From Tersicoccus phoenicis (GTDB lineage: Bacteria > Actinomycetota > Actinomycetes > Actinomycetales > Micrococcaceae), in contig NZ_MRDE01000072.1 in assembly GCF_001968835.1 (NCBI RefSeq), forward strand, positions 124,001 to 188,000: DNA of 64,000 nucleotides. Reading direction: 5' to 3'. Of this stretch, positions 1 through 64,000 are shown in pieces. The notes under the pieces are model-generated. The model searched no databases. It saw only the letters and a list, made by a program, of their open reading frames with translations, and was not told where the DNA came from. The stretch's first letter is position 1, and each line of letters starts with the position of its first letter. The position numbers were made by a program, and so were the translations under genes.

Positions 1-435
1 GTTGAGCAGCTGGCCCACCACGTATCCGGCCATGCTCGCGATCACGATCTGCGGCACCTGCCCGAGCGCGCCCTCCAGCGCGGACTGCTTCGCGGTGCCG
101 TACGCGTCCGTGAATCCGGGCAGGGCGATGATGACGACGAAGGCCAGGGACGCGAGCAGCGACAGGGCGAAACCGGTGACGACGGTGCGACGGGCGGCCG
201 CGAAGCCGTACACCTCGCTGAGCACGTCGCCGAGGACGTAGGCCAGCGGGAACAGGAAGAACCCACCGTCGGTCACGATGGTGAAGTCGCCGAACACCGG
301 CCCGATCAGCACGCCCTTCGACGCCCCGACGTTCGACAGGATCAGGACCACGCAGAACAGGGCGACGAGGATGTCGAAGTAGCGGCGGTTGCGGGTGGCG
401 AACGCGGCGCGGTGGGGCGTGACGGCGACGCTCAT
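1..435 (-). CDS. yhhQ: Queuosine precursor transporter (YhhQ/VUT family), 3' part missing
   Basis: The gene runs off the left edge, so only the first 145 residues are present. The product is an integral membrane protein of the DUF165/VUT family, which imports queuosine precursors such as preQ0/preQ1 for tRNA modification. Hydrophobic segments are visible at about residues 21-37 (FDILVALFCVVLILSNV), 52-68 and 87-105. The family motif around GGFFLFPLAYVLGDVLSEVYG (about 56-76) is intact. Translation is taken from the ATG at 433-435. Family assignment is confident; substrate is inferred from the family. Confidence 0.85.
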   Translation of the reverse strand, partial: MSVAVTPHRAAFATRNRRYFDILVALFCVVLILSNVGASKGVLIGPVFGDFTIVTDGGFFLFPLAYVLGDVLSEVYGFAAARRTVVTGFALSLLASLAFVVIIALPGFTDAYGTAKQSALEGALGQVPQIVIASMAGYVVGQLLN

Positions 436-637
436 GACAGGTGCCTCTCGAGACGGGTGCGACGGCGACCCACGCGACGGTGTCGCGGGATGCGGATGCT
501 GTGCGCCGGACCGCCTGCCACCCGGTCGGGACGCGCCCGCTTCGCGGGCACCGCCATTCTGTCACGCGTCGTTCGCCGCGGTGGAGCGACCTTGGGGTGC
601 AGTCCGGGTGCAGTCCGCAGGGTGAACAATGGTGCCC

Positions 638-1486
638 ATGGCACAACTCCCCTCTGCAGCCTCACCCGACGCGCCCGCCGCGCCCGACGCGCCCGCAGTC
701 GTCCTGACCATCGCCGGGTCCGAAGCGACCGGCGGGGCCGGCGCCCAGACCGATCTGAAGACGTTCCAGCAGTCCGGGGTGTTCGGGATCGCCGCCCTGA
801 CCTGCATCGTCTCGTTCGACCCCAAGAACGACTGGAACCACCGCTTCGTCCCGGTCGAACCGCAGGTCATCACCGACCAGCTGGAGGCCATCTCCGCGGC
901 CTACACCATCGAGACCGTGAAGATCGGCATGCTCGGCACCCCCGCGACCATCGAGGTGGTGGCCGGGTGGCTCGCCGAGCACACGCCGCGCACCGTGGTG
1001 CTCGATCCGGTCCTGATCTGCAAGGGACAGGAGCCCGGCGCCGCGCTGGACACCGATCAGGCACTCAAACAGCACATCCTGCCGCGCGCCACGTTCGTGA
1101 CGCCCAACCACTTCGAGTCGATCCAGCTCTCCGGCATGACGGACATCGACTCGGTGGAGGACCTGACCGAGGCCGCACGCCGCATCCACGACGCCAGCGG
1201 CGCCGTCGTGCTCGCCAAGGGCGGCGTCCGGCTGGCCGGCGACTCGGCCCAGGACGTGTTCTTCGACGGGAGCCACGTCGACATCCTGACGGCACCGAAG
1301 ATCGGTGACGTGGCCGTCAGCGGCGCGGGCTGTACGCTGGCGGCCGCGGTCGCCGCGGAGCTCGGCAAGGGCGCGGACCCGCTGACCGCGGCCCGCACCG
1401 CGAAATCCCTGGTGACGGCGGCGATCCAGGGTCGGGTCTCGTCCAACGCACCGTTCGACGCCGTGTGGCAGGGCGCTGCAGGCTGA
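638..1486 (+). CDS. thiD: ThiD/PdxK-type hydroxymethylpyrimidine / pyridoxine kinase
   Basis: This is a ribokinase-fold kinase of about 282 residues. It matches the Gram-positive ThiD2/PdxK group, which phosphorylates 4-amino-5-hydroxymethyl-2-methylpyrimidine and/or pyridoxal-type substrates. Family signatures seen are LTIAGSEATGGAGAQTDL near the N-terminus, KIGMLG in the middle, and the anion-hole/catalytic stretch GDVAVSGAGCTLAAA near residue 230. The start could be ATG 629 or ATG 638. I chose 638 because it follows an AACAAT box by 7 nt, the same layout as the gene at 6975. No thiamine gene lies beside it, so the choice between vitamin B1 and B6 roles is open. Confidence 0.8.
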   Translation: MAQLPSAASPDAPAAPDAPAVVLTIAGSEATGGAGAQTDLKTFQQSGVFGIAALTCIVSFDPKNDWNHRFVPVEPQVITDQLEAISAAYTIETVKIGMLGTPATIEVVAGWLAEHTPRTVVLDPVLICKGQEPGAALDTDQALKQHILPRATFVTPNHFESIQLSGMTDIDSVEDLTEAARRIHDASGAVVLAKGGVRLAGDSAQDVFFDGSHVDILTAPKIGDVAVSGAGCTLAAAVAAELGKGADPLTAARTAKSLVTAAIQGRVSSNAPFDAVWQGAAG

Positions 1487-1558
1487 GCAGGGCGATCGGC
1501 AGCTTCCTTATCATCGTTGCGGCAGGTCACGGCACGGTCAAGATCCGGCCGCGCATCG

Positions 1559-1587
1559 TTGACATGTGACCAACCTGACATCAGGGT
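1559..1587 (+). promoter_or_regulatory. Probable promoter of the subtilase gene
   Basis: TTGACA at 1559-1564 and CAGGGT at 1582-1587 are separated by 17 bp. This would give a leader of about 135 nt before the subtilase ATG. A GTTGAC (1558-1563) / GTCAAC (1592-1597) inverted repeat brackets it, which may be chance. The rest of the 1487-1728 gap shows nothing else. Confidence 0.4.
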
Positions 1588-1728
1588 AGGAGTCAACCGC
1601 TGTCGCTCGATGGCGGCCACCGGAGTCATCCGGGTCATCACCGCACGCGAGCAGAACCTTCCCGTCGCGCCGCTGCGTCCCGATCGGACGCGGACGCGAT
1701 GTTCTGCTCGCCCTCTTCGAGGAGAAGC

Positions 1729-4700
1729 ATGAAAAGAGCGCGCAACCGGGGCCTGGGACGGGCCCTGCTGGCGACCCTGACAGGTGCCGCACTCGTGACG
1801 AGTTTCGCGACACCCGCCATGGCCGACCAGAATTCTGGTCCCACCCCCCCGGCCCAGGGGCTGAAGTCACAGCCCGTCAAGGCCACCAAGATCTCGCCCC
1901 GGCTCGCCAGCGCGTCGGGGCAGACTTCTGTATTCGTCCAGTTCACCGGTCAGGGTGCGTTCGACCGCACCCAGCCCGTCGGCGTCAAACGCGGCACGCA
2001 GAAGCCGGTCGCACGGGTCGCCGAGGTCAAAGCCATCCGCGCCAGCATCACCTCGGCCGCGCGGTCGGCGGCGAGCGCGGCGGGTGCGAGCACGCTCTAC
2101 ACCACCACCAACACGATTCCCGGTGTCGCCCTGCGCGGCGACGCGGCCGCCCTGCGCGCCTTGGCCAAGCAGGCCAACGTCGTCAAGATCACCCCGCTGG
2201 TGCCGAAGAAGCCCAGCAACAAGGGCACGGACATCGACACCCGAGCCCTGGACTCGTGGGTGCAGAAGAAGGCGACCGGTGAGGGCACGACGATCGCCGT
2301 GATCGACACCGGTATCGACTACACCCACACCGATTTCGGCGGCCCGGGCACGGCGGCGGCGTTCGCTCAGGCGAAGGCCTCCCCGACGGTGCCGGCCGGC
2401 CTCTACGACCCGGCGAAGTTCGCCGGTGGTTACGACCTGGTGGGCGACGACTACAACGCCGATCCCAGCTCGGCGACGTATCAGCCGGTGCCGAAGCCGG
2501 ACGCCAACCCGCTGGACTGCAACGGGCACGGCACTCACGTGGCCGGCACCGCCGCCGGGTACGGCGTGAACGCCGACGGCTCGACCTTCACCGGCGACTA
2601 CGGCACCCTGACCGCCGACACGGTCAACGCCATGCGCATCGGCCCGGGTTCGGCCCCCAAGGCCAAGCTCGTCGGGCTGCGCGTTTTCGGCTGTGACGGC
2701 TCGTCCGACGTCGTCGGTTCGGCCCTGGACCGGGTCCTCGACCCGAACGGGGACGGCGATTTCAGCGATCGGGCGCAGATCGTGAACATGTCCCTGGGCA
2801 GCGACTGGTCCCCCACGGACGATCCCGAGAACGCCATCGTCGACAATCTGACGGATCAGAACATTCTCTCCGTGGTGGCTTCCGGCAACGCCGGTGACAG
2901 CTACGACATCGGCGGTTCACCGGGCAACGCCCGGTCGTCCCTGACCGTGGCGAACAGCATCGGCTCGCAGGTCACCCTCGACCGGGTCGATGTCCTGGCA
3001 CCGGCGAACGTCGCCGGTCAGGCGCAGGGCCAGTACTCCGCCAACTTCGACTACAACGCCGCCGGCGTCACGCAGGCGCAACTGACCGGCACGGTGGTCG
3101 TGCCGGACGCGGCCAACAAGTTCGGCTGCCAGGCGTTCCCTGCCGGGTCCCTGACCGGCAAGTGGGTGTGGCTGCAGTGGGAGGAGAACGGTTCCTTCCC
3201 GTGCGGTTCGGCCGCGCGGTTCAACAACGCGGAGAAGGCCGGCGCCACGGGTGTCGTGCTCGACTCGCCGCGGGACGTGTTCGACTCGGGCATCGCGGGC
3301 AACGCCACCATCCCGGGTATCCAGCTGAACCGGACCTCGTCCGACAAGCTGCGCCCGGCGGCCACCGCAGGCACCCTGCAGCTGCGGCTGAGCCCGGACT
3401 ACATCGGCACCGCCGGTGGCGCCTCGGGCCAGAAGGACCAGCTCAATGCCAGCTCCTCCCGTGGCGTGCACGGCTCCAACGGCATCATCAAGCCCGATGT
3501 CGCCGCCGCGGGCACTCTGATCGGCTCCGCCGCCGTGGGCAGCGGTAACAAGCCGAACGTCAAGTCGGGTACCTCGATGGCGACTCCGCACGTGGCCGGC
3601 ATCGCGGCGCTGGTCCGAGGCAAGTACCCGTTCCTCACGGCGACGCAGACCAAGGCGCTGGTGATGAACACCGCCAACAAGGACGTGCTCACCGCGGACG
3701 GCACCCCGTACGGCCCGAACCGGGTCGGTTCGGGTCGGGTGGACGCCCTGGAGGCGCTCAATTCCCCGACGTACGCCTACGCGACGGACGACCCGACGCT
3801 GACCAGCATCAACTTCGGCGTCCTCGAGGTGACCGACAAGCCGGTGACGGTCACGAAGAACGTCACGGTGCGGAACAACACCACTACCGCGGTGAGCTAC
3901 GCGGCCGCCTTCCGGGCTTCCAGCCAGGTGCCCGGTGTGGCCTACGCGGTACCCGCCACCGTGTCGGTGCCGGCCGCCGCTTCGGCCACCGTCCCGATCA
4001 CGATGACGATCAACGACCCTCGGGCGCTGGCCAAGTCGATGGACCCGTCACTCGAGACGGAGCAGCAGGGCCTGGCCCGGCAGTTCATGGCCGAGGCCGC
4101 CGGTCGGCTGACTCTGACGGCCGCGTCGAAGCCGGTGCTGCGCGTACCGGTGTACGCGTCGGTGAAGCCGGCGTCGGCAATGTCCGCCGGGACCGTGTCC
4201 TTCAGCGCCAATCCGACCAGCACCCTGGTGCCGCTCTCGGGTCGGGGCAACACGCAGACCGGGTTCGGCGCCGTCGTCGGCGGCTTCCAGCTCGGGGCGT
4301 CGAGCACGCGCCTGCCGGATTCGACCGCGCCGCAGCGTGACGTCGTCGACCTGCAGTACGTGGGGGCGAACAGCTCGGTCCCGGCGGTCGCCGCGGCCGG
4401 CGGCAACGCCCGGACCGACGGTGTGGTCAACTTCGGGATCTCCACCTGGGCCAACAACCCGGCGATCGCCGCGAGCACCGAGTTCGACGTCGAGGTGGAC
4501 ACCAACCGGGACGGCAAGACGGACTACGTCACCTTCACGACCCGTCAGACCGGTGTGGACCTGGTCCTCGCGGCCACGTATCCGGTGGTGAACGGCAAGC
4601 TCGCCGCTGACCCGGTGGATGTGCGGCCGCTCAACGGCCGGACCGGTGAGACCGACACGAACACCTTCGACACCAACGCCTTCACCCTCCCGGTGCGGGC

Positions 4701-5751
4701 GGGTGTCTACGGCCTGGACCTGTCGAAGTCGGCGCCGATCCAGTACCGCGTGTCCAGTTTCAACGGCTACAGCAACAGTGCGATCGACTCCACTAGCTGG
4801 ATCGCGTACAACCTGAGCCAGCCGAACGTCGCGTTCGGCAACGCGGACGGTTCCGTCCTGTTCGCCGACGTGCCGAACACGGGCCTGCCGGCCCAGCGAT
4901 CGGCCTCCGGTGGCGCGGCACAGGCGCTGTTCCTGCACCTGCACAACGCGACCGGCGACCTGTCGGCCACGGACGGCGAGAAGGCGCAGGTGGTCCCGGT
5001 CACACTGCCGGCGCCGGCGTCGCCGTCGATCCCGTCGGCCTCCACGGTGACCACTATCGATCCGGGCGGTCGCTTGTGGGCTTACCCGGCCGACGGCCGG
5101 GGCGGTGTGACGCCACGCAAGCAGATCGGTGCGGGCTGGCAGAACGCCGTGTCGACCTCGGTGGTCGACTGGAACGGCGACCAGGTGCTCGACGTCGTCG
5201 CCCAGTGGAAGGACGGCCGACTGACGGTCTACCCGGGCGTGCGGACCGGCGGGTTCGCCACTCCGGTGACCCTCGCCTCCTCCGGGTGGGCCACCAAGAA
5301 GGTTCTCGCCACCCAGTGGACACGTACCGGCGCTCCGGGAATCCTGACCATCGAGAGCAACGGTGACATGCGGTACTACCCGAACACCAATGGTCTGATC
5401 GGTGCCAGCTCGGTGATCGGGCGGGGCTGGAGCGGGTTCGAGATCTCGGACACGGACTGGGACAAGGACGGGTCCACCGATCTGGTCGCTCGCAACACCC
5501 GCGGTGAGCTTCTGGTTTATCGCAGCAACGGCGCCGGAGGTTTCCTCAATGAGGCACGTCCGGTGGTCGGTCGCGGCTGGCAGATCATGTCCGACATCGT
5601 TGCCCGTCCCGACTTCACGGGCAACGGCTCGCTCAGCGTGCTGGGCATCGACAACGCCGGGAAGCTGCGGAACTACCGGGTGGTCAACAAGGCGTTCACC
5701 ACGATGAACATCGTGGGCACCGGCTGGACCGGGTACAAGCTGAGCGAGTGA
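1729..5751 (+). CDS. Secreted subtilisin-family serine protease with PA insert and FG-GAP-like C-terminus
   Basis: This is a 1340-residue exported S8 peptidase. The N-terminus has a signal peptide (basic MKRARNR, hydrophobic core, cleavage after ATPAMA at residue 32), then a propeptide. The catalytic triad is Asp193 (VIDTGIDYTH), His267 (NGHGTHVAG) and Ser616 (GTSMATPHVAG). A protease-associated insert lies between His and Ser, as in C5a-peptidase/lactocepin-like subtilases. The C-terminal third carries repeated DxDxDG-type segments (DWNGDQVLD, DTDWDKDGSTD, DTNRDGKTD) typical of FG-GAP/VCBS beta-propeller blades that bind calcium. Start: the ATG at 1729 has a GAGGAG Shine-Dalgarno 5 nt upstream and gives a proper signal peptide. 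It is monocistronic. Confidence 0.9.
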   Translation: MKRARNRGLGRALLATLTGAALVTSFATPAMADQNSGPTPPAQGLKSQPVKATKISPRLASASGQTSVFVQFTGQGAFDRTQPVGVKRGTQKPVARVAEVKAIRASITSAARSAASAAGASTLYTTTNTIPGVALRGDAAALRALAKQANVVKITPLVPKKPSNKGTDIDTRALDSWVQKKATGEGTTIAVIDTGIDYTHTDFGGPGTAAAFAQAKASPTVPAGLYDPAKFAGGYDLVGDDYNADPSSATYQPVPKPDANPLDCNGHGTHVAGTAAGYGVNADGSTFTGDYGTLTADTVNAMRIGPGSAPKAKLVGLRVFGCDGSSDVVGSALDRVLDPNGDGDFSDRAQIVNMSLGSDWSPTDDPENAIVDNLTDQNILSVVASGNAGDSYDIGGSPGNARSSLTVANSIGSQVTLDRVDVLAPANVAGQAQGQYSANFDYNAAGVTQAQLTGTVVVPDAANKFGCQAFPAGSLTGKWVWLQWEENGSFPCGSAARFNNAEKAGATGVVLDSPRDVFDSGIAGNATIPGIQLNRTSSDKLRPAATAGTLQLRLSPDYIGTAGGASGQKDQLNASSSRGVHGSNGIIKPDVAAAGTLIGSAAVGSGNKPNVKSGTSMATPHVAGIAALVRGKYPFLTATQTKALVMNTANKDVLTADGTPYGPNRVGSGRVDALEALNSPTYAYATDDPTLTSINFGVLEVTDKPVTVTKNVTVRNNTTTAVSYAAAFRASSQVPGVAYAVPATVSVPAAASATVPITMTINDPRALAKSMDPSLETEQQGLARQFMAEAAGRLTLTAASKPVLRVPVYASVKPASAMSAGTVSFSANPTSTLVPLSGRGNTQTGFGAVVGGFQLGASSTRLPDSTAPQRDVVDLQYVGANSSVPAVAAAGGNARTDGVVNFGISTWANNPAIAASTEFDVEVDTNRDGKTDYVTFTTRQTGVDLVLAATYPVVNGKLAADPVDVRPLNGRTGETDTNTFDTNAFTLPVRAGVYGLDLSKSAPIQYRVSSFNGYSNSAIDSTSWIAYNLSQPNVAFGNADGSVLFADVPNTGLPAQRSASGGAAQALFLHLHNATGDLSATDGEKAQVVPVTLPAPASPSIPSASTVTTIDPGGRLWAYPADGRGGVTPRKQIGAGWQNAVSTSVVDWNGDQVLDVVAQWKDGRLTVYPGVRTGGFATPVTLASSGWATKKVLATQWTRTGAPGILTIESNGDMRYYPNTNGLIGASSVIGRGWSGFEISDTDWDKDGSTDLVARNTRGELLVYRSNGAGGFLNEARPVVGRGWQIMSDIVARPDFTGNGSLSVLGIDNAGKLRNYRVVNKAFTTMNIVGTGWTGYKLSE

Positions 5752-5791
5752 TCCATCCCGTGGCCCCTTCCCGGAGGGACCGCTGAACCGG

Positions 5792-5818
5792 GGGCCGGTG
5801 GCGATCAGTCACCGGCCC
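5792..5818 (+). terminator. Hairpin after the subtilase gene
   Basis: GGGCCGGTG (5792-5800) and CACCGGCCC (5810-5818) form a perfect 9-bp stem with a 9-nt loop, 40 bp after the subtilase stop and before the convergent gene. There is no T-run, which is common for terminators in GC-rich actinobacteria. Confidence 0.55.
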
Positions 5819-5853
5819 TCGGTGCTGTCCGGGATCGTCCGCAACGGTGGCGT

Positions 5854-6492
5854 TCAACGGCCACAGCTCAGCCGGCCGGACCCGGTCGTGTCCACCACTC
5901 CGGCGTCGGTCAGCTGGCGGAACCGGGTGCCGAGGACGAGGTCGACGGCCGTCCCGGACCGCTCGTCCTCCCGATAGACGGACCCGGGAAGCTGCCGCTG
6001 CACGGTCAGCGCCGCCGATCGACCCGCTCGGCCGGCGACCACGACGACGGGCGCGCGGTCCTCCACCGCGCGGTTGCCGACCGCGGTGATCTCGAGGCCG
6101 CGCTCCCGCAGCCGCGCCGCGACCGAGGCCGCCAACCCCGGCGTCGTCGTCGCGTTGAACACCCCCACCCGCACCCGGCCCGCCGCCGCCGGCACCACCG
6201 GGTCGATCGGGCAGCCGGCGGCGTCCACGGTGGGCCGGGGTGTTGCGGACGCGGACGTCGACGGCGCGGACGCGGGGAACGGACGGTATCCCTGCACCAT
6301 GGCCAGCACCAGGACCAGCGCCGAGCCGAGCACCACCAGCGTCAGGACCAGCACCAGGCCGTGCAGCAGCCGGTGACGGTGCCGGTTCCGTTCCCGCTCG
6401 GGCTCATCGGCCCGCAGGATGCGGTGCAACTCCTCGCTGGTGACGATGTGGTGACCGTGCAGGTCCAGAGGGTCGCGCGGCCGTCGCGCCAC
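5854..6492 (-). CDS. LytR_C-domain membrane protein
   Basis: The protein has 212 residues. A basic cytoplasmic N-terminus (with ARRPRDPLDLHGHH) is followed by one transmembrane helix at about residues 45-68 (HGLVLVLTLVVLGSALVLVL). A Ser/Thr/Ala linker leads to an extracellular LytR_C domain (RVGVFNATTTPGLAASVAARLRERG). This domain is known as the C-terminal accessory module of LytR-CpsA-Psr ligases, but the catalytic LCP domain is absent here. GTG 6492 was chosen because AAAGG lies just upstream and the protein then begins at the conserved region. It follows the small gene at 6543 on the same strand with a 50-bp gap, a pairing common in Actinobacteria. Role in the cell envelope is inferred. 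Confidence 0.75.
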   Translation of the reverse strand: MARRPRDPLDLHGHHIVTSEELHRILRADEPERERNRHRHRLLHGLVLVLTLVVLGSALVLVLAMVQGYRPFPASAPSTSASATPRPTVDAAGCPIDPVVPAAAGRVRVGVFNATTTPGLAASVAARLRERGLEITAVGNRAVEDRAPVVVVAGRAGRSAALTVQRQLPGSVYREDERSGTAVDLVLGTRFRQLTDAGVVDTTGSGRLSCGR

Positions 6493-6542
6493 GGGGGCCG
6501 CCTTTCTGCCGTCGGTCCGGCTTCGTGGACCTTCGGTCCGTT

Positions 6543-6842
6543 TCAGTCCTCGATCTCGAGCACGCGGGCGTGCATCACCGCCCGCCGGTGCAGGGCCGAG
6601 CGGACCGCTCGGTGCAGGCCGTCCTCGAGGTACAGCTGCCCGCGCCACTTGACCACGTGCGGGAACAGGTCGCCGTAGAAGGTGCTGTCCTCCGCGAGCA
6701 GGGCCTCCAGGTCCAGGGTCCGCCGGGTGGTGACCAGCTGGTCGAGGCGCACCTGGCGCGGAGCGACCGCGGCCCAGTCCTTCGGTGTGGCCAGGCCATG
6801 GTCCGGATAGGGTCGGCCCTCACCGACCGCCGCGAAGATCAT
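6543..6842 (-). CDS. Small conserved actinobacterial protein, often labelled VapB-like antitoxin
   Basis: This is a 99-residue protein with the segments VRLDQLVTTRRTLDLEALL and LYLEDGLHRAVRSAL. The second resembles the ParB/sulfiredoxin-like fold (DGxHR). Homologues are conserved beside LytR_C-domain genes in many actinobacteria and are often auto-annotated as VapB-family antitoxins. No toxin gene is present beside it here, so a toxin-antitoxin role is unsupported. Its ATG sits 6 nt after TAGCAT on the minus strand, so the mRNA is probably leaderless. Function unknown. Confidence 0.7.
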   Translation of the reverse strand: MIFAAVGEGRPYPDHGLATPKDWAAVAPRQVRLDQLVTTRRTLDLEALLAEDSTFYGDLFPHVVKWRGQLYLEDGLHRAVRSALHRRAVMHARVLEIED

Positions 6843-6848
6843 TGGACC

Positions 6849-6854
6849 ATGCTA
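6849..6854 (-). promoter_or_regulatory. -10 box (TAGCAT), leaderless promoter
   Basis: On the minus strand TAGCAT ends 6 nt before the ATG at 6842, so transcription should begin at or within a base of the start codon. Confidence 0.5.
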
Positions 6855-6961
6855 GGCACAGCCCCGACCACGGTGCCTCTCGCGCGGGGTCCGGGGCCCG
6901 CTGTCCGGGACGAGGCGTCAGGTCCGAGGCCCACTGCACGGACCGAGCGCGGGCGGGCTGC

Positions 6962-6967
6962 CACACT
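6962..6967 (+). promoter_or_regulatory. -10 box (CACACT), leaderless promoter
   Basis: CACACT ends 7 nt before the ATG at 6975, and no Shine-Dalgarno is present. Confidence 0.4.
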
Positions 6968-6974
6968 GGTGCCC

Positions 6975-7877
6975 ATGGACATCGCCCCTCCCTTCGCGTC
7001 CTCGCCGGCCCCGTTCGGTCTCCTGCTCGACGTGGACGGGCCGATCGCCAACACGGTGACCCGCACCATCGAGGTCGAGAGCATCGTCACCGACCTGGTG
7101 GCTCTGGGCAACACGGGGATCCCGCTGGCCTTCAACACCGGCCGCTCCGCCGAGTTCCTGCAGCGCGAGGTGACCCCACGCCTGCGGGACGCCGGCATGG
7201 ATCCGCGAGCGCGACTACACGCGATCGGGGAGAAGGGCGGCACCTGGTTCAGCTCCGGGGAGCCGAGCGGAACGGTGCACGTCGACGAGTCGGTGCGACT
7301 GCCCGCGCTCATCACCGACCTCGTCCGGCCGTTACTGACGGGCCGGTACGGCACCCACATGTTCCTGGACGAGGGCAAGCTGGCGATGGTGACCCTCGAG
7401 CAGTCGACCGCCGTGACCAACGACGCCTACCTGAGCGTGCAGGCGGACTTCGACGCGGAGCTGCTCGCCGCCCTGACCCACGCGGGCATCGGCTGGATCC
7501 ACGAGGTGTACGACCGGCGGTTCCACCCCGACGAGCAGGGCAACACACCGGTCCGGGTCGAGCCGACGATCATCTCCACGGACATCCAGCACGAACGGTC
7601 GGGCAAGGCACTCGGGGCGGAGCGCGCCCTGGAACTGTTTGACGACGACGGGCCGCTGCCGCGGCGGTGGTACACGGTGGGCGACACCCCGTCGGACTAC
7701 GCGATGGCCGACTGGCTGCACGAACGCGGTCACGACGTCGTGCACGTGGACGTGCGGCCGGTGCCGCGCCGGGAGGACCCGCCCTACCCGGTGGAAGCCG
7801 TGGATGATGTCGAACCCGACGTCGCGGCCGCCCGCTTCCTGCGCGAGCGGGTGGCGGAGATGCGACTGGGCAGCTGA
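6975..7877 (+). CDS. HAD-superfamily hydrolase
   Basis: This is a 300-residue cytoplasmic protein of the haloacid dehalogenase superfamily. Motif I is LLDVDGPI (about residues 17-24) with the two catalytic aspartates. Motif II is FNTGRS (about 53-58), and motif IV is VGDTPSDYAMADWL near residue 235, supplying the Mg2+ ligands. The middle part is a large cap region, as in Cof/sucrose-phosphatase-like members. Substrate cannot be told from the sequence. It stands alone, divergent from the 6543 gene, with about 120 bp between them. Start: ATG 6975 follows a -10-like box by 7 nt; an upstream in-frame extension would read into the divergent promoter. Confidence 0.75.
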   Translation: MDIAPPFASSPAPFGLLLDVDGPIANTVTRTIEVESIVTDLVALGNTGIPLAFNTGRSAEFLQREVTPRLRDAGMDPRARLHAIGEKGGTWFSSGEPSGTVHVDESVRLPALITDLVRPLLTGRYGTHMFLDEGKLAMVTLEQSTAVTNDAYLSVQADFDAELLAALTHAGIGWIHEVYDRRFHPDEQGNTPVRVEPTIISTDIQHERSGKALGAERALELFDDDGPLPRRWYTVGDTPSDYAMADWLHERGHDVVHVDVRPVPRREDPPYPVEAVDDVEPDVAAARFLRERVAEMRLGS

Positions 7878-7909
7878 CCCGCAGCCCTCACTCCATCAGG
7901 GGGAGCGGC

Positions 7910-7915
7910 TAGGCT
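7910..7915 (+). promoter_or_regulatory. -10 box (TAGGCT)
   Basis: TAGGCT precedes the small membrane protein gene at 7960 and would give a leader of about 38 nt containing its GGAGG ribosome-binding site. Confidence 0.35.
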
Positions 7916-7959
7916 CCGAGGACGCAGGGCCAGAATGTCCTACAGAGATGGAGGAAACG

Positions 7960-8247
7960 ATGCGCTTGTTCGATCCCTCGAAGAGCCAGAAGAGCGAAGC
8001 GCACGCACGCTGGTACGCCACCATTGAAATCATCTACACCATCGTCGACTTCGCCGCTGCCGGCCTCTTCATCGTCGGCAGCATCCTGTTCTTTTCACCC
8101 TCGGCCATGACGCCGGCGCTGTGGTGCTTCCTCATCGGGTCCGTCTGCTTCGCGCTCAAGCCCACGTTGCGGCTCGTCCGTCAGCTCCACTACCTCAAAC
8201 TGGACAAGATCAGCACGCTGGCCGACATGGAACGTCACCACGGTTGA
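7960..8247 (+). CDS. Small YrhK-like membrane protein
   Basis: The product has 95 residues. It opens with MRLFDPSKSQKSEAHARWYATIEIIYT and has two hydrophobic helices (about 29-46 and 51-69), then HYLKLDK near the end. This matches the YrhK domain, a short two-helix membrane module of unknown function. I start it at ATG 7960 because GGAGG sits 5 nt upstream; the in-frame ATG 7948 lies before that ribosome-binding site. It is a single-gene unit. Confidence 0.7.
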   Translation: MRLFDPSKSQKSEAHARWYATIEIIYTIVDFAAAGLFIVGSILFFSPSAMTPALWCFLIGSVCFALKPTLRLVRQLHYLKLDKISTLADMERHHG

Positions 8248-8341
8248 TCCCACACCTGCGGCAGAGATCTCTACACATGGGCCGGACGCACGAGGGTCCC
8301 TGAATTGCGTTGTCGCAACACAAGGACCCTCGACATCACAC

Positions 8342-8429
8342 TGGCGGAGGATGGGGGATTTGAACCCCCGAGGGCGTTAACCCAACACGCGTTCCAGGCG
8401 TGCGCCATAGGCCGCTAGGCGAATCCTCC
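8342..8429 (-). tRNA. tRNA-Ser (anticodon GGA)
   Basis: The minus strand reads GGAGGAT at the 5' end of the acceptor stem and ATCCTCC-G at the 3' end, followed by an encoded CCA (8342-8344). The anticodon stem CACGC/GCGTG encloses CTGGAAC, giving anticodon GGA. A long variable arm (TTGGGTTAACGCCCTC) and the T-arm GGGGGTTCAAATCCCCC are present, as expected for a class II serine tRNA. Confidence 0.95.
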
Positions 8430-8499
8430 TGGTGGTGCCCGCGTACGAGCACCGTCTCACGATACCCGATAGCCGCACCGCCAACCCAATCCGGGCGGG

Positions 8500-8811
8500 T
8501 CAGGCCTCGTCGCCTCCCTCGTCCAGGCCACGCTGCGCCCGTTCGGCCTCCGGGGAGGCGCCCTCGGGAAGGGCGTCGGTGGCCGGCGGGACCTCGCTCG
8601 GCGCGTAGTCGGCGACGCCCGCATCGACGCGCTCTTCCTCCGTCGCCTCCGCCAGCTCGTCGAGTTCCTCGTCGTCGACCGGCTTCGCGCCGCCGTGGTA
8701 GCTGCGGTCCCGGCTGGGGAGCGCGTCGTCCTCGGGCTCCATCACGTCGTCGAGGCCGGGCTGATCGGGGTCTGACTGACCGGGACGGGACCGGTCGTTC
8801 GGGGTGCTCAC
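8500..8811 (-). CDS. Small acidic hypothetical protein
   Basis: This is a 103-residue, highly acidic, low-complexity protein rich in Asp, Glu, Pro and Ala (for example PVDDEELDELAEATEEERVDAG). No hydrophobic segment or known motif is visible, and I do not recognise the family. It may be a disordered cytoplasmic protein. GTG 8811 is 6 nt from an AAGGAG ribosome-binding site; the adjacent ATG 8814 is only 3 nt away, so GTG is preferred. It lies between tRNA-Ser and the SRP RNA. Confidence 0.55.
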   Translation of the reverse strand: MSTPNDRSRPGQSDPDQPGLDDVMEPEDDALPSRDRSYHGGAKPVDDEELDELAEATEEERVDAGVADYAPSEVPPATDALPEGASPEAERAQRGLDEGGDEA

Positions 8812-9004
8812 CATCGTCTCCTTCGTACGCGTCTGGCGCGGGTCGCGGTTCACGTCCGAGGTCGTCCGACCACGGTGGCGATCCGCTCGACGGTCACCGC
8901 GGCCACGGCCTCACTCGCAGACTAGCCACCCTCCGCCCGCGGGGACCAGTGGCCGACGAGGACAGCGTCACGGCGCCCGGCACGAGAGTGGAGCCCGGAT
9001 CCGT

Positions 9005-9010
9005 TAGACT
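9005..9010 (+). promoter_or_regulatory. -10 box (TAGACT) of the SRP RNA gene
   Basis: TAGACT ends about 9 nt before the start of the predicted SRP RNA stem, as expected for its promoter. The rest of 8812-9004 shows nothing I can name. Confidence 0.55.
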
Positions 9011-9018
9011 TGTTCGCA

Positions 9019-9104
9019 GCCCCTCGCGCGGCGTCATCCTGTTGAACTCCCCCAGGACCGGAAGGTAGCAAGGGTAAACGGGCTCTGGCGGGTGTGCGAG
9101 GGGT
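9019..9104 (+). ncRNA. ffs: 4.5S-type signal recognition particle RNA
   Basis: The outer stem CCCCTCGC (9020-9027) pairs with GCGAGGGG (9096-9103). The apical domain has the SRP hallmarks: GGAAGGTAGCAAGGGT-type helix 8 internal loops with AGCA on the 3' side, and the opposite strand TGTTGAACTCCCCCAGGACC. It is the short bacterial form that binds Ffh for membrane-protein targeting. Location just before dnaX-recR is a conserved actinobacterial arrangement. Confidence 0.93.
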
Positions 9105-9179
9105 CTCTACGTTTCTGCGCCCGTGGCGGCCCGTCCCGAGCACCGTCACCGGCCGGCCAGTTCCGTCAGTGCCAGTCGA

Positions 9180-9185
9180 TAGGGT
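9180..9185 (+). promoter_or_regulatory. -10 box (TAGGGT), leaderless dnaX promoter
   Basis: TAGGGT ends 7 nt before the dnaX GTG at 9193. No ribosome-binding site is present. Confidence 0.5.
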
Positions 9186-9192
9186 TTCATCC

Positions 9193-12100
9193 GTGAGCAC
9201 AGCCCTGTACCGCCGCTACCGTCCCGAGACGTTCGCCGACGTCATCGGCCAGGAGCACGTCACCGAGCCGCTGATGACGGCGCTGCGGAAGAACAGGGTC
9301 AACCACGCCTATCTCTTCTCCGGACCGCGCGGGTGCGGCAAGACCACCTCCGCCCGGATCCTGGCCCGCTGTCTGAACTGCGCTCAGGGTCCCACCGACA
9401 CTCCGTGCGGCGTGTGCGACAGCTGCCGGGAACTGGCGCGCGACGGGGCCGGCAGCCTGGACGTCATCGAGATCGACGCCGCGAGTCACGGCGGCGTCGA
9501 CGACGCGCGGGATCTGCGCGAGCGGGCGACGTTCGCCCCGGTGCGCGACCGCTACAAGGTCTTCATCATCGACGAGGCGCACATGGTCACGTCGGCCGGC
9601 TTCAACGCGCTGCTCAAGATCGTCGAGGAACCGCCCGAGCACATCCTCTTCATCTTCGCCACGACCGAGCCGGACAAGGTGATCGGCACCATCCGGTCCC
9701 GCACGCATCACTACCCGTTCCGGTTGGTCCCGCCGGAGCCCCTGCTCGCGTACCTCGAACGGCTGTGCGCCGAGGAGAACGTGCCGGTGGCCCCGGGCGT
9801 GCTCTCCCTGGTGATCCGCGCCGGCGGCGGCTCGGTCCGGGACACGCTCTCCGTCCTGGACCAGTTGATGGCCGGTGCCGCGGACGAGGGCCTGAGCTAC
9901 GAGATGGCCATCGACCTGCTCGGCTACACGCACGCCTCCCTGCTCGACGACGTCGTCGACTCCCTCTCCGCCGGGGACGCAGCCACGGTGTTCGGGGCAG
10001 TGGATCGGGTGATCCAGACGGGACACGACCCCCGCCGATTCGTCGAGGACCTGCTCGAGCGGTTCCGTGACCTGATCATCGTCGGTGCCATGGACGAGTC
10101 CGCCCGCCACGTGCTGCGCGCCGTCCCCGAGGACGCGATCGCCCGGATGCAGCACCAGGCCCGCCAGCTCAGCCGGGCGGAGCTGTCCCGCGCGGCCGAC
10201 ATCACCAACGCGGCCCTGACCGAGATGACCGGCGCCACCTCCCCCCGCCTGCACCTCGAGCTGCTGTGCGCGCGGTTGCTGCTGCCCGGCGCCGAGGTCG
10301 GCGAGCGGGGGGTCGCCGCCCGGGTGGACCGGATCGAGCGACGCCTGAACTACGCCGCGCCCGACGCCGGGCGAGGGCCGGCGAGCGCCATCTCCGGTGC
10401 CGCGGAACACGGCAGTGATCACGTGGGCCTCACACCCGGTGCCGGTGCTCCCGCGGCCACCGCGACCGACGGGGCACCTTCCGCGGGTAGCGCCGACGAG
10501 GCTTCCGCCCCGGACCCGGCTCGCGGAACCCACCACGTCGTCGACAAACCAGCGAACCGCGCTGTCGGGTCCGGATTCGACAGCGCCTCCGGGCCCACTG
10601 CTGCCGGCAGGACGGAGGGCCGGGACCGCGCGGGCACGCCCGGCGCGCCGGAAGCTCCGGCCACGTCCCCCGCGCGCCCGGCGCCCGCCCGTCCTGCGCC
10701 GGCCTGCCCCGCGCCGGCCCCCGTCGACGAGGCCGGGGCGGAGCAGCCCGTGGTCGATGACCACGACGTGCCCACCGATCACGACGCATCCCCGGTCGCG
10801 GCGGAGCCGGTGGCCGCCGACGACCTGCCCGAACCTCCGGCCTCTCGCCGTCCCGGTGGGAACGCCGCCGCCGAGGACGACGAGACCCGGCGAGAGGAAC
10901 AGGCCGCGCCCGCGGCGGCGGCAGCTGCCGGAAGCGCGGAGACCGGCGCCGATGCACCGGCACCCGGCGGTACTTCCGGTGCGGACGTGGACATGGTGCG
11001 CCGGGCGTGGCCCGAGGTGCTCGAGGCACTGAGCCGCACCAAGAAGGTGGCCTGGATCCTGGTGAGCCAGAACGGCACCGTCCGCGCGTTGCGGGACAAC
11101 ACGCTCTACCTCGAGTTCCCGACCTCGGGCATCGCGGACCAGTTCGGTCGGCACGAGGAGCACGTACGGGATGCCCTCGGCTCCGTTCTCGGGCTCCAGG
11201 TTCGCGTCGCCGCCGTTCATCCGGGCTCGGCGCCGCCCTCCGGTGGTGCCAGGAATGACGAGACCGCGGACGGGGGTGGCCGCCCAAAAGCACCGGCTGA
11301 ATCGACCGGCCGCGGCGCGCGTCCGGCCGCTTCCGGCCGTCCCGTCGCGGGGGATCCGACCGGTTCCACCCGTCCGGTCACGGCGGATCCGGCTGCCCGG
11401 ACGGTCGAGCGCGCGTCCCGGCCCGACATGGTGCCGGCCGATCGCGACACCCGAGCGGGCCGGACCGAGAAGGCGGACACGAATCCTCGGGAGCGGGTGT
11501 GGTCGCCGTCCGGGCCCGTGCCCGCGGCGTCCGCCGCATCACCGCAGCCTCCTGCATCCTCAGCCCAAGCGGGTTCGACGCCGACGGCCGGGTCCGTTCA
11601 CGCGGGAGCCGCTGCGCCGGTCCCGGCACGCCCGGACCCGGGGCACGACGAGCCTCCTCTCCCGGACGAGCCCGGTCCCGAGGAGCCGCCGTTCCCCGAC
11701 GACGGGTTCCCGGGTCCCGGCCGCGGGACTTCCGCGCTGCGCCCCCCGGCTCCCGCACCCACAGAACCGGTTCCGGGGACGTCCCGAACGGCGCGCCCTG
11801 CGCCGACCAACGGGCGGGTCTCCTCCGCCGAGGCACCGGCACGCCCCGCGCCCAGCACATCCTCCGCCGAGGCACCGGCAGGCACGGTCCCCGGCACATC
11901 CTCCGCCGAGGCACCGGCACGCACGCTCCCCGGCACGTCGTCCGAGGCGCCCGTGCGACCGTCACCGTCTTCCCTGAGCGACCGCACCCGATCGGACCCC
12001 ACCGGTGGTGACGCCGACAGGATCGAACCGGACCGGTCGACGAGCGCGTCATCGCCCGGGACGGCGGCACCCGCGGAACGGCCCGCGGCGGCCGGATCCG

Positions 12101-12240
12101 TGGCGGTGCCGACGCCGCTGGAGGACATCCCCAGCGAGGATGACCAGGTGCTCGAGGACTCGGGCCGCGCCGGCCGCGCCGCCGCCGAACGCGTGCTCGG
12201 TGCCCAGCTCGTCGACGAGCGCGAGCTGTTACGGGACTGA
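9193..12240 (+). CDS. dnaX: DNA polymerase III subunit gamma/tau
   Basis: This is the clamp-loader ATPase, 1015 residues. The N-terminal AAA+ module has Walker A GPRGCGKTT (Lys50), a four-cysteine zinc knuckle (CLNC...CGVCDSC, about 60-80), Walker B IIDEAHM and sensor 1 FATTEPDKV. Domain III runs to about residue 370. The remainder is a very long Pro/Ala/Ser-rich tail interrupted near residues 600-680 by a conserved tau-type segment (VRRAWPEVLEALSRTKKVAWILV). Three copies of an about 45-bp repeat (SSAEAPA motif) lie at 11820-11960. The GTG at 9193 gives the canonical start MSTALYRRYRPETF. No slippery heptanucleotide for a gamma frameshift was noticed. It is followed by recR. Confidence 0.95.
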   Translation: MSTALYRRYRPETFADVIGQEHVTEPLMTALRKNRVNHAYLFSGPRGCGKTTSARILARCLNCAQGPTDTPCGVCDSCRELARDGAGSLDVIEIDAASHGGVDDARDLRERATFAPVRDRYKVFIIDEAHMVTSAGFNALLKIVEEPPEHILFIFATTEPDKVIGTIRSRTHHYPFRLVPPEPLLAYLERLCAEENVPVAPGVLSLVIRAGGGSVRDTLSVLDQLMAGAADEGLSYEMAIDLLGYTHASLLDDVVDSLSAGDAATVFGAVDRVIQTGHDPRRFVEDLLERFRDLIIVGAMDESARHVLRAVPEDAIARMQHQARQLSRAELSRAADITNAALTEMTGATSPRLHLELLCARLLLPGAEVGERGVAARVDRIERRLNYAAPDAGRGPASAISGAAEHGSDHVGLTPGAGAPAATATDGAPSAGSADEASAPDPARGTHHVVDKPANRAVGSGFDSASGPTAAGRTEGRDRAGTPGAPEAPATSPARPAPARPAPACPAPAPVDEAGAEQPVVDDHDVPTDHDASPVAAEPVAADDLPEPPASRRPGGNAAAEDDETRREEQAAPAAAAAAGSAETGADAPAPGGTSGADVDMVRRAWPEVLEALSRTKKVAWILVSQNGTVRALRDNTLYLEFPTSGIADQFGRHEEHVRDALGSVLGLQVRVAAVHPGSAPPSGGARNDETADGGGRPKAPAESTGRGARPAASGRPVAGDPTGSTRPVTADPAARTVERASRPDMVPADRDTRAGRTEKADTNPRERVWSPSGPVPAASAASPQPPASSAQAGSTPTAGSVHAGAAAPVPARPDPGHDEPPLPDEPGPEEPPFPDDGFPGPGRGTSALRPPAPAPTEPVPGTSRTARPAPTNGRVSSAEAPARPAPSTSSAEAPAGTVPGTSSAEAPARTLPGTSSEAPVRPSPSSLSDRTRSDPTGGDADRIEPDRSTSASSPGTAAPAERPAAAGSVAVPTPLEDIPSEDDQVLEDSGRAGRAAAERVLGAQLVDERELLRD

Positions 12241-12272
12241 CCCGCACCCCCGCACCCCCGCACCCCCGCACC
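12241..12272 (+). repeat. Four tandem copies of an 8-bp unit between dnaX and recR
   Basis: The unit CCCGCACC is repeated four times perfectly, starting right after the dnaX stop codon and ending 10 bp before the recR -10 box. It could vary in copy number by slippage. Confidence 0.8.
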
Positions 12273-12281
12273 CGTGAAGGA

Positions 12282-12287
12282 TAAGGT
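12282..12287 (+). promoter_or_regulatory. -10 box (TAAGGT), leaderless recR promoter
   Basis: TAAGGT ends 6 nt before the recR GTG at 12294, suggesting recR has its own leaderless transcript besides any read-through from dnaX. Confidence 0.5.
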
Positions 12288-12293
12288 GAGACC

Positions 12294-12887
12294 GTGTACG
12301 AAGGAGCCGTCCAGGAGCTGATCGACGAGCTCGGACGCCTTCCCGGCATCGGCCCCAAGTCCGCTCAGCGCATCGCGTTCCACATCCTCGAGGCGGACGG
12401 AGCGGACATGCGCCGGCTCGCCACCGCCATCACCGATGTCAAGGAGCGGGTCAAGTTCTGCTCGATCTGCGGGAACGTCTCCGAGTCCGAGACCTGCTCG
12501 ATCTGCCGCGACCCGCGCCGCGATCCGAGCGCCATCTGCGTGGTCGAGGAGTCCAAGGACGTGATGGCGGTCGAGCGGACCCGCGCCTACCGCGGCCGCT
12601 ACCACGTGCTCGGTGGCGCCATCAACCCCATCGGCGGCGTCGGTCCGGAGCAGCTGCGTATCCGGGAATTGCTCAACCGGCTCTCCGACGACGCCGTCAC
12701 CGAGGTCATCATCGCCACGGACCCCAACCTCGAGGGGGAGGCCACCGCCACCTACCTCGGCCGGATGCTCTCCACCCTCGGCATCCGGGTGACCCGGCTG
12801 GCCTCGGGCCTGCCCGTGGGCGGGGACCTCGAGTACGCCGACGAGGTCACCCTCGGCCGCGCCTTCGAGGGCCGCCGCAACCTCTGA
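12294..12887 (+). CDS. recR: Recombination mediator RecR
   Basis: RecR works with RecO and RecF to load RecA on gapped DNA. The 197-residue length is normal. The helix-hairpin-helix [20 protein letters not shown] is near residue 14. The C4 zinc finger is [16 protein letters not shown] (about 57-72), and the Toprim domain begins at ICVVEE (about 82) and includes [16 protein letters not shown]. The GTG start gives the usual [10 protein letters not shown]. The gap from dnaX is 53 bp. Confidence 0.96.
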
Positions 12888-13026
12888 ATCGCGGCCGTCG
12901 ATCCGGCAGCCCCACCCGGGAGCTCGTGCCGGCGACCCGACGTACCCACGGTCCGTCCCGGCCAACCCGCACCGAGCCGGACGGCCACACTCCGGACGCG
13001 ATTGAGGCCCCTCCGGGCGGCCGGAC

Positions 13027-13032
13027 TACACT
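13027..13032 (+). promoter_or_regulatory. -10 box (TACACT) of lysC
   Basis: TACACT would start a leader of about 65-70 nt before the lysC GTG. A TTGAGG lies at 13002-13007 with a long 19-bp spacer. I see no leader-peptide attenuator in the leader. Confidence 0.45.
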
Positions 13033-13106
13033 TTCCGTGGCGTCCGCGCGCCCGCCGCGCGTGGCCCGCCCCCGTGTCCGTGAGCCGTGGCAGGAGCGCA
13101 ACGCCC

Positions 13107-14390
<1,284 letters not shown>

Positions 14391-14429
14391 CACCACGCCC
14401 CAGAGAGGATTGACCGTCCGGGAGGCGCC

Positions 14430-16058
14430 ATGGAACTGACCACCCTGCTCCTCCTGCTCCTGGCTTCGCTCGCCGTGACCGCCGTGGCCCGGCGGCTGAA
14501 GTTCCCCGCCCCGCTCCTGGTCGTCGCCGTCGCTCTCGCCGCGTCGGCCGTCCCCGGACTGCCCGACTTCCGGTTCGACTCCGAGGTCATCCTCACCATC
14601 GTGCTGCCGCCGTTGCTGTACTCGGCCGCCCTGGACATCTCCTATCAGGACTTCCACCAGTCGCTCCGCCAGATCACCAAGCTCGGGATCGGCCTCGTGG
14701 CGGTCACCGCCGTCGTCGCCGGTCTGATCGCGTTCTGGATCGTCCCCGAGTTGACGCTGCCGGCAGCCCTCCTGCTCGGGGCGATCGTCGCCCCTCCCGA
14801 CGCCGTCTCGGCGGCCGCGATCGGCAAGAAACTGGGCCTGCCCCGGCGCGTCATGACGGTGCTCTCCGGCGAGTCCTTGATCAACGACGCCGCCGCCCTG
14901 ACCCTGTTCAAGGTCTTCCTCGCCGGGGTGGCCCTGCCCACCCGCGCCGGTGAAGGGATAGCCACCTTCGTCATCGCCGTCGTCGTCGGCATCCCAGTCG
15001 GCCTGGCGCTGGGTTACATCGTGCATCTCGTCCGGGCCCGGCTGAACGATGCCGTCATCGAGACCGTCCTCAGCCTGCTGTTACCCTTCGTCGCCTACAC
15101 CGCTGCCGATCAGCTCGGTGGCTCCGGCGTGCTCGCCGCCGTCGCCGCCGGTCTGTTCGTCGGCTACCACTCACCGCGCTCCGGGTACGCGACCCGGTTG
15201 CAGGAGCAGCCCATCTGGGCGGCCACCGATGTGCTTCTGGAAGCCTTCGTCTTCGCGCTCATCGGGCTGCAACTGCCGGGCGTCGTCGAGGAGGCGGCCG
15301 ACAGCTCCGAGGGGCTGTGGCCTTCCGCCGTCGTCGCCCTCGTCCTGTTGGCCGTGTGCCTGCTGGTTCGACCGGCGTTCGTGTTCGGCACCGAGCTGAT
15401 CGGCCGCCGGCTGCCCTCCCGACGTCGGCAGGACCGCCTCACCTGGCAGGAGACCACCGTGGTCTCCTGGACCGGCATGCGCGGCGTCGTCACGCTCGCC
15501 GCGTCGGCGTCGGTACCCCAGACCACGGCCACGGGCGAGGCCTTCCCCGGCCACAGCACCATCGTCATCACCGCGTTCACCGTCACGGTCGGCAGTCTGC
15601 TGCTGCAGGGGCTGACTCTGCCCTGGCTGATCCGCCGGATGGGCGTCGCAGACCCGGGCCGGAGGCGCCGGCAGCTGGCCGCCGAGCTGGTCGTGTTCGA
15701 ACGGACGACCGACCGGGCGCTGGCGCACCTGCACGATCACCGTGACCAGTGGGACGCTCGGTACGGTCGTCAGAAGACCGATCAGTTCATCGGGCGCCTG
15801 GAGCAACTGGCCCGCGACCGCACCGGTCAGGTGCGGTCGGCCGTCGACGCGGAGGAGGAGTCGGCGACCGCGTCGGCGACCGCGGCAGCGGCGTTCGAGG
15901 GGCTGCGCCGGGACCTGCTCCGGATCCGCCGCGACGTGCTGATGGACGAGCGCGACGCCGGCACGATCGACGACGAGGTGATGCGGCAGGTGCTGCTCGA
16001 GATCGACGCAGAAGAGCTCGCCATGGACCACTCCTGGCTCGCCCGGATGCGGTCATGA
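14430..16058 (+). CDS. CPA1-type Na+/H+ antiporter
   Basis: This is a 542-residue monovalent cation:proton antiporter. About twelve hydrophobic helices fill the first 410 residues. The ion-binding region contains LPPLLYSAALDI, APPDAVSAAAI and SGESLINDAAALTLFKV, as in NhaP/YjcE-type proteins, and the conserved GMRGVVTLAAS lies near residue 350. The last 130 residues form a charged cytoplasmic tail rich in Arg/Asp/Glu with helical character. ATG 14430 is preceded by GGGAGGCGCC. Its stop overlaps the next start (ATGA), so the two are cotranslated. Confidence 0.85.
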   Translation: MELTTLLLLLLASLAVTAVARRLKFPAPLLVVAVALAASAVPGLPDFRFDSEVILTIVLPPLLYSAALDISYQDFHQSLRQITKLGIGLVAVTAVVAGLIAFWIVPELTLPAALLLGAIVAPPDAVSAAAIGKKLGLPRRVMTVLSGESLINDAAALTLFKVFLAGVALPTRAGEGIATFVIAVVVGIPVGLALGYIVHLVRARLNDAVIETVLSLLLPFVAYTAADQLGGSGVLAAVAAGLFVGYHSPRSGYATRLQEQPIWAATDVLLEAFVFALIGLQLPGVVEEAADSSEGLWPSAVVALVLLAVCLLVRPAFVFGTELIGRRLPSRRRQDRLTWQETTVVSWTGMRGVVTLAASASVPQTTATGEAFPGHSTIVITAFTVTVGSLLLQGLTLPWLIRRMGVADPGRRRRQLAAELVVFERTTDRALAHLHDHRDQWDARYGRQKTDQFIGRLEQLARDRTGQVRSAVDAEEESATASATAAAAFEGLRRDLLRIRRDVLMDERDAGTIDDEVMRQVLLEIDAEELAMDHSWLARMRS

Positions 16059-16975
16059 GGCCGCTCACGCTCCTGACCGCGCCGGACGGCGAGCAGCGGG
16101 CCGCCGCGCACCGGAACCGGGCCGCCCGGTACACCGTTGCGCACCGGGAGCGCCGCTCCGCCGGGGTGAAACACCCGGTCGAGGACTTCCTCTTCACCTA
16201 CTACGCCCTCACCCCCGGCCGGCTCGAACGCTGGCACCCCGGGGCCGGCGTCGTCGTCACCGGTCGGTCGGCCACCGAGCGGGCCGGTTGGAGGGACTAC
16301 CGGTCACTGGACGTCGCGGAGCGAGCCGGGCTGGGCTTGACCGCGGACGAGCCGGCCGTGACCGTGGACGTGGACGGCTTCCTGACCCGGCGGTCGGTGA
16401 CCGTCGCCTTCGTCGGGCGGCTGTTGCGCTCGACAGCGTCGCGGCCCGGTCAGTTCGGCTGCTTCGGCCTGCATGAGTGGGCGATGGTGTATCGGCAGGA
16501 CGCGGGCGACCGGAGGCATGAGGCGCTGCCCCTGCGGCTGGGCGCGGCGGGCACGGACGCCGTCGTCGAGTCCCACCGGCTCCGCTGCACGCACATCGAC
16601 GCGTTCCGCTTCTTCACCGACGAGGCGGTGCCGCGCAACGAGCTGCACCCCACGCGGGAGCGGCAGGTCGAACTCGACCAGCCCGGCTGCCTGCACGCCA
16701 CGATGGACCTGTACAAGTGGGCGTACACGCTGCTGCCGGTGGTCCCCGGTGAGCTGGTGCTCGACTGTCTGGACCTCGCGGCGGACGTGCGCGAGATCGA
16801 CATGCGGGCCTCCCCCTACGACCTCACCGGACACGGCCTGACCGCTGTGCCGATCGAGACGCCCGCGGGCAAGGGGGAGTACGTGGCAGCCCAGCGCGGA
16901 TTCGCCGACCGGGGGGCCGAGCTGCGGCAGCGCCTGCTGGCCGCACTGGATTCGCTGGCGGCGTTCGTGCGGTGA
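16055..16975 (+). CDS. Conserved actinobacterial protein (often labelled 3-methyladenine DNA glycosylase)
   Basis: The product has 306 residues and contains HPVEDFLFTYYALTPGRLERWHPG near residue 35, CFGLHEWAMVYR near 135, RCTHIDAFRFFTDEA near 175 and HATMDLYKWAYTLLPVVPGELVLDCLDLA near 215. This family is widespread in Actinobacteria and commonly carries the label above, but no helix-hairpin-helix glycosylase core is visible to me, so the enzymatic role is unproven. Its ATG overlaps the antiporter stop (ATGA at 16055-16058), implying translational coupling. Confidence 0.65.
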   Translation: MRPLTLLTAPDGEQRAAAHRNRAARYTVAHRERRSAGVKHPVEDFLFTYYALTPGRLERWHPGAGVVVTGRSATERAGWRDYRSLDVAERAGLGLTADEPAVTVDVDGFLTRRSVTVAFVGRLLRSTASRPGQFGCFGLHEWAMVYRQDAGDRRHEALPLRLGAAGTDAVVESHRLRCTHIDAFRFFTDEAVPRNELHPTRERQVELDQPGCLHATMDLYKWAYTLLPVVPGELVLDCLDLAADVREIDMRASPYDLTGHGLTAVPIETPAGKGEYVAAQRGFADRGAELRQRLLAALDSLAAFVR

Positions 16976-16982
16976 CGCCGGC

Positions 16983-17201
16983 TCAGGCGGGCCGGTCCGT
17001 CGCGGACGGTGTCGCGGGGTCCGGCCGACGCAACGGGTGCTCCCCGTGCCGCTGCTGCGCCGCTCGCAGCGACTCCTGGGCCCGCCGGCGGTTCTCGTCC
17101 TCGCGCTGCCGGCGCGCCTGCGAGAACAGGATCCCGCCGAGGCCGACGGCGACGGCGCCGGCCAGGATGAACGGCAACGCTGACTTCGATTCCTCGCCCA
17201 T
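16983..17201 (-). CDS. Small single-span membrane protein
   Basis: This is a 72-residue protein with a hydrophobic helix at about residues 8-25 (ALPFILAGAVAVGLGGILF), followed by a very basic and acidic mixed helix (ARRQREDENRRRAQESLRAAQQR). I do not recognise the family. It ends 7 bp from the convergent 16055 gene. Its ATG lies 6 nt after TAGGCT, so the transcript is probably leaderless. Confidence 0.6.
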   Translation of the reverse strand: MGEESKSALPFILAGAVAVGLGGILFSQARRQREDENRRRAQESLRAAQQRHGEHPLRRPDPATPSATDRPA

Positions 17202-17207
17202 GGCCTC

Positions 17208-17213
17208 AGCCTA
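17208..17213 (-). promoter_or_regulatory. -10 box (TAGGCT), leaderless promoter
   Basis: On the minus strand TAGGCT ends 6 nt before the ATG at 17201. Confidence 0.5.
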
Positions 17214-17377
17214 GCCGCGCCCTCGGCGAGGAACCTTTCCGGTCGGCCGCCGATCGCGGTCCGGTCCTGCGTCGTCGAGCCCGGGTGACCGCCCCGGCAC
17301 CCACCCGACCGGGATCACCGGTAGCGACCGGAGTCGTCCGGGCGTGCGCCAGACTGGGAGCCGACCCGGAAGGACCC

Positions 17378-18979
17378 ATGACCACGACCCTCTACACCGC
17401 CGCCGCCGTCCACACCCTCGCCGATGACGCCGGCGACGGACCGGCGCGCGCACTGCTCGTCCGCGCCGGCCGGGTCCTCGCGACCGGAGACCCGGCGAGG
17501 CTGCGGGCGCACGCCCCCGCCGGCACCCGGATCGTCGACCTCGGGGACAGCGTCGTCGTCCCCGGGTTCACCGACGCGCATGTGCACCTGACCCAGTTCG
17601 CCGAGGAGTTGATGGGGGTCGACCTGCGCTCCGCGGCTTCGGAGCAGGAGGCGCTGCGCCGCGTCGAGTCCCACGTGCGGACGATGCCGCCCGGCGCCTG
17701 GCTGTTCGGCGGGTCCTGGAACCACAACCACTGGACACCACCGGCGCAGCCGGACCGGTACGGTCTTGACGCCGTCACCGGCGAGCGTCCGGTGACCCTG
17801 ATCAGCGCCGACGCGCACACCGTCTGGGCGAACACCGCCGCCCTGCACCGGCTCGGGATCACCCGGGACACCCCCGATCCGGTCGGCGGGGAGATCGTGC
17901 GCGACGCCGCCGGCGAAGCGACCGGCATCCTCCGGGAATCGGCGGTCTTTCCCGTCCGCGAGCTGCAGAACGGCCCGGCCGGTGGTGACGGCGTCGAGCA
18001 GTTCCGCGCCGCCCAGCGGTATCTGCTCGCTCAGGGCGTGACGGGCGTGCACGACGTCGACGGGATGACCGTGCTGCACGCCGCCGAGCGGCTGCGGGCG
18101 GACGGTGACCTGCACCTGCGGCTGCACAAGCTGCTGCCGGTCGCGGACCTGGACGAGCACATCGCCGCGGGGCTGCGGACCGGCGACGGCGACCCGTGGA
18201 TCCGGATCGGGCCGGTGAAGATCTTCTCCGACGGGGCCCTCGGCTCCCACACCTGCCTGATGACGCACCCCTTCGCCGACTCGACCGGCGGCACGTCGAA
18301 CGGCGACGATCACGGGGTCGAGGTCACCGCACCGGCACAGCTCGACGCACTCCTGACCCACGCGGCCTCCCACGGGATCGCGGCGGCCGTGCACGCGATC
18401 GGCGATCGGGCGAACGGCCAGGTGCTGGACGCCTTCGCGCGCGCCGCCGACCTGACCCGGGAGCACCGGCTGCGGCACCGCATCGAGCACGTCCAGTTCA
18501 TCCGCCGACCGGATCTGGATCGGCTGGCGGCCCTGGGAGTGGTCGCCTCCATGCAGCCCCAGCACTACGCCCCCGACCTGTCCCTGCGCCACTTCGTGCC
18601 CGACGACGGCCTGGCCGCCTACGCGTGGCGATCCGTCCTCGACGCGGGCGTCACGCTCGCCTTCGGCTCCGACGCCCCGGTCGAGGCGCCCCGCCCCCTG
18701 CACGGCATCGCCGCCGCCGTCGCCCGCTGGGGCCCGGACGGCCGACCCGGGCGATGGCAACCGGCCGAGCGGCTGACCCCCCGGGAGGCGCTCGCCGCCT
18801 ACACCACCGGTGCCGCCGCCGCGTCCGGGGAGTCGACGATCAAGGGCACGCTTGCACCCGGCATGCTCGCCGACTTCGTCGCCCTGGACATCGATCCGTT
18901 GACGGCCACCAGCGACGCCGTCCGGGACGCGACCGTCCGAGCCACCGTCGTCGACGGCGTGATCCGGTACCGGGCCTGA
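17378..18979 (+). CDS. YtcJ-like metal-dependent amidohydrolase
   Basis: This is a 533-residue amidohydrolase-superfamily enzyme of the YtcJ/LAF3 group. The metal-binding HxH is in FTDAHVHLTQFAEE (about residues 63-76). Further signatures are KIFSDGALGSHTCLM (about 285-300), HAIGDRANGQVLDAF (about 333-347), HRIEHVQF (about 367-374) and the catalytic aspartate in FGSDAPVE (about 428-435). Substrate is unknown; relatives act on N-substituted or cyclic amides. ATG 17378 has GGAAGGA 5 nt upstream. It stands alone ahead of the pur genes. Confidence 0.82.
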   Translation: MTTTLYTAAAVHTLADDAGDGPARALLVRAGRVLATGDPARLRAHAPAGTRIVDLGDSVVVPGFTDAHVHLTQFAEELMGVDLRSAASEQEALRRVESHVRTMPPGAWLFGGSWNHNHWTPPAQPDRYGLDAVTGERPVTLISADAHTVWANTAALHRLGITRDTPDPVGGEIVRDAAGEATGILRESAVFPVRELQNGPAGGDGVEQFRAAQRYLLAQGVTGVHDVDGMTVLHAAERLRADGDLHLRLHKLLPVADLDEHIAAGLRTGDGDPWIRIGPVKIFSDGALGSHTCLMTHPFADSTGGTSNGDDHGVEVTAPAQLDALLTHAASHGIAAAVHAIGDRANGQVLDAFARAADLTREHRLRHRIEHVQFIRRPDLDRLAALGVVASMQPQHYAPDLSLRHFVPDDGLAAYAWRSVLDAGVTLAFGSDAPVEAPRPLHGIAAAVARWGPDGRPGRWQPAERLTPREALAAYTTGAAAASGESTIKGTLAPGMLADFVALDIDPLTATSDAVRDATVRATVVDGVIRYRA

Positions 18980-19052
18980 GCCCGGCACCGGTACGTCGCG
19001 TCCGGTTCCCGGTGTGCGTCGTCCTGTCGTCGGGGCGGTGCGCCGGGGCGGA

Positions 19053-19058
19053 TAGACT
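19053..19058 (+). promoter_or_regulatory. -10 box (TAGACT) of the purSQL operon
   Basis: TAGACT would start a leader of about 80 nt. The leader contains GGAACG (19075-19080) and CGTTCC (19111-19116), which could pair, and a GCAGGAG ribosome-binding site before purS. No known riboswitch pattern is visible. Confidence 0.45.
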
Positions 19059-19146
19059 GGGCTGGCAAGCTCGCGGAACGCCGACCGGCGTGAGACGGCA
19101 CCTCCTCGAGCGTTCCCGGTTCCACCAGCCCGCAGGAGTCGCCCGC

Positions 19147-19452
19147 ATGCAGCGGATCGTCGTCGAAGTCATGCCCAAGCCCGAGATCCTGGACCCGCAG
19201 GGCAAGGCCATCGTGAACGCGCTGCCCCGGATCGGCATCGACGCCTTCAGCGGCGTCCGGCAGGGCAAACGGTTCGAGCTGGCCGTCGACGGCGCCGTGA
19301 CCGAGGCGCACCTGGCCGCCGCCCGGGAAGCCGCCGAGACACTGCTCTCCAACCCGGTGATCGAGGACGTCGTCTCCGTGTACGCGGTCGGTGAGACGAG
19401 CCCGGCGCATCCGTCCGAGGCGCTCCAGCCCGGCGCAGGGCCCGAGCAGTGA
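19147..19452 (+). CDS. purS: Phosphoribosylformylglycinamidine synthase subunit PurS
   Basis: PurS is the small structural subunit that bridges PurQ and PurL in the fourth step of de novo purine synthesis. The 101-residue protein has the family opening [20 protein letters not shown] and [10 protein letters not shown], with a short disordered tail. The stop codon overlaps the purQ start (GTGA at 19449-19452), so the subunits are made in a coupled way. A GCAGGAG site precedes the ATG. Confidence 0.94.
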
Positions 19453-20201
19453 GTGATCTTCCGCTGATCGGGGACGACACCGGCGTGGACCGGCCCGCGC
19501 TGGACGAGGCCCGGATCGGCGTCGTCACGTTCCCCGGTTCCCTCGACGACCGGGATGCCGCCCGCGCGATCCGGCTCGCCGGAGCGACCCCGGTGCCCCT
19601 CTTCCACGCCGACGCCGATCTGCAGGACGTCGACGCCGTCGTGCTGCCCGGCGGATTCTCCTACGGCGACTACCTGCGGGCCGGCGCGATCGCCCGGTTC
19701 GCACCGTTGATGGAACGCCTCGTGGACGCCGCGAGCGGCTCCGGGTCCTCCTCCGGTGGGCCCCTGCCGGTGCTCGGCATCTGCAACGGTTTCCAGATGC
19801 TCACCGAGGCGCACCTGCTGCCCGGGTCGATGATCAAGAACGACCACCTGCACTTCGTCTGCCGCGACCAGGCGTTGCGCGTGGAGAACACCGCCACGGC
19901 CTGGACGAGTGCGTTCACCCCGGGACAGCGGATGGTCGTGCCCCTGAAGAACCAGGACGGCCAGTACGTCGCCGATGACGCCACGGTCGAGACGCTCGAG
20001 GGTGAGGGCCGGGTCGTGTTCCGCTACCTCGACGGCAACCCCAACGGCTCCCGCCGGGACATCGCCGGCATCACCAACCCGGCCGGCAACGTCGTCGGGC
20101 TCATGCCGCACCCCGAGCACGCCGTGGAGGACGGCTACGGCCCGTCCCTGGACGGTCTTGGCCTGTTCACCTCCGTGCTCACCACGCTCGTCCACCGCTG
20201 A
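19449..20201 (+). CDS. purQ: Phosphoribosylformylglycinamidine synthase subunit PurQ (glutaminase)
   Basis: PurQ is the class I glutamine amidotransferase that supplies ammonia to PurL. The catalytic cysteine is in [10 protein letters not shown] (about residues 107-116) and the His/Glu pair in [10 protein letters not shown] (about 219-228). The N-terminal [14 protein letters not shown] and [16 protein letters not shown] match the family. At 250 residues it is slightly longer than usual because of a 20-residue N-terminal lead and a Ser/Gly-rich loop near residue 95. GTG 19449 overlaps the purS stop. Confidence 0.94.
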
Positions 20202-20218
20202 GGAGACCCCGCTGCCCC

Positions 20219-22612
20219 ATGACCGAAGACACCGCCTCGAACGTCACCGAGAACATCGCCGAGACTCCCGGGACCAGGGCGCCGGACACCGCCTCCCGCT
20301 CCTTCACCCTGGACACCGTCGCCCACGCCGCCGACACCCCCGACGTCGAGCTGCCCTGGACCGAGCTCGGTCTGAAACGCGACGAGTTCGACCGGATCGG
20401 GCAGATCCTGGGCCGCCGGCCCACCGCGGCGGAGCTGGCCATGTACTCGGTGATGTGGTCCGAGCACTGCTCCTACAAGTCCTCGAAGATCCACCTGCGC
20501 CAGTTCGGGCAGAAGGTCACCGACGCGATGACGGAGCGCCTGCTCGTCGGTATCGGCGAGAACGCGGGCGTCGTGGACATCGGGGACGGCTGGGCGGTCA
20601 CGTTCAAGGTGGAGTCGCACAACCACCCGTCGTTCGTCGAGCCCTATCAGGGTGCGGCCACCGGCGTCGGCGGCATCGTCCGGGACATCATCGCGATGGG
20701 CGCCCGGCCCGTCGCCGTGATGGACCCGCTGCGCTTCGGCGCCGTCGACCACCCGGACACCGCCCGGCTGGTGCACGGCATCGTCGCGGGCATCGGCGGG
20801 TACGGCAACTCCCTCGGCCTGCCCAACATCGGCGGCGAACTCGTCTTCGACCCCGTCTACCAGGGCAACCCGCTGGTCAACGCCCTCGCGGTGGGGGTGC
20901 TGCGGCACGAGGACATCCGGCTGGCGAACGCGTCGGGCACCGGCAACAAGGTGGTGCTGTTCGGAGCTCGCACCGGCGGCGACGGCATCGGCGGCGCGTC
21001 CGTGCTCGCGTCGGAGTCGTTCGAGGGCTCGGGAAAGCCCGCCAAACGCCCGGCGGTGCAGGTCGGCGACCCGTTCGCCGAGAAGGTGCTGATCGAGTGC
21101 TGCCTGCAGTTGTTCGCCGGCGGCGTCGTCGAGGGCATCCAGGACCTCGGCGCCGCCGGCATCTCCTGCGCCACCAGCGAACTCGCGTCCAACGGCGACG
21201 GCGGCATGCACGTCGAACTGACCAACGTGCTGCTCCGCGACCCCTCCCTCACCCCGGGGGAGATCCTGATGAGCGAGTCGCAGGAGCGCATGATGGCGGT
21301 CGTGACGCCGGAGAACGTCGCCGCGTTCGAGGCGATCATGGGTCGGTGGGCGGTCGAGTACTCCTGGCTCGGCGAGGTCACCGACACCGGCCGGCTCGTC
21401 ATCGAGTGGGACGGCGAGGTGATCGTCGACGTCGACCCGCGCACGGTGGCGCACGAGGGCCCGGTCTACGACCGGCCGCAGGCCCGGCCGGACTGGCTGG
21501 ACGGTGTGCAGGCGGACCGGTTCGCCGGGTCGGTCGCGGACACCGATCGGCCCGCCGGGAACGCCCTTGCCGGCGCCGTCCTCGAGCTGATGGCCTCCCC
21601 GAACCTGTGCGCGAAGGACTGGGTGACCGACCAGTACGACCGGTACGTGCAGGGCAACACCGCCCTGGCGATGCCCGACGACGCCGGCGTCATCCGCGTC
21701 GACGAGGGCACCGGGCTCGGGGTCGCGATCGCCACGGACGCCAACGGCCGGTACGCCTATCTGGACCCGTACGAGGGGGCGCGGCTGGCGCTGGCCGAGT
21801 CGTATCGCAACGTGGCCACCACCGGGGCGCGGCCGCTGGCCGTCACCGACTGCCTGAACTTCGGGTCCCCCGAGGACCCGGCCGTGATGTGGCAGTTCGT
21901 GCAGGCCGTCACCGGGCTCTCCGACGCGTGCCGCGACCTGGCCGTGCCGGTGACCGGCGGCAACGTCTCCCTGTACAACCAGACCGGCGGCGTCCCGATC
22001 CACCCCACACCCGTCGTCGGCGTGCTGGGCGTGTTCGACGACGTGGCCCGGCGCACCCCGTCCGGCTGGCGGGAGGACGGGCAGGCGATCTACCTGCTCG
22101 GCACCACCCGCGACGAGCTCGACGGCTCCGCGTGGGCCGGGTTGCGCGGACACCTGGGCGGGCGCCCCCCGTCCGTGGACCTGGCGGCGGAGAAGACCCT
22201 GGCCGAGATCCTGATCAACGCCTCCCGCGACGGGATGGTCGACGCCGCGCACGACCTGTCGACCGGTGGCCTCGCCGCCGCGCTGGTCGAGGCGTGCCTG
22301 CGGTACGACGTCGGGGCTCGGGTCGGCCTCGATGAGGTGGCCGAACGCGACGGCGTCGACGTCTTCACCCTGCTGTTCTCGGAGTCGCAGGGCCGGGCAC
22401 TGGTCGCCGTCCCGCGGTCCGAGGAGGTGCGGTTCACCGACATGTGCACGGCTCGCGGCTATCCGGCGATCCGCATCGGCGTCGTCGACGCCGTCGGCGT
22501 CGGGACCGACGACGTGCCGGCACCGTCGCTGGACGTACAGGGCCACTTTACGCTGGCGATGGCCCAGCTGCGGGAGGCGTGGTCGGCCACGCTGCCGGCC
22601 CACTTCGGCTGA
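20219..22612 (+). CDS. purL: Phosphoribosylformylglycinamidine synthase subunit PurL
   Basis: PurL is the ATP-dependent synthetase subunit that converts FGAR to FGAM. The 797-residue length suits the PurSQL-type large subunit plus about 40 extra N-terminal residues. Signatures include [12 protein letters not shown] (about 79-90), [25 protein letters not shown] (about 135-160), [18 protein letters not shown] and [12 protein letters not shown] 17-bp gap separates it from purQ. No purF or purM gene follows within the window. Confidence 0.96.
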
Positions 22613-22667
22613 GGAGTGCGCCGGCCCGCTATTGACGACCCGACGTCGAAGGGCGAAGGATCGACGG

Positions 22668-23174
22668 ATGGATGCACGCGATGTCTACCGCACGATCTTC
22701 GACGCGATCGCCGCATCGGTGGAACGCACCCTGGACGGCCTGAGCGCCGACCAGCTGAACCAGCGGCCGTTCGGTGAGGCGAATTCGATCTCCTGGCTCG
22801 TCTGGCACCTGACCCGGGTGCAGGACGACCACCTGGCCGACGCCTTCGACCACCGCCAGGTCTGGCCGCAGCGCTGGAGCACCGAGCTGGCGCTCGGCCT
22901 GCCGGAGACCGACACCGGCTTCGGGCACACCCCCGAGCAGGTGACGCAGGTGCAGGTGACCTCGGCGGACCAGCTGATCGGCTACCACCATGACGTGCAC
23001 CGACAGACCCTCGTCGATCTGGAGCGCGTGACCGCGGATTCCCTCGATGAGGTGATCGACGAGCGGTGGGATCCGCCCGTCACCCGCGGCGTCCGACTGG
23101 CCAGCGTGATCGGCGACTGCTATCAGCATCTCGGTCAGGCCGGCTACGTCCGGGGGCTTCTCCCTCGTCTCTGA
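22668..23174 (+). CDS. DinB/DUF664-family protein
   Basis: This is a 168-residue four-helix-bundle protein of the DinB-like superfamily, which includes mycothiol/bacillithiol-dependent transferases. Metal-ligand-type histidines are in SWLVWHLTRVQDDHL (about residues 38-52) and GDCYQHLGQAGYVRGLL near the C-terminus; the usual central histidine may be in YHHDVHR. The substrate is unknown. ATG 22668 follows GAAGGA by about 7 nt. It stands alone after purL. Confidence 0.75.
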   Translation: MDARDVYRTIFDAIAASVERTLDGLSADQLNQRPFGEANSISWLVWHLTRVQDDHLADAFDHRQVWPQRWSTELALGLPETDTGFGHTPEQVTQVQVTSADQLIGYHHDVHRQTLVDLERVTADSLDEVIDERWDPPVTRGVRLASVIGDCYQHLGQAGYVRGLLPRL

Positions 23175-23240
23175 CCCCACTCCCCTCCCCCGGCGGGAGA
23201 CGTGTCACCCACCGACCGGAGCCGCGGCCGACGACGTCGA

Positions 23241-23246
23241 TACACT
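23241..23246 (+). promoter_or_regulatory. -10 box (TACACT), leaderless cls promoter
   Basis: TACACT ends 6 nt before GTG 23253, a near-perfect example of the leaderless layout seen across the window. Confidence 0.55.
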
Positions 23247-23252
23247 GCCGAC

Positions 23253-24731
23253 GTGGACCTGTCCTTGTTCAACCTCAGTGCCATGCCACTGGGGTGGGCG
23301 ATTGCGGTGGCCACCGTGGAGCTGGTGATCCGGTTGGTGATGCTCGGCATCGTCCCGAACAAGCGGCGCCCCTCGGTCGCCCTGGGCTGGCTGCTGGCGA
23401 TCTACCTGATCCCGTTCGTCGGGCTGATCCTGTTCCTGCTGCTCGGAAGCTACAAGCTGCCCCGGGCGCGGCGCGAGAAGCAGGTGGAGATGAACCGGCT
23501 GATCCGCGAGAACTCCCCGCCCGCCGCGGTCATCGGCGACGACCGCCCGATGCCGGTGTGGGTGCGCGCCGCGGCCGTGCTGAACGACCGGCTCGGTGCG
23601 CTGCCCATGATCGCGGGCAACGACCTGACGCTGCTGGACGGCTACGAGACCGCCTACGCGGCGATGGCGGAGGAGATCCGCCGGGCCGAGCGCTGGGTCC
23701 ACCTGGAGTTCTACATCGCCGCGGACGATCCGACGACGGCCCCGCTGCTGGACGCGCTGGACGACGCCGTCGCCCGCGGCGTGACGGTCCGCTTCCTGCT
23801 CGACCACCTCGGCTCCGCCGGGTACCCCGGTTACTCGACCCTGGTGCGACGGCTCGACCGCTCCGGCGTGCAATGGGCCCGGATGCTGCCGCTGCGGCCG
23901 TGGAAGCTCGAGTACACCCGGCCGGACCTGCGCAATCACCGCAAGATCGTCGTCATCGACGGCGACGTCGCGTTCACCGGGTCGCAGAACTGCATCGACC
24001 GGTCCTACAACAAGCGGCGCAACCGCCGCCGCGGCCTGCAGTGGGAGGATCTGTGGGTGCGGGGCACCGGTCCCGTGGTGGACGCGCTGAACGCTCTGTT
24101 CGTCACCGACTGGTACTCGGAGACGGACGAGCTGCTCATCCACGAGGCGCAGGACGAGCTGCCGGCCGAGGCCTCCGGTGGCCTGATGTGCCAAGTGGTC
24201 CCGTCCGGGCCCGGGTTCGAGAACGAGAACAATCTCCGGATGATCAACACGGTGCTGTATCACGCGCTCGATCGGGTGGACATCGTCAGCCCGTACTTCG
24301 TGCCGGACGAGTCGTCCATGTCGGCGGTCACCAGCGCGGCCCAGCGCGGTGTGCGGGTCGCCCTGTACGTCAGCGAGATCAGTGACCAGTTCTTCGTCTA
24401 CCACGCGCAGCGCTCCTACTACGAGGAGTTGATGGAGGCCGGCGTCACCATCTACCGCCACCGGCGACCGACGATCCTGCACACGAAGGCGATCCTGATC
24501 GACGACGACGTCGCCGTCGTGGGCTCTTCCAACTTGGACATGCGCTCCTTCGCCCTCAACCTCGAGGTGTCGACCCTCGTGTACGGTCGCGACTTCGTCA
24601 GCACCCTCGACGGCGTCCTGGACCGGTACCGTGCCGCCAGCACCGTGCTCGCTCTCGACGACTGGCGCCAGCGCGCGCTCGGGGTGAAGTTCCTCGACAA
24701 CGTCTGCCGGCTGACCAGCGCCCTGATGTGA
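23253..24731 (+). CDS. cls: Cardiolipin synthase (phospholipase D family)
   Basis: This 492-residue membrane enzyme joins phosphatidylglycerol molecules (or a CDP-DAG partner) to form cardiolipin. Two N-terminal transmembrane helices (about 12-33 and 43-62) are followed by two PLD domains. Each has its HKD motif: HRKIVVIDGDVAFTGSQN (about 229) and HTKAILIDDDVAVVGSSNLDMRS (about 410). The start is GTG 23253 because the -10 box lies just upstream and the helix then sits at the N-terminus. It is convergent with acs, with a large hairpin between. Confidence 0.93.
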   Translation: MDLSLFNLSAMPLGWAIAVATVELVIRLVMLGIVPNKRRPSVALGWLLAIYLIPFVGLILFLLLGSYKLPRARREKQVEMNRLIRENSPPAAVIGDDRPMPVWVRAAAVLNDRLGALPMIAGNDLTLLDGYETAYAAMAEEIRRAERWVHLEFYIAADDPTTAPLLDALDDAVARGVTVRFLLDHLGSAGYPGYSTLVRRLDRSGVQWARMLPLRPWKLEYTRPDLRNHRKIVVIDGDVAFTGSQNCIDRSYNKRRNRRRGLQWEDLWVRGTGPVVDALNALFVTDWYSETDELLIHEAQDELPAEASGGLMCQVVPSGPGFENENNLRMINTVLYHALDRVDIVSPYFVPDESSMSAVTSAAQRGVRVALYVSEISDQFFVYHAQRSYYEELMEAGVTIYRHRRPTILHTKAILIDDDVAVVGSSNLDMRSFALNLEVSTLVYGRDFVSTLDGVLDRYRAASTVLALDDWRQRALGVKFLDNVCRLTSALM

Positions 24732-24771
24732 CTCGTGCGTCTCCCCGCCCACCACCTCGTGCCTCTCCCCG

Positions 24772-24834
24772 CGTTGACTATTGAATTTCGGGGCTCCAAC
24801 CTGCGTACAGAGCCCCAGAATTCAATAGTCAACG
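24772..24834 (+). terminator. Long hairpin between convergent cls and acs
   Basis: Two 25-nt arms (24772-24796 and 24810-24834) are complementary at 23 of 25 positions and enclose a 13-nt loop. The outer part CGTTGACTATTGAATT is AT-richer than the region and the inner part GGGGCTC is GC-rich. It is placed to stop both cls and acs transcripts. The AT-rich arms set it apart from other hairpins here, so it may be a dispersed repeat unit. Confidence 0.7.
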
Positions 24835-24881
24835 GGAACGACGACGGCCGTGACCGGGTCGGGGAGAGGCGGGACGCGGGG

Positions 24882-27098
24882 TCAGCGCCCCCGCTCGCTC
24901 GCGACCGCCCGCGCGATCCCCTCAACCGACGTCTCGTCCTGCAGGCTCGTGATGTCCCCCAGGGTGCTCCCCTCCCACAACTGGGTGAGCAGGCGCCGCA
25001 TGATCTTGCCGGACCGGGTCTTGGGCAGGTCCGGCACGGGGATGAGCACCTTGGGCCGGGCAATCGGGCCGATCACGGTGCCCACGTGCGCCCGCAGGTC
25101 CTCGGCGGACACGGACGAACCCGCCCGCAGCACCACGAAGGCGGCGACGGCGTGCCCGGTGAGCGGGTCGCCGACGGGGCAGCAGCCCGCCTCGACGACG
25201 TCCGGGTGGGTGACCAGGGCGGACTCGATCTCGATGGTTGAGAGCCGGTGCCCGGAGACGTTGATGACATCGTCGACCCGGCCGAGGATCCAGATGTCCC
25301 CGTCCTCGTCGTAGCGGCCGCCGTCGCCGGCGAAGAACCAGCCCCGGTCCGCGTACTGGCGCCAGTAGGAGTCCGCGTAGCGTTGCGGGTCCTTCCACAC
25401 CGTGCGTGCGATCGACGGCCCGATCGCATCGACGACGACGAATCCCGGCACCCCGGGCGGCGTGCGGACGCCGTCGGCGTCGACCACGGACGCGTTCACC
25501 CCCGGCAGGGCGCGGGTCGCGCACCCGGGTTTCGGGCCGCCGGCCTCGGTGTCCTCCCGGTCGAAGGCGGCGTCGTGCGGGCGCGGCGAGAGGATGGTGG
25601 CGCCGGTCTCGGACTGCCACCAGGTGTCGATCACCGATGCCGCGCCGCCGCCGATGTGCTGCCGGAACCAGCGCCACGCCTCGGGGTTGATGGCCTCCCC
25701 GACGGTGCCGATCAGCCGCACCGAGTCGAGGTTGTAGGTGGCCGGCACCCCGTCCGGGAAGGCGCCCATCAGCGACCGGACCAGGGTGGGCGCCGTGTAG
25801 TAGGTGGTGACCCCGTAGCGCTCGATGATCTCGAGGTGCCGGCCGAAGTGCGGCGTGTTCGGGGTGCCCTCGTAGATCACCTGCGTCACGCCGTTGACCA
25901 GCGGCCCGTAGATCTCGTAGGTGTGCGCGGTGACCCAGGCCAGGTCCGCGGTGCACCAGTGCACGGTGGCGTCCCGGCGCGCCGGGTCCACGGCGGTGGA
26001 GAGTTCGTCCACGCGGCCGGCAACCCCACCGCCTCCGGACGCATCCGGGAGCAGGTCGAACAGCAGGGCGTGCGTGTACGCGGTCTGCACCAGGTACCCG
26101 CCCATCGTGTGCACCAAGCCCTTGGGCCGGCCCGTGGTCCCGGAGGTGTACATGAGGAACAGGGGCGACTCGGCGTCGAACGCGGCCGGTTCATGCGTGT
26201 CCGGCACGGTGGCCAGCAGCTCGTGCCACCACACGTCCCGACCCTCCGTCCAGGGCACCGCGCTCTCCGCGGTGGACCGGGCCCCGCGGGCGCCGACCGG
26301 CACCGCGCCGGGGCGACCACCGGCGGCGCCGGGCTTGGCGGTGCGGCGGACCACGACGACGTGCTCGACGGCGTTCGCGCCACCGCGCGCACCGGCACCG
26401 ACGGCGGCGTCGGCGTTCCGTTTGACCGGGACGACGGCGCCTCGGCGGTGCTGACCGTCGGACGTGACGAGCACCTTCGCCCCGGTGTCCTCCACCCGGA
26501 ACCGCAGTGCCTCCGCGGAGAAGCCGCCGAACACCAGCGAGTGCACCGCACCGATCCGGGCGCAGGCCAGGGTGATGATGACGGTCTCCGGGATGACGGG
26601 CAGGTAGATGACCACCCGGTCCCCTGCGACGACGCCGAGCGCCTCGAGGGCATTGGCGGCCCGGCTGACCTCCCGCTGCAGGTCAGCGTACGTGTAGGTG
26701 AGCCGGTCTCCCGGTTCACCCTCGAAGTGCAGCGCCACGTGGCTGCCCCGGCCGGCCTCGACGTGCCGGTCGACGCAGTTGTACGCCACGTTCAGTTTCC
26801 CGCCGGCGAACCACTCGATCACCGGCGGCGCGTAGACGCCGTCGTCGTCGTCCGTGTCCGCCCCGTCCTCCCCGGCGCCGTTCTCTCCCGCGTGGCCGGG
26901 ACGACGGACCGCCGGCTCGAACCGGTGCGCGGTGTGCCACGGCTGCACCCAGTCCAGCCGCTGCGCCTGCCGCTCCCAGAACGCGACCCGCGCGTCGTCG
27001 CCGAGGTGTGCGGGATTGACGACGTCGCCGCGGCGCTCGTCGGCGCTGGTCCATGCGTTCCGCACCCCGTCGTCCATCTCGATCACTCCTCGGTTCAT
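24882..27098 (-). CDS. acs: Acetyl-CoA synthetase-like AMP-forming ligase
   Basis: This 738-residue adenylate-forming enzyme should activate acetate (or a short acyl acid) to acyl-CoA. Signatures are NVAYNCVDRHVEAGRG, the P-loop YTSGTTGRPKG, DTWWQSETGATILSP, and the C-terminal catalytic lysine in TRSGKIMRRLL. It is about 85 residues longer than typical Acs because of an acidic Gly/Asp insert near residue 75 and a Gly/Ala/Arg-rich insert near residues 260-310. The chosen ATG 27098 overlaps the permease stop (ATGA). ATG 27077, with GAGGAG upstream, is an alternative. It is the last gene of the SAM-riboswitch-led ABC operon, so its true substrate could be linked to sulfur-compound breakdown. Confidence 0.85.
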   Translation of the reverse strand: MNRGVIEMDDGVRNAWTSADERRGDVVNPAHLGDDARVAFWERQAQRLDWVQPWHTAHRFEPAVRRPGHAGENGAGEDGADTDDDDGVYAPPVIEWFAGGKLNVAYNCVDRHVEAGRGSHVALHFEGEPGDRLTYTYADLQREVSRAANALEALGVVAGDRVVIYLPVIPETVIITLACARIGAVHSLVFGGFSAEALRFRVEDTGAKVLVTSDGQHRRGAVVPVKRNADAAVGAGARGGANAVEHVVVVRRTAKPGAAGGRPGAVPVGARGARSTAESAVPWTEGRDVWWHELLATVPDTHEPAAFDAESPLFLMYTSGTTGRPKGLVHTMGGYLVQTAYTHALLFDLLPDASGGGGVAGRVDELSTAVDPARRDATVHWCTADLAWVTAHTYEIYGPLVNGVTQVIYEGTPNTPHFGRHLEIIERYGVTTYYTAPTLVRSLMGAFPDGVPATYNLDSVRLIGTVGEAINPEAWRWFRQHIGGGAASVIDTWWQSETGATILSPRPHDAAFDREDTEAGGPKPGCATRALPGVNASVVDADGVRTPPGVPGFVVVDAIGPSIARTVWKDPQRYADSYWRQYADRGWFFAGDGGRYDEDGDIWILGRVDDVINVSGHRLSTIEIESALVTHPDVVEAGCCPVGDPLTGHAVAAFVVLRAGSSVSAEDLRAHVGTVIGPIARPKVLIPVPDLPKTRSGKIMRRLLTQLWEGSTLGDITSLQDETSVEGIARAVASERGR

Positions 27099-28012
27099 GT
27101 CCACCTCCGCTCCGCGGCGCGCTGCGCCAGGCCCAGCACCGCGTCGGTGACCTTGCCGAGGATCGCCAGCAACACGATCGCCAGCAGCAGCCGGTCCGTC
27201 CGTCCATTGTTCTGCGAATCGATCAGCAGGAACCCCAGACCCATCGACGAGGCGAGCAACTCGGCGGCGACGAGGAACAGCCATGCCTGGGCCAGCGCGA
27301 GCCGCAGTCCGGAGACCACCGCCGGCAGGATGGCCGGCAGCTGCACGGTCAGCAGCAACCGCACACCCCCGTAGCCGAAGGCGCGGCCGGCCTCGACCAG
27401 GTGCGGGTCCACATGTCGCAGGGCGAGCGCGACGGTCGTGTAGACGGGGAAGAACGCGCCGATGGCGATCAGCAGCACCTTGGAGTTCTCGCCGATGCCG
27501 ATCCACAGCAGCAGCAGCGGCACCCACGCCAGCGACGGCACGGCCCGGAACGCGCCGATGGTCGGGCCGAACAGCAGGGCGGAGACCCGGGACAGCCCGA
27601 CCAGGGCGCCCGCGGCCAGGCCGGCCGCGGCGCCGAGCAGGAACCCGAGCAGCACCCGCTGGGTGGAGATCCAGATGTGGATGCCCAGCTGCCCGCGCTG
27701 GACCAGGTCCGCGCCGGCGGCAAGGACGTCCGCGGGCGGGGGCAGCTGGACGGGCGTGAACATCCCGAGCGCGGTGGTCGTCTGCCACAGGGCGAGCAGC
27801 AGCAGGGGGACGAGGATGCCGGCCGCCCAGCGCGTACCCCGCGGCACGCGCGACAAGCGCGGCACGCGCGACAAGCGCGGCACCCGCCGGCCACGTGGCA
27901 CGCGCGAGATTCCCTGGCCACCGATGGTCACCCGGCGATCCTGGATCGCGGCGGTGCCGGTCAGGGTGCCGGGTGCCGCGTCCCTGCGGGCCTGCGGGAG
28001 GGAGGAAGTCAC
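27095..28012 (-). CDS. ssuC: ABC transporter permease (SsuC/TauC family)
   Basis: The product is a 305-residue inner-membrane permease of a NitT/TauT/Ssu-type importer. About six hydrophobic segments follow a basic N-terminus of 60 residues. The EAA loop is EAGRAFGYGGVRLLLTVQLPAILPAVVSGLRLAL (about 200-235). The N-terminus carries a tandem repeat (RVPRLSRVPRLSRVPRG) from 18-bp DNA repeats near 27845-27885. GTG 28012 overlaps the stop of the upstream binding-protein gene (GTGA), and its own stop overlaps the acs start. The operon is broken upstream by the ssuA nonsense codon. Confidence 0.85.
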   Translation of the reverse strand: MTSSLPQARRDAAPGTLTGTAAIQDRRVTIGGQGISRVPRGRRVPRLSRVPRLSRVPRGTRWAAGILVPLLLLALWQTTTALGMFTPVQLPPPADVLAAGADLVQRGQLGIHIWISTQRVLLGFLLGAAAGLAAGALVGLSRVSALLFGPTIGAFRAVPSLAWVPLLLLWIGIGENSKVLLIAIGAFFPVYTTVALALRHVDPHLVEAGRAFGYGGVRLLLTVQLPAILPAVVSGLRLALAQAWLFLVAAELLASSMGLGFLLIDSQNNGRTDRLLLAIVLLAILGKVTDAVLGLAQRAAERRWT

Positions 28013-29058
28013 TGGGTGACCACCGCGGAGGGATCCGCCTGAGCGACCAGGCCGTCGTCGAGCAGGGCGTTCAGCGCGGTGTCGACCGCTCCGGCGTCCT
28101 TGACGTCGCCGGAGTCGACGATGATCTTCCCGACCCGTTCGAGCACCGCGCGCTGCTTCGCCCCCGGGGCCGGGTCGACGCCGAGGTTGGTGCGGGCGAT
28201 CACCTTGGTGGCCACGGCCTTGTCGATGCCGGCGACGTCGGCGAGGATCGCCGCGGTCTCGGCGGGATTCGTCTTGGCCCAGGCCCGGGCGGCCTCGTAG
28301 GTGTTCACCACGGTCTGCGCGATCTCCGGTTCGTTCTTCAGGAAGCTCTCGGTGGCGTTCAGGAAGCCGTAGGTGTTGAAGTCGACGTTGCGGTAGAAGA
28401 GCTTCGCGCCGGACTTCTCCGCTGCGGCCATGATGGGGTCCAGCCCCGCCCAGGCCTGCACCGAGCCGCTCTGCAGGGCGGTGCGCCCGTCGGCGTGCTA
28501 CAGGTTCTGCACGGTGACGTCGCTCGCCTTCAGTCCGTTGGCGGCGAGGGCCTGCAGCAAGAAGAAGTAGGGGTCGGTGCCCTTGGTCGCGGCCACCGAC
28601 TTGCCCTTCAGGTCGGCCACGGACGTGATGCCCGTCTTCGGCGTGGTGACGAGCGCGGACCACTCGGGCTGGGAGTAGATGTCGATCGCGCGGATCGGCG
28701 AGCCGTTCGCCCGGGCCAGCAGCGCAGCGGACCCGGCGGTGGAACCGACGTCGAGCGCGCCGGAGCGCAGTCCCTCGTTGGCCTTGTTCGACCCGGCCGA
28801 CTGCACCCAGGTGACGGTCACGCCCTGCTTCTTCAACGCCGCCTCGAGCCAGCCCTTCTGCTTGATCACCAGGGAGAGCGGGTTGTAGGTGGCGAAGTCG
28901 ATGGTCAGGGTCTTGGCGTTGCCCCCACCCCCGGCAGCGGCGTTGGCGGCGGAGGTGCCGGAGCCCTCCCCTGCGCAGCCGGTGAGGGTCAGGGTCGCGG
29001 CGGTGACGACGGCGACGGCGGTGAGGGCGGAGCGGACGAGTCGGGCAGGGCGGGCCAT
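28009..29058 (-). pseudogene. ssuA: Sulfonate-type ABC substrate-binding lipoprotein, interrupted by an in-frame TAG
   Basis: The frame would encode a 349-residue lipoprotein of the aliphatic sulfonate/NitT-TauT binding family. The signal ends in a lipobox LTGC (about residue 27), followed by a Gly/Ala linker and TLTIDFATYNPLSLVIKQKGWLE. Codon 187 (28498-28500) is TAG in the stretch VQNL-stop-HADGRTALQSGSVQAWAGLDP, where relatives have glutamine (CAG). The reading frame continues intact in phase to 28009, so a single C-to-T change explains it. The start ATG 29058 has GGAGG 6 nt upstream. Without suppression the importer would lack a full binding protein. A sequencing error is possible. Confidence 0.85.
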
Positions 29059-29228
29059 GGTGATCCTCCGGTTGGGGGGTGTGGGGTGGGACGGGATGTC
29101 TCGGAACATGTCTCGGAACCGGCTGCGCCGGAACCGAGTTGAGCGGGCGAAAGGTGGCGAGCTACCGGACCGAAAAATCGGTGCGGTGAGCCGGACGCCG
29201 GTGTGGGGTGGGATGGTGGCGCGGGCGG

Positions 29229-30140
29229 TCAGTGCGCGGCGACGCCGAGTGCGGCGAACAGCTCCCCGCGGATTCGTGCCAGGTCCGCCGATCCCCGGTT
29301 CCGGGGACGGGCGCCGGGCACCGCGTGCACGGAGCGCACGCCCGCGGGCCCGCGGGCCGCAACTTCTCGGTACGTGACGACGCCGTCGGCGGTTCCGGCT
29401 CGGTTCGCAGCAGCGGCGTCGGCGGCAGCGTCGGCGTCGGGTCCGAGCAACACGATCCGGTCCGCGAGCTGGAGGGCCTCGTCCACGTCATGGGTGACGA
29501 GCAGGATGGTCGCCGGGGAGGCGGCATGCACCGAGAGGAGCAGGTCCTGCATCTTCAGCCGGGTGAGGGCGTCGAGCGCGCCGAACGGTTCGTCCAGGAG
29601 CAGCACGTACGGGTCGCGGGCCAGCGCCCGAGCCAGGGAGGCACGCTGCGCCATGCCCCCGGAGACGGCTCGCGGGCGGTACCCGGCGAAGTCGGCCAGG
29701 CCGACCAGCTCCAGCAACTCGTCGACGCGCGCGTCCTCGGCGGCGGAACGACGGCGGCGCGTGCGGGGCAGGCCGAGCGCGACGTTCTCCCGGAGGCTGC
29801 GCCAGGGCAACAGACGCGGTTCCTGGAAGGCGACGGCGCAGCGCCGGTCCCAGGAGCGGACGGCGGCGTCACCGATGACGATGGAGCCGGTGGTCGGCGC
29901 GTCCAGTCCGGCGGCGAGGCGCAACAGGGTCGACTTGCCACAACCGCTGGGGCCGAGCACCGCGATCACCTCACCGGGGGCCACGTGCAGGTCGACGCCG
30001 GCGACGACGTCGTGGGGACCGAAGCTGCGGCCGACACCGCGGAAAGTGATCCCCGCGTCGGTGCCGGACCAGAATTCGGGCGAGTCGGCGGGGTCGGCGA
30101 CCCCGGAGACGGCGGTATGCGCGGGCGAGAACAGACTCAC
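29229..30140 (-). CDS. ssuB: ABC transporter ATP-binding protein (SsuB/TauB family)
   Basis: This is a 303-residue ATPase of a NitT/TauT/Ssu-type importer. Walker A is GPSGCGKST (about residues 63-71), the Q-loop is AFQEPRLLPW, the ABC signature is VSGGMAQRASLARAL and Walker B is VLLLDEPFGALD with switch histidine in LLVTHDVDEAL. The C-terminal 65 residues are Ala/Arg-rich and unusual. GTG 30140 lies 13 nt after the P1 stem of a SAM-I riboswitch, and its only ribosome-binding site (GGAG) is within that stem. A 170-bp gap separates it from ssuA; nothing notable is seen there. Confidence 0.88.
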   Translation of the reverse strand: MSLFSPAHTAVSGVADPADSPEFWSGTDAGITFRGVGRSFGPHDVVAGVDLHVAPGEVIAVLGPSGCGKSTLLRLAAGLDAPTTGSIVIGDAAVRSWDRRCAVAFQEPRLLPWRSLRENVALGLPRTRRRRSAAEDARVDELLELVGLADFAGYRPRAVSGGMAQRASLARALARDPYVLLLDEPFGALDALTRLKMQDLLLSVHAASPATILLVTHDVDEALQLADRIVLLGPDADAAADAAAANRAGTADGVVTYREVAARGPAGVRSVHAVPGARPRNRGSADLARIRGELFAALGVAAH

Positions 30141-30152
30141 GTCAGATCAACT

Positions 30153-30240
30153 CCATCGATCCTGGCGGTAGCACCCGCTCCGACGAGTCGGTGGGTTGCT
30201 GCGGCGTCACTGAGCCAGATCTCTCGGCCGCTCGGGATGG
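30153..30240 (-). promoter_or_regulatory. SAM-I (S-box) riboswitch upstream of ssuB
   Basis: On the minus strand P1 is CCATC (30236-30240) with GATGG (30153-30157). P2 is GCGGC/GCCGC. The conserved core GCAGCAACC and GGTGCTACCGCCAGG are present, matching the S-box consensus and the second copy at 31001. P3 is short (CCGA/TCGG). The 3' strand of P1 runs into GGAG, the only ribosome-binding site of ssuB, so SAM binding should directly hide it. Confidence 0.88.
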
Positions 30241-30250
30241 TATGCGGCCC

Positions 30251-30281
30251 ACTGTAACGGCATCACCGGCCCGTCTGGCAA
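30251..30281 (-). promoter_or_regulatory. Promoter of the SAM-riboswitch/ssuB transcript
   Basis: On the minus strand TTGCCA (30276-30281) and TACAGT (30251-30256) are 19 bp apart, placing the transcript start just before the riboswitch P1 stem. The remainder of the 30241-30480 gap shows no other feature I can name. Confidence 0.5.
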
Positions 30282-30493
30282 ACACGCTCGCTCGTTCGCG
30301 CGCCATGATCTGTCACACTCCTGCTGCTTTCCTCTCCCGCCAGCTCGCGGAGAGTTGCTGCATCCGGCGCCTCACAGGGTCACAGTCCTGTGTGGAGCAC
30401 ACGTCCGCAGGCTGACGCAGTAGGGGTGGCGAGCTGGCCCAGCCGGGGTCGCGAGCCTGGCCGGGCCGGAGAAATGCCGGGAGAATGAGGGGC

Positions 30494-30919
30494 ATGACCC
30501 ACCGGAACGACCCGGAAACCATGCGTCGCCTGCTCAGCACGCCCGGCCGCTGGGCGGTCGTCGGGCTGAGCGGGAATCCGCATCGGGTTGCCCCAGGCAT
30601 CGCGGCGATGCTGCGGGACCGGCTCGGAATGGAGATCGTGCCGGTCAACCCGCGCGGCGAGGCGGCGCTCGGCGAACCGGGCCACCGCACGCTCGCGGAC
30701 GCGACGGCGGCCGGTGGACCGATCGACGTCGTCGACTGTTTCGTCAACTCGACCAACGTCGGCGCCGTCGTGGACCAGGCGATCGAGGCCGGGGCCGGTG
30801 CGGTGTGGCTCCAGCTCGGGGTGGTCGACGACGCCGCGGCCGCTCGCGCCACCGCCGCCGGGCTCGACGTCGTGATGGACACCTGCCCCGTGATCGAGGC
30901 ACCCCGCTTCGGTCTGTGA
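30494..30919 (+). CDS. CoA-binding domain protein
   Basis: This is a 141-residue single-domain protein of the CoA-binding (YccU-like) family with a Rossmann fold: WAVVGLSGNPHRVAPGIAAML, then VPVNPRGEAALGE, VDVVDCFVNSTNVGAVVDQAI-type strand and VWLQLGVVDDAAAARATAAGLDVVMDTCPVIE. Relatives bind CoA or nucleotide; function is unclear. It lies between two SAM-regulated transcripts on opposite strands, and a second family member is at 33777. ATG 30494 follows GAGAAT by 7 nt, so the mRNA is probably leaderless. Confidence 0.78.
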   Translation: MTHRNDPETMRRLLSTPGRWAVVGLSGNPHRVAPGIAAMLRDRLGMEIVPVNPRGEAALGEPGHRTLADATAAGGPIDVVDCFVNSTNVGAVVDQAIEAGAGAVWLQLGVVDDAAAARATAAGLDVVMDTCPVIEAPRFGL

Positions 30920-30963
30920 GCCGCCCCGCCACGGCGGACGTGACGCCGGATGGCGGACCCGGG

Positions 30964-30993
30964 TTGCCCGGTGGCGCGCGAACAGCGCACAAT
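30964..30993 (+). promoter_or_regulatory. Promoter of the sfnG-metY transcript
   Basis: TTGCCC (30964-30969) and CACAAT (30988-30993) are 18 bp apart. The predicted start is at about 31000, the first base of the riboswitch. Confidence 0.55.
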
Positions 30994-31000
30994 GGCTGCA

Positions 31001-31095
31001 CCATCCCGAGCGGCCGAGAGATCTGGATCGATGACGCCGCAGCAACCGTGGTCGAAGAACCGCTGACCACACGGTGCTACCGCCAGAAGCGATGG
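31001..31095 (+). promoter_or_regulatory. SAM-I (S-box) riboswitch upstream of sfnG-metY
   Basis: P1 is CCATC (31001-31005) with GATGG (31091-31095). P2 uses GCGGC/GCCGC, and P3 is a good GTGGTC/GACCAC stem. The conserved GCAGCAACC and GGTGCTACCGCCAG are present. About 115 nt separate it from the sfnG ATG; that stretch has no clear terminator hairpin with a T-run, so the switching mechanism is not evident. A nine-codon reading frame starts at the ATG inside P1 (31092-31118). Confidence 0.9.
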
Positions 31096-31209
31096 AAGAG
31101 AGCGCGCAGCAATCTTGAGCATCGAGCAGGAGCCGCCTGCCCGCATGCGTCCATTGCCGGGAACCCAGCGGTCCGCCCGATGAAGGAACCGTCCAGTGAA
31201 GGACCCCCG

Positions 31210-32382
31210 ATGAGCAGCACCGACCCACGGATCGATCTCGCCCGGCCCCTGTCGTTCGCCTACTGGGTCCCCAACGTCTCCGGCGGCCTGGTGGTCTCCA
31301 CGATCGAGCAACGGACCAGCTGGGACTTCGACTACAACAAGAAGCTGGCCCGGATCGCGGAGGACGCCGGTTTCGAGTACGCGCTGTCGCAGACCCGGTA
31401 CGCCGCCAGCTACGGGGCCGACAAGCAGCACGAGGCGACGTCGTTCTCCCTCGCCCTGCTGGCCGCCACCGAGAAGCTGAAGGTGATCGCCGCCGTCCAC
31501 CCCGGCATGTGGCACCCCGGGGTGCTGGCGAAGTACATCATCACGGCCGACCACATCTCGGGCGGCCGGGCCGCCGTGAACATCGTCTCCGGCTGGCTTC
31601 GCGCCGAGTTCGACGGGTTCGGCCTGCCGTGGCTGGAGCACGACGAGCGGTACGTGCGCACCGAGGAGTTCATCTCCATCCTGCGCGGGCTGTGGACCGA
31701 GCAGGACTTCTCGTTCCACGGGAAGTACTACGACATCAGCGACTTCACGCTCTCCCCCGCCCCGGTGTCCGTGCCCGGGCGTGCCCACCCGGACATCTTC
31801 TTCGGCGGCAACTCCACCGCGGCGCGGATCGCCGCCGGCCACGTCGCCGACTGGTACTTCTCCAACGGCAAGGACTTCGAGGGGTTCACCGAGCAGTTCA
31901 ACGACGTGCACGCCTCCGCCGCGGCGATCGGGCGGACCGCGCCGCGCTTCGGCCTGAACGGGTTCGTCATCGCCCGGGACAGCGAGAAGGAAGCCCGGGA
32001 CACGTTGCGGGAGATCGTCGAGAAGGCGCACCGGCCCGCCGTCGAGGGCTTCCGCGGCGCCGTCCAGGAGGCGGGCCCGGCCACGAAGGACGGCAAGGGC
32101 ATGTGGGCCGACTCCTCGTTCGAGGACCTGATCCAGTACAACGACGGCTTCCGCACCCAGCTGATCGGCACCCCGGAGCAGATCGCCGAGCGGATCGTCG
32201 CCTACAAGCAGCGGGGCGTGAACCTGCTGCTCACCTGCTACCTGCACTTCCAGGAGGAGGTCGCCGCGTTCGGCCGGGACATCCTGCCGATCGTGCGCGA
32301 ACTGGAGGCCGACCTGGCCCGCAAGCACGGCGTCGAGCTCGGTGATCCCGAGCTCGCCGCCACGTCGACAGGAGGACACTGA
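31210..32382 (+). CDS. sfnG: FMNH2-dependent dimethylsulfone monooxygenase (SfnG-like, luciferase family)
   Basis: This 390-residue luciferase-like monooxygenase should convert dimethylsulfone to methanesulfinate using reduced flavin. It begins FAYWVPNVSGGLVVSTIEQR and has LSQTRYAASYGADKQHEATSF, AAVHPGMWHPGVLAKYI, DHISGGRAAVNIVSGWLRAEF and FFGGNSTAARIAAGHVADWYF, all typical of SfnG and close SsuD relatives. The SAM riboswitch upstream and the metY gene 3 bp downstream support a role in sulfur supply for methionine. ATG 31210 has GAAGGA upstream. Discrimination from other sulfonate monooxygenases rests on overall resemblance. Confidence 0.82.
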   Translation: MSSTDPRIDLARPLSFAYWVPNVSGGLVVSTIEQRTSWDFDYNKKLARIAEDAGFEYALSQTRYAASYGADKQHEATSFSLALLAATEKLKVIAAVHPGMWHPGVLAKYIITADHISGGRAAVNIVSGWLRAEFDGFGLPWLEHDERYVRTEEFISILRGLWTEQDFSFHGKYYDISDFTLSPAPVSVPGRAHPDIFFGGNSTAARIAAGHVADWYFSNGKDFEGFTEQFNDVHASAAAIGRTAPRFGLNGFVIARDSEKEARDTLREIVEKAHRPAVEGFRGAVQEAGPATKDGKGMWADSSFEDLIQYNDGFRTQLIGTPEQIAERIVAYKQRGVNLLLTCYLHFQEEVAAFGRDILPIVRELEADLARKHGVELGDPELAATSTGGH

Positions 32383-32385
32383 CCG

Positions 32386-33780
32386 ATGGCCGATCACCGT
32401 TTCGGATTCCGCACCCGCGCGCTGCATGCCGGGGGCACGCCCGACGCCGAGCACGGCGCCCGGGCGGTGCCGATCTACCAGTCGACGTCGTTCGTGTTCC
32501 AGGACACGGCCGACGCGGCCAACCTGTTCGCCCTGCAGAAGTACGGGAACATCTACTCGCGGATCGGCAACCCGACGGTCGCCGCGCTGGAGGAGCGGAT
32601 CGCGTCACTCGAGGGCGGGATCGGTGCCGTCGCCACCTCCTCCGGGATGGCAGCGGAGTTCATCACCTTCGCCGCGCTGACCGGGGCCGGGGACCACATC
32701 GTCGCCTCCTCCCAGCTGTACGGCGGCACCATCACCCAGCTCGACGTGACGCTGCGCCGGTTCGGGGTCGAGACGACGTTCGTCCCCGGCACCGACCCGG
32801 CCGACTTCGCCGCCGCCGTCCGGCCGGAGACGAAGGCCGTGTACACCGAGGTGGTGGCCAACCCCTCCGGCGAGGTGGCCGATCTGGCCGGGCTCGCCGC
32901 GGTGGCGCACGACGCCGGGGTGCCGCTGGTGGTCGACGCGACGCTGTCCACCCCGTACCTGATCCGGCCGATCGAACACGGCGCGGACATCGTCATCCAC
33001 TCGGCGACCAAGTTCCTCGGCGGCCACGGAACCACCCTCGGCGGTGTCGTCGTCGAGAGCGGCCGGTTCGACTGGGGCAACGGGAAGTTCCCGGCCATGA
33101 CGGAACCGGTGCCCTCCTACGGCAACGTGTCCTGGTGGGGCAATTTCGGGGAGTACGGGTTCCTGACCAAACTGCGGTCCGAGCAGCTGCGTGACATCGG
33201 GCCGTCCCTCTCCGCGCAGTCCGCCTTCGCGCTCCTGCAGGGTGTCGAGACCCTGCCGCAGCGGATGGACGCGCACCTGGCCAACGCCCGGGCCGTCGCC
33301 ACGTGGCTGGACGACGACGAACGGGTCTCCTACGTCAACTGGGCCGGGCTGTCCTCCCATCCGCACCACGAGCGCGCGGCCCGGTACCTGCCGCTCGGCC
33401 CGGGGTCGGTGTTCAGTTTCGGGGTGCGCGGCGGCCGGGCTGCCGGGGAACGATTCATCGAGTCCCTGCAGTTGGCCAGTCACCTGGCCAACGTCGGGGA
33501 TTCCCGGACGCTGGTGCTGCATCCCGGGTCGACGACGCACCGGCAGCTGAGCACCGAGCAACTCGCCGCGGGCGGGGTGAACGAGGACCTGATCCGGATC
33601 TCGGTGGGTCTGGAGGACGTCGAGGACATCCTGTGGGACCTCGACCAGGCCCTGACCGCCGCGCAGGAGACAGCGGCCGAGACCGGTGAACTGGACACCA
33701 ACGACGACACCTTCGTCACGCCCGAGGTGGCTGGCCCTGCCGACGGCGTGCCGTCCTGCGAGATCGGAGCACGCGCATGA
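32386..33780 (+). CDS. metY: O-acetylhomoserine sulfhydrylase
   Basis: MetY is a PLP enzyme that makes homocysteine from O-acetylhomoserine and sulfide, the direct sulfhydrylation route to methionine. The 464-residue product has RALHAGGTPDAEHGARAVPIYQSTSFVF at the N-terminus, the SSGMAAEF cofactor region, and the Schiff-base lysine in HSATKFLGGHGTTLGG. The C-terminal 30 residues extend past the usual end. ATG 32386 follows AGGAGG closely. It lies 3 bp after sfnG and overlaps the next gene by ATGA, so all three should be one transcript under SAM control. Confidence 0.93.
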   Translation: MADHRFGFRTRALHAGGTPDAEHGARAVPIYQSTSFVFQDTADAANLFALQKYGNIYSRIGNPTVAALEERIASLEGGIGAVATSSGMAAEFITFAALTGAGDHIVASSQLYGGTITQLDVTLRRFGVETTFVPGTDPADFAAAVRPETKAVYTEVVANPSGEVADLAGLAAVAHDAGVPLVVDATLSTPYLIRPIEHGADIVIHSATKFLGGHGTTLGGVVVESGRFDWGNGKFPAMTEPVPSYGNVSWWGNFGEYGFLTKLRSEQLRDIGPSLSAQSAFALLQGVETLPQRMDAHLANARAVATWLDDDERVSYVNWAGLSSHPHHERAARYLPLGPGSVFSFGVRGGRAAGERFIESLQLASHLANVGDSRTLVLHPGSTTHRQLSTEQLAAGGVNEDLIRISVGLEDVEDILWDLDQALTAAQETAAETGELDTNDDTFVTPEVAGPADGVPSCEIGARA

Positions 33781-34289
33781 GCACCACGTCCACGGCAGAG
33801 CACACGACCCGCACCTGGACCGGTCCGACCGCGGCCGAGCGGTTGGCCATCCTGCGGAACGCGCGGTCCATCGCCATCGTCGGCGCCTCGGACAAGCCCT
33901 CCCGCGCCTCTTACTTCGTGGCGACCTACCTGCTGTCCTCCTCCCCGTACCGCGTGTACTTCGTCAACCCGGTGGCGAGTCAGATCCTCGGCCAGCCGGT
34001 GTACGCGTCCCTCGCGGACTTGCCGGAGACGCCGGACGTCGTCGACGTGTTCCGCAAGCACGACGACTTGCCCGGCGTCCTTGCCGAGACGATCGACGTC
34101 GGGGCGGGCACCATCTGGTTGCAACTGGGCTCGTGGCACGAGGGCGTGGCCGTCGACGCCGAGGCCGCGGGGCTGAACGTCGTCATGGACCGATGCGTGA
34201 AGATCGAGCACGCCCGGTTCCACGGCGGCCTGCATCTGGCCGGATTCGACACGGGGGTGATCTCCTCGAAGCGCCAGGTGCGGGCCTGA
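33777..34289 (+). CDS. CoA-binding domain protein (YccU-like)
   Basis: This 170-residue protein has the CoA-binding fold: SIAIVGASDKPSRASYFVATYLL, YRVYFVNPVASQILGQPVYASL, VVDVFRKHDDLPGVLAETIDVGAGTIWLQLG and LNVVMDRCVKIEHARFHGGLHLAG. The family is often found beside metY in actinobacteria. A link to homocysteine or sulfur metabolism is inferred from context only. Its ATG overlaps the metY stop, so it is translationally coupled. It differs in length and sequence from the family member at 30494, so the two are not a recent duplication. Confidence 0.82.
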   Translation: MSTTSTAEHTTRTWTGPTAAERLAILRNARSIAIVGASDKPSRASYFVATYLLSSSPYRVYFVNPVASQILGQPVYASLADLPETPDVVDVFRKHDDLPGVLAETIDVGAGTIWLQLGSWHEGVAVDAEAAGLNVVMDRCVKIEHARFHGGLHLAGFDTGVISSKRQVRA

Positions 34290-34377
34290 CACCGCCGGAG
34301 GCCTGCCCCCCGCTGGGTCGAACGCGTGGGAACCTGGATCCAAGAACCATGCGTCGTCTCCGACCGCAGGCATGCGG

Positions 34378-34397
34378 ATGATGTATCGTTACATCAT
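34378..34397. promoter_or_regulatory. Palindromic operator over the vapB promoter and start codon
   Basis: ATGATGTA-TCGT-TACATCAT is a perfect 8-bp inverted repeat. It covers the -10 box TATCGT (34384-34389) and the AT of the vapB ATG. Ribbon-helix-helix antitoxins usually repress their own operon through such sites, so this is the likely VapB operator, and the transcript is probably leaderless. Confidence 0.65.
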
Positions 34398-34653
34398 GCT
34401 TCGCACTCAGATCTCCCTGACTGTGGAAGAGCGGCGACTCCTGGACAGGGAGGCTGCGCGCACAGGTCGCTCGATCTCCGCACTGATCCGCGATGCCGTG
34501 TCCAGGACCTACGGCCCCGGGGGAGATGTCGACGCTGATTTCCGAGCCATCGATGCCGCGCTCGGCGCCTGGGGTGACCGCGACCTCGACGGCGAAGCGT
34601 ATGTCGAGCGCTTGCGCTCGGCGAACCGGTTGGAGCAGGCAGTTGCACGATGA
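34396..34653 (+). CDS. vapB: VapB-like ribbon-helix-helix antitoxin
   Basis: This 85-residue antitoxin begins MLRTQISLTVEERRLLDREAARTGRSISALIRDAV, a ribbon-helix-helix DNA-binding domain. The C-terminal half is acidic then basic and should wrap the toxin. ATG 34396 was chosen because a -10 box ends 6 nt before it; two upstream ATGs (34372, 34381) lie before that box. The stop overlaps the toxin start (ATGA). No other mobile marker is nearby, but AT-richer bases just upstream fit a transferred module. Confidence 0.82.
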   Translation: MLRTQISLTVEERRLLDREAARTGRSISALIRDAVSRTYGPGGDVDADFRAIDAALGAWGDRDLDGEAYVERLRSANRLEQAVAR

Positions 34654-35027
34654 CGGTCGTCGTCGACACGTCGGTGTTGGTCGATGTGCTCCGAGGAGAG
34701 TCGGCCGCGGCTTCCGTTCTCCGCAAGGCGCGTGAGTCCGGCCATCTGCATGCAAGCGAGGTGACCAGACTGGAAGTGCTGGCCGGGATGCGTGCTCGCG
34801 AGGAGGATGCGACCCGAGCGCTGTTCGGTGCCTTCGTGTGGCATCCGGTGGACGAGAGGATCGCCGAGATCGCTGGTGAACTCGGACGACGGTGGCTGCC
34901 CGGCAATCGCGGCATCGACTCGGCAGACCTCGCCATCGCCGCCACCACCATCGCCCTCGACGCCCGGGTGTTCACTCGCAACATCAAGCACTTCCCGATG
35001 TTCGGCGAGCTGTCTGCGCCGTATTGA
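34650..35027 (+). CDS. vapC: VapC PIN-domain toxin
   Basis: The 125-residue toxin is a PIN-domain ribonuclease that cleaves specific RNAs (tRNA or rRNA in studied cases). The acidic Mg2+-binding residues are present in VVDTSVLVDVL (Asp6), ASEVTRLEVLAGM (Glu about 42), and the C-terminal GIDSADLAIAATTI (two Asp near 92-95) plus FTRNIKHFPMF. The active site looks intact, so the toxin is probably functional. It overlaps vapB by 4 bp. Confidence 0.88.
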   Translation: MTVVVDTSVLVDVLRGESAAASVLRKARESGHLHASEVTRLEVLAGMRAREEDATRALFGAFVWHPVDERIAEIAGELGRRWLPGNRGIDSADLAIAATTIALDARVFTRNIKHFPMFGELSAPY

Positions 35028-35137
35028 GGTGTGGATTCCCGGCCATCGAGTCGCTTGTCAGCGACCGATTCACCGGTGGCCGGAAGCGATTTTTCCTCCG
35101 CGAATCGGACGGGATGGGACGTGACCAGCTTTCACCC

Positions 35138-35143
35138 CATAAT
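35138..35143 (+). promoter_or_regulatory. -10 box (CATAAT), leaderless promoter
   Basis: CATAAT ends 6 nt before the ATG at 35150. It is the best -10 match in the window. Confidence 0.55.
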
Positions 35144-35149
35144 GAACCC

Positions 35150-35683
35150 ATGCAGATCAGCCCTGGAGAGCTCGAGCCCGCTACCGGTGTGGGCACCGCT
35201 CGATTGATTCTCCGTCCGATGACCGCCAGTGACGTGGAGGCCATGCTCGCCGGCGCGCACCCCGCCGAATGGGCCGAGGACTTCCCGCAGCCCATGGACG
35301 TGGACACCGCGCGCATGCTCGAGGACGGCGGCGGCGCCTTCGACATCGCCACCTCCTTCGGCCGGCTGGCCATCGTGGAGCGCGGCACCGGCCTGGTGGT
35401 CGGAACGATCGGGTTCGAGGGGCCGCCGATCGATCGGGTGGGCGAATTGATCTGCAGCGTCTGCCCGTCGCGGCGCAACCGCGGTTACGCCACCGAAGCC
35501 ACGACCGCCGTCGTCGACTTCACGTTCTCGTTCCCGCAGATCACGGCCGTGCAGGCCAGCACGACGTGGGACGGTCATGCCGCGCAGCGGGTCCTGGTGA
35601 AGTGCGGGTTCACGCCGCTGGACGCGGATCCCGACGCCACGTTCGAACGCGGCTACCGCCGGGAGCGCCCGGCCACCGTCTGA
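35150..35683 (+). CDS. GNAT-family N-acetyltransferase
   Basis: This 177-residue protein resembles RimJ/RimL-type acetyltransferases. It has TARLILRPMTASDVEAML at the start, VVGTIGFEGPP in the centre, and the acetyl-CoA-binding region RRNRGYATEATTAVVDF (about residues 106-122) with ASTTWDGHAAQRVLVKCGF after it. The substrate cannot be told. The 3' end overlaps the convergent DUF1990 gene by 31 bp. ATG 35150 lies 6 nt after a strong -10 box. Confidence 0.8.
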   Translation: MQISPGELEPATGVGTARLILRPMTASDVEAMLAGAHPAEWAEDFPQPMDVDTARMLEDGGGAFDIATSFGRLAIVERGTGLVVGTIGFEGPPIDRVGELICSVCPSRRNRGYATEATTAVVDFTFSFPQITAVQASTTWDGHAAQRVLVKCGFTPLDADPDATFERGYRRERPATV

Positions 35684-36303
35684 TCCCTCTCCGCGGTTAC
35701 GACCGCGCGGGCGGCGTCGACGTACCGGTCGGTGATGAACCGCTGCAGCCGGCGGCCGATCGGTGCTCCGAGGGTGAACACCGCGGTCGCGGGTCGGCTG
35801 AACGCCCGCACCTCGAACTCGACGTCGCCGTCGTCGTAGAGGTGCGCGAGGAACGCCTCCTCGCCCCGCTCGGGGTGGCCGGGCAGCGTGCCGTAGCCGA
35901 AGCCCGACGTCGCGACCGGGGTCCGACCCGCGAGCGGGCTGACGACCGTGGCCGGGGCCACCCAGACGACGCGGCAGGGGGCCGTCAGCCCGGCGCACAA
36001 CAGCCCACGGAGGAAGACCGGGACGCGCGCGACGGCGTCGGCTCCGAGCAGGGTCGCCGCACTGACGGTGCTGCGCACCTGCGCGCCGGGCCGGGCGACG
36101 TCGTCGTCGGCGTCGACGCTCAGTCCCGCACCGGAGAGGATCTCCCAGTGGGCGATCGCCGTGCCCAGCCGCTCGAACGCGTGCTCGCCGTGCCCGACGA
36201 CGCCGCGGCGGTTCGTCCACCGGTATCCCGGCGGCCACCAGCCGGCCGCGGTCCACCCGACCTGATGGTAGGTCAGCCCCCGCGCCACCGCGGCGGGAGG
36301 CAC
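35653..36303 (-). CDS. DUF1990 family protein
   Basis: This 216-residue protein contains LTYHQVGWTAAGWWPPGYRWTNRRGVVGHGEHAFERLGTAI-type N-terminal and GFGYGTLPGHPERGEEAFLAHL regions, the hallmarks of DUF1990. The function is unknown; the family is common in Actinobacteria and plants. GTG 36303 starts 2 bp after the nitrilase stop, suggesting one operon. An internal GTG at 36288 is an alternative start. The last 31 bp overlap the convergent GNAT gene. Confidence 0.75.
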   Translation of the reverse strand: MPPAAVARGLTYHQVGWTAAGWWPPGYRWTNRRGVVGHGEHAFERLGTAIAHWEILSGAGLSVDADDDVARPGAQVRSTVSAATLLGADAVARVPVFLRGLLCAGLTAPCRVVWVAPATVVSPLAGRTPVATSGFGYGTLPGHPERGEEAFLAHLYDDGDVEFEVRAFSRPATAVFTLGAPIGRRLQRFITDRYVDAARAVVTAERDQTVAGRSRR

Positions 36304-36305
36304 GG

Positions 36306-37121
36306 TCAGTCGCCGTTCGGGGCGGGAACGAGCGTGCGGGACGTCGTCAGGCGCCGGTTGCGCAGCACGGGGAGGAACTCGCGGACCTCGTCGATCCGCC
36401 GCCGCGTCACGTCGACCGTCACCAGACCCTGTTCCTCGTCCTCGAGGAAGTCCTGAGGCACGCCCATCGGGTCGATGATCGCCGAGTGGCCGATGGTGTG
36501 CCCGCTGGCCGTGCCCGCGGCGGCCACCCAGCAGGTGTTCTCGATGGCCCGCGCCTTCAGCAGCGTCTCCCAGTGGTCGACCTTGTGGTCACCCTTGAAC
36601 CACGCCGACGGCACCGCGATCAGGTCGGCGCCCTCCTCGGCGAGCACCCGCGCGACCTCGGGGAAGCGCAGGTCGTAGCAGGTCATCACCCCGATGTTCA
36701 GGCCACCCAGATTGACGTTCTTGGGGCCGTCGTCGCCCGCGGCGATGCGGCTGGACTCCCGGTACGAGAACGCGTCGTACAGGTGCAGCTTCCGGTAGGT
36801 CTCCACCACCCGGCCCTCGGCGTCGACGACGACGAGCGTGTTGTACGGCCGGTGGTCGCTGGAGGGTTCGTATCCACCGGCGATGACGGCGATCTGCAGG
36901 TCGCGCGCGAGGAGAGTGAGGTCGCGGACGAAGGTGGACCAGTGCGCGGCGACCGCGGCGGCGAGGTCGCCGTCCACCTTGCCGATGCTGAACATCGACT
37001 CCTCGGGGAAGATGACCAACGCGGCGCCGTCGTCGTGGGCCCGCTCGGCCAGCGAGCGCATCACCGCGAGATTGGCGCCCACCGACCCCGACGGGTTGAA
37101 CTGACCGACGCTGACCAGCAT
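36306..37121 (-). CDS. Carbon-nitrogen hydrolase (nitrilase superfamily)
   Basis: This 271-residue hydrolase has the Glu-Lys-Cys triad of the superfamily: FPEESMFS (Glu about 42), YRKLHLYDAFSYRES (Lys about 113) and VMTCYDLRFPEVARVL (Cys about 150). The pattern fits the Nit/omega-amidase group that clears deaminated glutathione or alpha-ketoglutaramate, but the substrate is not proved. ATG 37121 has GGAGGAGGA just upstream. A TACTGT -10 box lies at 37158-37163. Confidence 0.85.
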   Translation of the reverse strand: MLVSVGQFNPSGSVGANLAVMRSLAERAHDDGAALVIFPEESMFSIGKVDGDLAAAVAAHWSTFVRDLTLLARDLQIAVIAGGYEPSSDHRPYNTLVVVDAEGRVVETYRKLHLYDAFSYRESSRIAAGDDGPKNVNLGGLNIGVMTCYDLRFPEVARVLAEEGADLIAVPSAWFKGDHKVDHWETLLKARAIENTCWVAAAGTASGHTIGHSAIIDPMGVPQDFLEDEEQGLVTVDVTRRRIDEVREFLPVLRNRRLTTSRTLVPAPNGD

Positions 37122-37157
37122 GTGTCCTCCTCCTCCTCGAGCTCGGGGACTGCTCCC

Positions 37158-37163
37158 ACAGTA
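37158..37163 (-). promoter_or_regulatory. -10 box (TACTGT) of the nitrilase-DUF1990 unit
   Basis: On the minus strand TACTGT would give a leader of about 30 nt before ATG 37121. The rest of the 37122-37355 gap shows nothing I can name. Confidence 0.4.
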
Positions 37164-37355
37164 GAGGATGCCCGTGAGACGCAGCTGCAGGCGAACCCCC
37201 GGCGAGCGGCGGCATCCGCGGTGGCGTCGGGCCGACCGGCGGCGCGTCGAGGCTGATGGGGTCAATCATCATCGGGAGGTCGGTATGAGCGATCCGCCAT
37301 CCGCGGCAGCCGTGTTCGCAGCGGCCGAGAACGGCGTCCGGAACGGCCCAGCAGA

Positions 37356-38075
37356 TCAGGCCGGGTCCTGGTGCAGCAGGGCGACGTCGGACACCAGATC
37401 GATGTGCTCGAGCATCATCGCTGCCGCCGCAGCGGGATCCTTGGCCCGGACGGCGTCGGCGATCTTGCGGTGGGAGGCGAGTGACTGCTCCGGCCGGCCG
37501 GGCTGTCCCAACGATTCGAGCCGTGTCTCGAGGATCATCCCGGCGATGAAGGTCATGAGCTGGGCCAGTACGCCGGAATGCGCGGCGGCGGTGATGGCCC
37601 GGTGGAACAGTTCGTCGCCGTGGGCCCCTTTGCTGCCGGACGCGACCTCTGCCGCCATCACGTCGAGTGCCTCGTCGATCGCCTGCAGGTCTTCGTCGGT
37701 GCGGCGTTCGGCGGCAAGCTCGGCCAGCTTGACCTCGAGCGTGCTGCGAGCCTCGACGATCTCGGGAAGCCGGCTGTGGTGCTCACGCAGCCCCCTGAGC
37801 ACGGAGGGGACGTTGGGGCGGTAGACGAGTACCGCCCCGGTCCCGTGCTGGACGTCGATCACCCCGAGAACTTCCAGGGCGACCAGCGCCTGGGCGAGCG
37901 TGGCGCGCGAGACGCCCAGCCGCTCGGCCAGGTCCCGCTCGGCGGGCAGGGTGTCCCCCGGCCCGAGCTCCGCGGACTCGACGTAGTCCATCAGCTGCTC
38001 GACGAGCTGTTCATAGAGTCGGGGCCGAGCGACACGGGAGATCTGTTGCGTCGGCGTCTTCCTGGTCACGCGCAT
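37356..38075 (-). CDS. GntR/FCD-family transcriptional regulator
   Basis: This 239-residue regulator has an N-terminal winged helix (RLYEQLVEQLMDYVESAELGPGDTLPAERDLAERLGVSRATLAQALVALE, in pieces at about residues 19-68) and a C-terminal FCD ligand domain with helix AHGDELFHRAITAAA supplying metal/ligand-binding His and Asp. It is divergent from the MatC-like carrier, so it probably controls that cassette and itself. It resembles MatR-type regulators in position. ATG 38075 has AAGG close upstream. It is not one of the leaderless genes. Confidence 0.87.
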   Translation of the reverse strand: MRVTRKTPTQQISRVARPRLYEQLVEQLMDYVESAELGPGDTLPAERDLAERLGVSRATLAQALVALEVLGVIDVQHGTGAVLVYRPNVPSVLRGLREHHSRLPEIVEARSTLEVKLAELAAERRTDEDLQAIDEALDVMAAEVASGSKGAHGDELFHRAITAAAHSGVLAQLMTFIAGMILETRLESLGQPGRPEQSLASHRKIADAVRAKDPAAAAAMMLEHIDLVSDVALLHQDPA

Positions 38076-38096
38076 CCTTCCCGAGGTCGTCCGGCC

Positions 38097-38102
38097 AGTT
38101 TA
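38097..38102 (-). promoter_or_regulatory. -10 box (TAAACT) of the gntR gene
   Basis: On the minus strand TAAACT lies about 22 bp before the gntR ATG, with TGACTT 16 bp further upstream as a possible -35. Confidence 0.4.
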
Positions 38103-38124
38103 GCCGCGGGTCTTGACGAAGTCA

Positions 38125-38165
38125 CCTGGTGTCCAGGAGGCTAAGCCAGTGGATCTGTAATCCAC
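38125..38165. promoter_or_regulatory. Two inverted repeats, probable GntR operators, over the matC promoter
   Basis: CCTGG-TGT-CCAGG lies at 38125-38137 and GTGGAT-CTGTA-ATCCAC at 38149-38165. The second covers TGTAAT (38156-38161), the best -10 candidate for the matC transcript. Centres are 26 bp apart. They are the obvious binding sites for the divergent GntR protein, but which one it uses is inferred. Confidence 0.5.
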
Positions 38166-38205
38166 CTCACATCAAATCTCGCCCCGCTCTCACCTCGGAA
38201 GAACG

Positions 38206-39603
38206 ATGTCCGCTCCTGTCCTGTCCATCATCGTCCTGGTGGTGATGTTCCTGCTGGCCACGTTCCTACCACTCAACATGGGCGCCCTCGCTTTCGTGGG
38301 CGCCTTCCTGCTCGGCTCGGTGGTCCTGGGGATGTCCACCAGCGACATCCTCGCCAACTTCCCCGGCGGCCTGTTCCTGACCATCGTCGGCGTCACCTAT
38401 CTCTTCGCGATCGCTCAGAACAACGGAACAATCGACCTGCTGGTCCGCGGCGCAGTCCGGATGGTGGGCAGCAAGGTCGCGCTCATCCCCTGGGTCATGT
38501 TCGTCATCACGGCAGTCATCACCGCCGTCGGAGCCCTGTCTCCGGCCGCCGTCGCGATCATCGCCCCGATCGCCCTCAGCTCCGCTGCCAAGTACCGGAT
38601 CAACCCGCTGATGATGGGCATGATGGTGATCCACGGCGCACAGGCCGGCGGCTTCTCGCCCATCTCCGTCTACGGCGTCACGGTCAACGGCATCATCGCC
38701 AAGACGGACCTACAAGCCAGCCCGATGGCGATCTTCCTTGCCAGCTTCATCTTCAACCTCGCCATCGCCATGGTGCTCTTCATCGTGCTGGGCGGCAGCA
38801 GACTGCTCCTCACCCGGACCGGCCAGCTCGTGGAACAGGCCGCCGAATCCCGCATGGCCGTGAGCGTCGCCTCCCGGGCCGCCGGTGTCACCCTGCAGGG
38901 CTCCGGTTCGGACATCTCGGCCGCCGGCGTCGCCCGCAAGGGAACCTCCAGCGTCCCCGCAGCCGATTCGGCTGCCGACTCCCCCGAAGCCGCCGGCTCT
39001 CGGGCCACCTTCGCTCAGGTGATCACCATCGCCGGCCTGATCGTCCTCGCCGTCATCTCCCTCGGCTTCAAGGTCGACGTCGGATTCGTCTCCATCACCA
39101 TCGCCGTCATCCTGGCCCTCGTCTCTCCCGCGGCGCAGAAGGGCGCGGTGAACAAGATCAGCTGGTCCACGGTCCTGCTCATCTGCGGCATGCTCACCTT
39201 CGTGGGCGTCCTCGAGGAGGCCGGCACCATCACTTTCGTCTCGGACGGCGTCGCCCAGCTCGGGATGCCGCTGCTGGCGGCCCTACTGATCTGCTACATC
39301 GGCGCCATCGTCTCCGCCTTCGCCTCCTCCACCGCCATCCTGGCTGCCCTCATCCCGTTGGCCGTCCCGTTCCTGTCCACCGGTGAGATCGGTGCCGTTG
39401 GCGTCATCGCGGCGCTGGCGGTCTCCGCCACCATCGTGGACGTCTCGCCGTTCTCCACCAACGGCGCTCTGGTCCTCGCCAGTGCCCCGGAGAACGTGGA
39501 CAAGGACCGGTTCTACAAGCAGATCCTGGCCTACAGCGGCATCGTCGTGGTTGCCGGCCCCGCCATCGCTTGGCTGGTCATGGTCCTTCCCGGCTGGATG
39601 TAG
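38206..39603 (+). CDS. matC: MatC-like dicarboxylate (malonate) carrier
   Basis: This 465-residue membrane permease of the MatC/SLC13-like group has about twelve hydrophobic helices. The N-terminal MatC domain includes SIIVLVVMFLLATFLPLNMGALAFVGAFLLG, NFPGGLFLTIVGVTYLF and GALSPAAVAIIAPIAL in pieces. MatC of rhizobia imports malonate. A hydrophilic loop rich in Ala/Ser near residues 215-265 separates the halves, and FSTNGALVLASAPENVDKDRFYKQI-type motif is near the end. ATG 38206 has GGAAG upstream. It begins a three-gene run with a CoA-transferase and a carboxyltransferase. Confidence 0.8.
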   Translation: MSAPVLSIIVLVVMFLLATFLPLNMGALAFVGAFLLGSVVLGMSTSDILANFPGGLFLTIVGVTYLFAIAQNNGTIDLLVRGAVRMVGSKVALIPWVMFVITAVITAVGALSPAAVAIIAPIALSSAAKYRINPLMMGMMVIHGAQAGGFSPISVYGVTVNGIIAKTDLQASPMAIFLASFIFNLAIAMVLFIVLGGSRLLLTRTGQLVEQAAESRMAVSVASRAAGVTLQGSGSDISAAGVARKGTSSVPAADSAADSPEAAGSRATFAQVITIAGLIVLAVISLGFKVDVGFVSITIAVILALVSPAAQKGAVNKISWSTVLLICGMLTFVGVLEEAGTITFVSDGVAQLGMPLLAALLICYIGAIVSAFASSTAILAALIPLAVPFLSTGEIGAVGVIAALAVSATIVDVSPFSTNGALVLASAPENVDKDRFYKQILAYSGIVVVAGPAIAWLVMVLPGWM

Positions 39604-39671
39604 CCGTCCGGATATCGCCGTTTCCGGGCCTGTACCGGCCGCCCCCTCCGACCAAGAGAAGGAACACCAGC

Positions 39672-40925
39672 ATGAGCCACGAATCCACACCCCAGCCCGA
39701 AGGGCCCCTCGCCGGCTACCTCGTGGTGGACTTGAGCCGAGCCCTGGCCGGGCCGCACGCCGGCATGATGCTCGCCGACCTCGGCGCACGCGTCATCAAG
39801 ATCGAGAACCCCGGCACCGGAGACGACACCCGCGGTTGGGGACCGCCGTTCGTCGGCCCCGACGACGACCCGCAGGCCACCTATTTCTTCTCGTGCAACC
39901 GCAACAAGGAGTCCATCGCCCTCGACCTCAAAAGCGACGACGGACGGACGATCCTGCGCGAGCTGCTGGAGCGGGCCGACGTCGTGATCGAGAACTTCCG
40001 GCCCGGCGTGCTCGATCGGCTCGGATTCTCCGCCGCTGACATGCACGCGATCAACCCCGCCCTCGTGATCCTGTCCATCACCGGGTTCGGTCACGACGGC
40101 CCCGAATCACGGCGCAGCGGCTACGACCAGATCCTCCAGGGCGAGGCCGGGCTGATGTCCCTGACCGGCTCCGGGCCGGACGATCCGCAGCGCGTGGGTG
40201 TGCCCATCGCCGACCTGCTCTCCGGCATGTACGGGGCGTTCGGCACGCTCGCGGCGCTGCTGGAGCGCGAACGGACCGGGCAAGGTCAGATCGTGCGGAC
40301 TTCGCTGCTGGCAGCGTTGGTCGGCGTGCACGCGTTCCAGGGGACACGCGCCACCGTTGCCGGCGAGGTCCCCCAGGCACAGGGCAACCACCACCCCTCC
40401 ATCGCACCCTACGGCCTGTTCCACTGCCGCGGGGGGAGCGTGCAGATCAGCGTCGGCAGCGAGAAGCTGTGGCGCACATTCGCCATCACGTTCGGCATCG
40501 ACGCCGACCGCCCGGAGTTCTCGTCCAACGCCGAGCGGGTCCAGAACCGGGACCAGGTCATCGAAGAGGTGGAACGCGTCTTCGCCAACTACGAGGCAGA
40601 GCCGCTCCTCGCGCTGTTGAACGAAGCAGGGATCCCCGCCGGCAAGGTCCGCACCCTGGACGAGGTCTACGCATGGGACCAGGTGCACTCCCAAGGCCTG
40701 GTGATCGACGTCGACCACCAGGTCCTCGGCAACGTCACCCTTCCGGGCCCGCCACTGCGCTTCTTCAGCACCGCGGACACCGCGGAGACCACGCTGAAGG
40801 CTCACACAGCGCCGCCGCTGCTGAACCAGAACGGCGATCAGGTCAGGCAGTGGCTCGGGCTGCTCCCGACGGACGACGACGGCGGCACCTCCGAGTCCGC
40901 CGACGCCGACGAGCGAGGCCGTTGA
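39672..40925 (+). CDS. Class III CoA-transferase (CaiB/BaiF family)
   Basis: This 417-residue enzyme should move CoA between carboxylic acids. Signatures are VVDLSRALAGPHAGMMLADLGARVIKIENP (in parts; catalytic Asp expected near DLSRALAGP/FDMILQG-type region), FFSCNRNKESIALDLKS, VVIENFRPGVLDRLGF and GYDQILQGEAGLMSLTG, where the Asp of YDQILQG matches the family nucleophile. Context suggests dicarboxylate activation, for example malonate from acetyl-CoA or succinyl-CoA. ATG 39672 follows GAAGGA. The next gene starts 2 bp after its stop. Confidence 0.87.
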   Translation: MSHESTPQPEGPLAGYLVVDLSRALAGPHAGMMLADLGARVIKIENPGTGDDTRGWGPPFVGPDDDPQATYFFSCNRNKESIALDLKSDDGRTILRELLERADVVIENFRPGVLDRLGFSAADMHAINPALVILSITGFGHDGPESRRSGYDQILQGEAGLMSLTGSGPDDPQRVGVPIADLLSGMYGAFGTLAALLERERTGQGQIVRTSLLAALVGVHAFQGTRATVAGEVPQAQGNHHPSIAPYGLFHCRGGSVQISVGSEKLWRTFAITFGIDADRPEFSSNAERVQNRDQVIEEVERVFANYEAEPLLALLNEAGIPAGKVRTLDEVYAWDQVHSQGLVIDVDHQVLGNVTLPGPPLRFFSTADTAETTLKAHTAPPLLNQNGDQVRQWLGLLPTDDDGGTSESADADERGR

Positions 40926-40927
40926 GC

Positions 40928-42505
40928 ATGAGCGCACCCCAGCAACGCCGCCACCTGAACGCCACCGAACTGATCTCCACCGTGCTCGATCCCGAATCCT
41001 TCCGATCCTGGGACTCGCCCGTGGCTGATCCCGACCCCAGCCCCGAGTACCGGCAGGAGCTCGCGGCGGCCCGGGAGAAGACCGGCGTGGACGAATCCGT
41101 CCTCACCGGGGAGGGCCTGTTCCGCGGCCGGCGGGTGGCCGTCGTCGTCAGCGAGTTCCGGTTCCTGGCCGGCTCGATCGGCCTTGCCGCAGCGGAACGC
41201 GTCGTGAACGCCGTCGAACGGGCCACCCGGGAAGGGCTTCCGCTCCTCGCCGGTCCGGCCTCGGGTGGCACGCGCATGCAGGAAGGCACTACCGCATTCC
41301 TGTCCATGGTGACCATCACTGCGGCGGTCCGAGCCCACCGGCAGGCCGGCCTGCCGTACCTGGTCTACCTCCGCCACCCCACGACCGGTGGGGTCATGGC
41401 CTCCTGGGGTTCGCTCGGGCACATCACCGTCGCCGAGCCCGGCGCCCTCCTCGGATTCCTGGGGCCCCGGGTCTACGAGGCGCTTCACGGAGAACCGTTC
41501 CCGGAGAACGTCCAGATGGCCGAGAACCTCTTCGACAAGGGCCTCGTGGACGCTGTGGTGTCGCCGGGGCAGCTGCCCGACATCGTCGACCGCGCCCTGA
41601 GCATCCTCGTCGCCGGGCCGCCCCCGCAGGTCAGGCCACCCCGGACGCTGACCGTGGGACCGTCCGACGCCGGAGCCTGGGATTCGATCGCGATCTCCCG
41701 GAACCCCCGCCGCCCCGACCTGCGGCAGTTGCTCGCCTACGGGACCCGCGATGCGCTGCCGCTCAATGGCACCGGGCAGGGGGAGAAGGATCTAGGGCTG
41801 CTTCTGGCACTGGCCCGCTTCGGCCAGATGTCCTGCGTGGTGCTCGGACACACCCGTCCCCGTCCCTCGCAACAGACCGCCATGGGCCCGGCCTCACTGC
41901 GCGAAGCCCGCCGCGGCATGCGGCTGGCCGAGGAACTCGGCCTGCCCCTCGTGACGGTGATCGACACCGGCGGCGCCGCACTGTCCAGGGAGGCCGAGGA
42001 AGGCGGGCTTGCCGGCGAGATCGCACGATCCCTCCACGATCTCATCGGCCTGGACTGCCCCACGGTGTCCGTCCTCATGGGCCAGGGCACCGGAGGCGGG
42101 GCCCTGGCCCTGTTCCCGGCCGACCGCACCATCGCAGCACAGCACGCCTGGCTGGCCCCGCTACCACCCGAAGGCGCCAGCGCCATCGTGCACCGCAGCA
42201 CCGAGTTCGCCGCGGACGTGGCCGAGGCTCAGGGCGTCGACGTCGCCTCGCTCCACGCTCACGGAATGGTGGAGCACATCGTGGACGAACGCGGCGGCGC
42301 AGCCCTCGAGGGACGGGCCTTCTGCCAGCGGCTGGGCCAGGCCATCGAATACGAACTGGCCCAGCTCTCCTCGTCCGACCTGGCCGAACTCATGCCGCGA
42401 AGGCTCGAGAAATACCGCAACGTCGGGGCGCTGATGGGGTCACACCGGGCCTCCCGGTGGATGAACTCGGACCTTGCGCATCGTGAGGCCCGGCAACGAA
42501 GGTAG
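40928..42505 (+). CDS. Fused acetyl-CoA carboxylase-type carboxyltransferase (beta-alpha)
   Basis: This 525-residue protein joins an AccD-like half (FRFLAGSIGLAAAERVV, ASGGTRMQEGTTAFLSM, PTTGGVMASWGSLGHITVAEPGALLGFLGPRV in parts, about residues 75-200) to an AccA-like half (ARRGMRLAEELGLPLVTVIDTGGAALSREAEEGG and MGQGTGGGALALFPADRT, about 320-400). The four-cysteine zinc ribbon of bacterial AccD is absent. No biotin carboxylase or biotin carrier is in the window. MdcD/MdcE of malonate decarboxylase are homologous carboxyltransferases that act as decarboxylases, so a malonyl-CoA decarboxylase role is a reasonable inference. It follows the CoA-transferase by 2 bp. Confidence 0.83.
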   Translation: MSAPQQRRHLNATELISTVLDPESFRSWDSPVADPDPSPEYRQELAAAREKTGVDESVLTGEGLFRGRRVAVVVSEFRFLAGSIGLAAAERVVNAVERATREGLPLLAGPASGGTRMQEGTTAFLSMVTITAAVRAHRQAGLPYLVYLRHPTTGGVMASWGSLGHITVAEPGALLGFLGPRVYEALHGEPFPENVQMAENLFDKGLVDAVVSPGQLPDIVDRALSILVAGPPPQVRPPRTLTVGPSDAGAWDSIAISRNPRRPDLRQLLAYGTRDALPLNGTGQGEKDLGLLLALARFGQMSCVVLGHTRPRPSQQTAMGPASLREARRGMRLAEELGLPLVTVIDTGGAALSREAEEGGLAGEIARSLHDLIGLDCPTVSVLMGQGTGGGALALFPADRTIAAQHAWLAPLPPEGASAIVHRSTEFAADVAEAQGVDVASLHAHGMVEHIVDERGGAALEGRAFCQRLGQAIEYELAQLSSSDLAELMPRRLEKYRNVGALMGSHRASRWMNSDLAHREARQRR

Positions 42506-42531
42506 ACGGTCCCGGCCGTCGTGGCGTTGCC
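42492..42531. terminator. Nested hairpin between convergent carboxyltransferase and purA genes
   Basis: GGCAACG (42492-42498) pairs with CGTTGCC (42525-42531), and inside it GACGG (42505-42509) pairs with CCGTC (42516-42520). The stem starts inside the last codons of the upstream gene and can act on both strands. Confidence 0.6.
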
Positions 42532-42542
42532 CCGGACCGGCG

Positions 42543-43829
42543 TCAGCCGATCAGGTCGTGGACGACGATCGTTTGCTCGCGGTCCGGGCCCACCCCGATC
42601 GCGGAGAACCGGGTACCGCTCATCGCTTCGAGCGCCGACACGTAGGCGCGGGCGTTGGCCGGCAGGTCGGCGAGGGACCGGGCACCGGAGATGTCCTCGG
42701 TCCAGCCGTCGAAGTACTCGAACACGGGCTTGGCGTGGTGGAACTCGGTCTGCGTCACCGGCATCTCGTCCTGCCGGACCCCGTCGACGTCGTACGCCAC
42801 GCACACCGGGATCCGGTCGATGCCGGTCAGCACGTCGAGCTTGGTCAGGAAGTAGTCGGTGAAGCCGTTGATGCGGGAGGCCTGCCGGGCCAGCACGGCG
42901 TCGTACCAGCCGCAGCGCCGGGGCCGGCCGGTGTTCACGCCGTACTCACCACCGGTCTGCTGCAGGCGGGTGCCCATCTCGTCGAACAGTTCGGTGGGGA
43001 ACGGTCCGGCGCCGACGCGGGTGGTGTAGGCCTTGATGATGCCGACCACCCGGTCGATCCGGGTCGGCCCGATGCCGGAGCCGACGGACGCCCCACCCGC
43101 CGTCGGGTTCGAGGACGTCACGAACGGGTAGGTCCCGTGGTCGACGTCGAGGAACGTCGCCTGGCCGCCCTCCATCAGCACGACCTTGCCGGCGTCGAGC
43201 GCGTTGTTCAGCACATGCGTGGTGTCGACCATCATCGGCCCCAGCCGATCGGCGAAGGACCGGAAGTACGCGACGGTCTCCTCGATGTCGACGCTGCGCC
43301 GGTTGTACAGCTTGACCAGCAGTTCGTTCTTCTGCCGCAGCGAACCCTCGACCTTCTGCCGCAGGATCGACTCGTCGAACACGTCCTGCACCCGGATGCC
43401 GAGCCGGCCGATCTTGTCCATGTACGCGGGCCCGATCCCGCGGCCGGTGGTGCCGATGGCGCGTTTGCCGAGGAACCGTTCGGTGACCTTGTCCATGGTC
43501 TGATGGAACGGCGCCACCAGATGCGCGTTGGCGGAGACGAGCAGTCGGGAGGTGTCGGCGCCGCGGGCGGCCAGCCCGTCGATCTCCTCGAACAGTGCCT
43601 CGAGGTTGATGACGACGCCGTTGCCGATCACGGGCGTCACGTTCGGGGACAGGATGCCGGCCGGGAGGAGCTTCAGTTCGTACTTCTCGCCGCCGACGAC
43701 GACGGTATGCCCCGCGTTGTTGCCCCCGTTGGGCTTGACCACGTAGTCGACGCGCCCGCCGAGCAGGTCCACCGCCTTGCCCTTGCCCTCGTCGCCCCAC
43801 TGGGCCCCGACCACGACGATCGCTGGCAT
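42543..43829 (-). CDS. purA: Adenylosuccinate synthase
   Basis: PurA couples GTP hydrolysis to making adenylosuccinate from IMP and aspartate, the first committed step to AMP. The 428-residue length is normal. Signatures are [18 protein letters not shown] (residues 5-22 region), [10 protein letters not shown], the catalytic His in that stretch, [13 protein letters not shown], and [15 protein letters not shown] 43829 has AAGGAG 8 nt upstream. It is transcribed alone from TAGACT at 43939-43944 through a leader of about 100 nt with a strong palindrome. Confidence 0.96.
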
Positions 43830-43885
43830 CGGATCACTCCTTCGTTGCGATGCAGTGACGCCGGTGCCGCCCGGCGGCCACATGA

Positions 43886-43935
43886 GAAAGCCCCTCGTAC
43901 GCTGCGGGATCCCGCAGCCCGGGGGCGCTTCGCAG
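43886..43935 (-). promoter_or_regulatory. Structured purA leader with an 18-bp perfect palindrome
   Basis: GCTGCGGGATCCCGCAGC at 43901-43918 is a perfect palindrome. In the minus-strand leader it forms a 7-bp hairpin enclosed by GCCCC upstream and GGGGC downstream, followed by TTTCTC. It may be an operator or an attenuator; no known riboswitch class matches. Confidence 0.45.
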
Positions 43936-43938
43936 CCG

Positions 43939-43944
43939 AGTCTA
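43939..43944 (-). promoter_or_regulatory. -10 box (TAGACT) of purA
   Basis: On the minus strand TAGACT would start transcription near 43931, about 100 nt before the purA ATG. A tandem repeat begins about 32 bp upstream of it. Confidence 0.4.
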
Positions 43945-43975
43945 CCGGAGCGACTCGCGCGTCGAGCTCGTCTGC

Positions 43976-44048
43976 GTCGCACCCCGTCGCACCCCGTCGC
44001 ACCCCGTCGCACCCCGTCGCACCCCGTCGCACCCCGTCGCACCCCGTC
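43976..44048 (+). repeat. Tandem 10-bp repeat, 7.3 copies, between purA and DUF72 genes
   Basis: The unit ACCCCGTCGC is repeated six times perfectly at 43981-44040 with partial copies at both ends. It lies just upstream of the purA promoter and 40 bp before the promoter of the divergent gene. Copy number is likely to vary by slippage. Confidence 0.9.
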
Positions 44049-44086
44049 CACGGTACGTGCCGCACCGGCGACGGGCGCTCTGGGAG

Positions 44087-44092
44087 TAGCGT
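44087..44092 (+). promoter_or_regulatory. -10 box (TAGCGT), leaderless promoter
   Basis: TAGCGT ends 6 nt before the ATG at 44099. Confidence 0.5.
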
Positions 44093-44098
44093 GCGGGG

Positions 44099-45001
44099 AT
44101 GGCCCACGACGACGACGCTGCGACGGTCACCGGCATCGCCCGGGTCGGCATCTCCGGCTGGCGGTACACGCCGTGGCGGGGCACGTTCTACCCGCCGGGT
44201 CTGCGCCAGCGCGACGAGCTGGCGTATGCCTCCCAGCGCCTGGCCAGCGTGGAGATCAACGGCTCCTTCTACTCCCTGCAGCGGCCGAGCAGCTACCGGC
44301 AGTGGTACGCGGACACCCCGGACGGGTTCGTGTTCGCGGTCAAGGGCGGCCGCTACATCACCCACCTGCTGCGGCTGCGGAACGTGCACACCGCGCTGGC
44401 CAACTTCTTCGCCTCCGGAGTGCTCGCCCTGGCGGACAAGCTCGGGCCGGTGCTGTGGCAACTGCCCGAACGCGCCGCCTACGACGGTGCGCTGCTCGAC
44501 GAGTTCCTCGCCCGACTGCCCGCCACCACGGCTGAGGCCGCCCGGCTCGCCGCCGACCGGGACGAGCGGATGACCGACGAGCGGACGTGGTTCGACGTCG
44601 ACGGCGACCGGCCGTTGCGGCACGCCCTGGAGATCCGGCACCCCAGTTACGACACCCCGGTTTTCACCGAGCAGCTGCGCCGGCACGGGGTCGCGCTGGT
44701 GGTCGCCGACACCGCCGGGCGCTGGCCGGATCTGCGGCACGTGACCGCGGATTTCGTCTACGTCCGGCTGCACGGCGCCGAGGAGCTGTACACCTCCGGT
44801 TACACCGAGGCCGAGCTGGACCGGTGGGCGGCGACGGTGAACGGCTGGCTCACCGGGACCGGCTGTCCCGACGGCGCCGGCCGGGACGTGTACGTCTACT
44901 TCGACAATGACGTCAAGGTCCGTGCTCCCGTGGACGTGATGGGCCTGGCGCGCCGACTGGGCGCCGGGCCCGTGCTCCCCGGCGCACTCGTCGCCGAGTA
45001 G
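44099..45001 (+). CDS. DUF72 family protein
   Basis: This 300-residue protein has the DUF72 TIM-barrel pattern: [20 protein letters not shown] (about residues 15-34), [35 protein letters not shown] in parts, the stretch [10 protein letters not shown] and the C-terminal [21 protein letters not shown]. Relatives include YecE; the enzymatic activity is unknown. ATG 44099 lies 6 nt after its -10 box. It is followed 44 bp later by a HAD gene on the same strand. Confidence 0.85.
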
Positions 45002-45045
45002 CGTGGGCGACGAACCACTCCGGAACGTGAGAAAGGCGGAACCTC

Positions 45046-45708
45046 ATGGCGGACACCGCGATCTTCGACGTCGACGGCACCCTGGTCGACACCAACTACC
45101 AGCACGCGCTCGCCTGGTACCTGGCATTCCGGCGCTTCGACATCACCCTGCCGGTGTGGCGGTTGCACCGTGCGATCGGCATGGGCGGGGACCAGCTGGT
45201 GGCCCACGTCGCCGGCGACGACGTCGAGCAGCGTCACGGTGACGACGTCCGGTCGGCGTGGGTGGAGGAGTTCGATGACATGATCGACTCGGTCGCCGCG
45301 TTCGACGGCGCCACCGAGCTGCTCGCCGAGGTCAAGAAACGCGGATTCCGGCTCGTGCTGGCCAGTTCGGGCAAGCAGAAGCACGTGGACCGTTTCCTCG
45401 ACCTGATCGGCGGGAAGGACATCGCCGACGCGTGGACGACGTCGGAGGACGCCGAGGCATCCAAGCCCGCACCGGACCTGGTGCAGGTGGCCCTGGACAA
45501 GGTCGAGGGCCGCGACGCCGTCATGGTCGGCGACTCGACGTGGGACGCCGTCGCCGCCGGCAAGGCGGACATCCCCACCATTGCCGTCCGTACCGGGGGC
45601 TTCTCTGTCGAGGAGCTGACGAGGGCCGGGGCGACCACGGTGGTCGAGTCCCTGATCGAGCTGCGGGACGGTCTCGACGACGGTCCGCTGGGCCGCCCCA
45701 CCCGATGA
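45046..45708 (+). CDS. HAD-family phosphatase (phosphoglycolate/beta-phosphoglucomutase-like)
   Basis: This 220-residue HAD subfamily IA hydrolase has motif I IFDVDGTLVDTNY (residues 6-18), motif II LVLASSGKQKHVD, motif III SKPAPDLV (Lys about 146) and motif IV AVMVGDSTWDAVAA. A four-helix cap lies between motifs I and II. Typical substrates are small sugar phosphates or phosphoglycolate. ATG 45046 has AAAGGCGG upstream. Its stop overlaps the next start (ATGA). Confidence 0.85.
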   Translation: MADTAIFDVDGTLVDTNYQHALAWYLAFRRFDITLPVWRLHRAIGMGGDQLVAHVAGDDVEQRHGDDVRSAWVEEFDDMIDSVAAFDGATELLAEVKKRGFRLVLASSGKQKHVDRFLDLIGGKDIADAWTTSEDAEASKPAPDLVQVALDKVEGRDAVMVGDSTWDAVAAGKADIPTIAVRTGGFSVEELTRAGATTVVESLIELRDGLDDGPLGRPTR

Positions 45709-46595
45709 GTGGCGGGGCACGCAACGACGATCCGGGCCAGGACGGGACGGACGCCGGCACGGCGAAGCGTTCCGCCGAGGCGGCAGCGGCCGAGGAGCAG
45801 CGCGCGCTGACCGCACTGCAGGCGGATCCCGGGCCGGTTGGCCCGGCGTGGTCCTACGGGCCCGGACCGGACCAGATCGCCGAGCTGTTCGGGCCCGACG
45901 ACGGACCGCTCGTCGTCGTCGTGCACGGCGGTTATTTCCGGCCCGGCACCGACCGCACCCACGCCCGCCCGCAGGCGCGTGCGCTCGCCGCGGAGGGGTA
46001 TCGCGTCGTGCTCGCCGAGTACCGGCGGGTGCCCGGATCCCCCGACGACACGGTCGAGGACCTGCGGGCGCTCGACGCCGCCCTCGCTGCTGTACCCGGC
46101 ACGGCTCTACCCGGCACCGCGGGGCACGTCACCTCGGGGCACGGCACCTCGGGGCACGGCACCGCCGCCGCGTGGGTGGGCCATTCCGCCGGCGGGGCTC
46201 TCGTCCTGCTGCGGGCGCTCACGGCCGACCTCGCCCCGGTGCCGGTGCTGGCGCTCGCCCCGGTCGCGGACCTGGCGGTCGCGGACCGTGATCACCTCGG
46301 TTCGGACGCCGTCCCGGACTGGATCGGCGGGTCGCCGGCCGAGTACCCCGACCGCTACGCGCGCCTGGATCCGCAGGCGCTGCTCAAGTCCGGATCCGAG
46401 CCGGGTGCGTCCGTGACCGTCCTGCACGGGAACCGGGACACGCTGGTGCCCGTCGCCCTCACCACCGACCTGCCCGCGTCACCGCGGCTGCACGCCCGGA
46501 TCCTGGAGGGCGCACACCACCTCGACCTGATCGACCCCGACAGCCCGCACTGGCCCGCCGTGCTGGCCGAACTACACCGGCTGACCGACCCGTGA
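45705..46595 (+). CDS. Alpha/beta hydrolase
   Basis: This 296-residue hydrolase has the oxyanion/HGG motif VVVVHGGYFRPGTDRTHARP (about residues 63-82), the nucleophile elbow WVGHSAGGALVLL (Ser about 161) and the late motif HGNRDTLVPV with catalytic Asp, then EGAHHLDLIDP with His. The arrangement resembles kynurenine formamidase and hormone-sensitive-lipase-type esterases; a kynureninase gene lies only 1.2 kb away, which makes formylkynurenine a tempting but unproved substrate. A small repeat (TSGHGTSGHGT) sits before the nucleophile. Translation is coupled to the HAD gene. Confidence 0.8.
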   Translation: MSGGARNDDPGQDGTDAGTAKRSAEAAAAEEQRALTALQADPGPVGPAWSYGPGPDQIAELFGPDDGPLVVVVHGGYFRPGTDRTHARPQARALAAEGYRVVLAEYRRVPGSPDDTVEDLRALDAALAAVPGTALPGTAGHVTSGHGTSGHGTAAAWVGHSAGGALVLLRALTADLAPVPVLALAPVADLAVADRDHLGSDAVPDWIGGSPAEYPDRYARLDPQALLKSGSEPGASVTVLHGNRDTLVPVALTTDLPASPRLHARILEGAHHLDLIDPDSPHWPAVLAELHRLTDP

Positions 46596-46639
46596 ACCTA
46601 GCTCCGCCCTGCCCCCTGTCCGCCCTGCCTCGTGTCCGT

Positions 46640-46706
46640 GAGTTAGCGGACTCCGCTCGAACAGGCGGCTCTTTGAGATGCCCTTGCGGGCGCAGGTGGC
46701 TAACTC
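46640..46706. repeat. 67-bp hairpin element, copy A
   Basis: The element opens with GAGTTAGC and closes with GCTAACTC, which pair. An inner GCCC-TTGC-GGGC hairpin and CTCTTTGA are shared with copy B at 47658-47724. The two copies are equal in length and about 78% identical. It ends just before the ribosome-binding site of the next gene. Confidence 0.8.
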
Positions 46707-46730
46707 GCCAGAAGAACGGAGGGAGGACGC

Positions 46731-47270
46731 GTGCCACAGGACCCCTCGGACCTGCGGGAGGACCTGCTGCGGGTCACCGCGGACTTCACGCGCATCGTCC
46801 GGTCGGCCCGGCGCGACGAACTCGACCGGCCCACCAACGGGACCCGCTGGAGCAACCGGCAACTCCTGTTCCACCTGGTCCTGGGACAGAACGTCGCCCG
46901 CACCGCGATCCCGTTGATCGGCATCTTCTCCCGGCTGCCCGACCCGGTGGCACGCGGGTGGAGCCGGCTTCTGCAGAGCTGCACGGTTCCCTACAACGGC
47001 GTGAACTGGGCCGGCAGCGCGGCCGCCGGCCGGCTGCTGAGCCCGGACGCGATGACGCGCATGATGGACCGCACCACGACGTCGATCACGGCCTGGTACG
47101 ACCGGGCGGACGAGGAGGCGCTCGCCCGGGGGATGTGGGTGCCGCCGTCCTGGGACCCGTACTTCCAGCCCTGGATGACACGGCGCGACATCCTCGCGTG
47201 GGCGCCCCAGCACTACCGGCACCATCGTCGTCAGTTGACCCTGACGACGCTCCACCCCGCCCCGCCGTGA
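46731..47270 (+). CDS. DinB-like protein
   Basis: This 179-residue protein fits the DinB/maleylpyruvate-isomerase-N superfamily. It has LLRVTADFTRIVRSARRDELDRPTNGTRWSNRQLLFHLVLGQ (in parts; helix 1 and the first His about residue 48) and a C-terminal WAPQHYRHHRRQL with further metal-ligand-type histidines. Most of the interior is hydrophobic (IPLIGIFSRLPDPVARG). Function unknown; thiol-dependent transferases are known relatives. GTG 46731 has GGGAGGA 4 nt upstream. It is flanked on both sides by 67-bp repeat elements. Confidence 0.7.
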   Translation: MPQDPSDLREDLLRVTADFTRIVRSARRDELDRPTNGTRWSNRQLLFHLVLGQNVARTAIPLIGIFSRLPDPVARGWSRLLQSCTVPYNGVNWAGSAAAGRLLSPDAMTRMMDRTTTSITAWYDRADEEALARGMWVPPSWDPYFQPWMTRRDILAWAPQHYRHHRRQLTLTTLHPAPP

Positions 47271-47343
47271 GTCAGCCGGCTCCGCCGGCACGCCGATCCG
47301 CCACTCCGTCGGAGAACCGACCTCACCACTCCGCCGAACCGCA

Positions 47344-47657
47344 TCACCAGGCCAGGATGCCGTAGCCGCCGTCACCGTCGCCCTCGGTGGTCCACAGATG
47401 CCCGTACAGCAAACCGGAGGCCCGTGGTCGGGCAGGGTCGCCAGGTGGACGCTGGGCTCGGCGCCCTGCTCCACCGGGCGGACGCCGCGTGGCCGTTGAA
47501 GTCGGTGTCGGTGAATCCCGGGTTCGCGGCGTTGACCTTGATCGGGGTGCCGGCCAGTTCCTTCGCGTACTGGGCGGTGAGCATGTTGACCGCGGCCTTG
47601 GACGAGGGATACTGCGCCGACGCCGGCATCCCGCTCAGCGGCGTCACCCCGACGCGC
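47344..47657 (-). pseudogene. Remnant of a short-chain dehydrogenase/reductase gene
   Basis: The minus strand keeps the SDR active-site stretch YPSSKAAVNMLTAQYAKEL (Tyr and Lys of YxxxK) and IKVNAANPGFTDTDFNG. The N-terminal NAD-binding half is missing: the recognisable frame begins exactly where the 67-bp element copy B ends. After FNGHAA the frame shifts to read PVEQGAEPSVHLATLPDHG, then shifts again to read LLYGHLWTTEGDGDGGYG and a stop. Two frameshifts plus the truncation make this a clear pseudogene. Confidence 0.88.
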
Positions 47658-47724
47658 GAGTTCGCCGGTTCCGCCCGAACGTGGGGCTCTTTGATGTGCC
47701 CTTTCGGGCGGTAGTGGCGAACTC
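47658..47724. repeat. 67-bp hairpin element, copy B
   Basis: GAGTTCGCC pairs with GGCGAACTC at the ends, and inside CCGCCCGAA-type and TTCGGGCGG-type arms pair again when read on the opposite strand. Compared with copy A, the sixth base pair of the outer stem changed from A-T to C-G on both sides, a compensating change that supports selection on structure. Confidence 0.8.
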
Positions 47725-47755
47725 AGCAGGCGGGACGAGATGTGCTGCAACCCGT

Positions 47756-49135
47756 TCAGCGCAGCAGCTCGTCGATCCGGACGAGCGCCGTCGCGACCTC
47801 GGCGTACGACGTACTCAGCGGCGCAAGCCCCAGCCGGATGCCGCCCGGCTCCCGGAAGTCCGGCACGATGCCCTCACCCCACAGCTGCCGGTAGAGTTCC
47901 CGGCACCGCGGGTGCGCGATGGTCACGTGCGCCCCCCGCCGGCCCGGGTCGCGTGGGCTGACGACGCGGACCCCGCGGCGGGACAGCAGCCCGTCGACGA
48001 CGCCGATGACGAACTCCCCCAGCGCCGTCGCCTTCGCCGTCACGGCGGACAGGCCGACGTCCTCGACCAGGTCCACGGTGTCCTCGATGCCGGCCATCCC
48101 GAGCACCGCCGGGGTTCCGGAGACGAAGCGGCGCATCCCGGTCCCGGCGGCGTAGTCCGGGCCCATCATGAACGGCTCCGCGTGACCCATCCACCCCGTG
48201 ATCGGGGACGCGAGGTCGGATTGCAGCCGGGTGGCCACGTACCCGAAGGCCGGTGCCCCCGGACCGCCGCCCAGGAACTTGTAGGAGCAGCCGACGGCGA
48301 GGTCGACGTCGTGCTCGTCGAGGCCGACCGGGATCACCCCGGCGGAGTGGCAGAGGTCCCAGAGCACCAGGGCCCCGGCGCCGTGCGCGGCCGCCGTGAT
48401 GGCCGGCAGATCCGCCAGCCACGCCGACTTGTACGCGACGTGGGAGAGCAGCACGACGGCGGTCCGCCCCCCGACGACGGCGCGGACCTGCTCCGGTGTG
48501 ACGCCGCCGGCCGGGTCCGGGTCGATCCACACCAACCGGGCGTCGAGCGCGTCGGCGAGCGAGGCGGCCACGTACCGGTCCGTGGGGAAGTTCTCCCGGT
48601 CGAGCACCAGGTCGACGCGTCGTCCGCCGCTGACCGCCCGCTGGTGCACGAGGGCGGCGTGCAGGAGCTTGTACAGCATGACGGTGGTGGAGTCGCCGAT
48701 CACGGTCTGCCCGGGGGCCGCCCCGAGACAGACGTCGCCGAGCCGGTCACCCAGCCGGTAGGGCAGCGCCATCCATTGCTCGTCCCAGGACCGGATCAGG
48801 CCCGTCCCCCAGGCACCGCGCACCAGTTCGTGCAGTCGGGTCTCGGTCGCGAGCAGGGGCCGCCCCAGCGAATTGCCGTCCAGATAGGCGGTGACGGGGA
48901 CGTGGCCGGGTGAGCCGTCGGCGGGCACGAAGAGGTCCCGGCAGCCGGCGAGGCGGTCGAGGGCGTCCAGCCTGGCCGCGGTCTCGCGGATCACGTCGGC
49001 GCTGGTCAAGTCGGCGCTGGTCAAGTCCGTGCTGGTCTGGTCGGCGCGCATCGCGTCGGCGCTGGTCGGATCATCAACAACATCGGCGTTGGTGCGGGCG
49101 GCGGCGGCCACGGGGTCGGGCGTGCGAGAGGTCAC
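47756..49135 (-). CDS. kynU: Kynureninase
   Basis: KynU is a PLP enzyme that splits kynurenine to anthranilate and alanine. The protein from GTG 49135 has 459 residues. Signatures are YLDGNSLGRPL, IGDSTTVMLYKLLHAAL, LWDLCHSAGVIPVGL (PLP-binding Asp) and the Schiff-base lysine in CSYKFLGGGPGAPAF. It is about 40 residues longer than usual because of an N-terminal repeat-rich stretch (TSADAMRADQTSTDLTSAD type) encoded by about 15-bp DNA repeats at 48990-49070; the true start may lie downstream of it. It is divergent from the 49214 gene. The tryptophan 2,3-dioxygenase gene is not in the window. Confidence 0.92.
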   Translation of the reverse strand: MTSRTPDPVAAAARTNADVVDDPTSADAMRADQTSTDLTSADLTSADVIRETAARLDALDRLAGCRDLFVPADGSPGHVPVTAYLDGNSLGRPLLATETRLHELVRGAWGTGLIRSWDEQWMALPYRLGDRLGDVCLGAAPGQTVIGDSTTVMLYKLLHAALVHQRAVSGGRRVDLVLDRENFPTDRYVAASLADALDARLVWIDPDPAGGVTPEQVRAVVGGRTAVVLLSHVAYKSAWLADLPAITAAAHGAGALVLWDLCHSAGVIPVGLDEHDVDLAVGCSYKFLGGGPGAPAFGYVATRLQSDLASPITGWMGHAEPFMMGPDYAAGTGMRRFVSGTPAVLGMAGIEDTVDLVEDVGLSAVTAKATALGEFVIGVVDGLLSRRGVRVVSPRDPGRRGAHVTIAHPRCRELYRQLWGEGIVPDFREPGGIRLGLAPLSTSYAEVATALVRIDELLR

Positions 49136-49141
49136 ACGGAC

Positions 49142-49147
49142 TATCCT
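49142..49147 (+). promoter_or_regulatory. -10 box (TATCCT) upstream of the 49214 gene
   Basis: TATCCT lies in the short divergent interval with kynU and would give a leader of about 60 nt. The same interval must hold the kynU promoter on the other strand. Confidence 0.4.
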
Positions 49148-49213
49148 GCGACAGTCGGGGGACAACATGCCACCCGGCGACCGCCGCCGCCTCGCCCAAT
49201 CCCGGGAGGAACC

Positions 49214-49864
49214 GTGCCGAGACCGCTCCGCGACCGCTTCGACGGGCACATCGCCGGCTTCGGCACGGGCAGCGGCCTGCGCGTGGTCGTCGGGCACTGG
49301 CACGTTTCCCCGTTCGGGGCCTTCACCGACGTCATGCTGCAGGGTCCGGACGGCACGCGCACGCTGGTGGCACCGGACCCGGCGATCGCCGACTACGTCG
49401 GGGCCACGTACCGGTTCGACGAGGTGCGCGTGGAGCCCGTCTCCTGCGCCATCGCCCCGGTGGTCCCCCCGGCCGAGATCGGCGACGGCGGGGTCCTCAC
49501 CGCCACGCTCGACCTCGCCGCCGGCGCCCTGACCGCGACCGTCGGCATCGGCGGTCGGACCGGCTGGGGCCGGCTGCTGCGCTGGGTTCCCGGACCTCTC
49601 GCTGCCGCTCCGGCGTGGCTGCGACTGATCGACCCGGTCGCGGCGCGGGTGGTCCGCGGCGTGCACACGGCCGGCGCTGCCGGCGGCGGTCGGCGGGAGT
49701 TCTACGGCGTGCGGGACCTGCATCGGGTGGTGTCCGTCGACGGCGACGACGACGGGGTGGACCTGGGTGGCCTGCGCCTCCTGGCACCGCCGGTGACCTT
49801 CGGCTTCTCCTCCGCGCCGGCCGCCCCGTCACTGGCCCGGGTCACGACGACGATCCTGCACTGA
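49214..49864 (+). CDS. Conserved hypothetical protein
   Basis: The 216-residue protein begins MPRPLRDRFDGHIAGFGTGSGLRVVVGHWHVSPFGAFTDVMLQ and has SCAIAPVVPPAEIGDG, a Trp/Gly segment GIGGRTGWGRLLRWVPG and FYGVRDLHRVVSVDG. No membrane segment or catalytic motif is evident. Similar beta-rich proteins occur in other actinobacteria without assigned function. GTG 49214 has GGGAGGA upstream. It may share a divergent promoter region with kynU. Confidence 0.6.
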   Translation: MPRPLRDRFDGHIAGFGTGSGLRVVVGHWHVSPFGAFTDVMLQGPDGTRTLVAPDPAIADYVGATYRFDEVRVEPVSCAIAPVVPPAEIGDGGVLTATLDLAAGALTATVGIGGRTGWGRLLRWVPGPLAAAPAWLRLIDPVAARVVRGVHTAGAAGGGRREFYGVRDLHRVVSVDGDDDGVDLGGLRLLAPPVTFGFSSAPAAPSLARVTTTILH

Positions 49865-49984
49865 CGGAGGATCCACGGCGAACCTTCGGAGGCGAGCGCG
49901 TCCCGAGCCGGATCCGACCGGCGCCCCCGATGGCGCACCGCGTGCCGAGCGGGCGGAGCGGCGGCGACACGCCGTCGGTTCGCT

Positions 49985-50497
49985 TCAACCCTGCTGCTCG
50001 GCCGCCCACGCGTCGACGCGGCGGGCGCTCTCCTGCTCGGAGAGGTCCTCGACCCGGCTCATGATGGACCAGCGAACGCCGAACGGATCCCGGACGCTGG
50101 CGAACCGGTCCCCGGAGACGAAGGTGGACAGCGGCTCCCGGACGGTCGCCCCGGCGGCCTCCGCGCGTCGCGTCACCTCGTCGGCGTCCTCGACGTAGAG
50201 CCCGAGGGAGTAGCAGTCGCCCTCGCCCTCCGGCGGCGGCACCAGATAGTAGTCCGGCATCGGTTCACCGAGCTGGAGGTGGCCGTGGCCGAGATCCAGC
50301 TCCGCGTGGACGACGACACCGCCCATCTCCGTGACGCTGACCGCCCGGGCGCCGAACACGTCGCGGTAGAAGTCGATGGCCTCGGCGGCCCGCGGCACGG
50401 CGATGAACGGGGTGAGACGGCTGACGCCGTGCGGAATGCCCGCGGTGGTGTGCTGACCGGTGACCCCGCGGGTGTTCTCCTGTGATGATGTGCTCAT
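49985..50497 (-). CDS. VOC-family (glyoxalase/PhnB-like) protein
   Basis: This 170-residue protein has the paired beta-alpha-beta-beta-beta modules of the vicinal oxygen chelate fold: LTPFIAVPRAAEAIDFYRDVFGARAVSV, then AELDLGHGHLQLGE, LGLYVEDADEVTRRAEAAGATVREP and SVRDPFGVRWSIMSR. It resembles PhnB-type proteins. The substrate is unknown. ATG 50497 lies 6 nt after TACCGT on the minus strand, so the mRNA is probably leaderless. An AraC remnant is divergent to it. Confidence 0.82.
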   Translation of the reverse strand: MSTSSQENTRGVTGQHTTAGIPHGVSRLTPFIAVPRAAEAIDFYRDVFGARAVSVTEMGGVVVHAELDLGHGHLQLGEPMPDYYLVPPPEGEGDCYSLGLYVEDADEVTRRAEAAGATVREPLSTFVSGDRFASVRDPFGVRWSIMSRVEDLSEQESARRVDAWAAEQQG

Positions 50498-50503
50498 GAG
50501 CCG

Positions 50504-50509
50504 ACGGTA
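50504..50509 (-). promoter_or_regulatory. -10 box (TACCGT), leaderless promoter
   Basis: On the minus strand TACCGT ends 6 nt before ATG 50497. Confidence 0.5.
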
Positions 50510-50541
50510 GAACGTGGCCCCACCGGTCGGTGGCGGCGGCC

Positions 50542-50851
50542 ATGCGCCCCGACGGCGATCCGACCGAGCTGCGGCAACGAGCGGTCACCGCCTTCACGGC
50601 CTGGTTGGTGCGTCGGATCCCGGTGATCACCGACGCCGGCCGCATCTTGTATCGGGCTGTCCCCCGCGGCGATGATCCGCCGCCGACGGTTGCAGGAGGC
50701 GGCGGAACGGCTACGTCAAGAACCCGGGCTCTCCCTGGCCGCACTGGCCGCGGACCTCGGGTACGCCGACCAGGCGCACCTGACCAACGACTTCCGTCAC
50801 GTCCTCAACGTCACCCCGAGCGGATACCGGCGCGACCTCGACGCCGACTGA
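50542..50851 (+). pseudogene. Remnant of an AraC-family regulator
   Basis: The first part reads DPTELRQRAVTAFTAWLVRRIPVITDAGRIL, like the linker of AraC regulators with the DUF6597 domain. Another frame, one base off, then reads IGLSPAAMIRRRRLQEAAERL and LAALAADLGYADQAHLTNDF...VTPSGYRR, the second half of an AraC DNA-binding domain. The sensor domain and the first helix-turn-helix are gone and the frames do not join, so the gene is dead. Confidence 0.75.
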
Positions 50852-50945
50852 GGTCGACGGCGGACCGCCTGTCCGCGGCACTGGGCTGTGCCAGCGGGAC
50901 CGGCCTCGACGCCGACGGCGGGCAACGCCTGGACGGCACTACGGG

Positions 50946-52061
50946 TCAGCCGGCCGCGGAGAGCTGACGCAGGGACGCGGGCAGGTCCCGGAAGGCCGCG
51001 GCGACGCCCGGGTGAGCGATCCGCCCGTCGGCCACGTTCAGCCCCTTCGCCAGTGCGGGGTCGGCTCGCAGTGCCTCCTCGGGGCCGAGCCGGGCCAGCC
51101 GCTGCACGTACGGCAGGGTCGCGTTGATCAGTGCCTTGGTCGAGGTCCAGGGCACTGCTCCGGGCATGTTCGCGACACAGTAGTGCTGGATCCCGTCCAC
51201 CTCGAAGACCGGGTCCTCGTAGGTGGTCGGGTGAGACGTCTCGAAGCAGCCGCCCTGGTCGATGGCCACGTCGACCAGCAGGGAGTGCGGCTTGAGCAGC
51301 GCCAGATGCTCCCGGCGCACCACCTTCGGCGCGGCGGCGCCCGGCACCAGCACGGCACCGATGACGGCGTCGGCGTCGGCGAGTTCGGCCGCCAGGGTGT
51401 GCGGGTCGTTCATCAACACGCGCACCCGGCCGCCGAAGACTTCCTCCAGCTGGCGAATCCGGGCGGCACTCGTGTCGAGCACGGTCACCTCGGCGCGCAG
51501 GCCGAGCGACATCAAGGCCGCCTGGGTGCCGACGACGCCGCCGCCGATGACGACGACGCGGGCCGGCCGCACGCCGGGGACCCCGCCCATCAGGATCCCG
51601 GCACCGCCGAACGGGGCCTGCAGGTACATGGCGGCGGCCTGCCCGGCCAGCCGCCCGGCGACCTCGCTCATCGGCGCCAGCAGCGGCAGTCCGGTGTGGT
51701 CCTGCACCGTCTCGTAGGCGATCGCGGTGGTGCCCGACCGGAGCAGCGCCTCGGTCAGGGGCCGGTCCGCAGCCAGATGCAGGTAGGTGAAGAGGGTTTG
51801 CCCGGCGTGCAGGTGCGGGTATTCCGCCGTGACCGGTTCTTTGACCTTGACCAGCAGTTCGGCGTCCGACCAGACCCGCTCGGCGTCGGCGATGGTGGCA
51901 CCGGCGGCCTCGTAGTGCGCGTCCGTGTGCCCGGCCCCGACCCCGGCGTCGTGCTCGACGAGCACCCGGTGACCGTCCGCGGTGAGGGACTGCGCGCCGG
52001 ACGGGTCCAGGCCCACACGCCGTTCCGCTGGTTTGATCTCCTTGACGACTCCGACGCGCAT
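50946..52061 (-). CDS. ald: Alanine dehydrogenase
   Basis: Ald interconverts alanine and pyruvate plus ammonia with NAD. The 371-residue length is normal. Signatures are VVKEIKPAERRVGLDPSG with the substrate Arg near residue 15, VKVKEP (Lys about 75), SEVAGRLAGQAAA, the Rossmann GGGVVGTQAALMSL (about 175) and VDVAIDQGGCFETSHPTTY. ATG 52061 follows GGAAAGG. The 167-bp gap upstream has no feature I can name. Kynureninase, which releases alanine, lies 1.8 kb away on the same strand; this is only a possible link. Confidence 0.95.
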   Translation of the reverse strand: MRVGVVKEIKPAERRVGLDPSGAQSLTADGHRVLVEHDAGVGAGHTDAHYEAAGATIADAERVWSDAELLVKVKEPVTAEYPHLHAGQTLFTYLHLAADRPLTEALLRSGTTAIAYETVQDHTGLPLLAPMSEVAGRLAGQAAAMYLQAPFGGAGILMGGVPGVRPARVVVIGGGVVGTQAALMSLGLRAEVTVLDTSAARIRQLEEVFGGRVRVLMNDPHTLAAELADADAVIGAVLVPGAAAPKVVRREHLALLKPHSLLVDVAIDQGGCFETSHPTTYEDPVFEVDGIQHYCVANMPGAVPWTSTKALINATLPYVQRLARLGPEEALRADPALAKGLNVADGRIAHPGVAAAFRDLPASLRQLSAAG

Positions 52062-52228
52062 CGAGTTCTGCCTTTCCGGCTGTGGCGCCGCACGGATCTC
52101 GTCGACGCGATTGACCGATCGCGGGGGATGGGCGATCCGGTTCCTTCCAGCGTGCGGGGACGAGCGCGGAAAGTCCAGAGGTGGTGGTTCTCACCGCGGG
52201 CGGCGAACGGGTTCGACGGCGAGAGCGG

Positions 52229-52543
52229 TCAGCCCCGGACGTTCCGCAGTGCGGCCTCCGCCAGCCGGTTCCACTCGGACACCTGCTCGACCGGGACGGC
52301 CACCCAGCCGGTCTCGACGACGCCGTCACCGGCGGGCGAGAAGTCGCCGGAGCCTTCCAGCGCGAGCGCATCCCGGGCGGCAGCGGTGTTCCGGCCCAGA
52401 CGGAACGCCATGGTGTCGCCGTTGAGGCACGCGAACGGGTGACCGGCCACGAACAAGCCGGAACCGCCGAACGCCTCCCCCGTGGTCACGCCTTCACCCT
52501 GCAGGTCGACGGCGAGCTGGGTGACGAGGGCTTCGACGTCCAT
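52229..52543 (-). CDS. TfoX-N-like small protein
   Basis: This 104-residue protein (GEGVTTGEAFGGSGLFVAGHPFACLNGDTMAFRLGRN, in parts) resembles the TfoX N-terminal/MmcQ-like fold, with GWVAVPVEQVSEWNRLAEAAL at the end. Its function is unknown. ATG 52543 is 3 bp after the stop of the DUF3151 gene, so it should be in the same transcript. Confidence 0.6.
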   Translation of the reverse strand: MDVEALVTQLAVDLQGEGVTTGEAFGGSGLFVAGHPFACLNGDTMAFRLGRNTAAARDALALEGSGDFSPAGDGVVETGWVAVPVEQVSEWNRLAEAALRNVRG

Positions 52544-52546
52544 CGG

Positions 52547-52990
52547 TCAGCCCCCAGTCCCGGGCCGGCCGGCGTCGGCGATCGCGTCGGCGGCGGTCGG
52601 ATCCGCATCCCGCAGGAAGGCGGCGACCCGTTCCGCCTCGTCGATCTCCCCGATCTGCGCGGCGGCCTGCCCGAGCGCGGCCAGAGCGCGGAGGAAGCCA
52701 CGGTTGGGCTCATGCCGGTAGGGGACGGGACCGGCGCCGCGCCAGCCGGCCCGGCGCAGCGCGTCCAGGCCACGGTGGTAGCCGACCCGCGCATAGGCGT
52801 ACCCCTCGATCACACGGCCGTCGCCGAGGGCGTCCTCGGCGAGCAGCGCCCAGGGCAGGGAAACGGCCGGGAACTGGCGGGCCAGGTCCTCGGCCTCGTC
52901 CCCGGCCTCGAGGCGGGCGTCCAGATCGGGCCGCTCGGGGAGCAGGGTGGGGTCGGGCTGCAGCAGGTTGCGATGCGGGTCGGCGGTCAT
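52547..52990 (-). CDS. DUF3151 family protein
   Basis: This 147-residue actinobacterial protein begins HRNLLQPDPTLLPERPDLDARL and has WALLAEDALGDGRVIEGYAYARVGYHRGLDALRRAGWRGAGPVPYRHEPNRGFLRAL in parts, the DUF3151 pattern. The family is regularly found next to class II aldolase, as here. Helical repeats suggest a TPR-like fold; function unknown. ATG 52990 has GAGAGGA upstream. Confidence 0.85.
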   Translation of the reverse strand: MTADPHRNLLQPDPTLLPERPDLDARLEAGDEAEDLARQFPAVSLPWALLAEDALGDGRVIEGYAYARVGYHRGLDALRRAGWRGAGPVPYRHEPNRGFLRALAALGQAAAQIGEIDEAERVAAFLRDADPTAADAIADAGRPGTGG

Positions 52991-53012
52991 GGGGTTCCTC
53001 TCGGGACGGGCG

Positions 53013-53059
53013 GACGCCGGGCCCGCGCCACGCGGAGTACGCGGCGCGGGCCCGGCGTC
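53013..53059. terminator. Strong hairpin between fbaA and the DUF3151 gene
   Basis: Perfectly complementary 17-nt arms at 53013-53029 and 53043-53059 enclose a 13-nt loop. It should end most fbaA transcripts and may let a fraction through to the next two genes. There is no T-run. Confidence 0.7.
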
Positions 53060-53102
53060 AGGGTGCGACGGTGACGGGGTGCGGCGGTGACGGGGTGAAC
53101 CG

Positions 53103-54122
53103 TCAGAAGGTGTGACCGGCGGAGCCGAGGTGACGGGCGGCCTCGGCGACGCGGGTGGCCATGCCGGCCTCGGCCGCGGCGCCCCAGACCCGGGGGTCGT
53201 ACTGCTTCTTGTTGCCGACCTCGCCGTCGACCTTGAGCACGCCCTCGTAGTTGGAGAGCATGTGCCCGGCGACGGGACGCGTGAAGGCGTACTGGGTGTC
53301 CGTGTCGATGTTCATCTTGATCACGCCGTAGGAGACGGCGTCGGCGATCTCCTGCTCGGAGGAGCCGGAGCCGCCGTGGAAGACGAGGTCGAAGGGCCGT
53401 TCCTTGCCGAGCTTCGCGCCGACCTCGTCCTGGATCTGCTTGAGGATCTCGGGGCGGAGCTTGACGTTGCCCGGCTTGTAGACGCCGTGGACGTTGCCGA
53501 AGGTCAAGGCCGTGATGTAGCGGCCCTTCTCGCCGGTGCCCAGCGCCTCGACGGTCTTCAGCCCGTCGGCCGGGGTGGTGTAGAGCTTTTCGTTGATCTC
53601 GTTCGCGACCCCGTCCTCCTCGCCGCCGACGGTGCCGATCTCGACCTCGAGGATCATCTTCGCCGCCGACGTGCGCGCCAGCAGCTCCTCGGCGATCCGC
53701 AGGTTCTCCTCGAGGGTCTCGGCGGAACCGTCCCACATGTGGGAGTTGAAGACGGGACCGTCACCGCGTTTGACGGCGGCCTCGGACTCGGCCAGCAGCG
53801 GCAGGACGAAGCCGTCGAGCTTGTCCTTCGGGCAGTGGTCGGTGTGCAGCGCGATGTTGACCGGGTACTTCTTCGCGACCTCACGGGCGAACGCGGCGAA
53901 GCCGAGCGACCCGGCGACCATGTCCTTGACCGAAGCGCCGGACCAGTAACCGGCTCCACCCGTGGAGACCTGGACGATGCCGTCGGAGCCGGCGTCGGCG
54001 AACCCCTGCAGCGCGGCGTTCAGGGTCTGGGACGACGTGACGTTGACCGCCGGATAGGCGAACCCGCCCTGCTTCGCGCGATCGATCATCTCGACGTACT
54101 TCTCGGGCGATACAACGGGCAT
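53103..54122 (-). CDS. fbaA: Class II fructose-bisphosphate aldolase
   Basis: This zinc-dependent glycolytic enzyme of 339 residues splits fructose 1,6-bisphosphate. It has AYPAVNVTSSQTLNAALQGFADA, the Zn-ligand/catalytic region ALHTDHCPKDKLDGF (His and Asp about 105-110), EVEIGTVGGEEDG, and FHGGSGSS with the phosphate-binding Gly/Ser. ATG 54122 has GGAGACGAC just upstream. A strong hairpin follows the stop. Confidence 0.96.
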   Translation of the reverse strand: MPVVSPEKYVEMIDRAKQGGFAYPAVNVTSSQTLNAALQGFADAGSDGIVQVSTGGAGYWSGASVKDMVAGSLGFAAFAREVAKKYPVNIALHTDHCPKDKLDGFVLPLLAESEAAVKRGDGPVFNSHMWDGSAETLEENLRIAEELLARTSAAKMILEVEIGTVGGEEDGVANEINEKLYTTPADGLKTVEALGTGEKGRYITALTFGNVHGVYKPGNVKLRPEILKQIQDEVGAKLGKERPFDLVFHGGSGSSEQEIADAVSYGVIKMNIDTDTQYAFTRPVAGHMLSNYEGVLKVDGEVGNKKQYDPRVWGAAAEAGMATRVAEAARHLGSAGHTF

Positions 54123-54264
54123 GTCGTCTCCTTGATCCGTCGGGGGCGACGGCCCTCTGCCGCCGCGGCTGTGCTGGCGGGCCGGTGCCGCCGCCCAGGA
54201 CTTCCGCTCTCATCCTAGTTGGCAGGCGACGCCCCGCGCCGGGGCGGGACGCCGTCCGAGCCTG

Positions 54265-54966
54265 TCAGCCGGGCAGCGTACCGAACCGGTGTTGCCGCAC
54301 CCACGCGTGCATGGCGATCGCCGCCGCCGCCGCGGCGTTGATGGACCGGGTCGAACCGAACTGGGCGATGGAGAGCGTCGCCGACGCGGCGTCGTGCGCC
54401 GCGTCCGTCAGCCCCGGACCTTCCTGGCCGAACACCAGCACGCACGCCTCGGGCAGTCCGGCGGTTTCCAGGGGCACCGCGCCGGGACCGTTGTCGATGG
54501 CGAGGACCATCAGACCGGCGTCCCGCGCCCACGCGAGGAAGTCCGCCAACGTGTCGTGATGGCGAACGTGCTGATAACGGTCGGTCACCATGGCGCCTCG
54601 CCGGTTCCACCGCCGACGCCCGATGATGTGCACCTGCGCGGCGAGGAAGGCGTTGGCGGTGCGCACGATCGAGCCGATGTTCGCATCGTGCTGCCAGTTC
54701 TCGATGGCGACGTGAAACGGATTCCGGCGTCGGTCCAGATCGGCGACGATCGCCTCGTGCCGCCAGTAGCGGTACTCGTCGACGACGTTGCGGGAGTCGC
54801 CGTGCCGGAGCAGTTCGGGGTCCCAGTGCGCGCCCGTCGGCCAGCCGCCCTCCCACGGCCCCACTCCGACGGGTTCCACTCCCACGGGCACCGCGGCCGG
54901 ACCGTTCGCCGGGTGACGGTCGGGCGGGTCGGTAGTGGACGAGCAACTTCCGGGCGGGTGGGTCAC
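54265..54966 (-). CDS. TrmH/SpoU-family RNA methyltransferase
   Basis: This 233-residue SPOUT enzyme should methylate the ribose 2'-OH of tRNA or rRNA. The three motifs are VAIENWQHDANIGSIVRTANAF (motif 1, Asn and Arg), LVFGQEGPGLTDAA (motif 2) and SIAQFGSTRSINAAAAAAIAMHAW (motif 3, Ser and Asn), and a knotted C-terminus. The N-terminal 60 residues are Pro/Gly-rich. GTG 54966 overlaps the uxuB stop (GTGA) and also lies 6 nt after TACCGT, so it may have its own leaderless transcript. Confidence 0.87.
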   Translation of the reverse strand: MTHPPGSCSSTTDPPDRHPANGPAAVPVGVEPVGVGPWEGGWPTGAHWDPELLRHGDSRNVVDEYRYWRHEAIVADLDRRRNPFHVAIENWQHDANIGSIVRTANAFLAAQVHIIGRRRWNRRGAMVTDRYQHVRHHDTLADFLAWARDAGLMVLAIDNGPGAVPLETAGLPEACVLVFGQEGPGLTDAAHDAASATLSIAQFGSTRSINAAAAAAIAMHAWVRQHRFGTLPG

Positions 54967-56486
54967 CGTCTCACGGTAGTACGAGACCCGGCGCGGAGCG
55001 CAGCCACGGCCGCCACCGTCTGCTCGTCCCGCGCCAGCGCGGGATCGACGACGGCGAGCAGGGCGGCGGTCTGGTCGGTGTCGGTCTGCCCGGTGCCCGA
55101 TCGTCCGGTGTCCACGGCCGTGTCGATCCGGTCGGCCGACGGGTCCGCGATGGGGATCCCGGCGGTGACCTGGGCGGTCATCTGGTCCATCCAGGCGGCA
55201 ACCGGTCGCAGCGCCGCCGCACCGTCCCGGCCGGCGTCGCGCTCGGCGCGGTAGACCGGCAGGGCGCGGGCGGCCAGCTTCAGGGAGCCGTCGTTGCCGA
55301 TCTGGGCCAGGTGGTGGGCGATCCGCGGGTTGGCGAACCGTTCCCGCAGGGCGGCACGGTAAGCCGGGACGTCGAGCTCGGGAGCTGTCAGATGTCGCTC
55401 GGCTGCGTTCCAGAAGTCCTCGACCCAGCCGGCGACCGCCGGGTCGGCCAGCGCCTCGGCGACGGTCGCGTGACCACGCAGCTGCCCGGCATAGGCCAGC
55501 AGGGAATGGGCACCGTTGAGCAGCCACAGCTTGCGCCGTTCGAACGGCTCGAGGTCCCGCACGAACACCGCGCCGGCGTGTTCCCAGGCCGGCCGGCCGG
55601 CCGGGAAGTCTCCGGCGAGGATCCAGGAGGAGAACGGCTCCGTGACCACCGGGACGGCGTCGGCGAACCCGGTGGCCGCGGCCACGGAGGAGCGGTCGGC
55701 GTCGGTGGTGCGCGGGGTGATCCGGTCGATCGACGTTCCCACGAAGGAGACGGTCGCCTCGATCCAGTCGGCGAGTTCGGCGTCCACCAGTCGCGCGGTG
55801 CCGAGCAGCGCGGCGCGGGCCGCAGCGTCGTTGGCCGGCAGGTTGTCGCAGGGGACGACGGCCAGGGGTCCGGCTCCGGCGGCCCGGCGGGCGGCGAGCC
55901 CGACGACGAGCCGGCCGGCGGCCGTGCGGACCCGGGTCCCGTCGACGTTCTCTGGTCCGGCACCGTCCGTGGTCACACCGCCGATCCCGTGCGCGCGCAG
56001 CGCGGCGACGTCCCCGGCGACGAGCGGATCGGCGCCGTCCAGCCGGGGTCCGGCCCCGTCGTCGTGGCTGTCGGACGCCAACCGGTACCCGGCCTCGGTG
56101 ATGGTCAGAGTGACGACAGCGGTGTCCGGGCTCGCGAGCAGCCCGGAGAGAGTTTGCAGGTCGGCGCCGTCATGCGCCTCGACGACGGCGGTGATCAGCT
56201 GGTGTCGGTCCCCGTCGGCGGCGCGCTCGACCAGGGTGTAGAGCCCGTCCTGCGCGGCGAGCTGCTCGGCCGCCTCGGGGCTGCGGCCGGTGAAGGCCGC
56301 GATCCCCCAGCCGTCACCGGTCCGCTCCGTGTACCAGGCCTGGTGGGCGCGGTGGAACGCACCGAGGCCGAGATGGACGATGCGGACGGGCGGTCGGTGC
56401 CCGACTCCGGCGGTGGCGGCGGTCAGAGGACGAGGCTCCCCCGCCGGTGACGGGGGAACGGCCGGTGACGTCTCGGCGGCGCTCAC
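54963..56486 (-). CDS. uxuB: Mannitol dehydrogenase-family oxidoreductase (fructuronate reductase-like)
   Basis: This 507-residue NAD-dependent polyol dehydrogenase has the Rossmann start VRIVHLGLGAFHRAHQAWYTE (about residues 34-54), CDNLPANDAAARAAL, SFVGTSIDRITPRT and the catalytic lysine region FERRKLWLLNGAHSLLAYAG. It follows uxaC with GTGA overlap, so it probably reduces fructuronate (or tagaturonate) to mannonate/altronate. The N-terminus has a Pro/Ser/Ala lead of about 30 residues and the C-terminus a Thr/Asp-rich stretch. The dehydratase and aldolase of the pathway are not in the window. Confidence 0.88.
   Translation of the reverse strand: MSAAETSPAVPPSPAGEPRPLTAATAGVGHRPPVRIVHLGLGAFHRAHQAWYTERTGDGWGIAAFTGRSPEAAEQLAAQDGLYTLVERAADGDRHQLITAVVEAHDGADLQTLSGLLASPDTAVVTLTITEAGYRLASDSHDDGAGPRLDGADPLVAGDVAALRAHGIGGVTTDGAGPENVDGTRVRTAAGRLVVGLAARRAAGAGPLAVVPCDNLPANDAAARAALLGTARLVDAELADWIEATVSFVGTSIDRITPRTTDADRSSVAAATGFADAVPVVTEPFSSWILAGDFPAGRPAWEHAGAVFVRDLEPFERRKLWLLNGAHSLLAYAGQLRGHATVAEALADPAVAGWVEDFWNAAERHLTAPELDVPAYRAALRERFANPRIAHHLAQIGNDGSLKLAARALPVYRAERDAGRDGAAALRPVAAWMDQMTAQVTAGIPIADPSADRIDTAVDTGRSGTGQTDTDQTAALLAVVDPALARDEQTVAAVAALRAGSRTTVRR
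54973..54978 (-). promoter_or_regulatory. -10 box (TACCGT) within uxuB, leaderless promoter for the methyltransferase
   Basis: TACCGT on the minus strand ends 6 nt before GTG 54966, inside the last codons of uxuB. Confidence 0.4.
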
Positions 56487-57889
56487 AGCTTGAACGCCCG
56501 GCGCGGTGCGGCGTCGACCAGGTCGACGATGAGCTCGAACGCGCGTTCCTCCGTCACCCGGTGCTCGGCGACGAGGCGGGCCAGGAAGGAGGCCTCGACC
56601 CGGCGGGAGGCGTCGTGCCGGGCCGGGATCGAGCAGAACGCGCGGGTGTCGTCGATGAAACCGGACGACCGGGAGAAGCCGGTCGTCTCCGTGACGGCCG
56701 ACCGGAAGCGGAGCATCGCGTCCGGGGCGTCGAGGAACCACCACGGGGCGCCGACGAACACCGACGGGTAGAAGCCCGCCAGGGGGGCGATCTCCCGGGA
56801 GAACACGGTCTCGTCGATGGTGAAGGGGATGAGATGGAAGCCGGCGGCGGTACCGAAGTCGGCCAGCAGCGGCTGCAGGCCGGTGGCGAAGTCGACGGCG
56901 AACGGGATGTCGTGGCCGGTGTCGGGCCCGAATCGGGCGAGGGTCGTCGGATGCGTGTTGCGGTGCACGCCGGGGTGCAGGGTCATCACCAGCCCGTCGT
57001 CGACGGCCATCGCGGCCTGCTGGTAGAGCATGTGCGCCTCGAAGGCGAGCGCCTCCGCGCGCGTCGCCGTCCCGGCCATGCCCTTCGCGAACAGGGCGGC
57101 CGCCTCGGCGCGGTCCAGCTTCAGGGTGTCGGCGGTGTGCGTGCCGTGGTCGGAGGACACCGCACCGTGCTCGGCGAAGTAGCGCCGCCGTTCGGCGATG
57201 CCGGCCAGGTAGCCGTCGTATCCCGTCGATCCCCCGCCGGCGGCCTGGATCAGCCGGTCGGCGTTGGCGGCGAACCCGTCGGCCCAGAACTTCGTGTAGG
57301 CGTCGGGCCGGAATGTCGGCAGCACGCGGGGGGCGAACGACGGGTCGGCGGCGAGGCGGTCGTGCGCGGCCAGGTCCGCGAGCGGGTCGTCGGTGGTGGC
57401 GAGCACCTCGATGCCGAACTGCGCCATCAGGGCGCGCGGCCGGAAGCCGGGCTCGTCGATCCTCGCCTGCAGGGCGTCGTAGACGGCGTCGGCGGTCTCC
57501 TCCCGCAGGTCCGCATCGTCGACGCCGAAGACGTCGACGAACTCCTGTCGCAGCCAGTAGCCGGAGGCGGTTCCGTCGAAGAGCGGCCAGTGGCGGCAGA
57601 AGACACGCCAGGCCTCGCGCGGGGTCGTGTCCGCGCTCCCGCCGACGCGCAGCTGCTCCAGCGGCACGCCGGCGGCGTGCAGCAACCGGGTGACGTAGTG
57701 GTCGGGGCTGATCAGCATGGTGGTCGGGTCCGGGAAGGCGACGTCGTCGGCGATGACGGCGGCGTCCACGTGGCCGTGCGGGGAGATGACCGGCAGCGAC
57801 TCCACCGCGGCGTGGAGGCGTCGGGCCACCTCCCGGACGCCGGGGTCCGCCGGGAACAGCCGGTCGGGGTGCTGGGCGATGGAGGACAT
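56483..57889 (-). CDS. uxaC: Glucuronate isomerase
   Basis: UxaC isomerises glucuronate to fructuronate and galacturonate to tagaturonate. The 468-residue length fits. Signatures are LPVISPHGHVDAAVIADD (metal-binding HGH about residue 40), FRPDAYTKFW, HLIPFTIDETVFSREIAPL, and PAWWFLDAPDAM-type region GAPWWFLDAPDAMLRF with RVTEERAFELIVDLV near the end. The start ATG 57889 sits 6 nt after GACGAT, with TTGTCC 17 bp further upstream. It leads the uxaC-uxuB-methyltransferase run. Confidence 0.93.
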   Translation of the reverse strand: MSSIAQHPDRLFPADPGVREVARRLHAAVESLPVISPHGHVDAAVIADDVAFPDPTTMLISPDHYVTRLLHAAGVPLEQLRVGGSADTTPREAWRVFCRHWPLFDGTASGYWLRQEFVDVFGVDDADLREETADAVYDALQARIDEPGFRPRALMAQFGIEVLATTDDPLADLAAHDRLAADPSFAPRVLPTFRPDAYTKFWADGFAANADRLIQAAGGGSTGYDGYLAGIAERRRYFAEHGAVSSDHGTHTADTLKLDRAEAAALFAKGMAGTATRAEALAFEAHMLYQQAAMAVDDGLVMTLHPGVHRNTHPTTLARFGPDTGHDIPFAVDFATGLQPLLADFGTAAGFHLIPFTIDETVFSREIAPLAGFYPSVFVGAPWWFLDAPDAMLRFRSAVTETTGFSRSSGFIDDTRAFCSIPARHDASRRVEASFLARLVAEHRVTEERAFELIVDLVDAAPRRAFKL

Positions 57890-57895
57890 GCCACC

Positions 57896-57924
57896 ATCGT
57901 CGGAGGGGGCTCGGACGGGGACAA
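57896..57924 (-). promoter_or_regulatory. uxaC promoter (TTGTCC-N17-GACGAT)
   Basis: On the minus strand TTGTCC (57919-57924) and GACGAT (57896-57901) are 17 bp apart, and the start codon follows 6 nt later. The -10 is weak, fitting a regulated promoter. Confidence 0.5.
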
Positions 57925-57943
57925 CCAGTTGCCATGGGTTGTC
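57920..57943. promoter_or_regulatory. Probable uxaC operator
   Basis: GACAACC (57920-57926) and GGTTGTC (57937-57943) form a perfect 7-bp inverted repeat with a 10-bp spacer. One arm overlaps the -35 of the uxaC promoter, so a repressor here would block it. The regulator is not in the window. Confidence 0.55.
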
Positions 57944-58026
57944 TCACATTCCCGACCCTCGCCAGCGCGTCGGATCAGTGACAGGATCGAGATGCCCGCC
58001 CTTGCCGCCGTGCCGAGGAGTACGTC

Positions 58027-58806
58027 ATCAGAACCCCCCAGGACATCGAGTGCTGGCTCACCGACATGGACGGCGTCCTGGTGCACGAGAACCAGGCGAT
58101 TCCCGGGGCCGCCGAGCTGATCGGACGGTGGGTCGACACGTCGCGCCGGTTCCTCGTGCTGACGAACAACTCGATCTTCACGCCCCGGGATCTGGCCGCG
58201 CGCCTCTCCTGGTCCGGGCTGGCGGTACCGGAGGAGAACATCTGGACCTCGGCGCTGGCCACCGCCCAGTTCCTCGCCAACCAGGCGCCAGGCGGCCGCG
58301 CGTTCGTGATCGGGGAAGCGGGACTGACGACGGCCCTGCACGAGGCCGGGTTCATCCTCACCGACAGCGAGCCGGACTACGTCGTCCTCGGGGAGACCCG
58401 GACCTATTCGTTCGAGGCGATCACGAGTGCGATCCGGTTGATCATGGGCGGCGCCAAGTTCATCGCGACCAACCCGGACGTCACCGGGCCGTCGCCGCAG
58501 GGCGTGCTGCCCGCGACGGGGTCGGTGGCCGCGCTGATCTCGAAGGCCACCGGCCGGCAGCCCTACATCGTCGGCAAGCCGAACCCCATGATGTTCCGAT
58601 CCGCGATGAACCGGATCGAAGCGCACTCGGAGACGACGGCGATGATCGGGGACCGGATGGACACCGACATCATCGCCGGCATGGAGGCGGGTCTGCTGAC
58701 GGTCCTGGTGCTCAGCGGGATCACCCGCCGGGACGACATCAACACGTTCCCGTTCCGCCCCAACCGCATCTACGACGACGTCGAGGCGCTCCTGCAGGAT
58801 CTGTGA
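58027..58806 (+). CDS. HAD-IIA family phosphatase (NagD-like), apparent ATC start
   Basis: This protein of about 259 residues begins (I)RTPQDIECWLTDMDGVLVHENQ. HAD motif I is LTDMDGVL, motif II VLTNNSIFTPRDLAARL, motif III GKPNPMMF and motif IV AMIGDRMDTDIIAGMEAGL, as in NagD/p-nitrophenyl phosphatases. The frame upstream of ATG 58066 back to a stop at 57979 holds no ATG, GTG or TTG, yet motif I demands a start before it. ATC 58027 has GAGGAG 6 nt upstream and matches the usual N-terminus of relatives. A base error at that codon is the alternative. Starting at ATG 58066 would delete the first strand. Confidence 0.8.
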   Translation: MRTPQDIECWLTDMDGVLVHENQAIPGAAELIGRWVDTSRRFLVLTNNSIFTPRDLAARLSWSGLAVPEENIWTSALATAQFLANQAPGGRAFVIGEAGLTTALHEAGFILTDSEPDYVVLGETRTYSFEAITSAIRLIMGGAKFIATNPDVTGPSPQGVLPATGSVAALISKATGRQPYIVGKPNPMMFRSAMNRIEAHSETTAMIGDRMDTDIIAGMEAGLLTVLVLSGITRRDDINTFPFRPNRIYDDVEALLQDL

Positions 58807-58830
58807 GGCCCGGCGTCCGGGGCAGCCGCA

Positions 58831-59853
58831 TCAGGGACGCGGGGGCAGCACCGCTCCGACGGCCCGGGGCACCGGGAGGCACTGCCAGCTCAGCCGGTCC
58901 AGGGCCTGCTGGTAGAGCAGCGGGTTCCACTGCGGGCTGGCATGCGGTGGCCGGGCCCCCGCGGTGGAGATCAACGGCGGGACGAAGTTGCGCGGCAGCG
59001 AGTCCGCCCAGCCGGCCGCGGCGTTGACCGAGTCCACCGTGTCGTCGGCGGCGTTGCCCAGGTAGCCGACCCGGGTGGAGCCCAGATCACGGGCGAAGAC
59101 CCCCACCTCGAAGTTGTAGATGTACGCGGACTCGGACTGGATCAGCGTGTTCGACGGCGCCAGCGGGCTCAGTTGCGCCGCGGTCTGGTCGGCGATCTGC
59201 TGCCAGGTCCGCTCGTTCTTGTTCGCCACCCGCTCCCCCAGCTCCATCGCGGCGCGCACCGTGGACGGGATGGCGTAGCCGAGCTCGTACGAGTAGACCA
59301 GACCGTCGAACCACCGGGAGTTGAGCACGTCGACCCGGCTGTGGGGCGTGGAGTCGAGCACGATCAGCGGCACCTCGAGACCGGCGCGGCGCAGTCGGAC
59401 CGCGAGCTGGACGGCGACCATGCCGCCGAAGCTGTGCCCGTAGAGCAGCATCCGGGTGATGCCGCGCTCGGAGACGTACCCGAGCACGGCCCGGGTCAGG
59501 GCGGCGATCTCCAGGCCCTCGTTGGAGTAGCCGGCCCACGCGAGTCGACCCCACTTGACCATCGACGGCGCGAGGGAGCTCAGCACCCACTGGCTCTCCT
59601 CCCAGCTGAGCTTGAAGCCGGGGAGCACCAGCCAGCTGGTGTCCGGGTGCAGGGCGTCGGCGTCGGGCGCACCCACCCCCTGCACGGTGTGGGTGGACCG
59701 TTCGTGGGCGATCCACCCGGTGATGCCGAGATCGGCCGCGAGCACGGCACCGACGGCCGCGGTCCGCAGAAAGGTGCGCCGGGACGTCGTTCGCATCCGG
59801 CTGATGAACCGCAGCTGCTGAGCCGCCCGGGTGAGGTCCGGCAGACCGTCCAT
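58831..59853 (-). CDS. Exported alpha/beta hydrolase (Tat signal)
   Basis: This 340-residue protein has a twin-arginine signal or anchor near the N-terminus (SRRTFLRTAAVGAVLAADLGI, in parts, about residues 24-44). The hydrolase core has WLVLPGFKLSWEESQW, the nucleophile elbow LYGHSFGGMVAVQLAV (Ser about 143) and IVLDSTPHSRVDV. A late histidine is hard to place. The substrate is unknown. ATG 59853 lies 3 bp after the pyrE stop, so it is probably cotranscribed; no metabolic link to pyrimidines is evident. Confidence 0.75.
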   Translation of the reverse strand: MDGLPDLTRAAQQLRFISRMRTTSRRTFLRTAAVGAVLAADLGITGWIAHERSTHTVQGVGAPDADALHPDTSWLVLPGFKLSWEESQWVLSSLAPSMVKWGRLAWAGYSNEGLEIAALTRAVLGYVSERGITRMLLYGHSFGGMVAVQLAVRLRRAGLEVPLIVLDSTPHSRVDVLNSRWFDGLVYSYELGYAIPSTVRAAMELGERVANKNERTWQQIADQTAAQLSPLAPSNTLIQSESAYIYNFEVGVFARDLGSTRVGYLGNAADDTVDSVNAAAGWADSLPRNFVPPLISTAGARPPHASPQWNPLLYQQALDRLSWQCLPVPRAVGAVLPPRP

Positions 59854-59856
59854 TGC

Positions 59857-60429
59857 TCAGAGCCCGAGATCGTCCTTGCTGAAGGCCGAGAGGCAGGGCA
59901 CCTGCGCGGTCTGTTCGATGCGCTCGCGGGCGCCCGTGTTGCGGTCCACGATCACGAGCACCGCCACCACCTCGGCCCCGACCGCCGTCAGCGCCTCGAC
60001 CGCCGTCAGGGCCGAGCCGCCGGTCGTGGAGGTGTCCTCGACGACCACCACGCGGCGGCCGGCGACGTCGGGACCCTCCACCTGCCGGCTCATCCCGTAC
60101 GACTTCTGGGCCTTGCGCACCACGAACGCGTCGATCCGCCGGCCCTCGCCGGCCGCGGTGTGCATGATCGACGTCGCCACCGGGTCGGCCCCCATGGTCA
60201 GGCCTCCCACGGCGTCGACGTCGCCGAGACCGTGGCGGTCCAGCAGGTCCAGCAGCACGCGGCCCACCAGGGGCGACGCCTCGTGGTGCAGCGTGACCCG
60301 ACGCAGGTCGATGTAGTAGTCGGCCTCCATCCCGCTGGCCAACGTGACCCGGCCGCGCACGACGGCGAGTTCGCCGATCAGCTCCTGCAGGCGCGCGCGG
60401 GCGTCGTCCAGGGAAGAGGGTGCGCTCAT
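59857..60429 (-). CDS. pyrE: Orotate phosphoribosyltransferase
   Basis: PyrE joins orotate to PRPP to make orotidine monophosphate. The 190-residue protein has GRVTLASGMEADYYIDLRRVTL (in parts), GGLTMGADPVATSI, VVRKAQKSYGMSRQVEG and the PRPP-binding VVVVEDTSTTGGSALTAVEAL. ATG 60429 lies 7 nt after TACACT on the minus strand, so the mRNA is probably leaderless. It leads a two-gene unit with the exported hydrolase. Confidence 0.95.
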   Translation of the reverse strand: MSAPSSLDDARARLQELIGELAVVRGRVTLASGMEADYYIDLRRVTLHHEASPLVGRVLLDLLDRHGLGDVDAVGGLTMGADPVATSIMHTAAGEGRRIDAFVVRKAQKSYGMSRQVEGPDVAGRRVVVVEDTSTTGGSALTAVEALTAVGAEVVAVLVIVDRNTGARERIEQTAQVPCLSAFSKDDLGL

Positions 60430-60436
60430 GCACGCC

Positions 60437-60442
60437 AGTGTA
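60437..60442 (-). promoter_or_regulatory. -10 box (TACACT), leaderless pyrE promoter
   Basis: On the minus strand TACACT ends 7 nt before ATG 60429. Confidence 0.55.
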
Positions 60443-60507
60443 TCCAGCGGCCTCTCCAGCGCGCCCGCCCACCGTGCCCGCGGCACCCTGCCGGCGGCGG
60501 GAGGACC

Positions 60508-60513
60508 TATCAT
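60508..60513 (+). promoter_or_regulatory. -10 box (TATCAT) of the Stealth gene
   Basis: TATCAT would give a leader of about 23 nt containing AGGAAAGG before GTG 60543. Confidence 0.45.
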
Positions 60514-60542
60514 GGCGGCGAGAACGTCCAGGAAAGGCTGTC

Positions 60543-62180
60543 GTGGATCCCACCGTCACACCGAACGATGTCTACCATGCGACCGCGGAGGACGAGACCT
60601 TCCTCACCACGGTCCAGGAGGTCACGTCCGCGGCGGCCGGACGGAGGCTGGCCGACCGCCCGGACGTCGTCCACAGCGCCCGCGGGTACGCCCTGATCAA
60701 CGACGGTCTGACCCCGCACGAGGCGATGGTCGAGGATCTGCTGTTCGTCCGGGACGCCCTGGACCGGGCCGGCATCTCGTTCCTGCTGGTGCGCGGCAAC
60801 GACGCGCGGCCGGTGATCGCGGTGCCGTGGACGGAGCGGAAGGCCCTGCGCGAGGCCCTCGTCGCGGCGTGCACCGACGAGCCCTTCTACTCGGTGACCG
60901 TCGACGCCCGGAAGGACCGATCGCTGCTGGTCGGCGACGGGAAGCTGACCGAGAGCACGAGGGCGCGCATGTTCCGGCTCTACCGGCCGCGAGTCGTCCC
61001 CCACGGCGGCCTGCTCTACGGGCACGAGACCGGCGTCCAGATCGAGTTGTGGAAATGGGAGGGGGAGACCCTCCAGCTGCCGATCGAGAACTCCGTCACC
61101 CGGCGCACGCTGCCGGCCGACGAGGCGGTCCGCGGCACGGTCGAGCGGTTCGGCCGGACGTGGCCGACGATCGAGAACATGTTCGCGGACCACGCGACGG
61201 ACATCGACTTCCCGATTGACATCGTCTTCTCCTGGGTCAACGGCTCCGACACGGACCTGCTGGCCCGCCGCGCGTCCTACCTGCCCGGGGTCGTCCACGG
61301 TGAGGGTGATGCCGCGGAGGCACGGTATCGGCAGATCGACGAGCTGCGGTACGCGCTGCGTTCCGTGCACATGTTCGCGCCCTGGATCCGGCGCATCTTC
61401 CTGTGCACGGACTCGGCACTGCCGGAGTGGCTCGACCCGGAGCATCCCGCGATCACCGTGGTCCGCGCGGCCGACCACTTCGCCGACCCGTCGGTGCTGC
61501 CGGTGTTCAACTCCCAGGCCATCGAGGCGCAGTTGCACAACATCGAGGGACTGAGCGAGTACTTCCTCTACTCCAACGACGACATGTTCTTCGGCCGGCC
61601 GGTCAGCCCTGACCTGTTCTTCTCCCCCGGCGGGATCACGAAGTTCATCGAGGCGAGCACCCGGATCGGCCTGGGCGACAACCACCTGGACCGTTCCGGG
61701 TTCGAGAACGCGGCGCGGGTGAACCGCCGGCTGCTCTACGAGAGGTTCGGGCGGATCACCACCCGGCACCTCGAACACACGGCCGCACCGCTGCGCAAGA
61801 GTGTGCTGCGGGAGATGGAGCAGGAGTTCAGCGCCGAGTTCGCGGAGACCGCCGCCAGCCGGTTCCGGGCCAAGGACAACATCTCGGTCACCAACTCGCT
61901 GTACCACTACTACGCGCTGCTGACCGGTCGGGCGGTGACCAAGATCGGCGCCAAGGTGAAGTACGTGGACACCACCGTGCCCAGTGGGCTGAACCGGTTG
62001 GACAAGCTGCTGCGTAAACGCAACCAGGATTTCTTCTGCCTCAACGACGGCTCGTTCCCGGAGGTGAGCGCGGCGGAGCGGCAGGAGCGGGTGACGGACT
62101 TCCTCACCCGGTACTTCCCGATCCCGGCTCCCTGGGAGAAGACCGGGCAGCAGGCCGCGCAGAAGGGATCAGCGGGCTGA
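60543..62180 (+). CDS. Stealth-family polysaccharide phosphotransferase
   Basis: This 545-residue protein belongs to the Stealth family, which transfers hexose-1-phosphate (or related) units to make phosphodiester-linked surface polysaccharides. The four conserved regions are seen: CR1 [12 protein letters not shown] (about residue 225), CR2 [30 protein letters not shown] in parts (about 260-290), CR3 [16 protein letters not shown] (about 337), and CR4 [20 protein letters not shown] near the end. The N-terminal 200 residues are an extra domain. GTG 60543 has AGGAAAGG upstream. No other capsule gene is nearby. Its 3' end overlaps the convergent phosphodiesterase gene by 12 bp. Confidence 0.92.
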
Positions 62181-63098
62181 GGCCAGGGCCGGCGTCGCCG
62201 GGGTGCTGCTGGTCTGGTGACCGGCGGCGCTGAGCCGCCGGGCGACCTCCTCGGCGTCCACCCGCTCGCCGACCAGGTCGCCTCCGGCCGCGGGGACGAC
62301 CGTGTGCAGCACGGTGCCCGGGTAGACGTGCACCATGTTGTAGGTCTGGGCGCCGTCCCGACCCATGGTCGGCCGGATACCGCTCGCGGCGTCGACGGGC
62401 CGGGTCAGGTCCTGCGTGTAGCAGGTCGCCGATGCCACGGACACCGGGATGCCGGCGAAGGTCGCGGTCGTCGAGTAGTGCAGGTGACCGGCGAGGATGG
62501 ACCGGACGTCGCTGCCGCGCACGACGTCGGCCAGCCGGGACTGACCGCGCAGCTCGACGAGGGCGGCCAGGTTCTGCACGCACGGGACCGGTGGGTGGTG
62601 CATGGCCAGCAGGGTGCCGTCCGGGGCGGGCACGGCCAGTTCGCCGGCGAGCCAGCGCAGCTGGTCGTCGGAGAGTTCACCGTGGTGGTAACCGGGCACG
62701 GTGGTGTCCAGCACGATGATCCGCAGGCCGCCGATCCAGTGCACCTCGTCCAGCGGCTCACCGGTCCGGGCGTCGCCCCGCAGGTACTCGCGCAGGTTCG
62801 CGCGGTCGTCGTGGTTGCCCATCACCCAGATCATCCGGGTGCCCAGGCTCGCGGCCACGGGGTCGACCAGGGCGCGCAGGGCCGCGTAGGCGTCGGCCTC
62901 ACCGTGGTCGGCCAGGTCCCCGGTCACGACGATGGCGTCCGGAGAACCCCCGGCCGCGCGAATCTGCTCGAACACCCCCCGGGTCCTCGCCTCGGCGTCG
63001 AGGACGCCGCCGACGCGGCCCTCGGCCCGCAGGTGGGTGTCGCTGACGTGCAACAGGAAACAGGAAGGATCGGGGTGTTCGGACCGGATCGTGGTCAT
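62169..63098 (-). CDS. cpdA: Metallophosphoesterase (CpdA-type cyclic nucleotide phosphodiesterase)
   Basis: This 309-residue calcineurin-like phosphoesterase has all metal-binding motifs: VSDTHL (Asp, His), [25 protein letters not shown] and AGHLHYSTT. The order and spacing match class III cAMP phosphodiesterases such as CpdA/Rv0805. The C-terminal tail is Ala/Ser/Thr-rich. ATG 63098 is preceded by GAGAG. The 206-bp gap upstream (63099-63304) shows nothing I can name. Its last 12 bp overlap the Stealth gene on the other strand. Confidence 0.88.
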
Positions 63099-63304
63099 CG
63101 GTCGGCTCTCTCGTGAGACGGTGCTGCCTGGCGTTCCCGGGTTCGACCCGGCCGACGATCCTTCACGTGAGCCGAACCGAACGGTCGGTGACGACGCCAG
63201 TCAACAAGTCTGATGCGGCCTCCGCGTGAATGTCCAGTGAACGCGCCGTGAGGTGAGCGGTTCGAGCAGATGTCGCCGTTCCCGCCACCTCGGTCGAAGA
63301 CAGC

Positions 63305-64000
63305 TCAGGCGAAGGCCGAGATGCCGGTCGCGGCCCGGCCCACGATCAACGTGTTGATCTCGTAGGTGCCCTCGTAGGTGTGCAGCACCTCGACGTCGGC
63401 GAAGATCTTGGCCATCTCGTGGTCGCTGAGGATGCCGTTGCCGCCGAGCAGGTTCCGGCCGAGCGAGAGGCTCTCCCGGGTGAGCCGGGTGATCGTGGAT
63501 TTCGCCAGCGCCGCCTGCGGCATGGTCAGCCGTCCCTCCGCCTGGGTACGGGCGATCTGCGTCATCATCCCGAGGCTCAGGGTGAGGTTGCCGAACATCT
63601 CCGCGAGCGAGGCCTGCACCAGCTGGAACGCGCCGAGGGGACGGCCGAACTGCCGGCGGTCCAGGGCGTGCGAACGGGCGATGTCGACGGCGGCGAGCTG
63701 GGCGCCGACGGCCTGCCACCCGACCCAGGCACGCGAGTCGCACAGCAGTCGATTGGCCGCCGCGAAACCGTGCGCCCCGGGCAACCGGTTCGCCTCGGGC
63801 ACCCGCACGTCGTCGAAGGCCAGGTCCGCGTTCTGCATGATGCGCAGGCCGACCTTGTGCTCGATCCGGGTGGCGGTGAAGCCGGGCCGGTCCGCCTCGA
63901 CGATGAACGCCTTGATCACGCCGTCGGCCTCGTCACGGGCCCAGACGAGCACGACGTCGGCGACCGTGCCGGCCCCGATCCACCGCTTCGCTCCGGAGAT
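63305..64000 (-). CDS. Acyl-CoA dehydrogenase, glutaryl-CoA dehydrogenase-like, 5' part missing
   Basis: The gene continues past the right edge; the C-terminal 231 residues are present. It starts within SGAKRWIGAGTVADVVLVWARDE, and has RIMQNADLAFDDVRVPEANRLPGAHGF, RQFGRPLGAFQLVQASLAEMF and LLGGNGILSDHEMAKIF. The stretch LHTYEGTYEINTLIVGRAATG carries the catalytic Glu in the place usual for glutaryl-CoA dehydrogenase. This points to lysine/tryptophan or dicarboxylate breakdown, but the substrate pocket is not fully visible. Confidence 0.85.
   Translation of the reverse strand: MSGAKRWIGAGTVADVVLVWARDEADGVIKAFIVEADRPGFTATRIEHKVGLRIMQNADLAFDDVRVPEANRLPGAHGFAAANRLLCDSRAWVGWQAVGAQLAAVDIARSHALDRRQFGRPLGAFQLVQASLAEMFGNLTLSLGMMTQIARTQAEGRLTMPQAALAKSTITRLTRESLSLGRNLLGGNGILSDHEMAKIFADVEVLHTYEGTYEINTLIVGRAATGISAFA

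Follow-up and report, generated by a model that had tools for sequence, protein, structure and literature searches.

The MatABC route of malonate use is ATP-dependent, and the Mdc system (MdcA-MdcC-MdcD-MdcE) is built from several subunits with a special prosthetic group. MdcD-MdcE, a carboxyltransferase relative, is described as having decarboxylase activity on free malonyl-CoA in vitro, weaker than that of human malonyl-CoA decarboxylase (MCD) (PMC5534430). The stretch of DNA analysed here, 64 kb in length and hereafter called the window, carries a four-gene cassette for which a first-pass annotation had proposed a malonate pathway; all four genes are found where it placed them, between 37356 and 42505 (Table 1). 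A GntR/FCD regulator gene is followed by genes for a MatC-type carrier, a class III CoA-transferase, hereafter CaiB, and a fused AccD-AccA-like protein, hereafter CT.

Table 1 Features of the cassette and its surroundings in the window
Feature	Position	Strand	Basis and predicted role
GntR/FCD regulator gene	37356-38075	-	PF00392 + PF07729; divergent; likely local cassette regulator
MatC-type dicarboxylate carrier gene	38206-39603	+	PF07158 MatC_N 197 bits, CitMHS; predicted malonate uptake
Class III CaiB/BaiF CoA-transferase gene (CaiB)	39672-40925	+	PF02515 394 bits; predicted malonate CoA-transferase
Fused AccD-like + AccA-like carboxyltransferase-fold protein gene (CT)	40928-42505	+	Predicted malonyl-CoA decarboxylase
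Promoter/operator-like box TTGAC-N21-GGCTAAGCCA	38113-38148	+	Between GntR and carrier genes; conserved
Segment swapped for 627 bp in G015 (same genus)	37171-42531		Same site

In the route that we propose, the carrier would import malonate, CaiB would shift CoA from acetyl-CoA or succinyl-CoA to malonate, forming malonyl-CoA, and CT would directly decarboxylate malonyl-CoA, leaving acetyl-CoA and releasing CO2. If acetyl-CoA is the donor, the net reaction would be malonate to acetate and CO2, which is the malonate decarboxylase reaction, with free CoA replacing the special carrier protein. Comparative evidence supports this two-step order, already suggested in the first-pass annotation, and we consider the route as a whole moderately probable. 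A broader reading, on which the evidence is close to evenly balanced, is that the cassette represents a third malonate architecture: a two-enzyme cycle free of ATP, ACP and biotin, arising by a conversion independent of MdcD/MdcE, which in Rhodococcus, Aeromicrobium and Embleya would also complete the oxidative breakdown of pyrimidines.

The CT gene begins 2 bases past the CaiB stop, and CaiB itself starts at an ATG at 39672 behind a purine-rich stretch, within a longer listed reading frame that opens with a TTG at 39570. The flanking genes, a carbon-nitrogen hydrolase on the left (36306-37265, minus strand) and purA on the right (within 42543-44051, minus strand), appear unrelated to the cassette. 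A scan of gene neighbourhoods across genomes found the complete set, GntR/FCD gene included, at 43 of 70 CT loci, which rules out chance adjacency of the four genes, and CaiB immediately upstream of CT at 58 of the 70; CaiB was not found at the scanned CT loci L025, L039, L050, L062-L065 and L101, settings with no plain tie to malonate. These neighbourhoods indicate that the four genes travel together among soil actinobacteria. Where the window holds 5.4 kb, a genome of the same genus (G015) has only 0.6 kb, and positions 37374-42426 match Arthrobacter globiformis at 85% nucleotide identity; the CT of A. globiformis NBRC 12137 (L003) is 89% identical. The replaced segment and the Arthrobacter match together show that the cassette was gained as a unit; we read it as self-contained and horizontally mobile.

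The absence of matA claimed in the first-pass annotation is borne out by the own genome, which has no match to PF05292 malonyl-CoA decarboxylase, and that of matB by the four cassette genes; the window has a single MCD-MatB-related stretch, 25% identical and located near 25-26 kb, away from the cassette. MCD occurs in 9 of 149 genomes of the family and CT in none of those nine, but an overlap of 0 of 149 against 1.9 expected (p = 0.11) is too weak to serve as proof of mutual exclusion. In some family genomes the known MCD/MatB/MadLM type takes the place of the CT cassette, and MdcD exceeds its cut-off in none of the 149, own genome included. As in MatABC and the MCD-MatB + MadLM type, malonate import and a GntR-type regulator accompany the genes, and the predicted route passes through free malonyl-CoA to acetyl-CoA; the carrier exceeds the MatC_N cut-off of 23 bits more than eightfold and so is of the MatC type that characterizes MatABC. 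Unlike in these systems, CoA would come by transfer and not from an ATP-using synthetase, and the predicted decarboxylase is of the carboxyltransferase type and not PF05292; the MCD-MatB type further differs in its MadLM carrier, seen in L080. As with Mdc, a predicted transfer step precedes decarboxylation on a carboxyltransferase-type enzyme, and the net reaction would be the same if acetyl-CoA is the CoA donor, but profile searches found no ACP or prosthetic-group family member among the four genes, and a class III transferase stands in MdcA's place beside a single fused CT. No description of the CaiB-CT gene pair was found in the open-licence literature, the part of print searched.

CaiB matches PF02515 over its full length (model positions 1-364 of 366). 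Asp152, in a GYD motif and putatively the residue that is catalytic in this family, is present in 61 of 61 aligned sequences. The closest solved relatives include human succinate--hydroxymethylglutarate CoA-transferase. Like SUGCT, A. tumefaciens CaiB and YfdE, the cassette protein belongs to this family, has the GYD aspartate and would carry out dicarboxylate chemistry; unlike them, it is partnered in the genome by CT and scores under the cut-off in each of the seven curated CoA-transferase-family models listed, with 322 of 750 bits at best. For the class III transferase of A. tumefaciens, glutarate is reported as acceptor with succinyl-CoA or acetyl-CoA as donor (PMC7645780).

CT comprises an AccD-like domain (residues about 11-227) and an AccA-like domain (about 250-503), and its structure model (pTM 0.88) has the ACC/PCC carboxyltransferase fold by structure comparison; MdcD/MdcE are not among the 50 structure matches listed, which is uninformative either way. 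The first-pass annotation had drawn a parallel to Mdc, and this stands insofar as CT is a carboxyltransferase relative; by score, though, CT is nearer to AccD (172.6 bits, cut-off 317.45) and AccA (154.8 of 300 and 153.5 of 357 bits) than to MdcD (49 of 278 bits) and MdcE (28 bits), all values lying under the cut-offs given. In set A1, 45 of 45 members match both the AccD and the MdcD models, with best E-values of 1.1e-57 and 1.1e-15, respectively (ranks for single members are given for the window CT only), and we therefore rejected CT as a fused MdcDE. Because of this affinity to AccD/AccA, CT looks like a conversion of a carboxylase, separate from MdcD/MdcE.

As with AccD-AccA, including the fused Pseudonocardia and Collinsella forms, CT keeps the fold, the domain order and, in alignment, the SGG and GG motifs of its two halves. 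Unlike them, it lacks the CxxC...CxxC zinc ribbon, which is found at 0 of 70 CT loci (L029 is unsure, as its sequence ends 11 codons upstream) and in 9 of 10 acetyl-CoA carboxylase controls, the tenth probably having a misannotated start. The RNFGM loop is six residues shorter than in acetyl-CoA carboxylases in 61 of 71 CT sequences, and residues fixed in all ten controls are different; for example, Asp has become His166 (69 of 71), Gly has become Ser354 (71 of 71), Ser has become Gly390 (71 of 71) and Val has become Pro412 (70 of 71). These numbers run one above the count from the ATG, and the changed positions, five in each half, were chosen by eye from the alignment; the changes may reflect divergence only.

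The lost zinc ribbon and the changed carboxylase positions lend indirect support to the earlier suggestion that CT works without biotin. The accompanying observation that the window holds no biotin partner was confirmed by tblastn, which found no biotin carboxylase (BC) or BCCP relative in the 64 kb, and none at any of the 70 CT loci, whereas a BC gene adjoins 4 of 4 fused ACC controls. By itself this is weak evidence for a biotin-free CT, since the own genome has three biotin-carboxylase-like genes outside the window and 4 of 10 carboxylase controls, bona fide split carboxylases, likewise have no BC gene within the short stretch read. A biotin carrier could thus act in trans, and the foremost alternative keeps the pathway with a biotin-dependent CT that hands the malonyl-CoA carboxyl group over to an AccBC carrier encoded elsewhere, for release as bicarbonate or CO2. 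The carboxyltransferase fold of CT fits this version, as does an AccBC-like gene on contig C101, whose 590-aa product has its biotinyl domain at the C-terminus, but that gene's likelier partner is an MmdA/PccB-type carboxyltransferase about 5 kb away on C101 (734 bits to mmdA, below cut-off), and together with the ribbon loss, the altered residues and the contrast to the fused controls this makes the biotin-dependent version unlikely. The same two C101 genes, and the lack of CT in two same-genus genomes (E <= 1e-60), led us to reject CT as the housekeeping carboxylase. Direct decarboxylation by CT is perhaps biotin-independent, a point whose support comes from sequence and is weaker than that for malonate as the substrate.

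Malonate is suggested by the company that the genes keep. A barbiturase gene shares a locus with CaiB and CT at 6 of 70 loci, in Rhodococcus and Aeromicrobium, and also on an Embleya plasmid (L121, barbiturase 74.7% identical); these cover no more than three lineages, with CaiB lying some kilobases off CT in L057 and L059. The barbiturase pathway is described as ending in malonic acid and urea (PMC3758960), which, with the MatC-family carrier, argues for the malonate substrate assumed in the first-pass annotation. The AtzD-family protein of L067 passes the NCBIfam cut-off for cyanuric acid hydrolase (477 against 360 bits), yet we rejected that assignment, the protein being far nearer to the solved barbiturase 5hwe (800.6 bits) than to the best cyanuric acid hydrolase (326.5 bits); L067 also encodes an amidase, an NCS2 permease, XdhC and PucR. 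Other contexts are not plainly malonate-linked, among them aromatic clusters (L102, L090), amidase/M20 clusters and hydantoinase A/B in L136, and this variety, with the analogy that oxidative thymine breakdown would yield methylmalonate, could point to another 1,3-diacid, methylmalonate or a further substituted malonate, giving propionyl-CoA or a homologue. Against the carrier type and the barbiturase linkage, which favour plain malonate first, we regard such a substrate as more doubtful still than a biotin-dependent CT. That CT is an anabolic acetyl-CoA carboxylase subunit making malonyl-CoA, which CaiB turns into malonate, is highly improbable, for although its top curated matches are AccD and AccA (far under their cut-offs, as given above), the fused ACCs near polyketide or fatty-acid genes retain zinc ribbon and biotin carboxylase and form a separate clade, the cassette has its own carrier and local GntR, and the genome encodes another carboxylase.

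If malonate decarboxylation by CaiB and CT is correct, the route would be much simpler than MatABC or Mdc, and it would mean that an acetyl-CoA carboxylase carboxyltransferase can become a decarboxylase. It would also supply the last steps of the uracil/barbiturate pathway, using up the malonate left after barbiturase, and could serve as a compact building block where malonyl-CoA pools are to be engineered. In the public plasmid records read, CT is called merely 'carboxyl transferase domain-containing protein' and CaiB 'CoA transferase'; given such generic annotation, the route would provide a pair that is widespread in actinobacteria with a function that can be tested.

The GntR protein may control the cassette, perhaps via the conserved box. 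The strict form of this box, TTGAC-N(20-24)-GGCTAGGCC, occurs in 31 of 42 intergenic regions and a relaxed form in 32 of 42; the window carries the relaxed form, as a single copy in the whole 64 kb.

The four genes named in the first-pass annotation, for a GntR regulator, a carrier, a CoA-transferase and a fused carboxyltransferase, are all present in the window. The gene for the fused AccD-AccA-like protein (CT) starts two bases past the stop of the gene for the class III CoA-transferase (CaiB), and the cassette is neighboured by a carbon-nitrogen hydrolase gene on one side and purA on the other, both apparently unrelated by Pfam. A PIN-domain (VapC-like) protein is encoded at 34650–35027.

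Genes of the cassette, with window coordinates
Gene	Coordinates	Strand	Pfam
GntR/FCD regulator	37356–38075	-	GntR + FCD
MatC-type carrier	38206–39603	+	MatC_N + CitMHS
Class III CoA-transferase (CaiB)	39672–40925	+	CoA_transf_3
CT, fused AccD-AccA-like	40928–42505	+	Carboxyl_trans + ACCA

Scanning one genome per species, a search that reaches close relatives, we found 70 loci encoding a CT relative, a count of loci rather than genomes, since some organisms carry two. The neighbourhood search proposed in the first-pass annotation gave the complete four-gene set in 43 of them, and CaiB lies directly upstream of CT, on the same strand, in 58. Among the 12 others, the contig ends 35 bases upstream of CT in L029, CaiB is downstream of CT in L041, at another place on the other strand some kilobases off in L057 and L059, and split into two pieces in L060; no CaiB was found with CT in L025, L039, L050 and L062–L065. 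A CaiB match (at least 55% identity, more than 300 aligned residues) occurs in 60 of the 70 loci, and its Asp152, within GYD, is invariant in 61 of 61 sequences, including that of the window. CaiB is also upstream of CT in five of six plasmid-collection matches to CT with at least 50% identity (L100, L102, L109, L121 and L122), the exception being L101, where none was found. All 70 loci bear actinobacterial titles but L036 (WNZI01000003.1), titled Vibrio cholerae strain 35D; Arthrobacter-like DNA surrounds its cassette, its flanking genes group with their counterparts from Arthrobacter loci, and the contig is probably mislabelled or contaminated.

Between the GntR and carrier genes, a box of the form TTGAC-N-GGCTAGGCC is found in 31 of 42 regions, spaced by 21 bases in 27 and 24 bases in 3 of these; even a relaxed form is missing from 10 of the 42. 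The window has a single variant, GGCTAAGCC, at 38113.

CT (E ≤ 1e-60) is present in neither of two same-genus genomes: in G015 the flanks are colinear and 627 bp (4718–5344 of locus L114) replaces window 37171–42531, and in G045 the right flank alone aligned in the stretch read. A. globiformis (L003) matches window 37374–42426 at 85% nucleotide identity. Against genome G009, the four cassette genes are 86–88% identical in DNA versus 82% for purA, and the window CT clusters with Arthrobacter and Pseudarthrobacter in the tree (SH-aLRT 98), as recent transfer of the four genes would give. Judged by these sequence comparisons, the cassette has moved as one unit.

CT scores 173 and 155 bits against the curated AccD and AccA models, both far below cut-offs, and 49 and 28 bits against MdcD and MdcE; all 45 members of its alignment match the AccD and MdcD models, with best E values of 1.1e-57 versus 1.1e-15. 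Among the matches listed, the best for its structure model (pTM 0.88) are AccA chains and carboxyltransferases of the AccD6 type, with Z 36.0 and rmsd 1.8 over 257 residues for 9m70_D, and Z 31.8 and rmsd 2.7 over 388 residues for 4l6w_A. Whereas acetyl-CoA carboxylases have a zinc ribbon, cassette CTs lack it: the pattern is found in 9 of 10 control carboxylases, with the first two cysteines of the tenth (Peribacillus) in frame just upstream of its annotated start, and in none of the 70 CT loci (L029 unsure). Thirteen alignment positions, chosen by eye, were counted on 71 cassette CTs, 11 deeper relatives, 9 other fused proteins and the 10 carboxylases. At ten, 9 or 10 of the 10 carboxylases share a letter and 64 to 71 of the 71 cassette CTs have a different one: Thr116, Trp161, His166, Leu179 and Tyr184 in the AccD half, and Leu353, Ser354, Leu362, Gly390 and Pro412 in the AccA half (numbering one more than from the ATG). 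Position 389 varies in cassette CTs, 409 is Trp in 71 of 71 but variable in carboxylases, and 415 is Pro in both. The motif RN[FY]GM occurs in 7 of 10 carboxylases versus 0 of 71 cassette CTs, and the RNFGM loop has 20 residues in all ten carboxylases and 14 in 61 of the 71 CTs. Trp161 and Gly390 extend to 11 of 11 deeper relatives and His166 to nine; Leu179, Tyr184 and Leu353 are not common to them. The tree joins cassette and deep CTs in one clade (SH-aLRT 100), separate from the carboxylases (100). The nine other fused proteins (33–41% identity) branch outside and all match the carboxylases at 166 and 390. These nine (L105, L142–L144, L146–L150) lack the zinc-ribbon pattern, and in L148–L150 nearby genes look, from first residues only, like a B12-binding mutase subunit and succinyl-CoA synthetase.

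CT had been said to have no biotin partner in the window. In the 70 CT loci, which mostly extend 8 kb each side, some less, no such partner was detected by tblastn using two biotin carboxylases and two BCCPs as queries; the host's own genome has three biotin-carboxylase-like genes elsewhere, so that, from sequence, a biotin carrier may possibly serve CT in trans. One of these, found on contig C101, carries a biotinyl domain too, and a carboxyltransferase of the MmdA/PccB type is encoded about 5 kb away. A biotin carboxylase lies within the stretch of all four fused controls (L103, L104, L107, L145) and two of six split ones (L118, L120), with none in the 2–8 kb read for E. coli, Anoxybacillus, Listeria and Peribacillus.

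For the cassette itself we infer the substrate, CoA donor and biotin independence of a two-step route: CaiB would convert malonate and an acyl-CoA to malonyl-CoA and an acid, and CT would decarboxylate malonyl-CoA to acetyl-CoA and CO2. Some class III transferases act on dicarboxylates; A. tumefaciens CaiB is described as using succinyl-CoA or acetyl-CoA as CoA donor for glutarate (PMC7645780), and the nearest solved relatives of the window's CaiB include human succinate--hydroxymethylglutarate CoA-transferase and YfdE. The carboxyltransferase-like MdcD-MdcE is described as acting on free malonyl-CoA in vitro, less efficiently than human malonyl-CoA decarboxylase (MCD; PMC5534430). A search of open-licence literature, with papers under other licences outside its scope, found no description of the CaiB-CT pair. 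The cassette would be a new form of malonate decarboxylation system, and there is a fair likelihood that it reached biotin-free decarboxylation along an evolutionary path of its own.

The host genome (3.21 Mb, 132 contigs) has no match to PF05292 (MCD), in agreement with the earlier reading that matA is absent, and no MdcD over the curated cut-off. Among 149 family genomes, 32 have CT (E ≤ 1e-60), 9 have PF05292 and none has both, a weak non-overlap given 1.9 expected (p = 0.11); within one genus (g20), G020 and G091 have CT, and G048 and G071 have MCD. An MCD locus (L080) comprises a GntR-type gene, a fused MCD-MatB, MadL and MadM, and MadM relatives also occur in L081–L083.

CaiB and CT share a locus with an AtzD-family hydrolase, PucR, an NCS2 permease and XdhC in four Rhodococcus loci (L054, L066, L067, L070), which additionally have an amidase, and in two from Aeromicrobium (L057, L059), the gene families having been scanned on L067. 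The L067 hydrolase is, by sequence score, a barbiturase (800.6 bits against the solved barbiturase 5hwe); a cyanuric acid hydrolase is rejected at 326.5 bits for the best match. Barbiturase relatives of at least 88% identity occur in 6 of the 70 CT loci, and one of 74.7% lies about 1.2 kb behind CaiB-CT on an Embleya megaplasmid (L121). As barbiturase and ureidomalonase are described as ending oxidative pyrimidine breakdown in malonic acid and urea (PMC3758960), this linkage places CaiB-CT, in three lineages, where malonate should arise. In L059 (Aeromicrobium sp. PE09-221; 3796–7591 and 15820–16755), the barbiturase cluster includes AllH, AllG and a CoA-ligase-domain protein, an oxamate-carbamoyltransferase-like set, and an amino-acid-kinase-family protein; this content suggests a variant in which phosphorolysis of ureidomalonate gives malonamate and carbamoyl phosphate. 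A similar-looking kinase gene, judged from first residues only, adjoins the barbiturase in L121.

The amidase/M20 loci, the aromatic clusters and CT without CaiB give no plain pointer to malonate. Amidase and M20 amidohydrolase accompany CaiB-CT in L042 and similar loci, with a DUF5058 protein or AsnC regulator, and may, as a guess, liberate malonate bound in amides or N-malonyl amino acids. Varying subsets of amidase, M20 amidohydrolase, DUF5058 membrane protein and AsnC-type regulator are seen with CaiB and CT in L042, L028, L084, L085, L087 and L100, the last classed as a conjugative plasmid. In L062, the gene after CT encodes an AMP-binding acyl-CoA synthetase, which would be an alternative way to a CoA thioester. 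Sampling 396 genomes across the phylum gave 12 distant CT relatives (43–47% identity), of which 11 were examined; CaiB is present in six (L132, L133, L135, L136, L140, L141), with a fragment at the contig end in L139. In L136, the genes ahead of the pair encode an amidase and hydantoinase A and B; L133, L135, L141 and L122 (Nonomuraea) resemble it, judged solely from gene order and first residues. CaiB and CT also lie within an aromatic-ring degradation cluster on a Rhodococcus sp. USK13 plasmid (L102), whose annotated neighbours are hydroxyphenylpropionate hydroxylase, VOC and fumarylacetoacetate-hydrolase family proteins, and in one with an FAD hydroxylase and an alpha/beta hydrolase (L090), perhaps as part of a ring-cleavage route ending in malonate.
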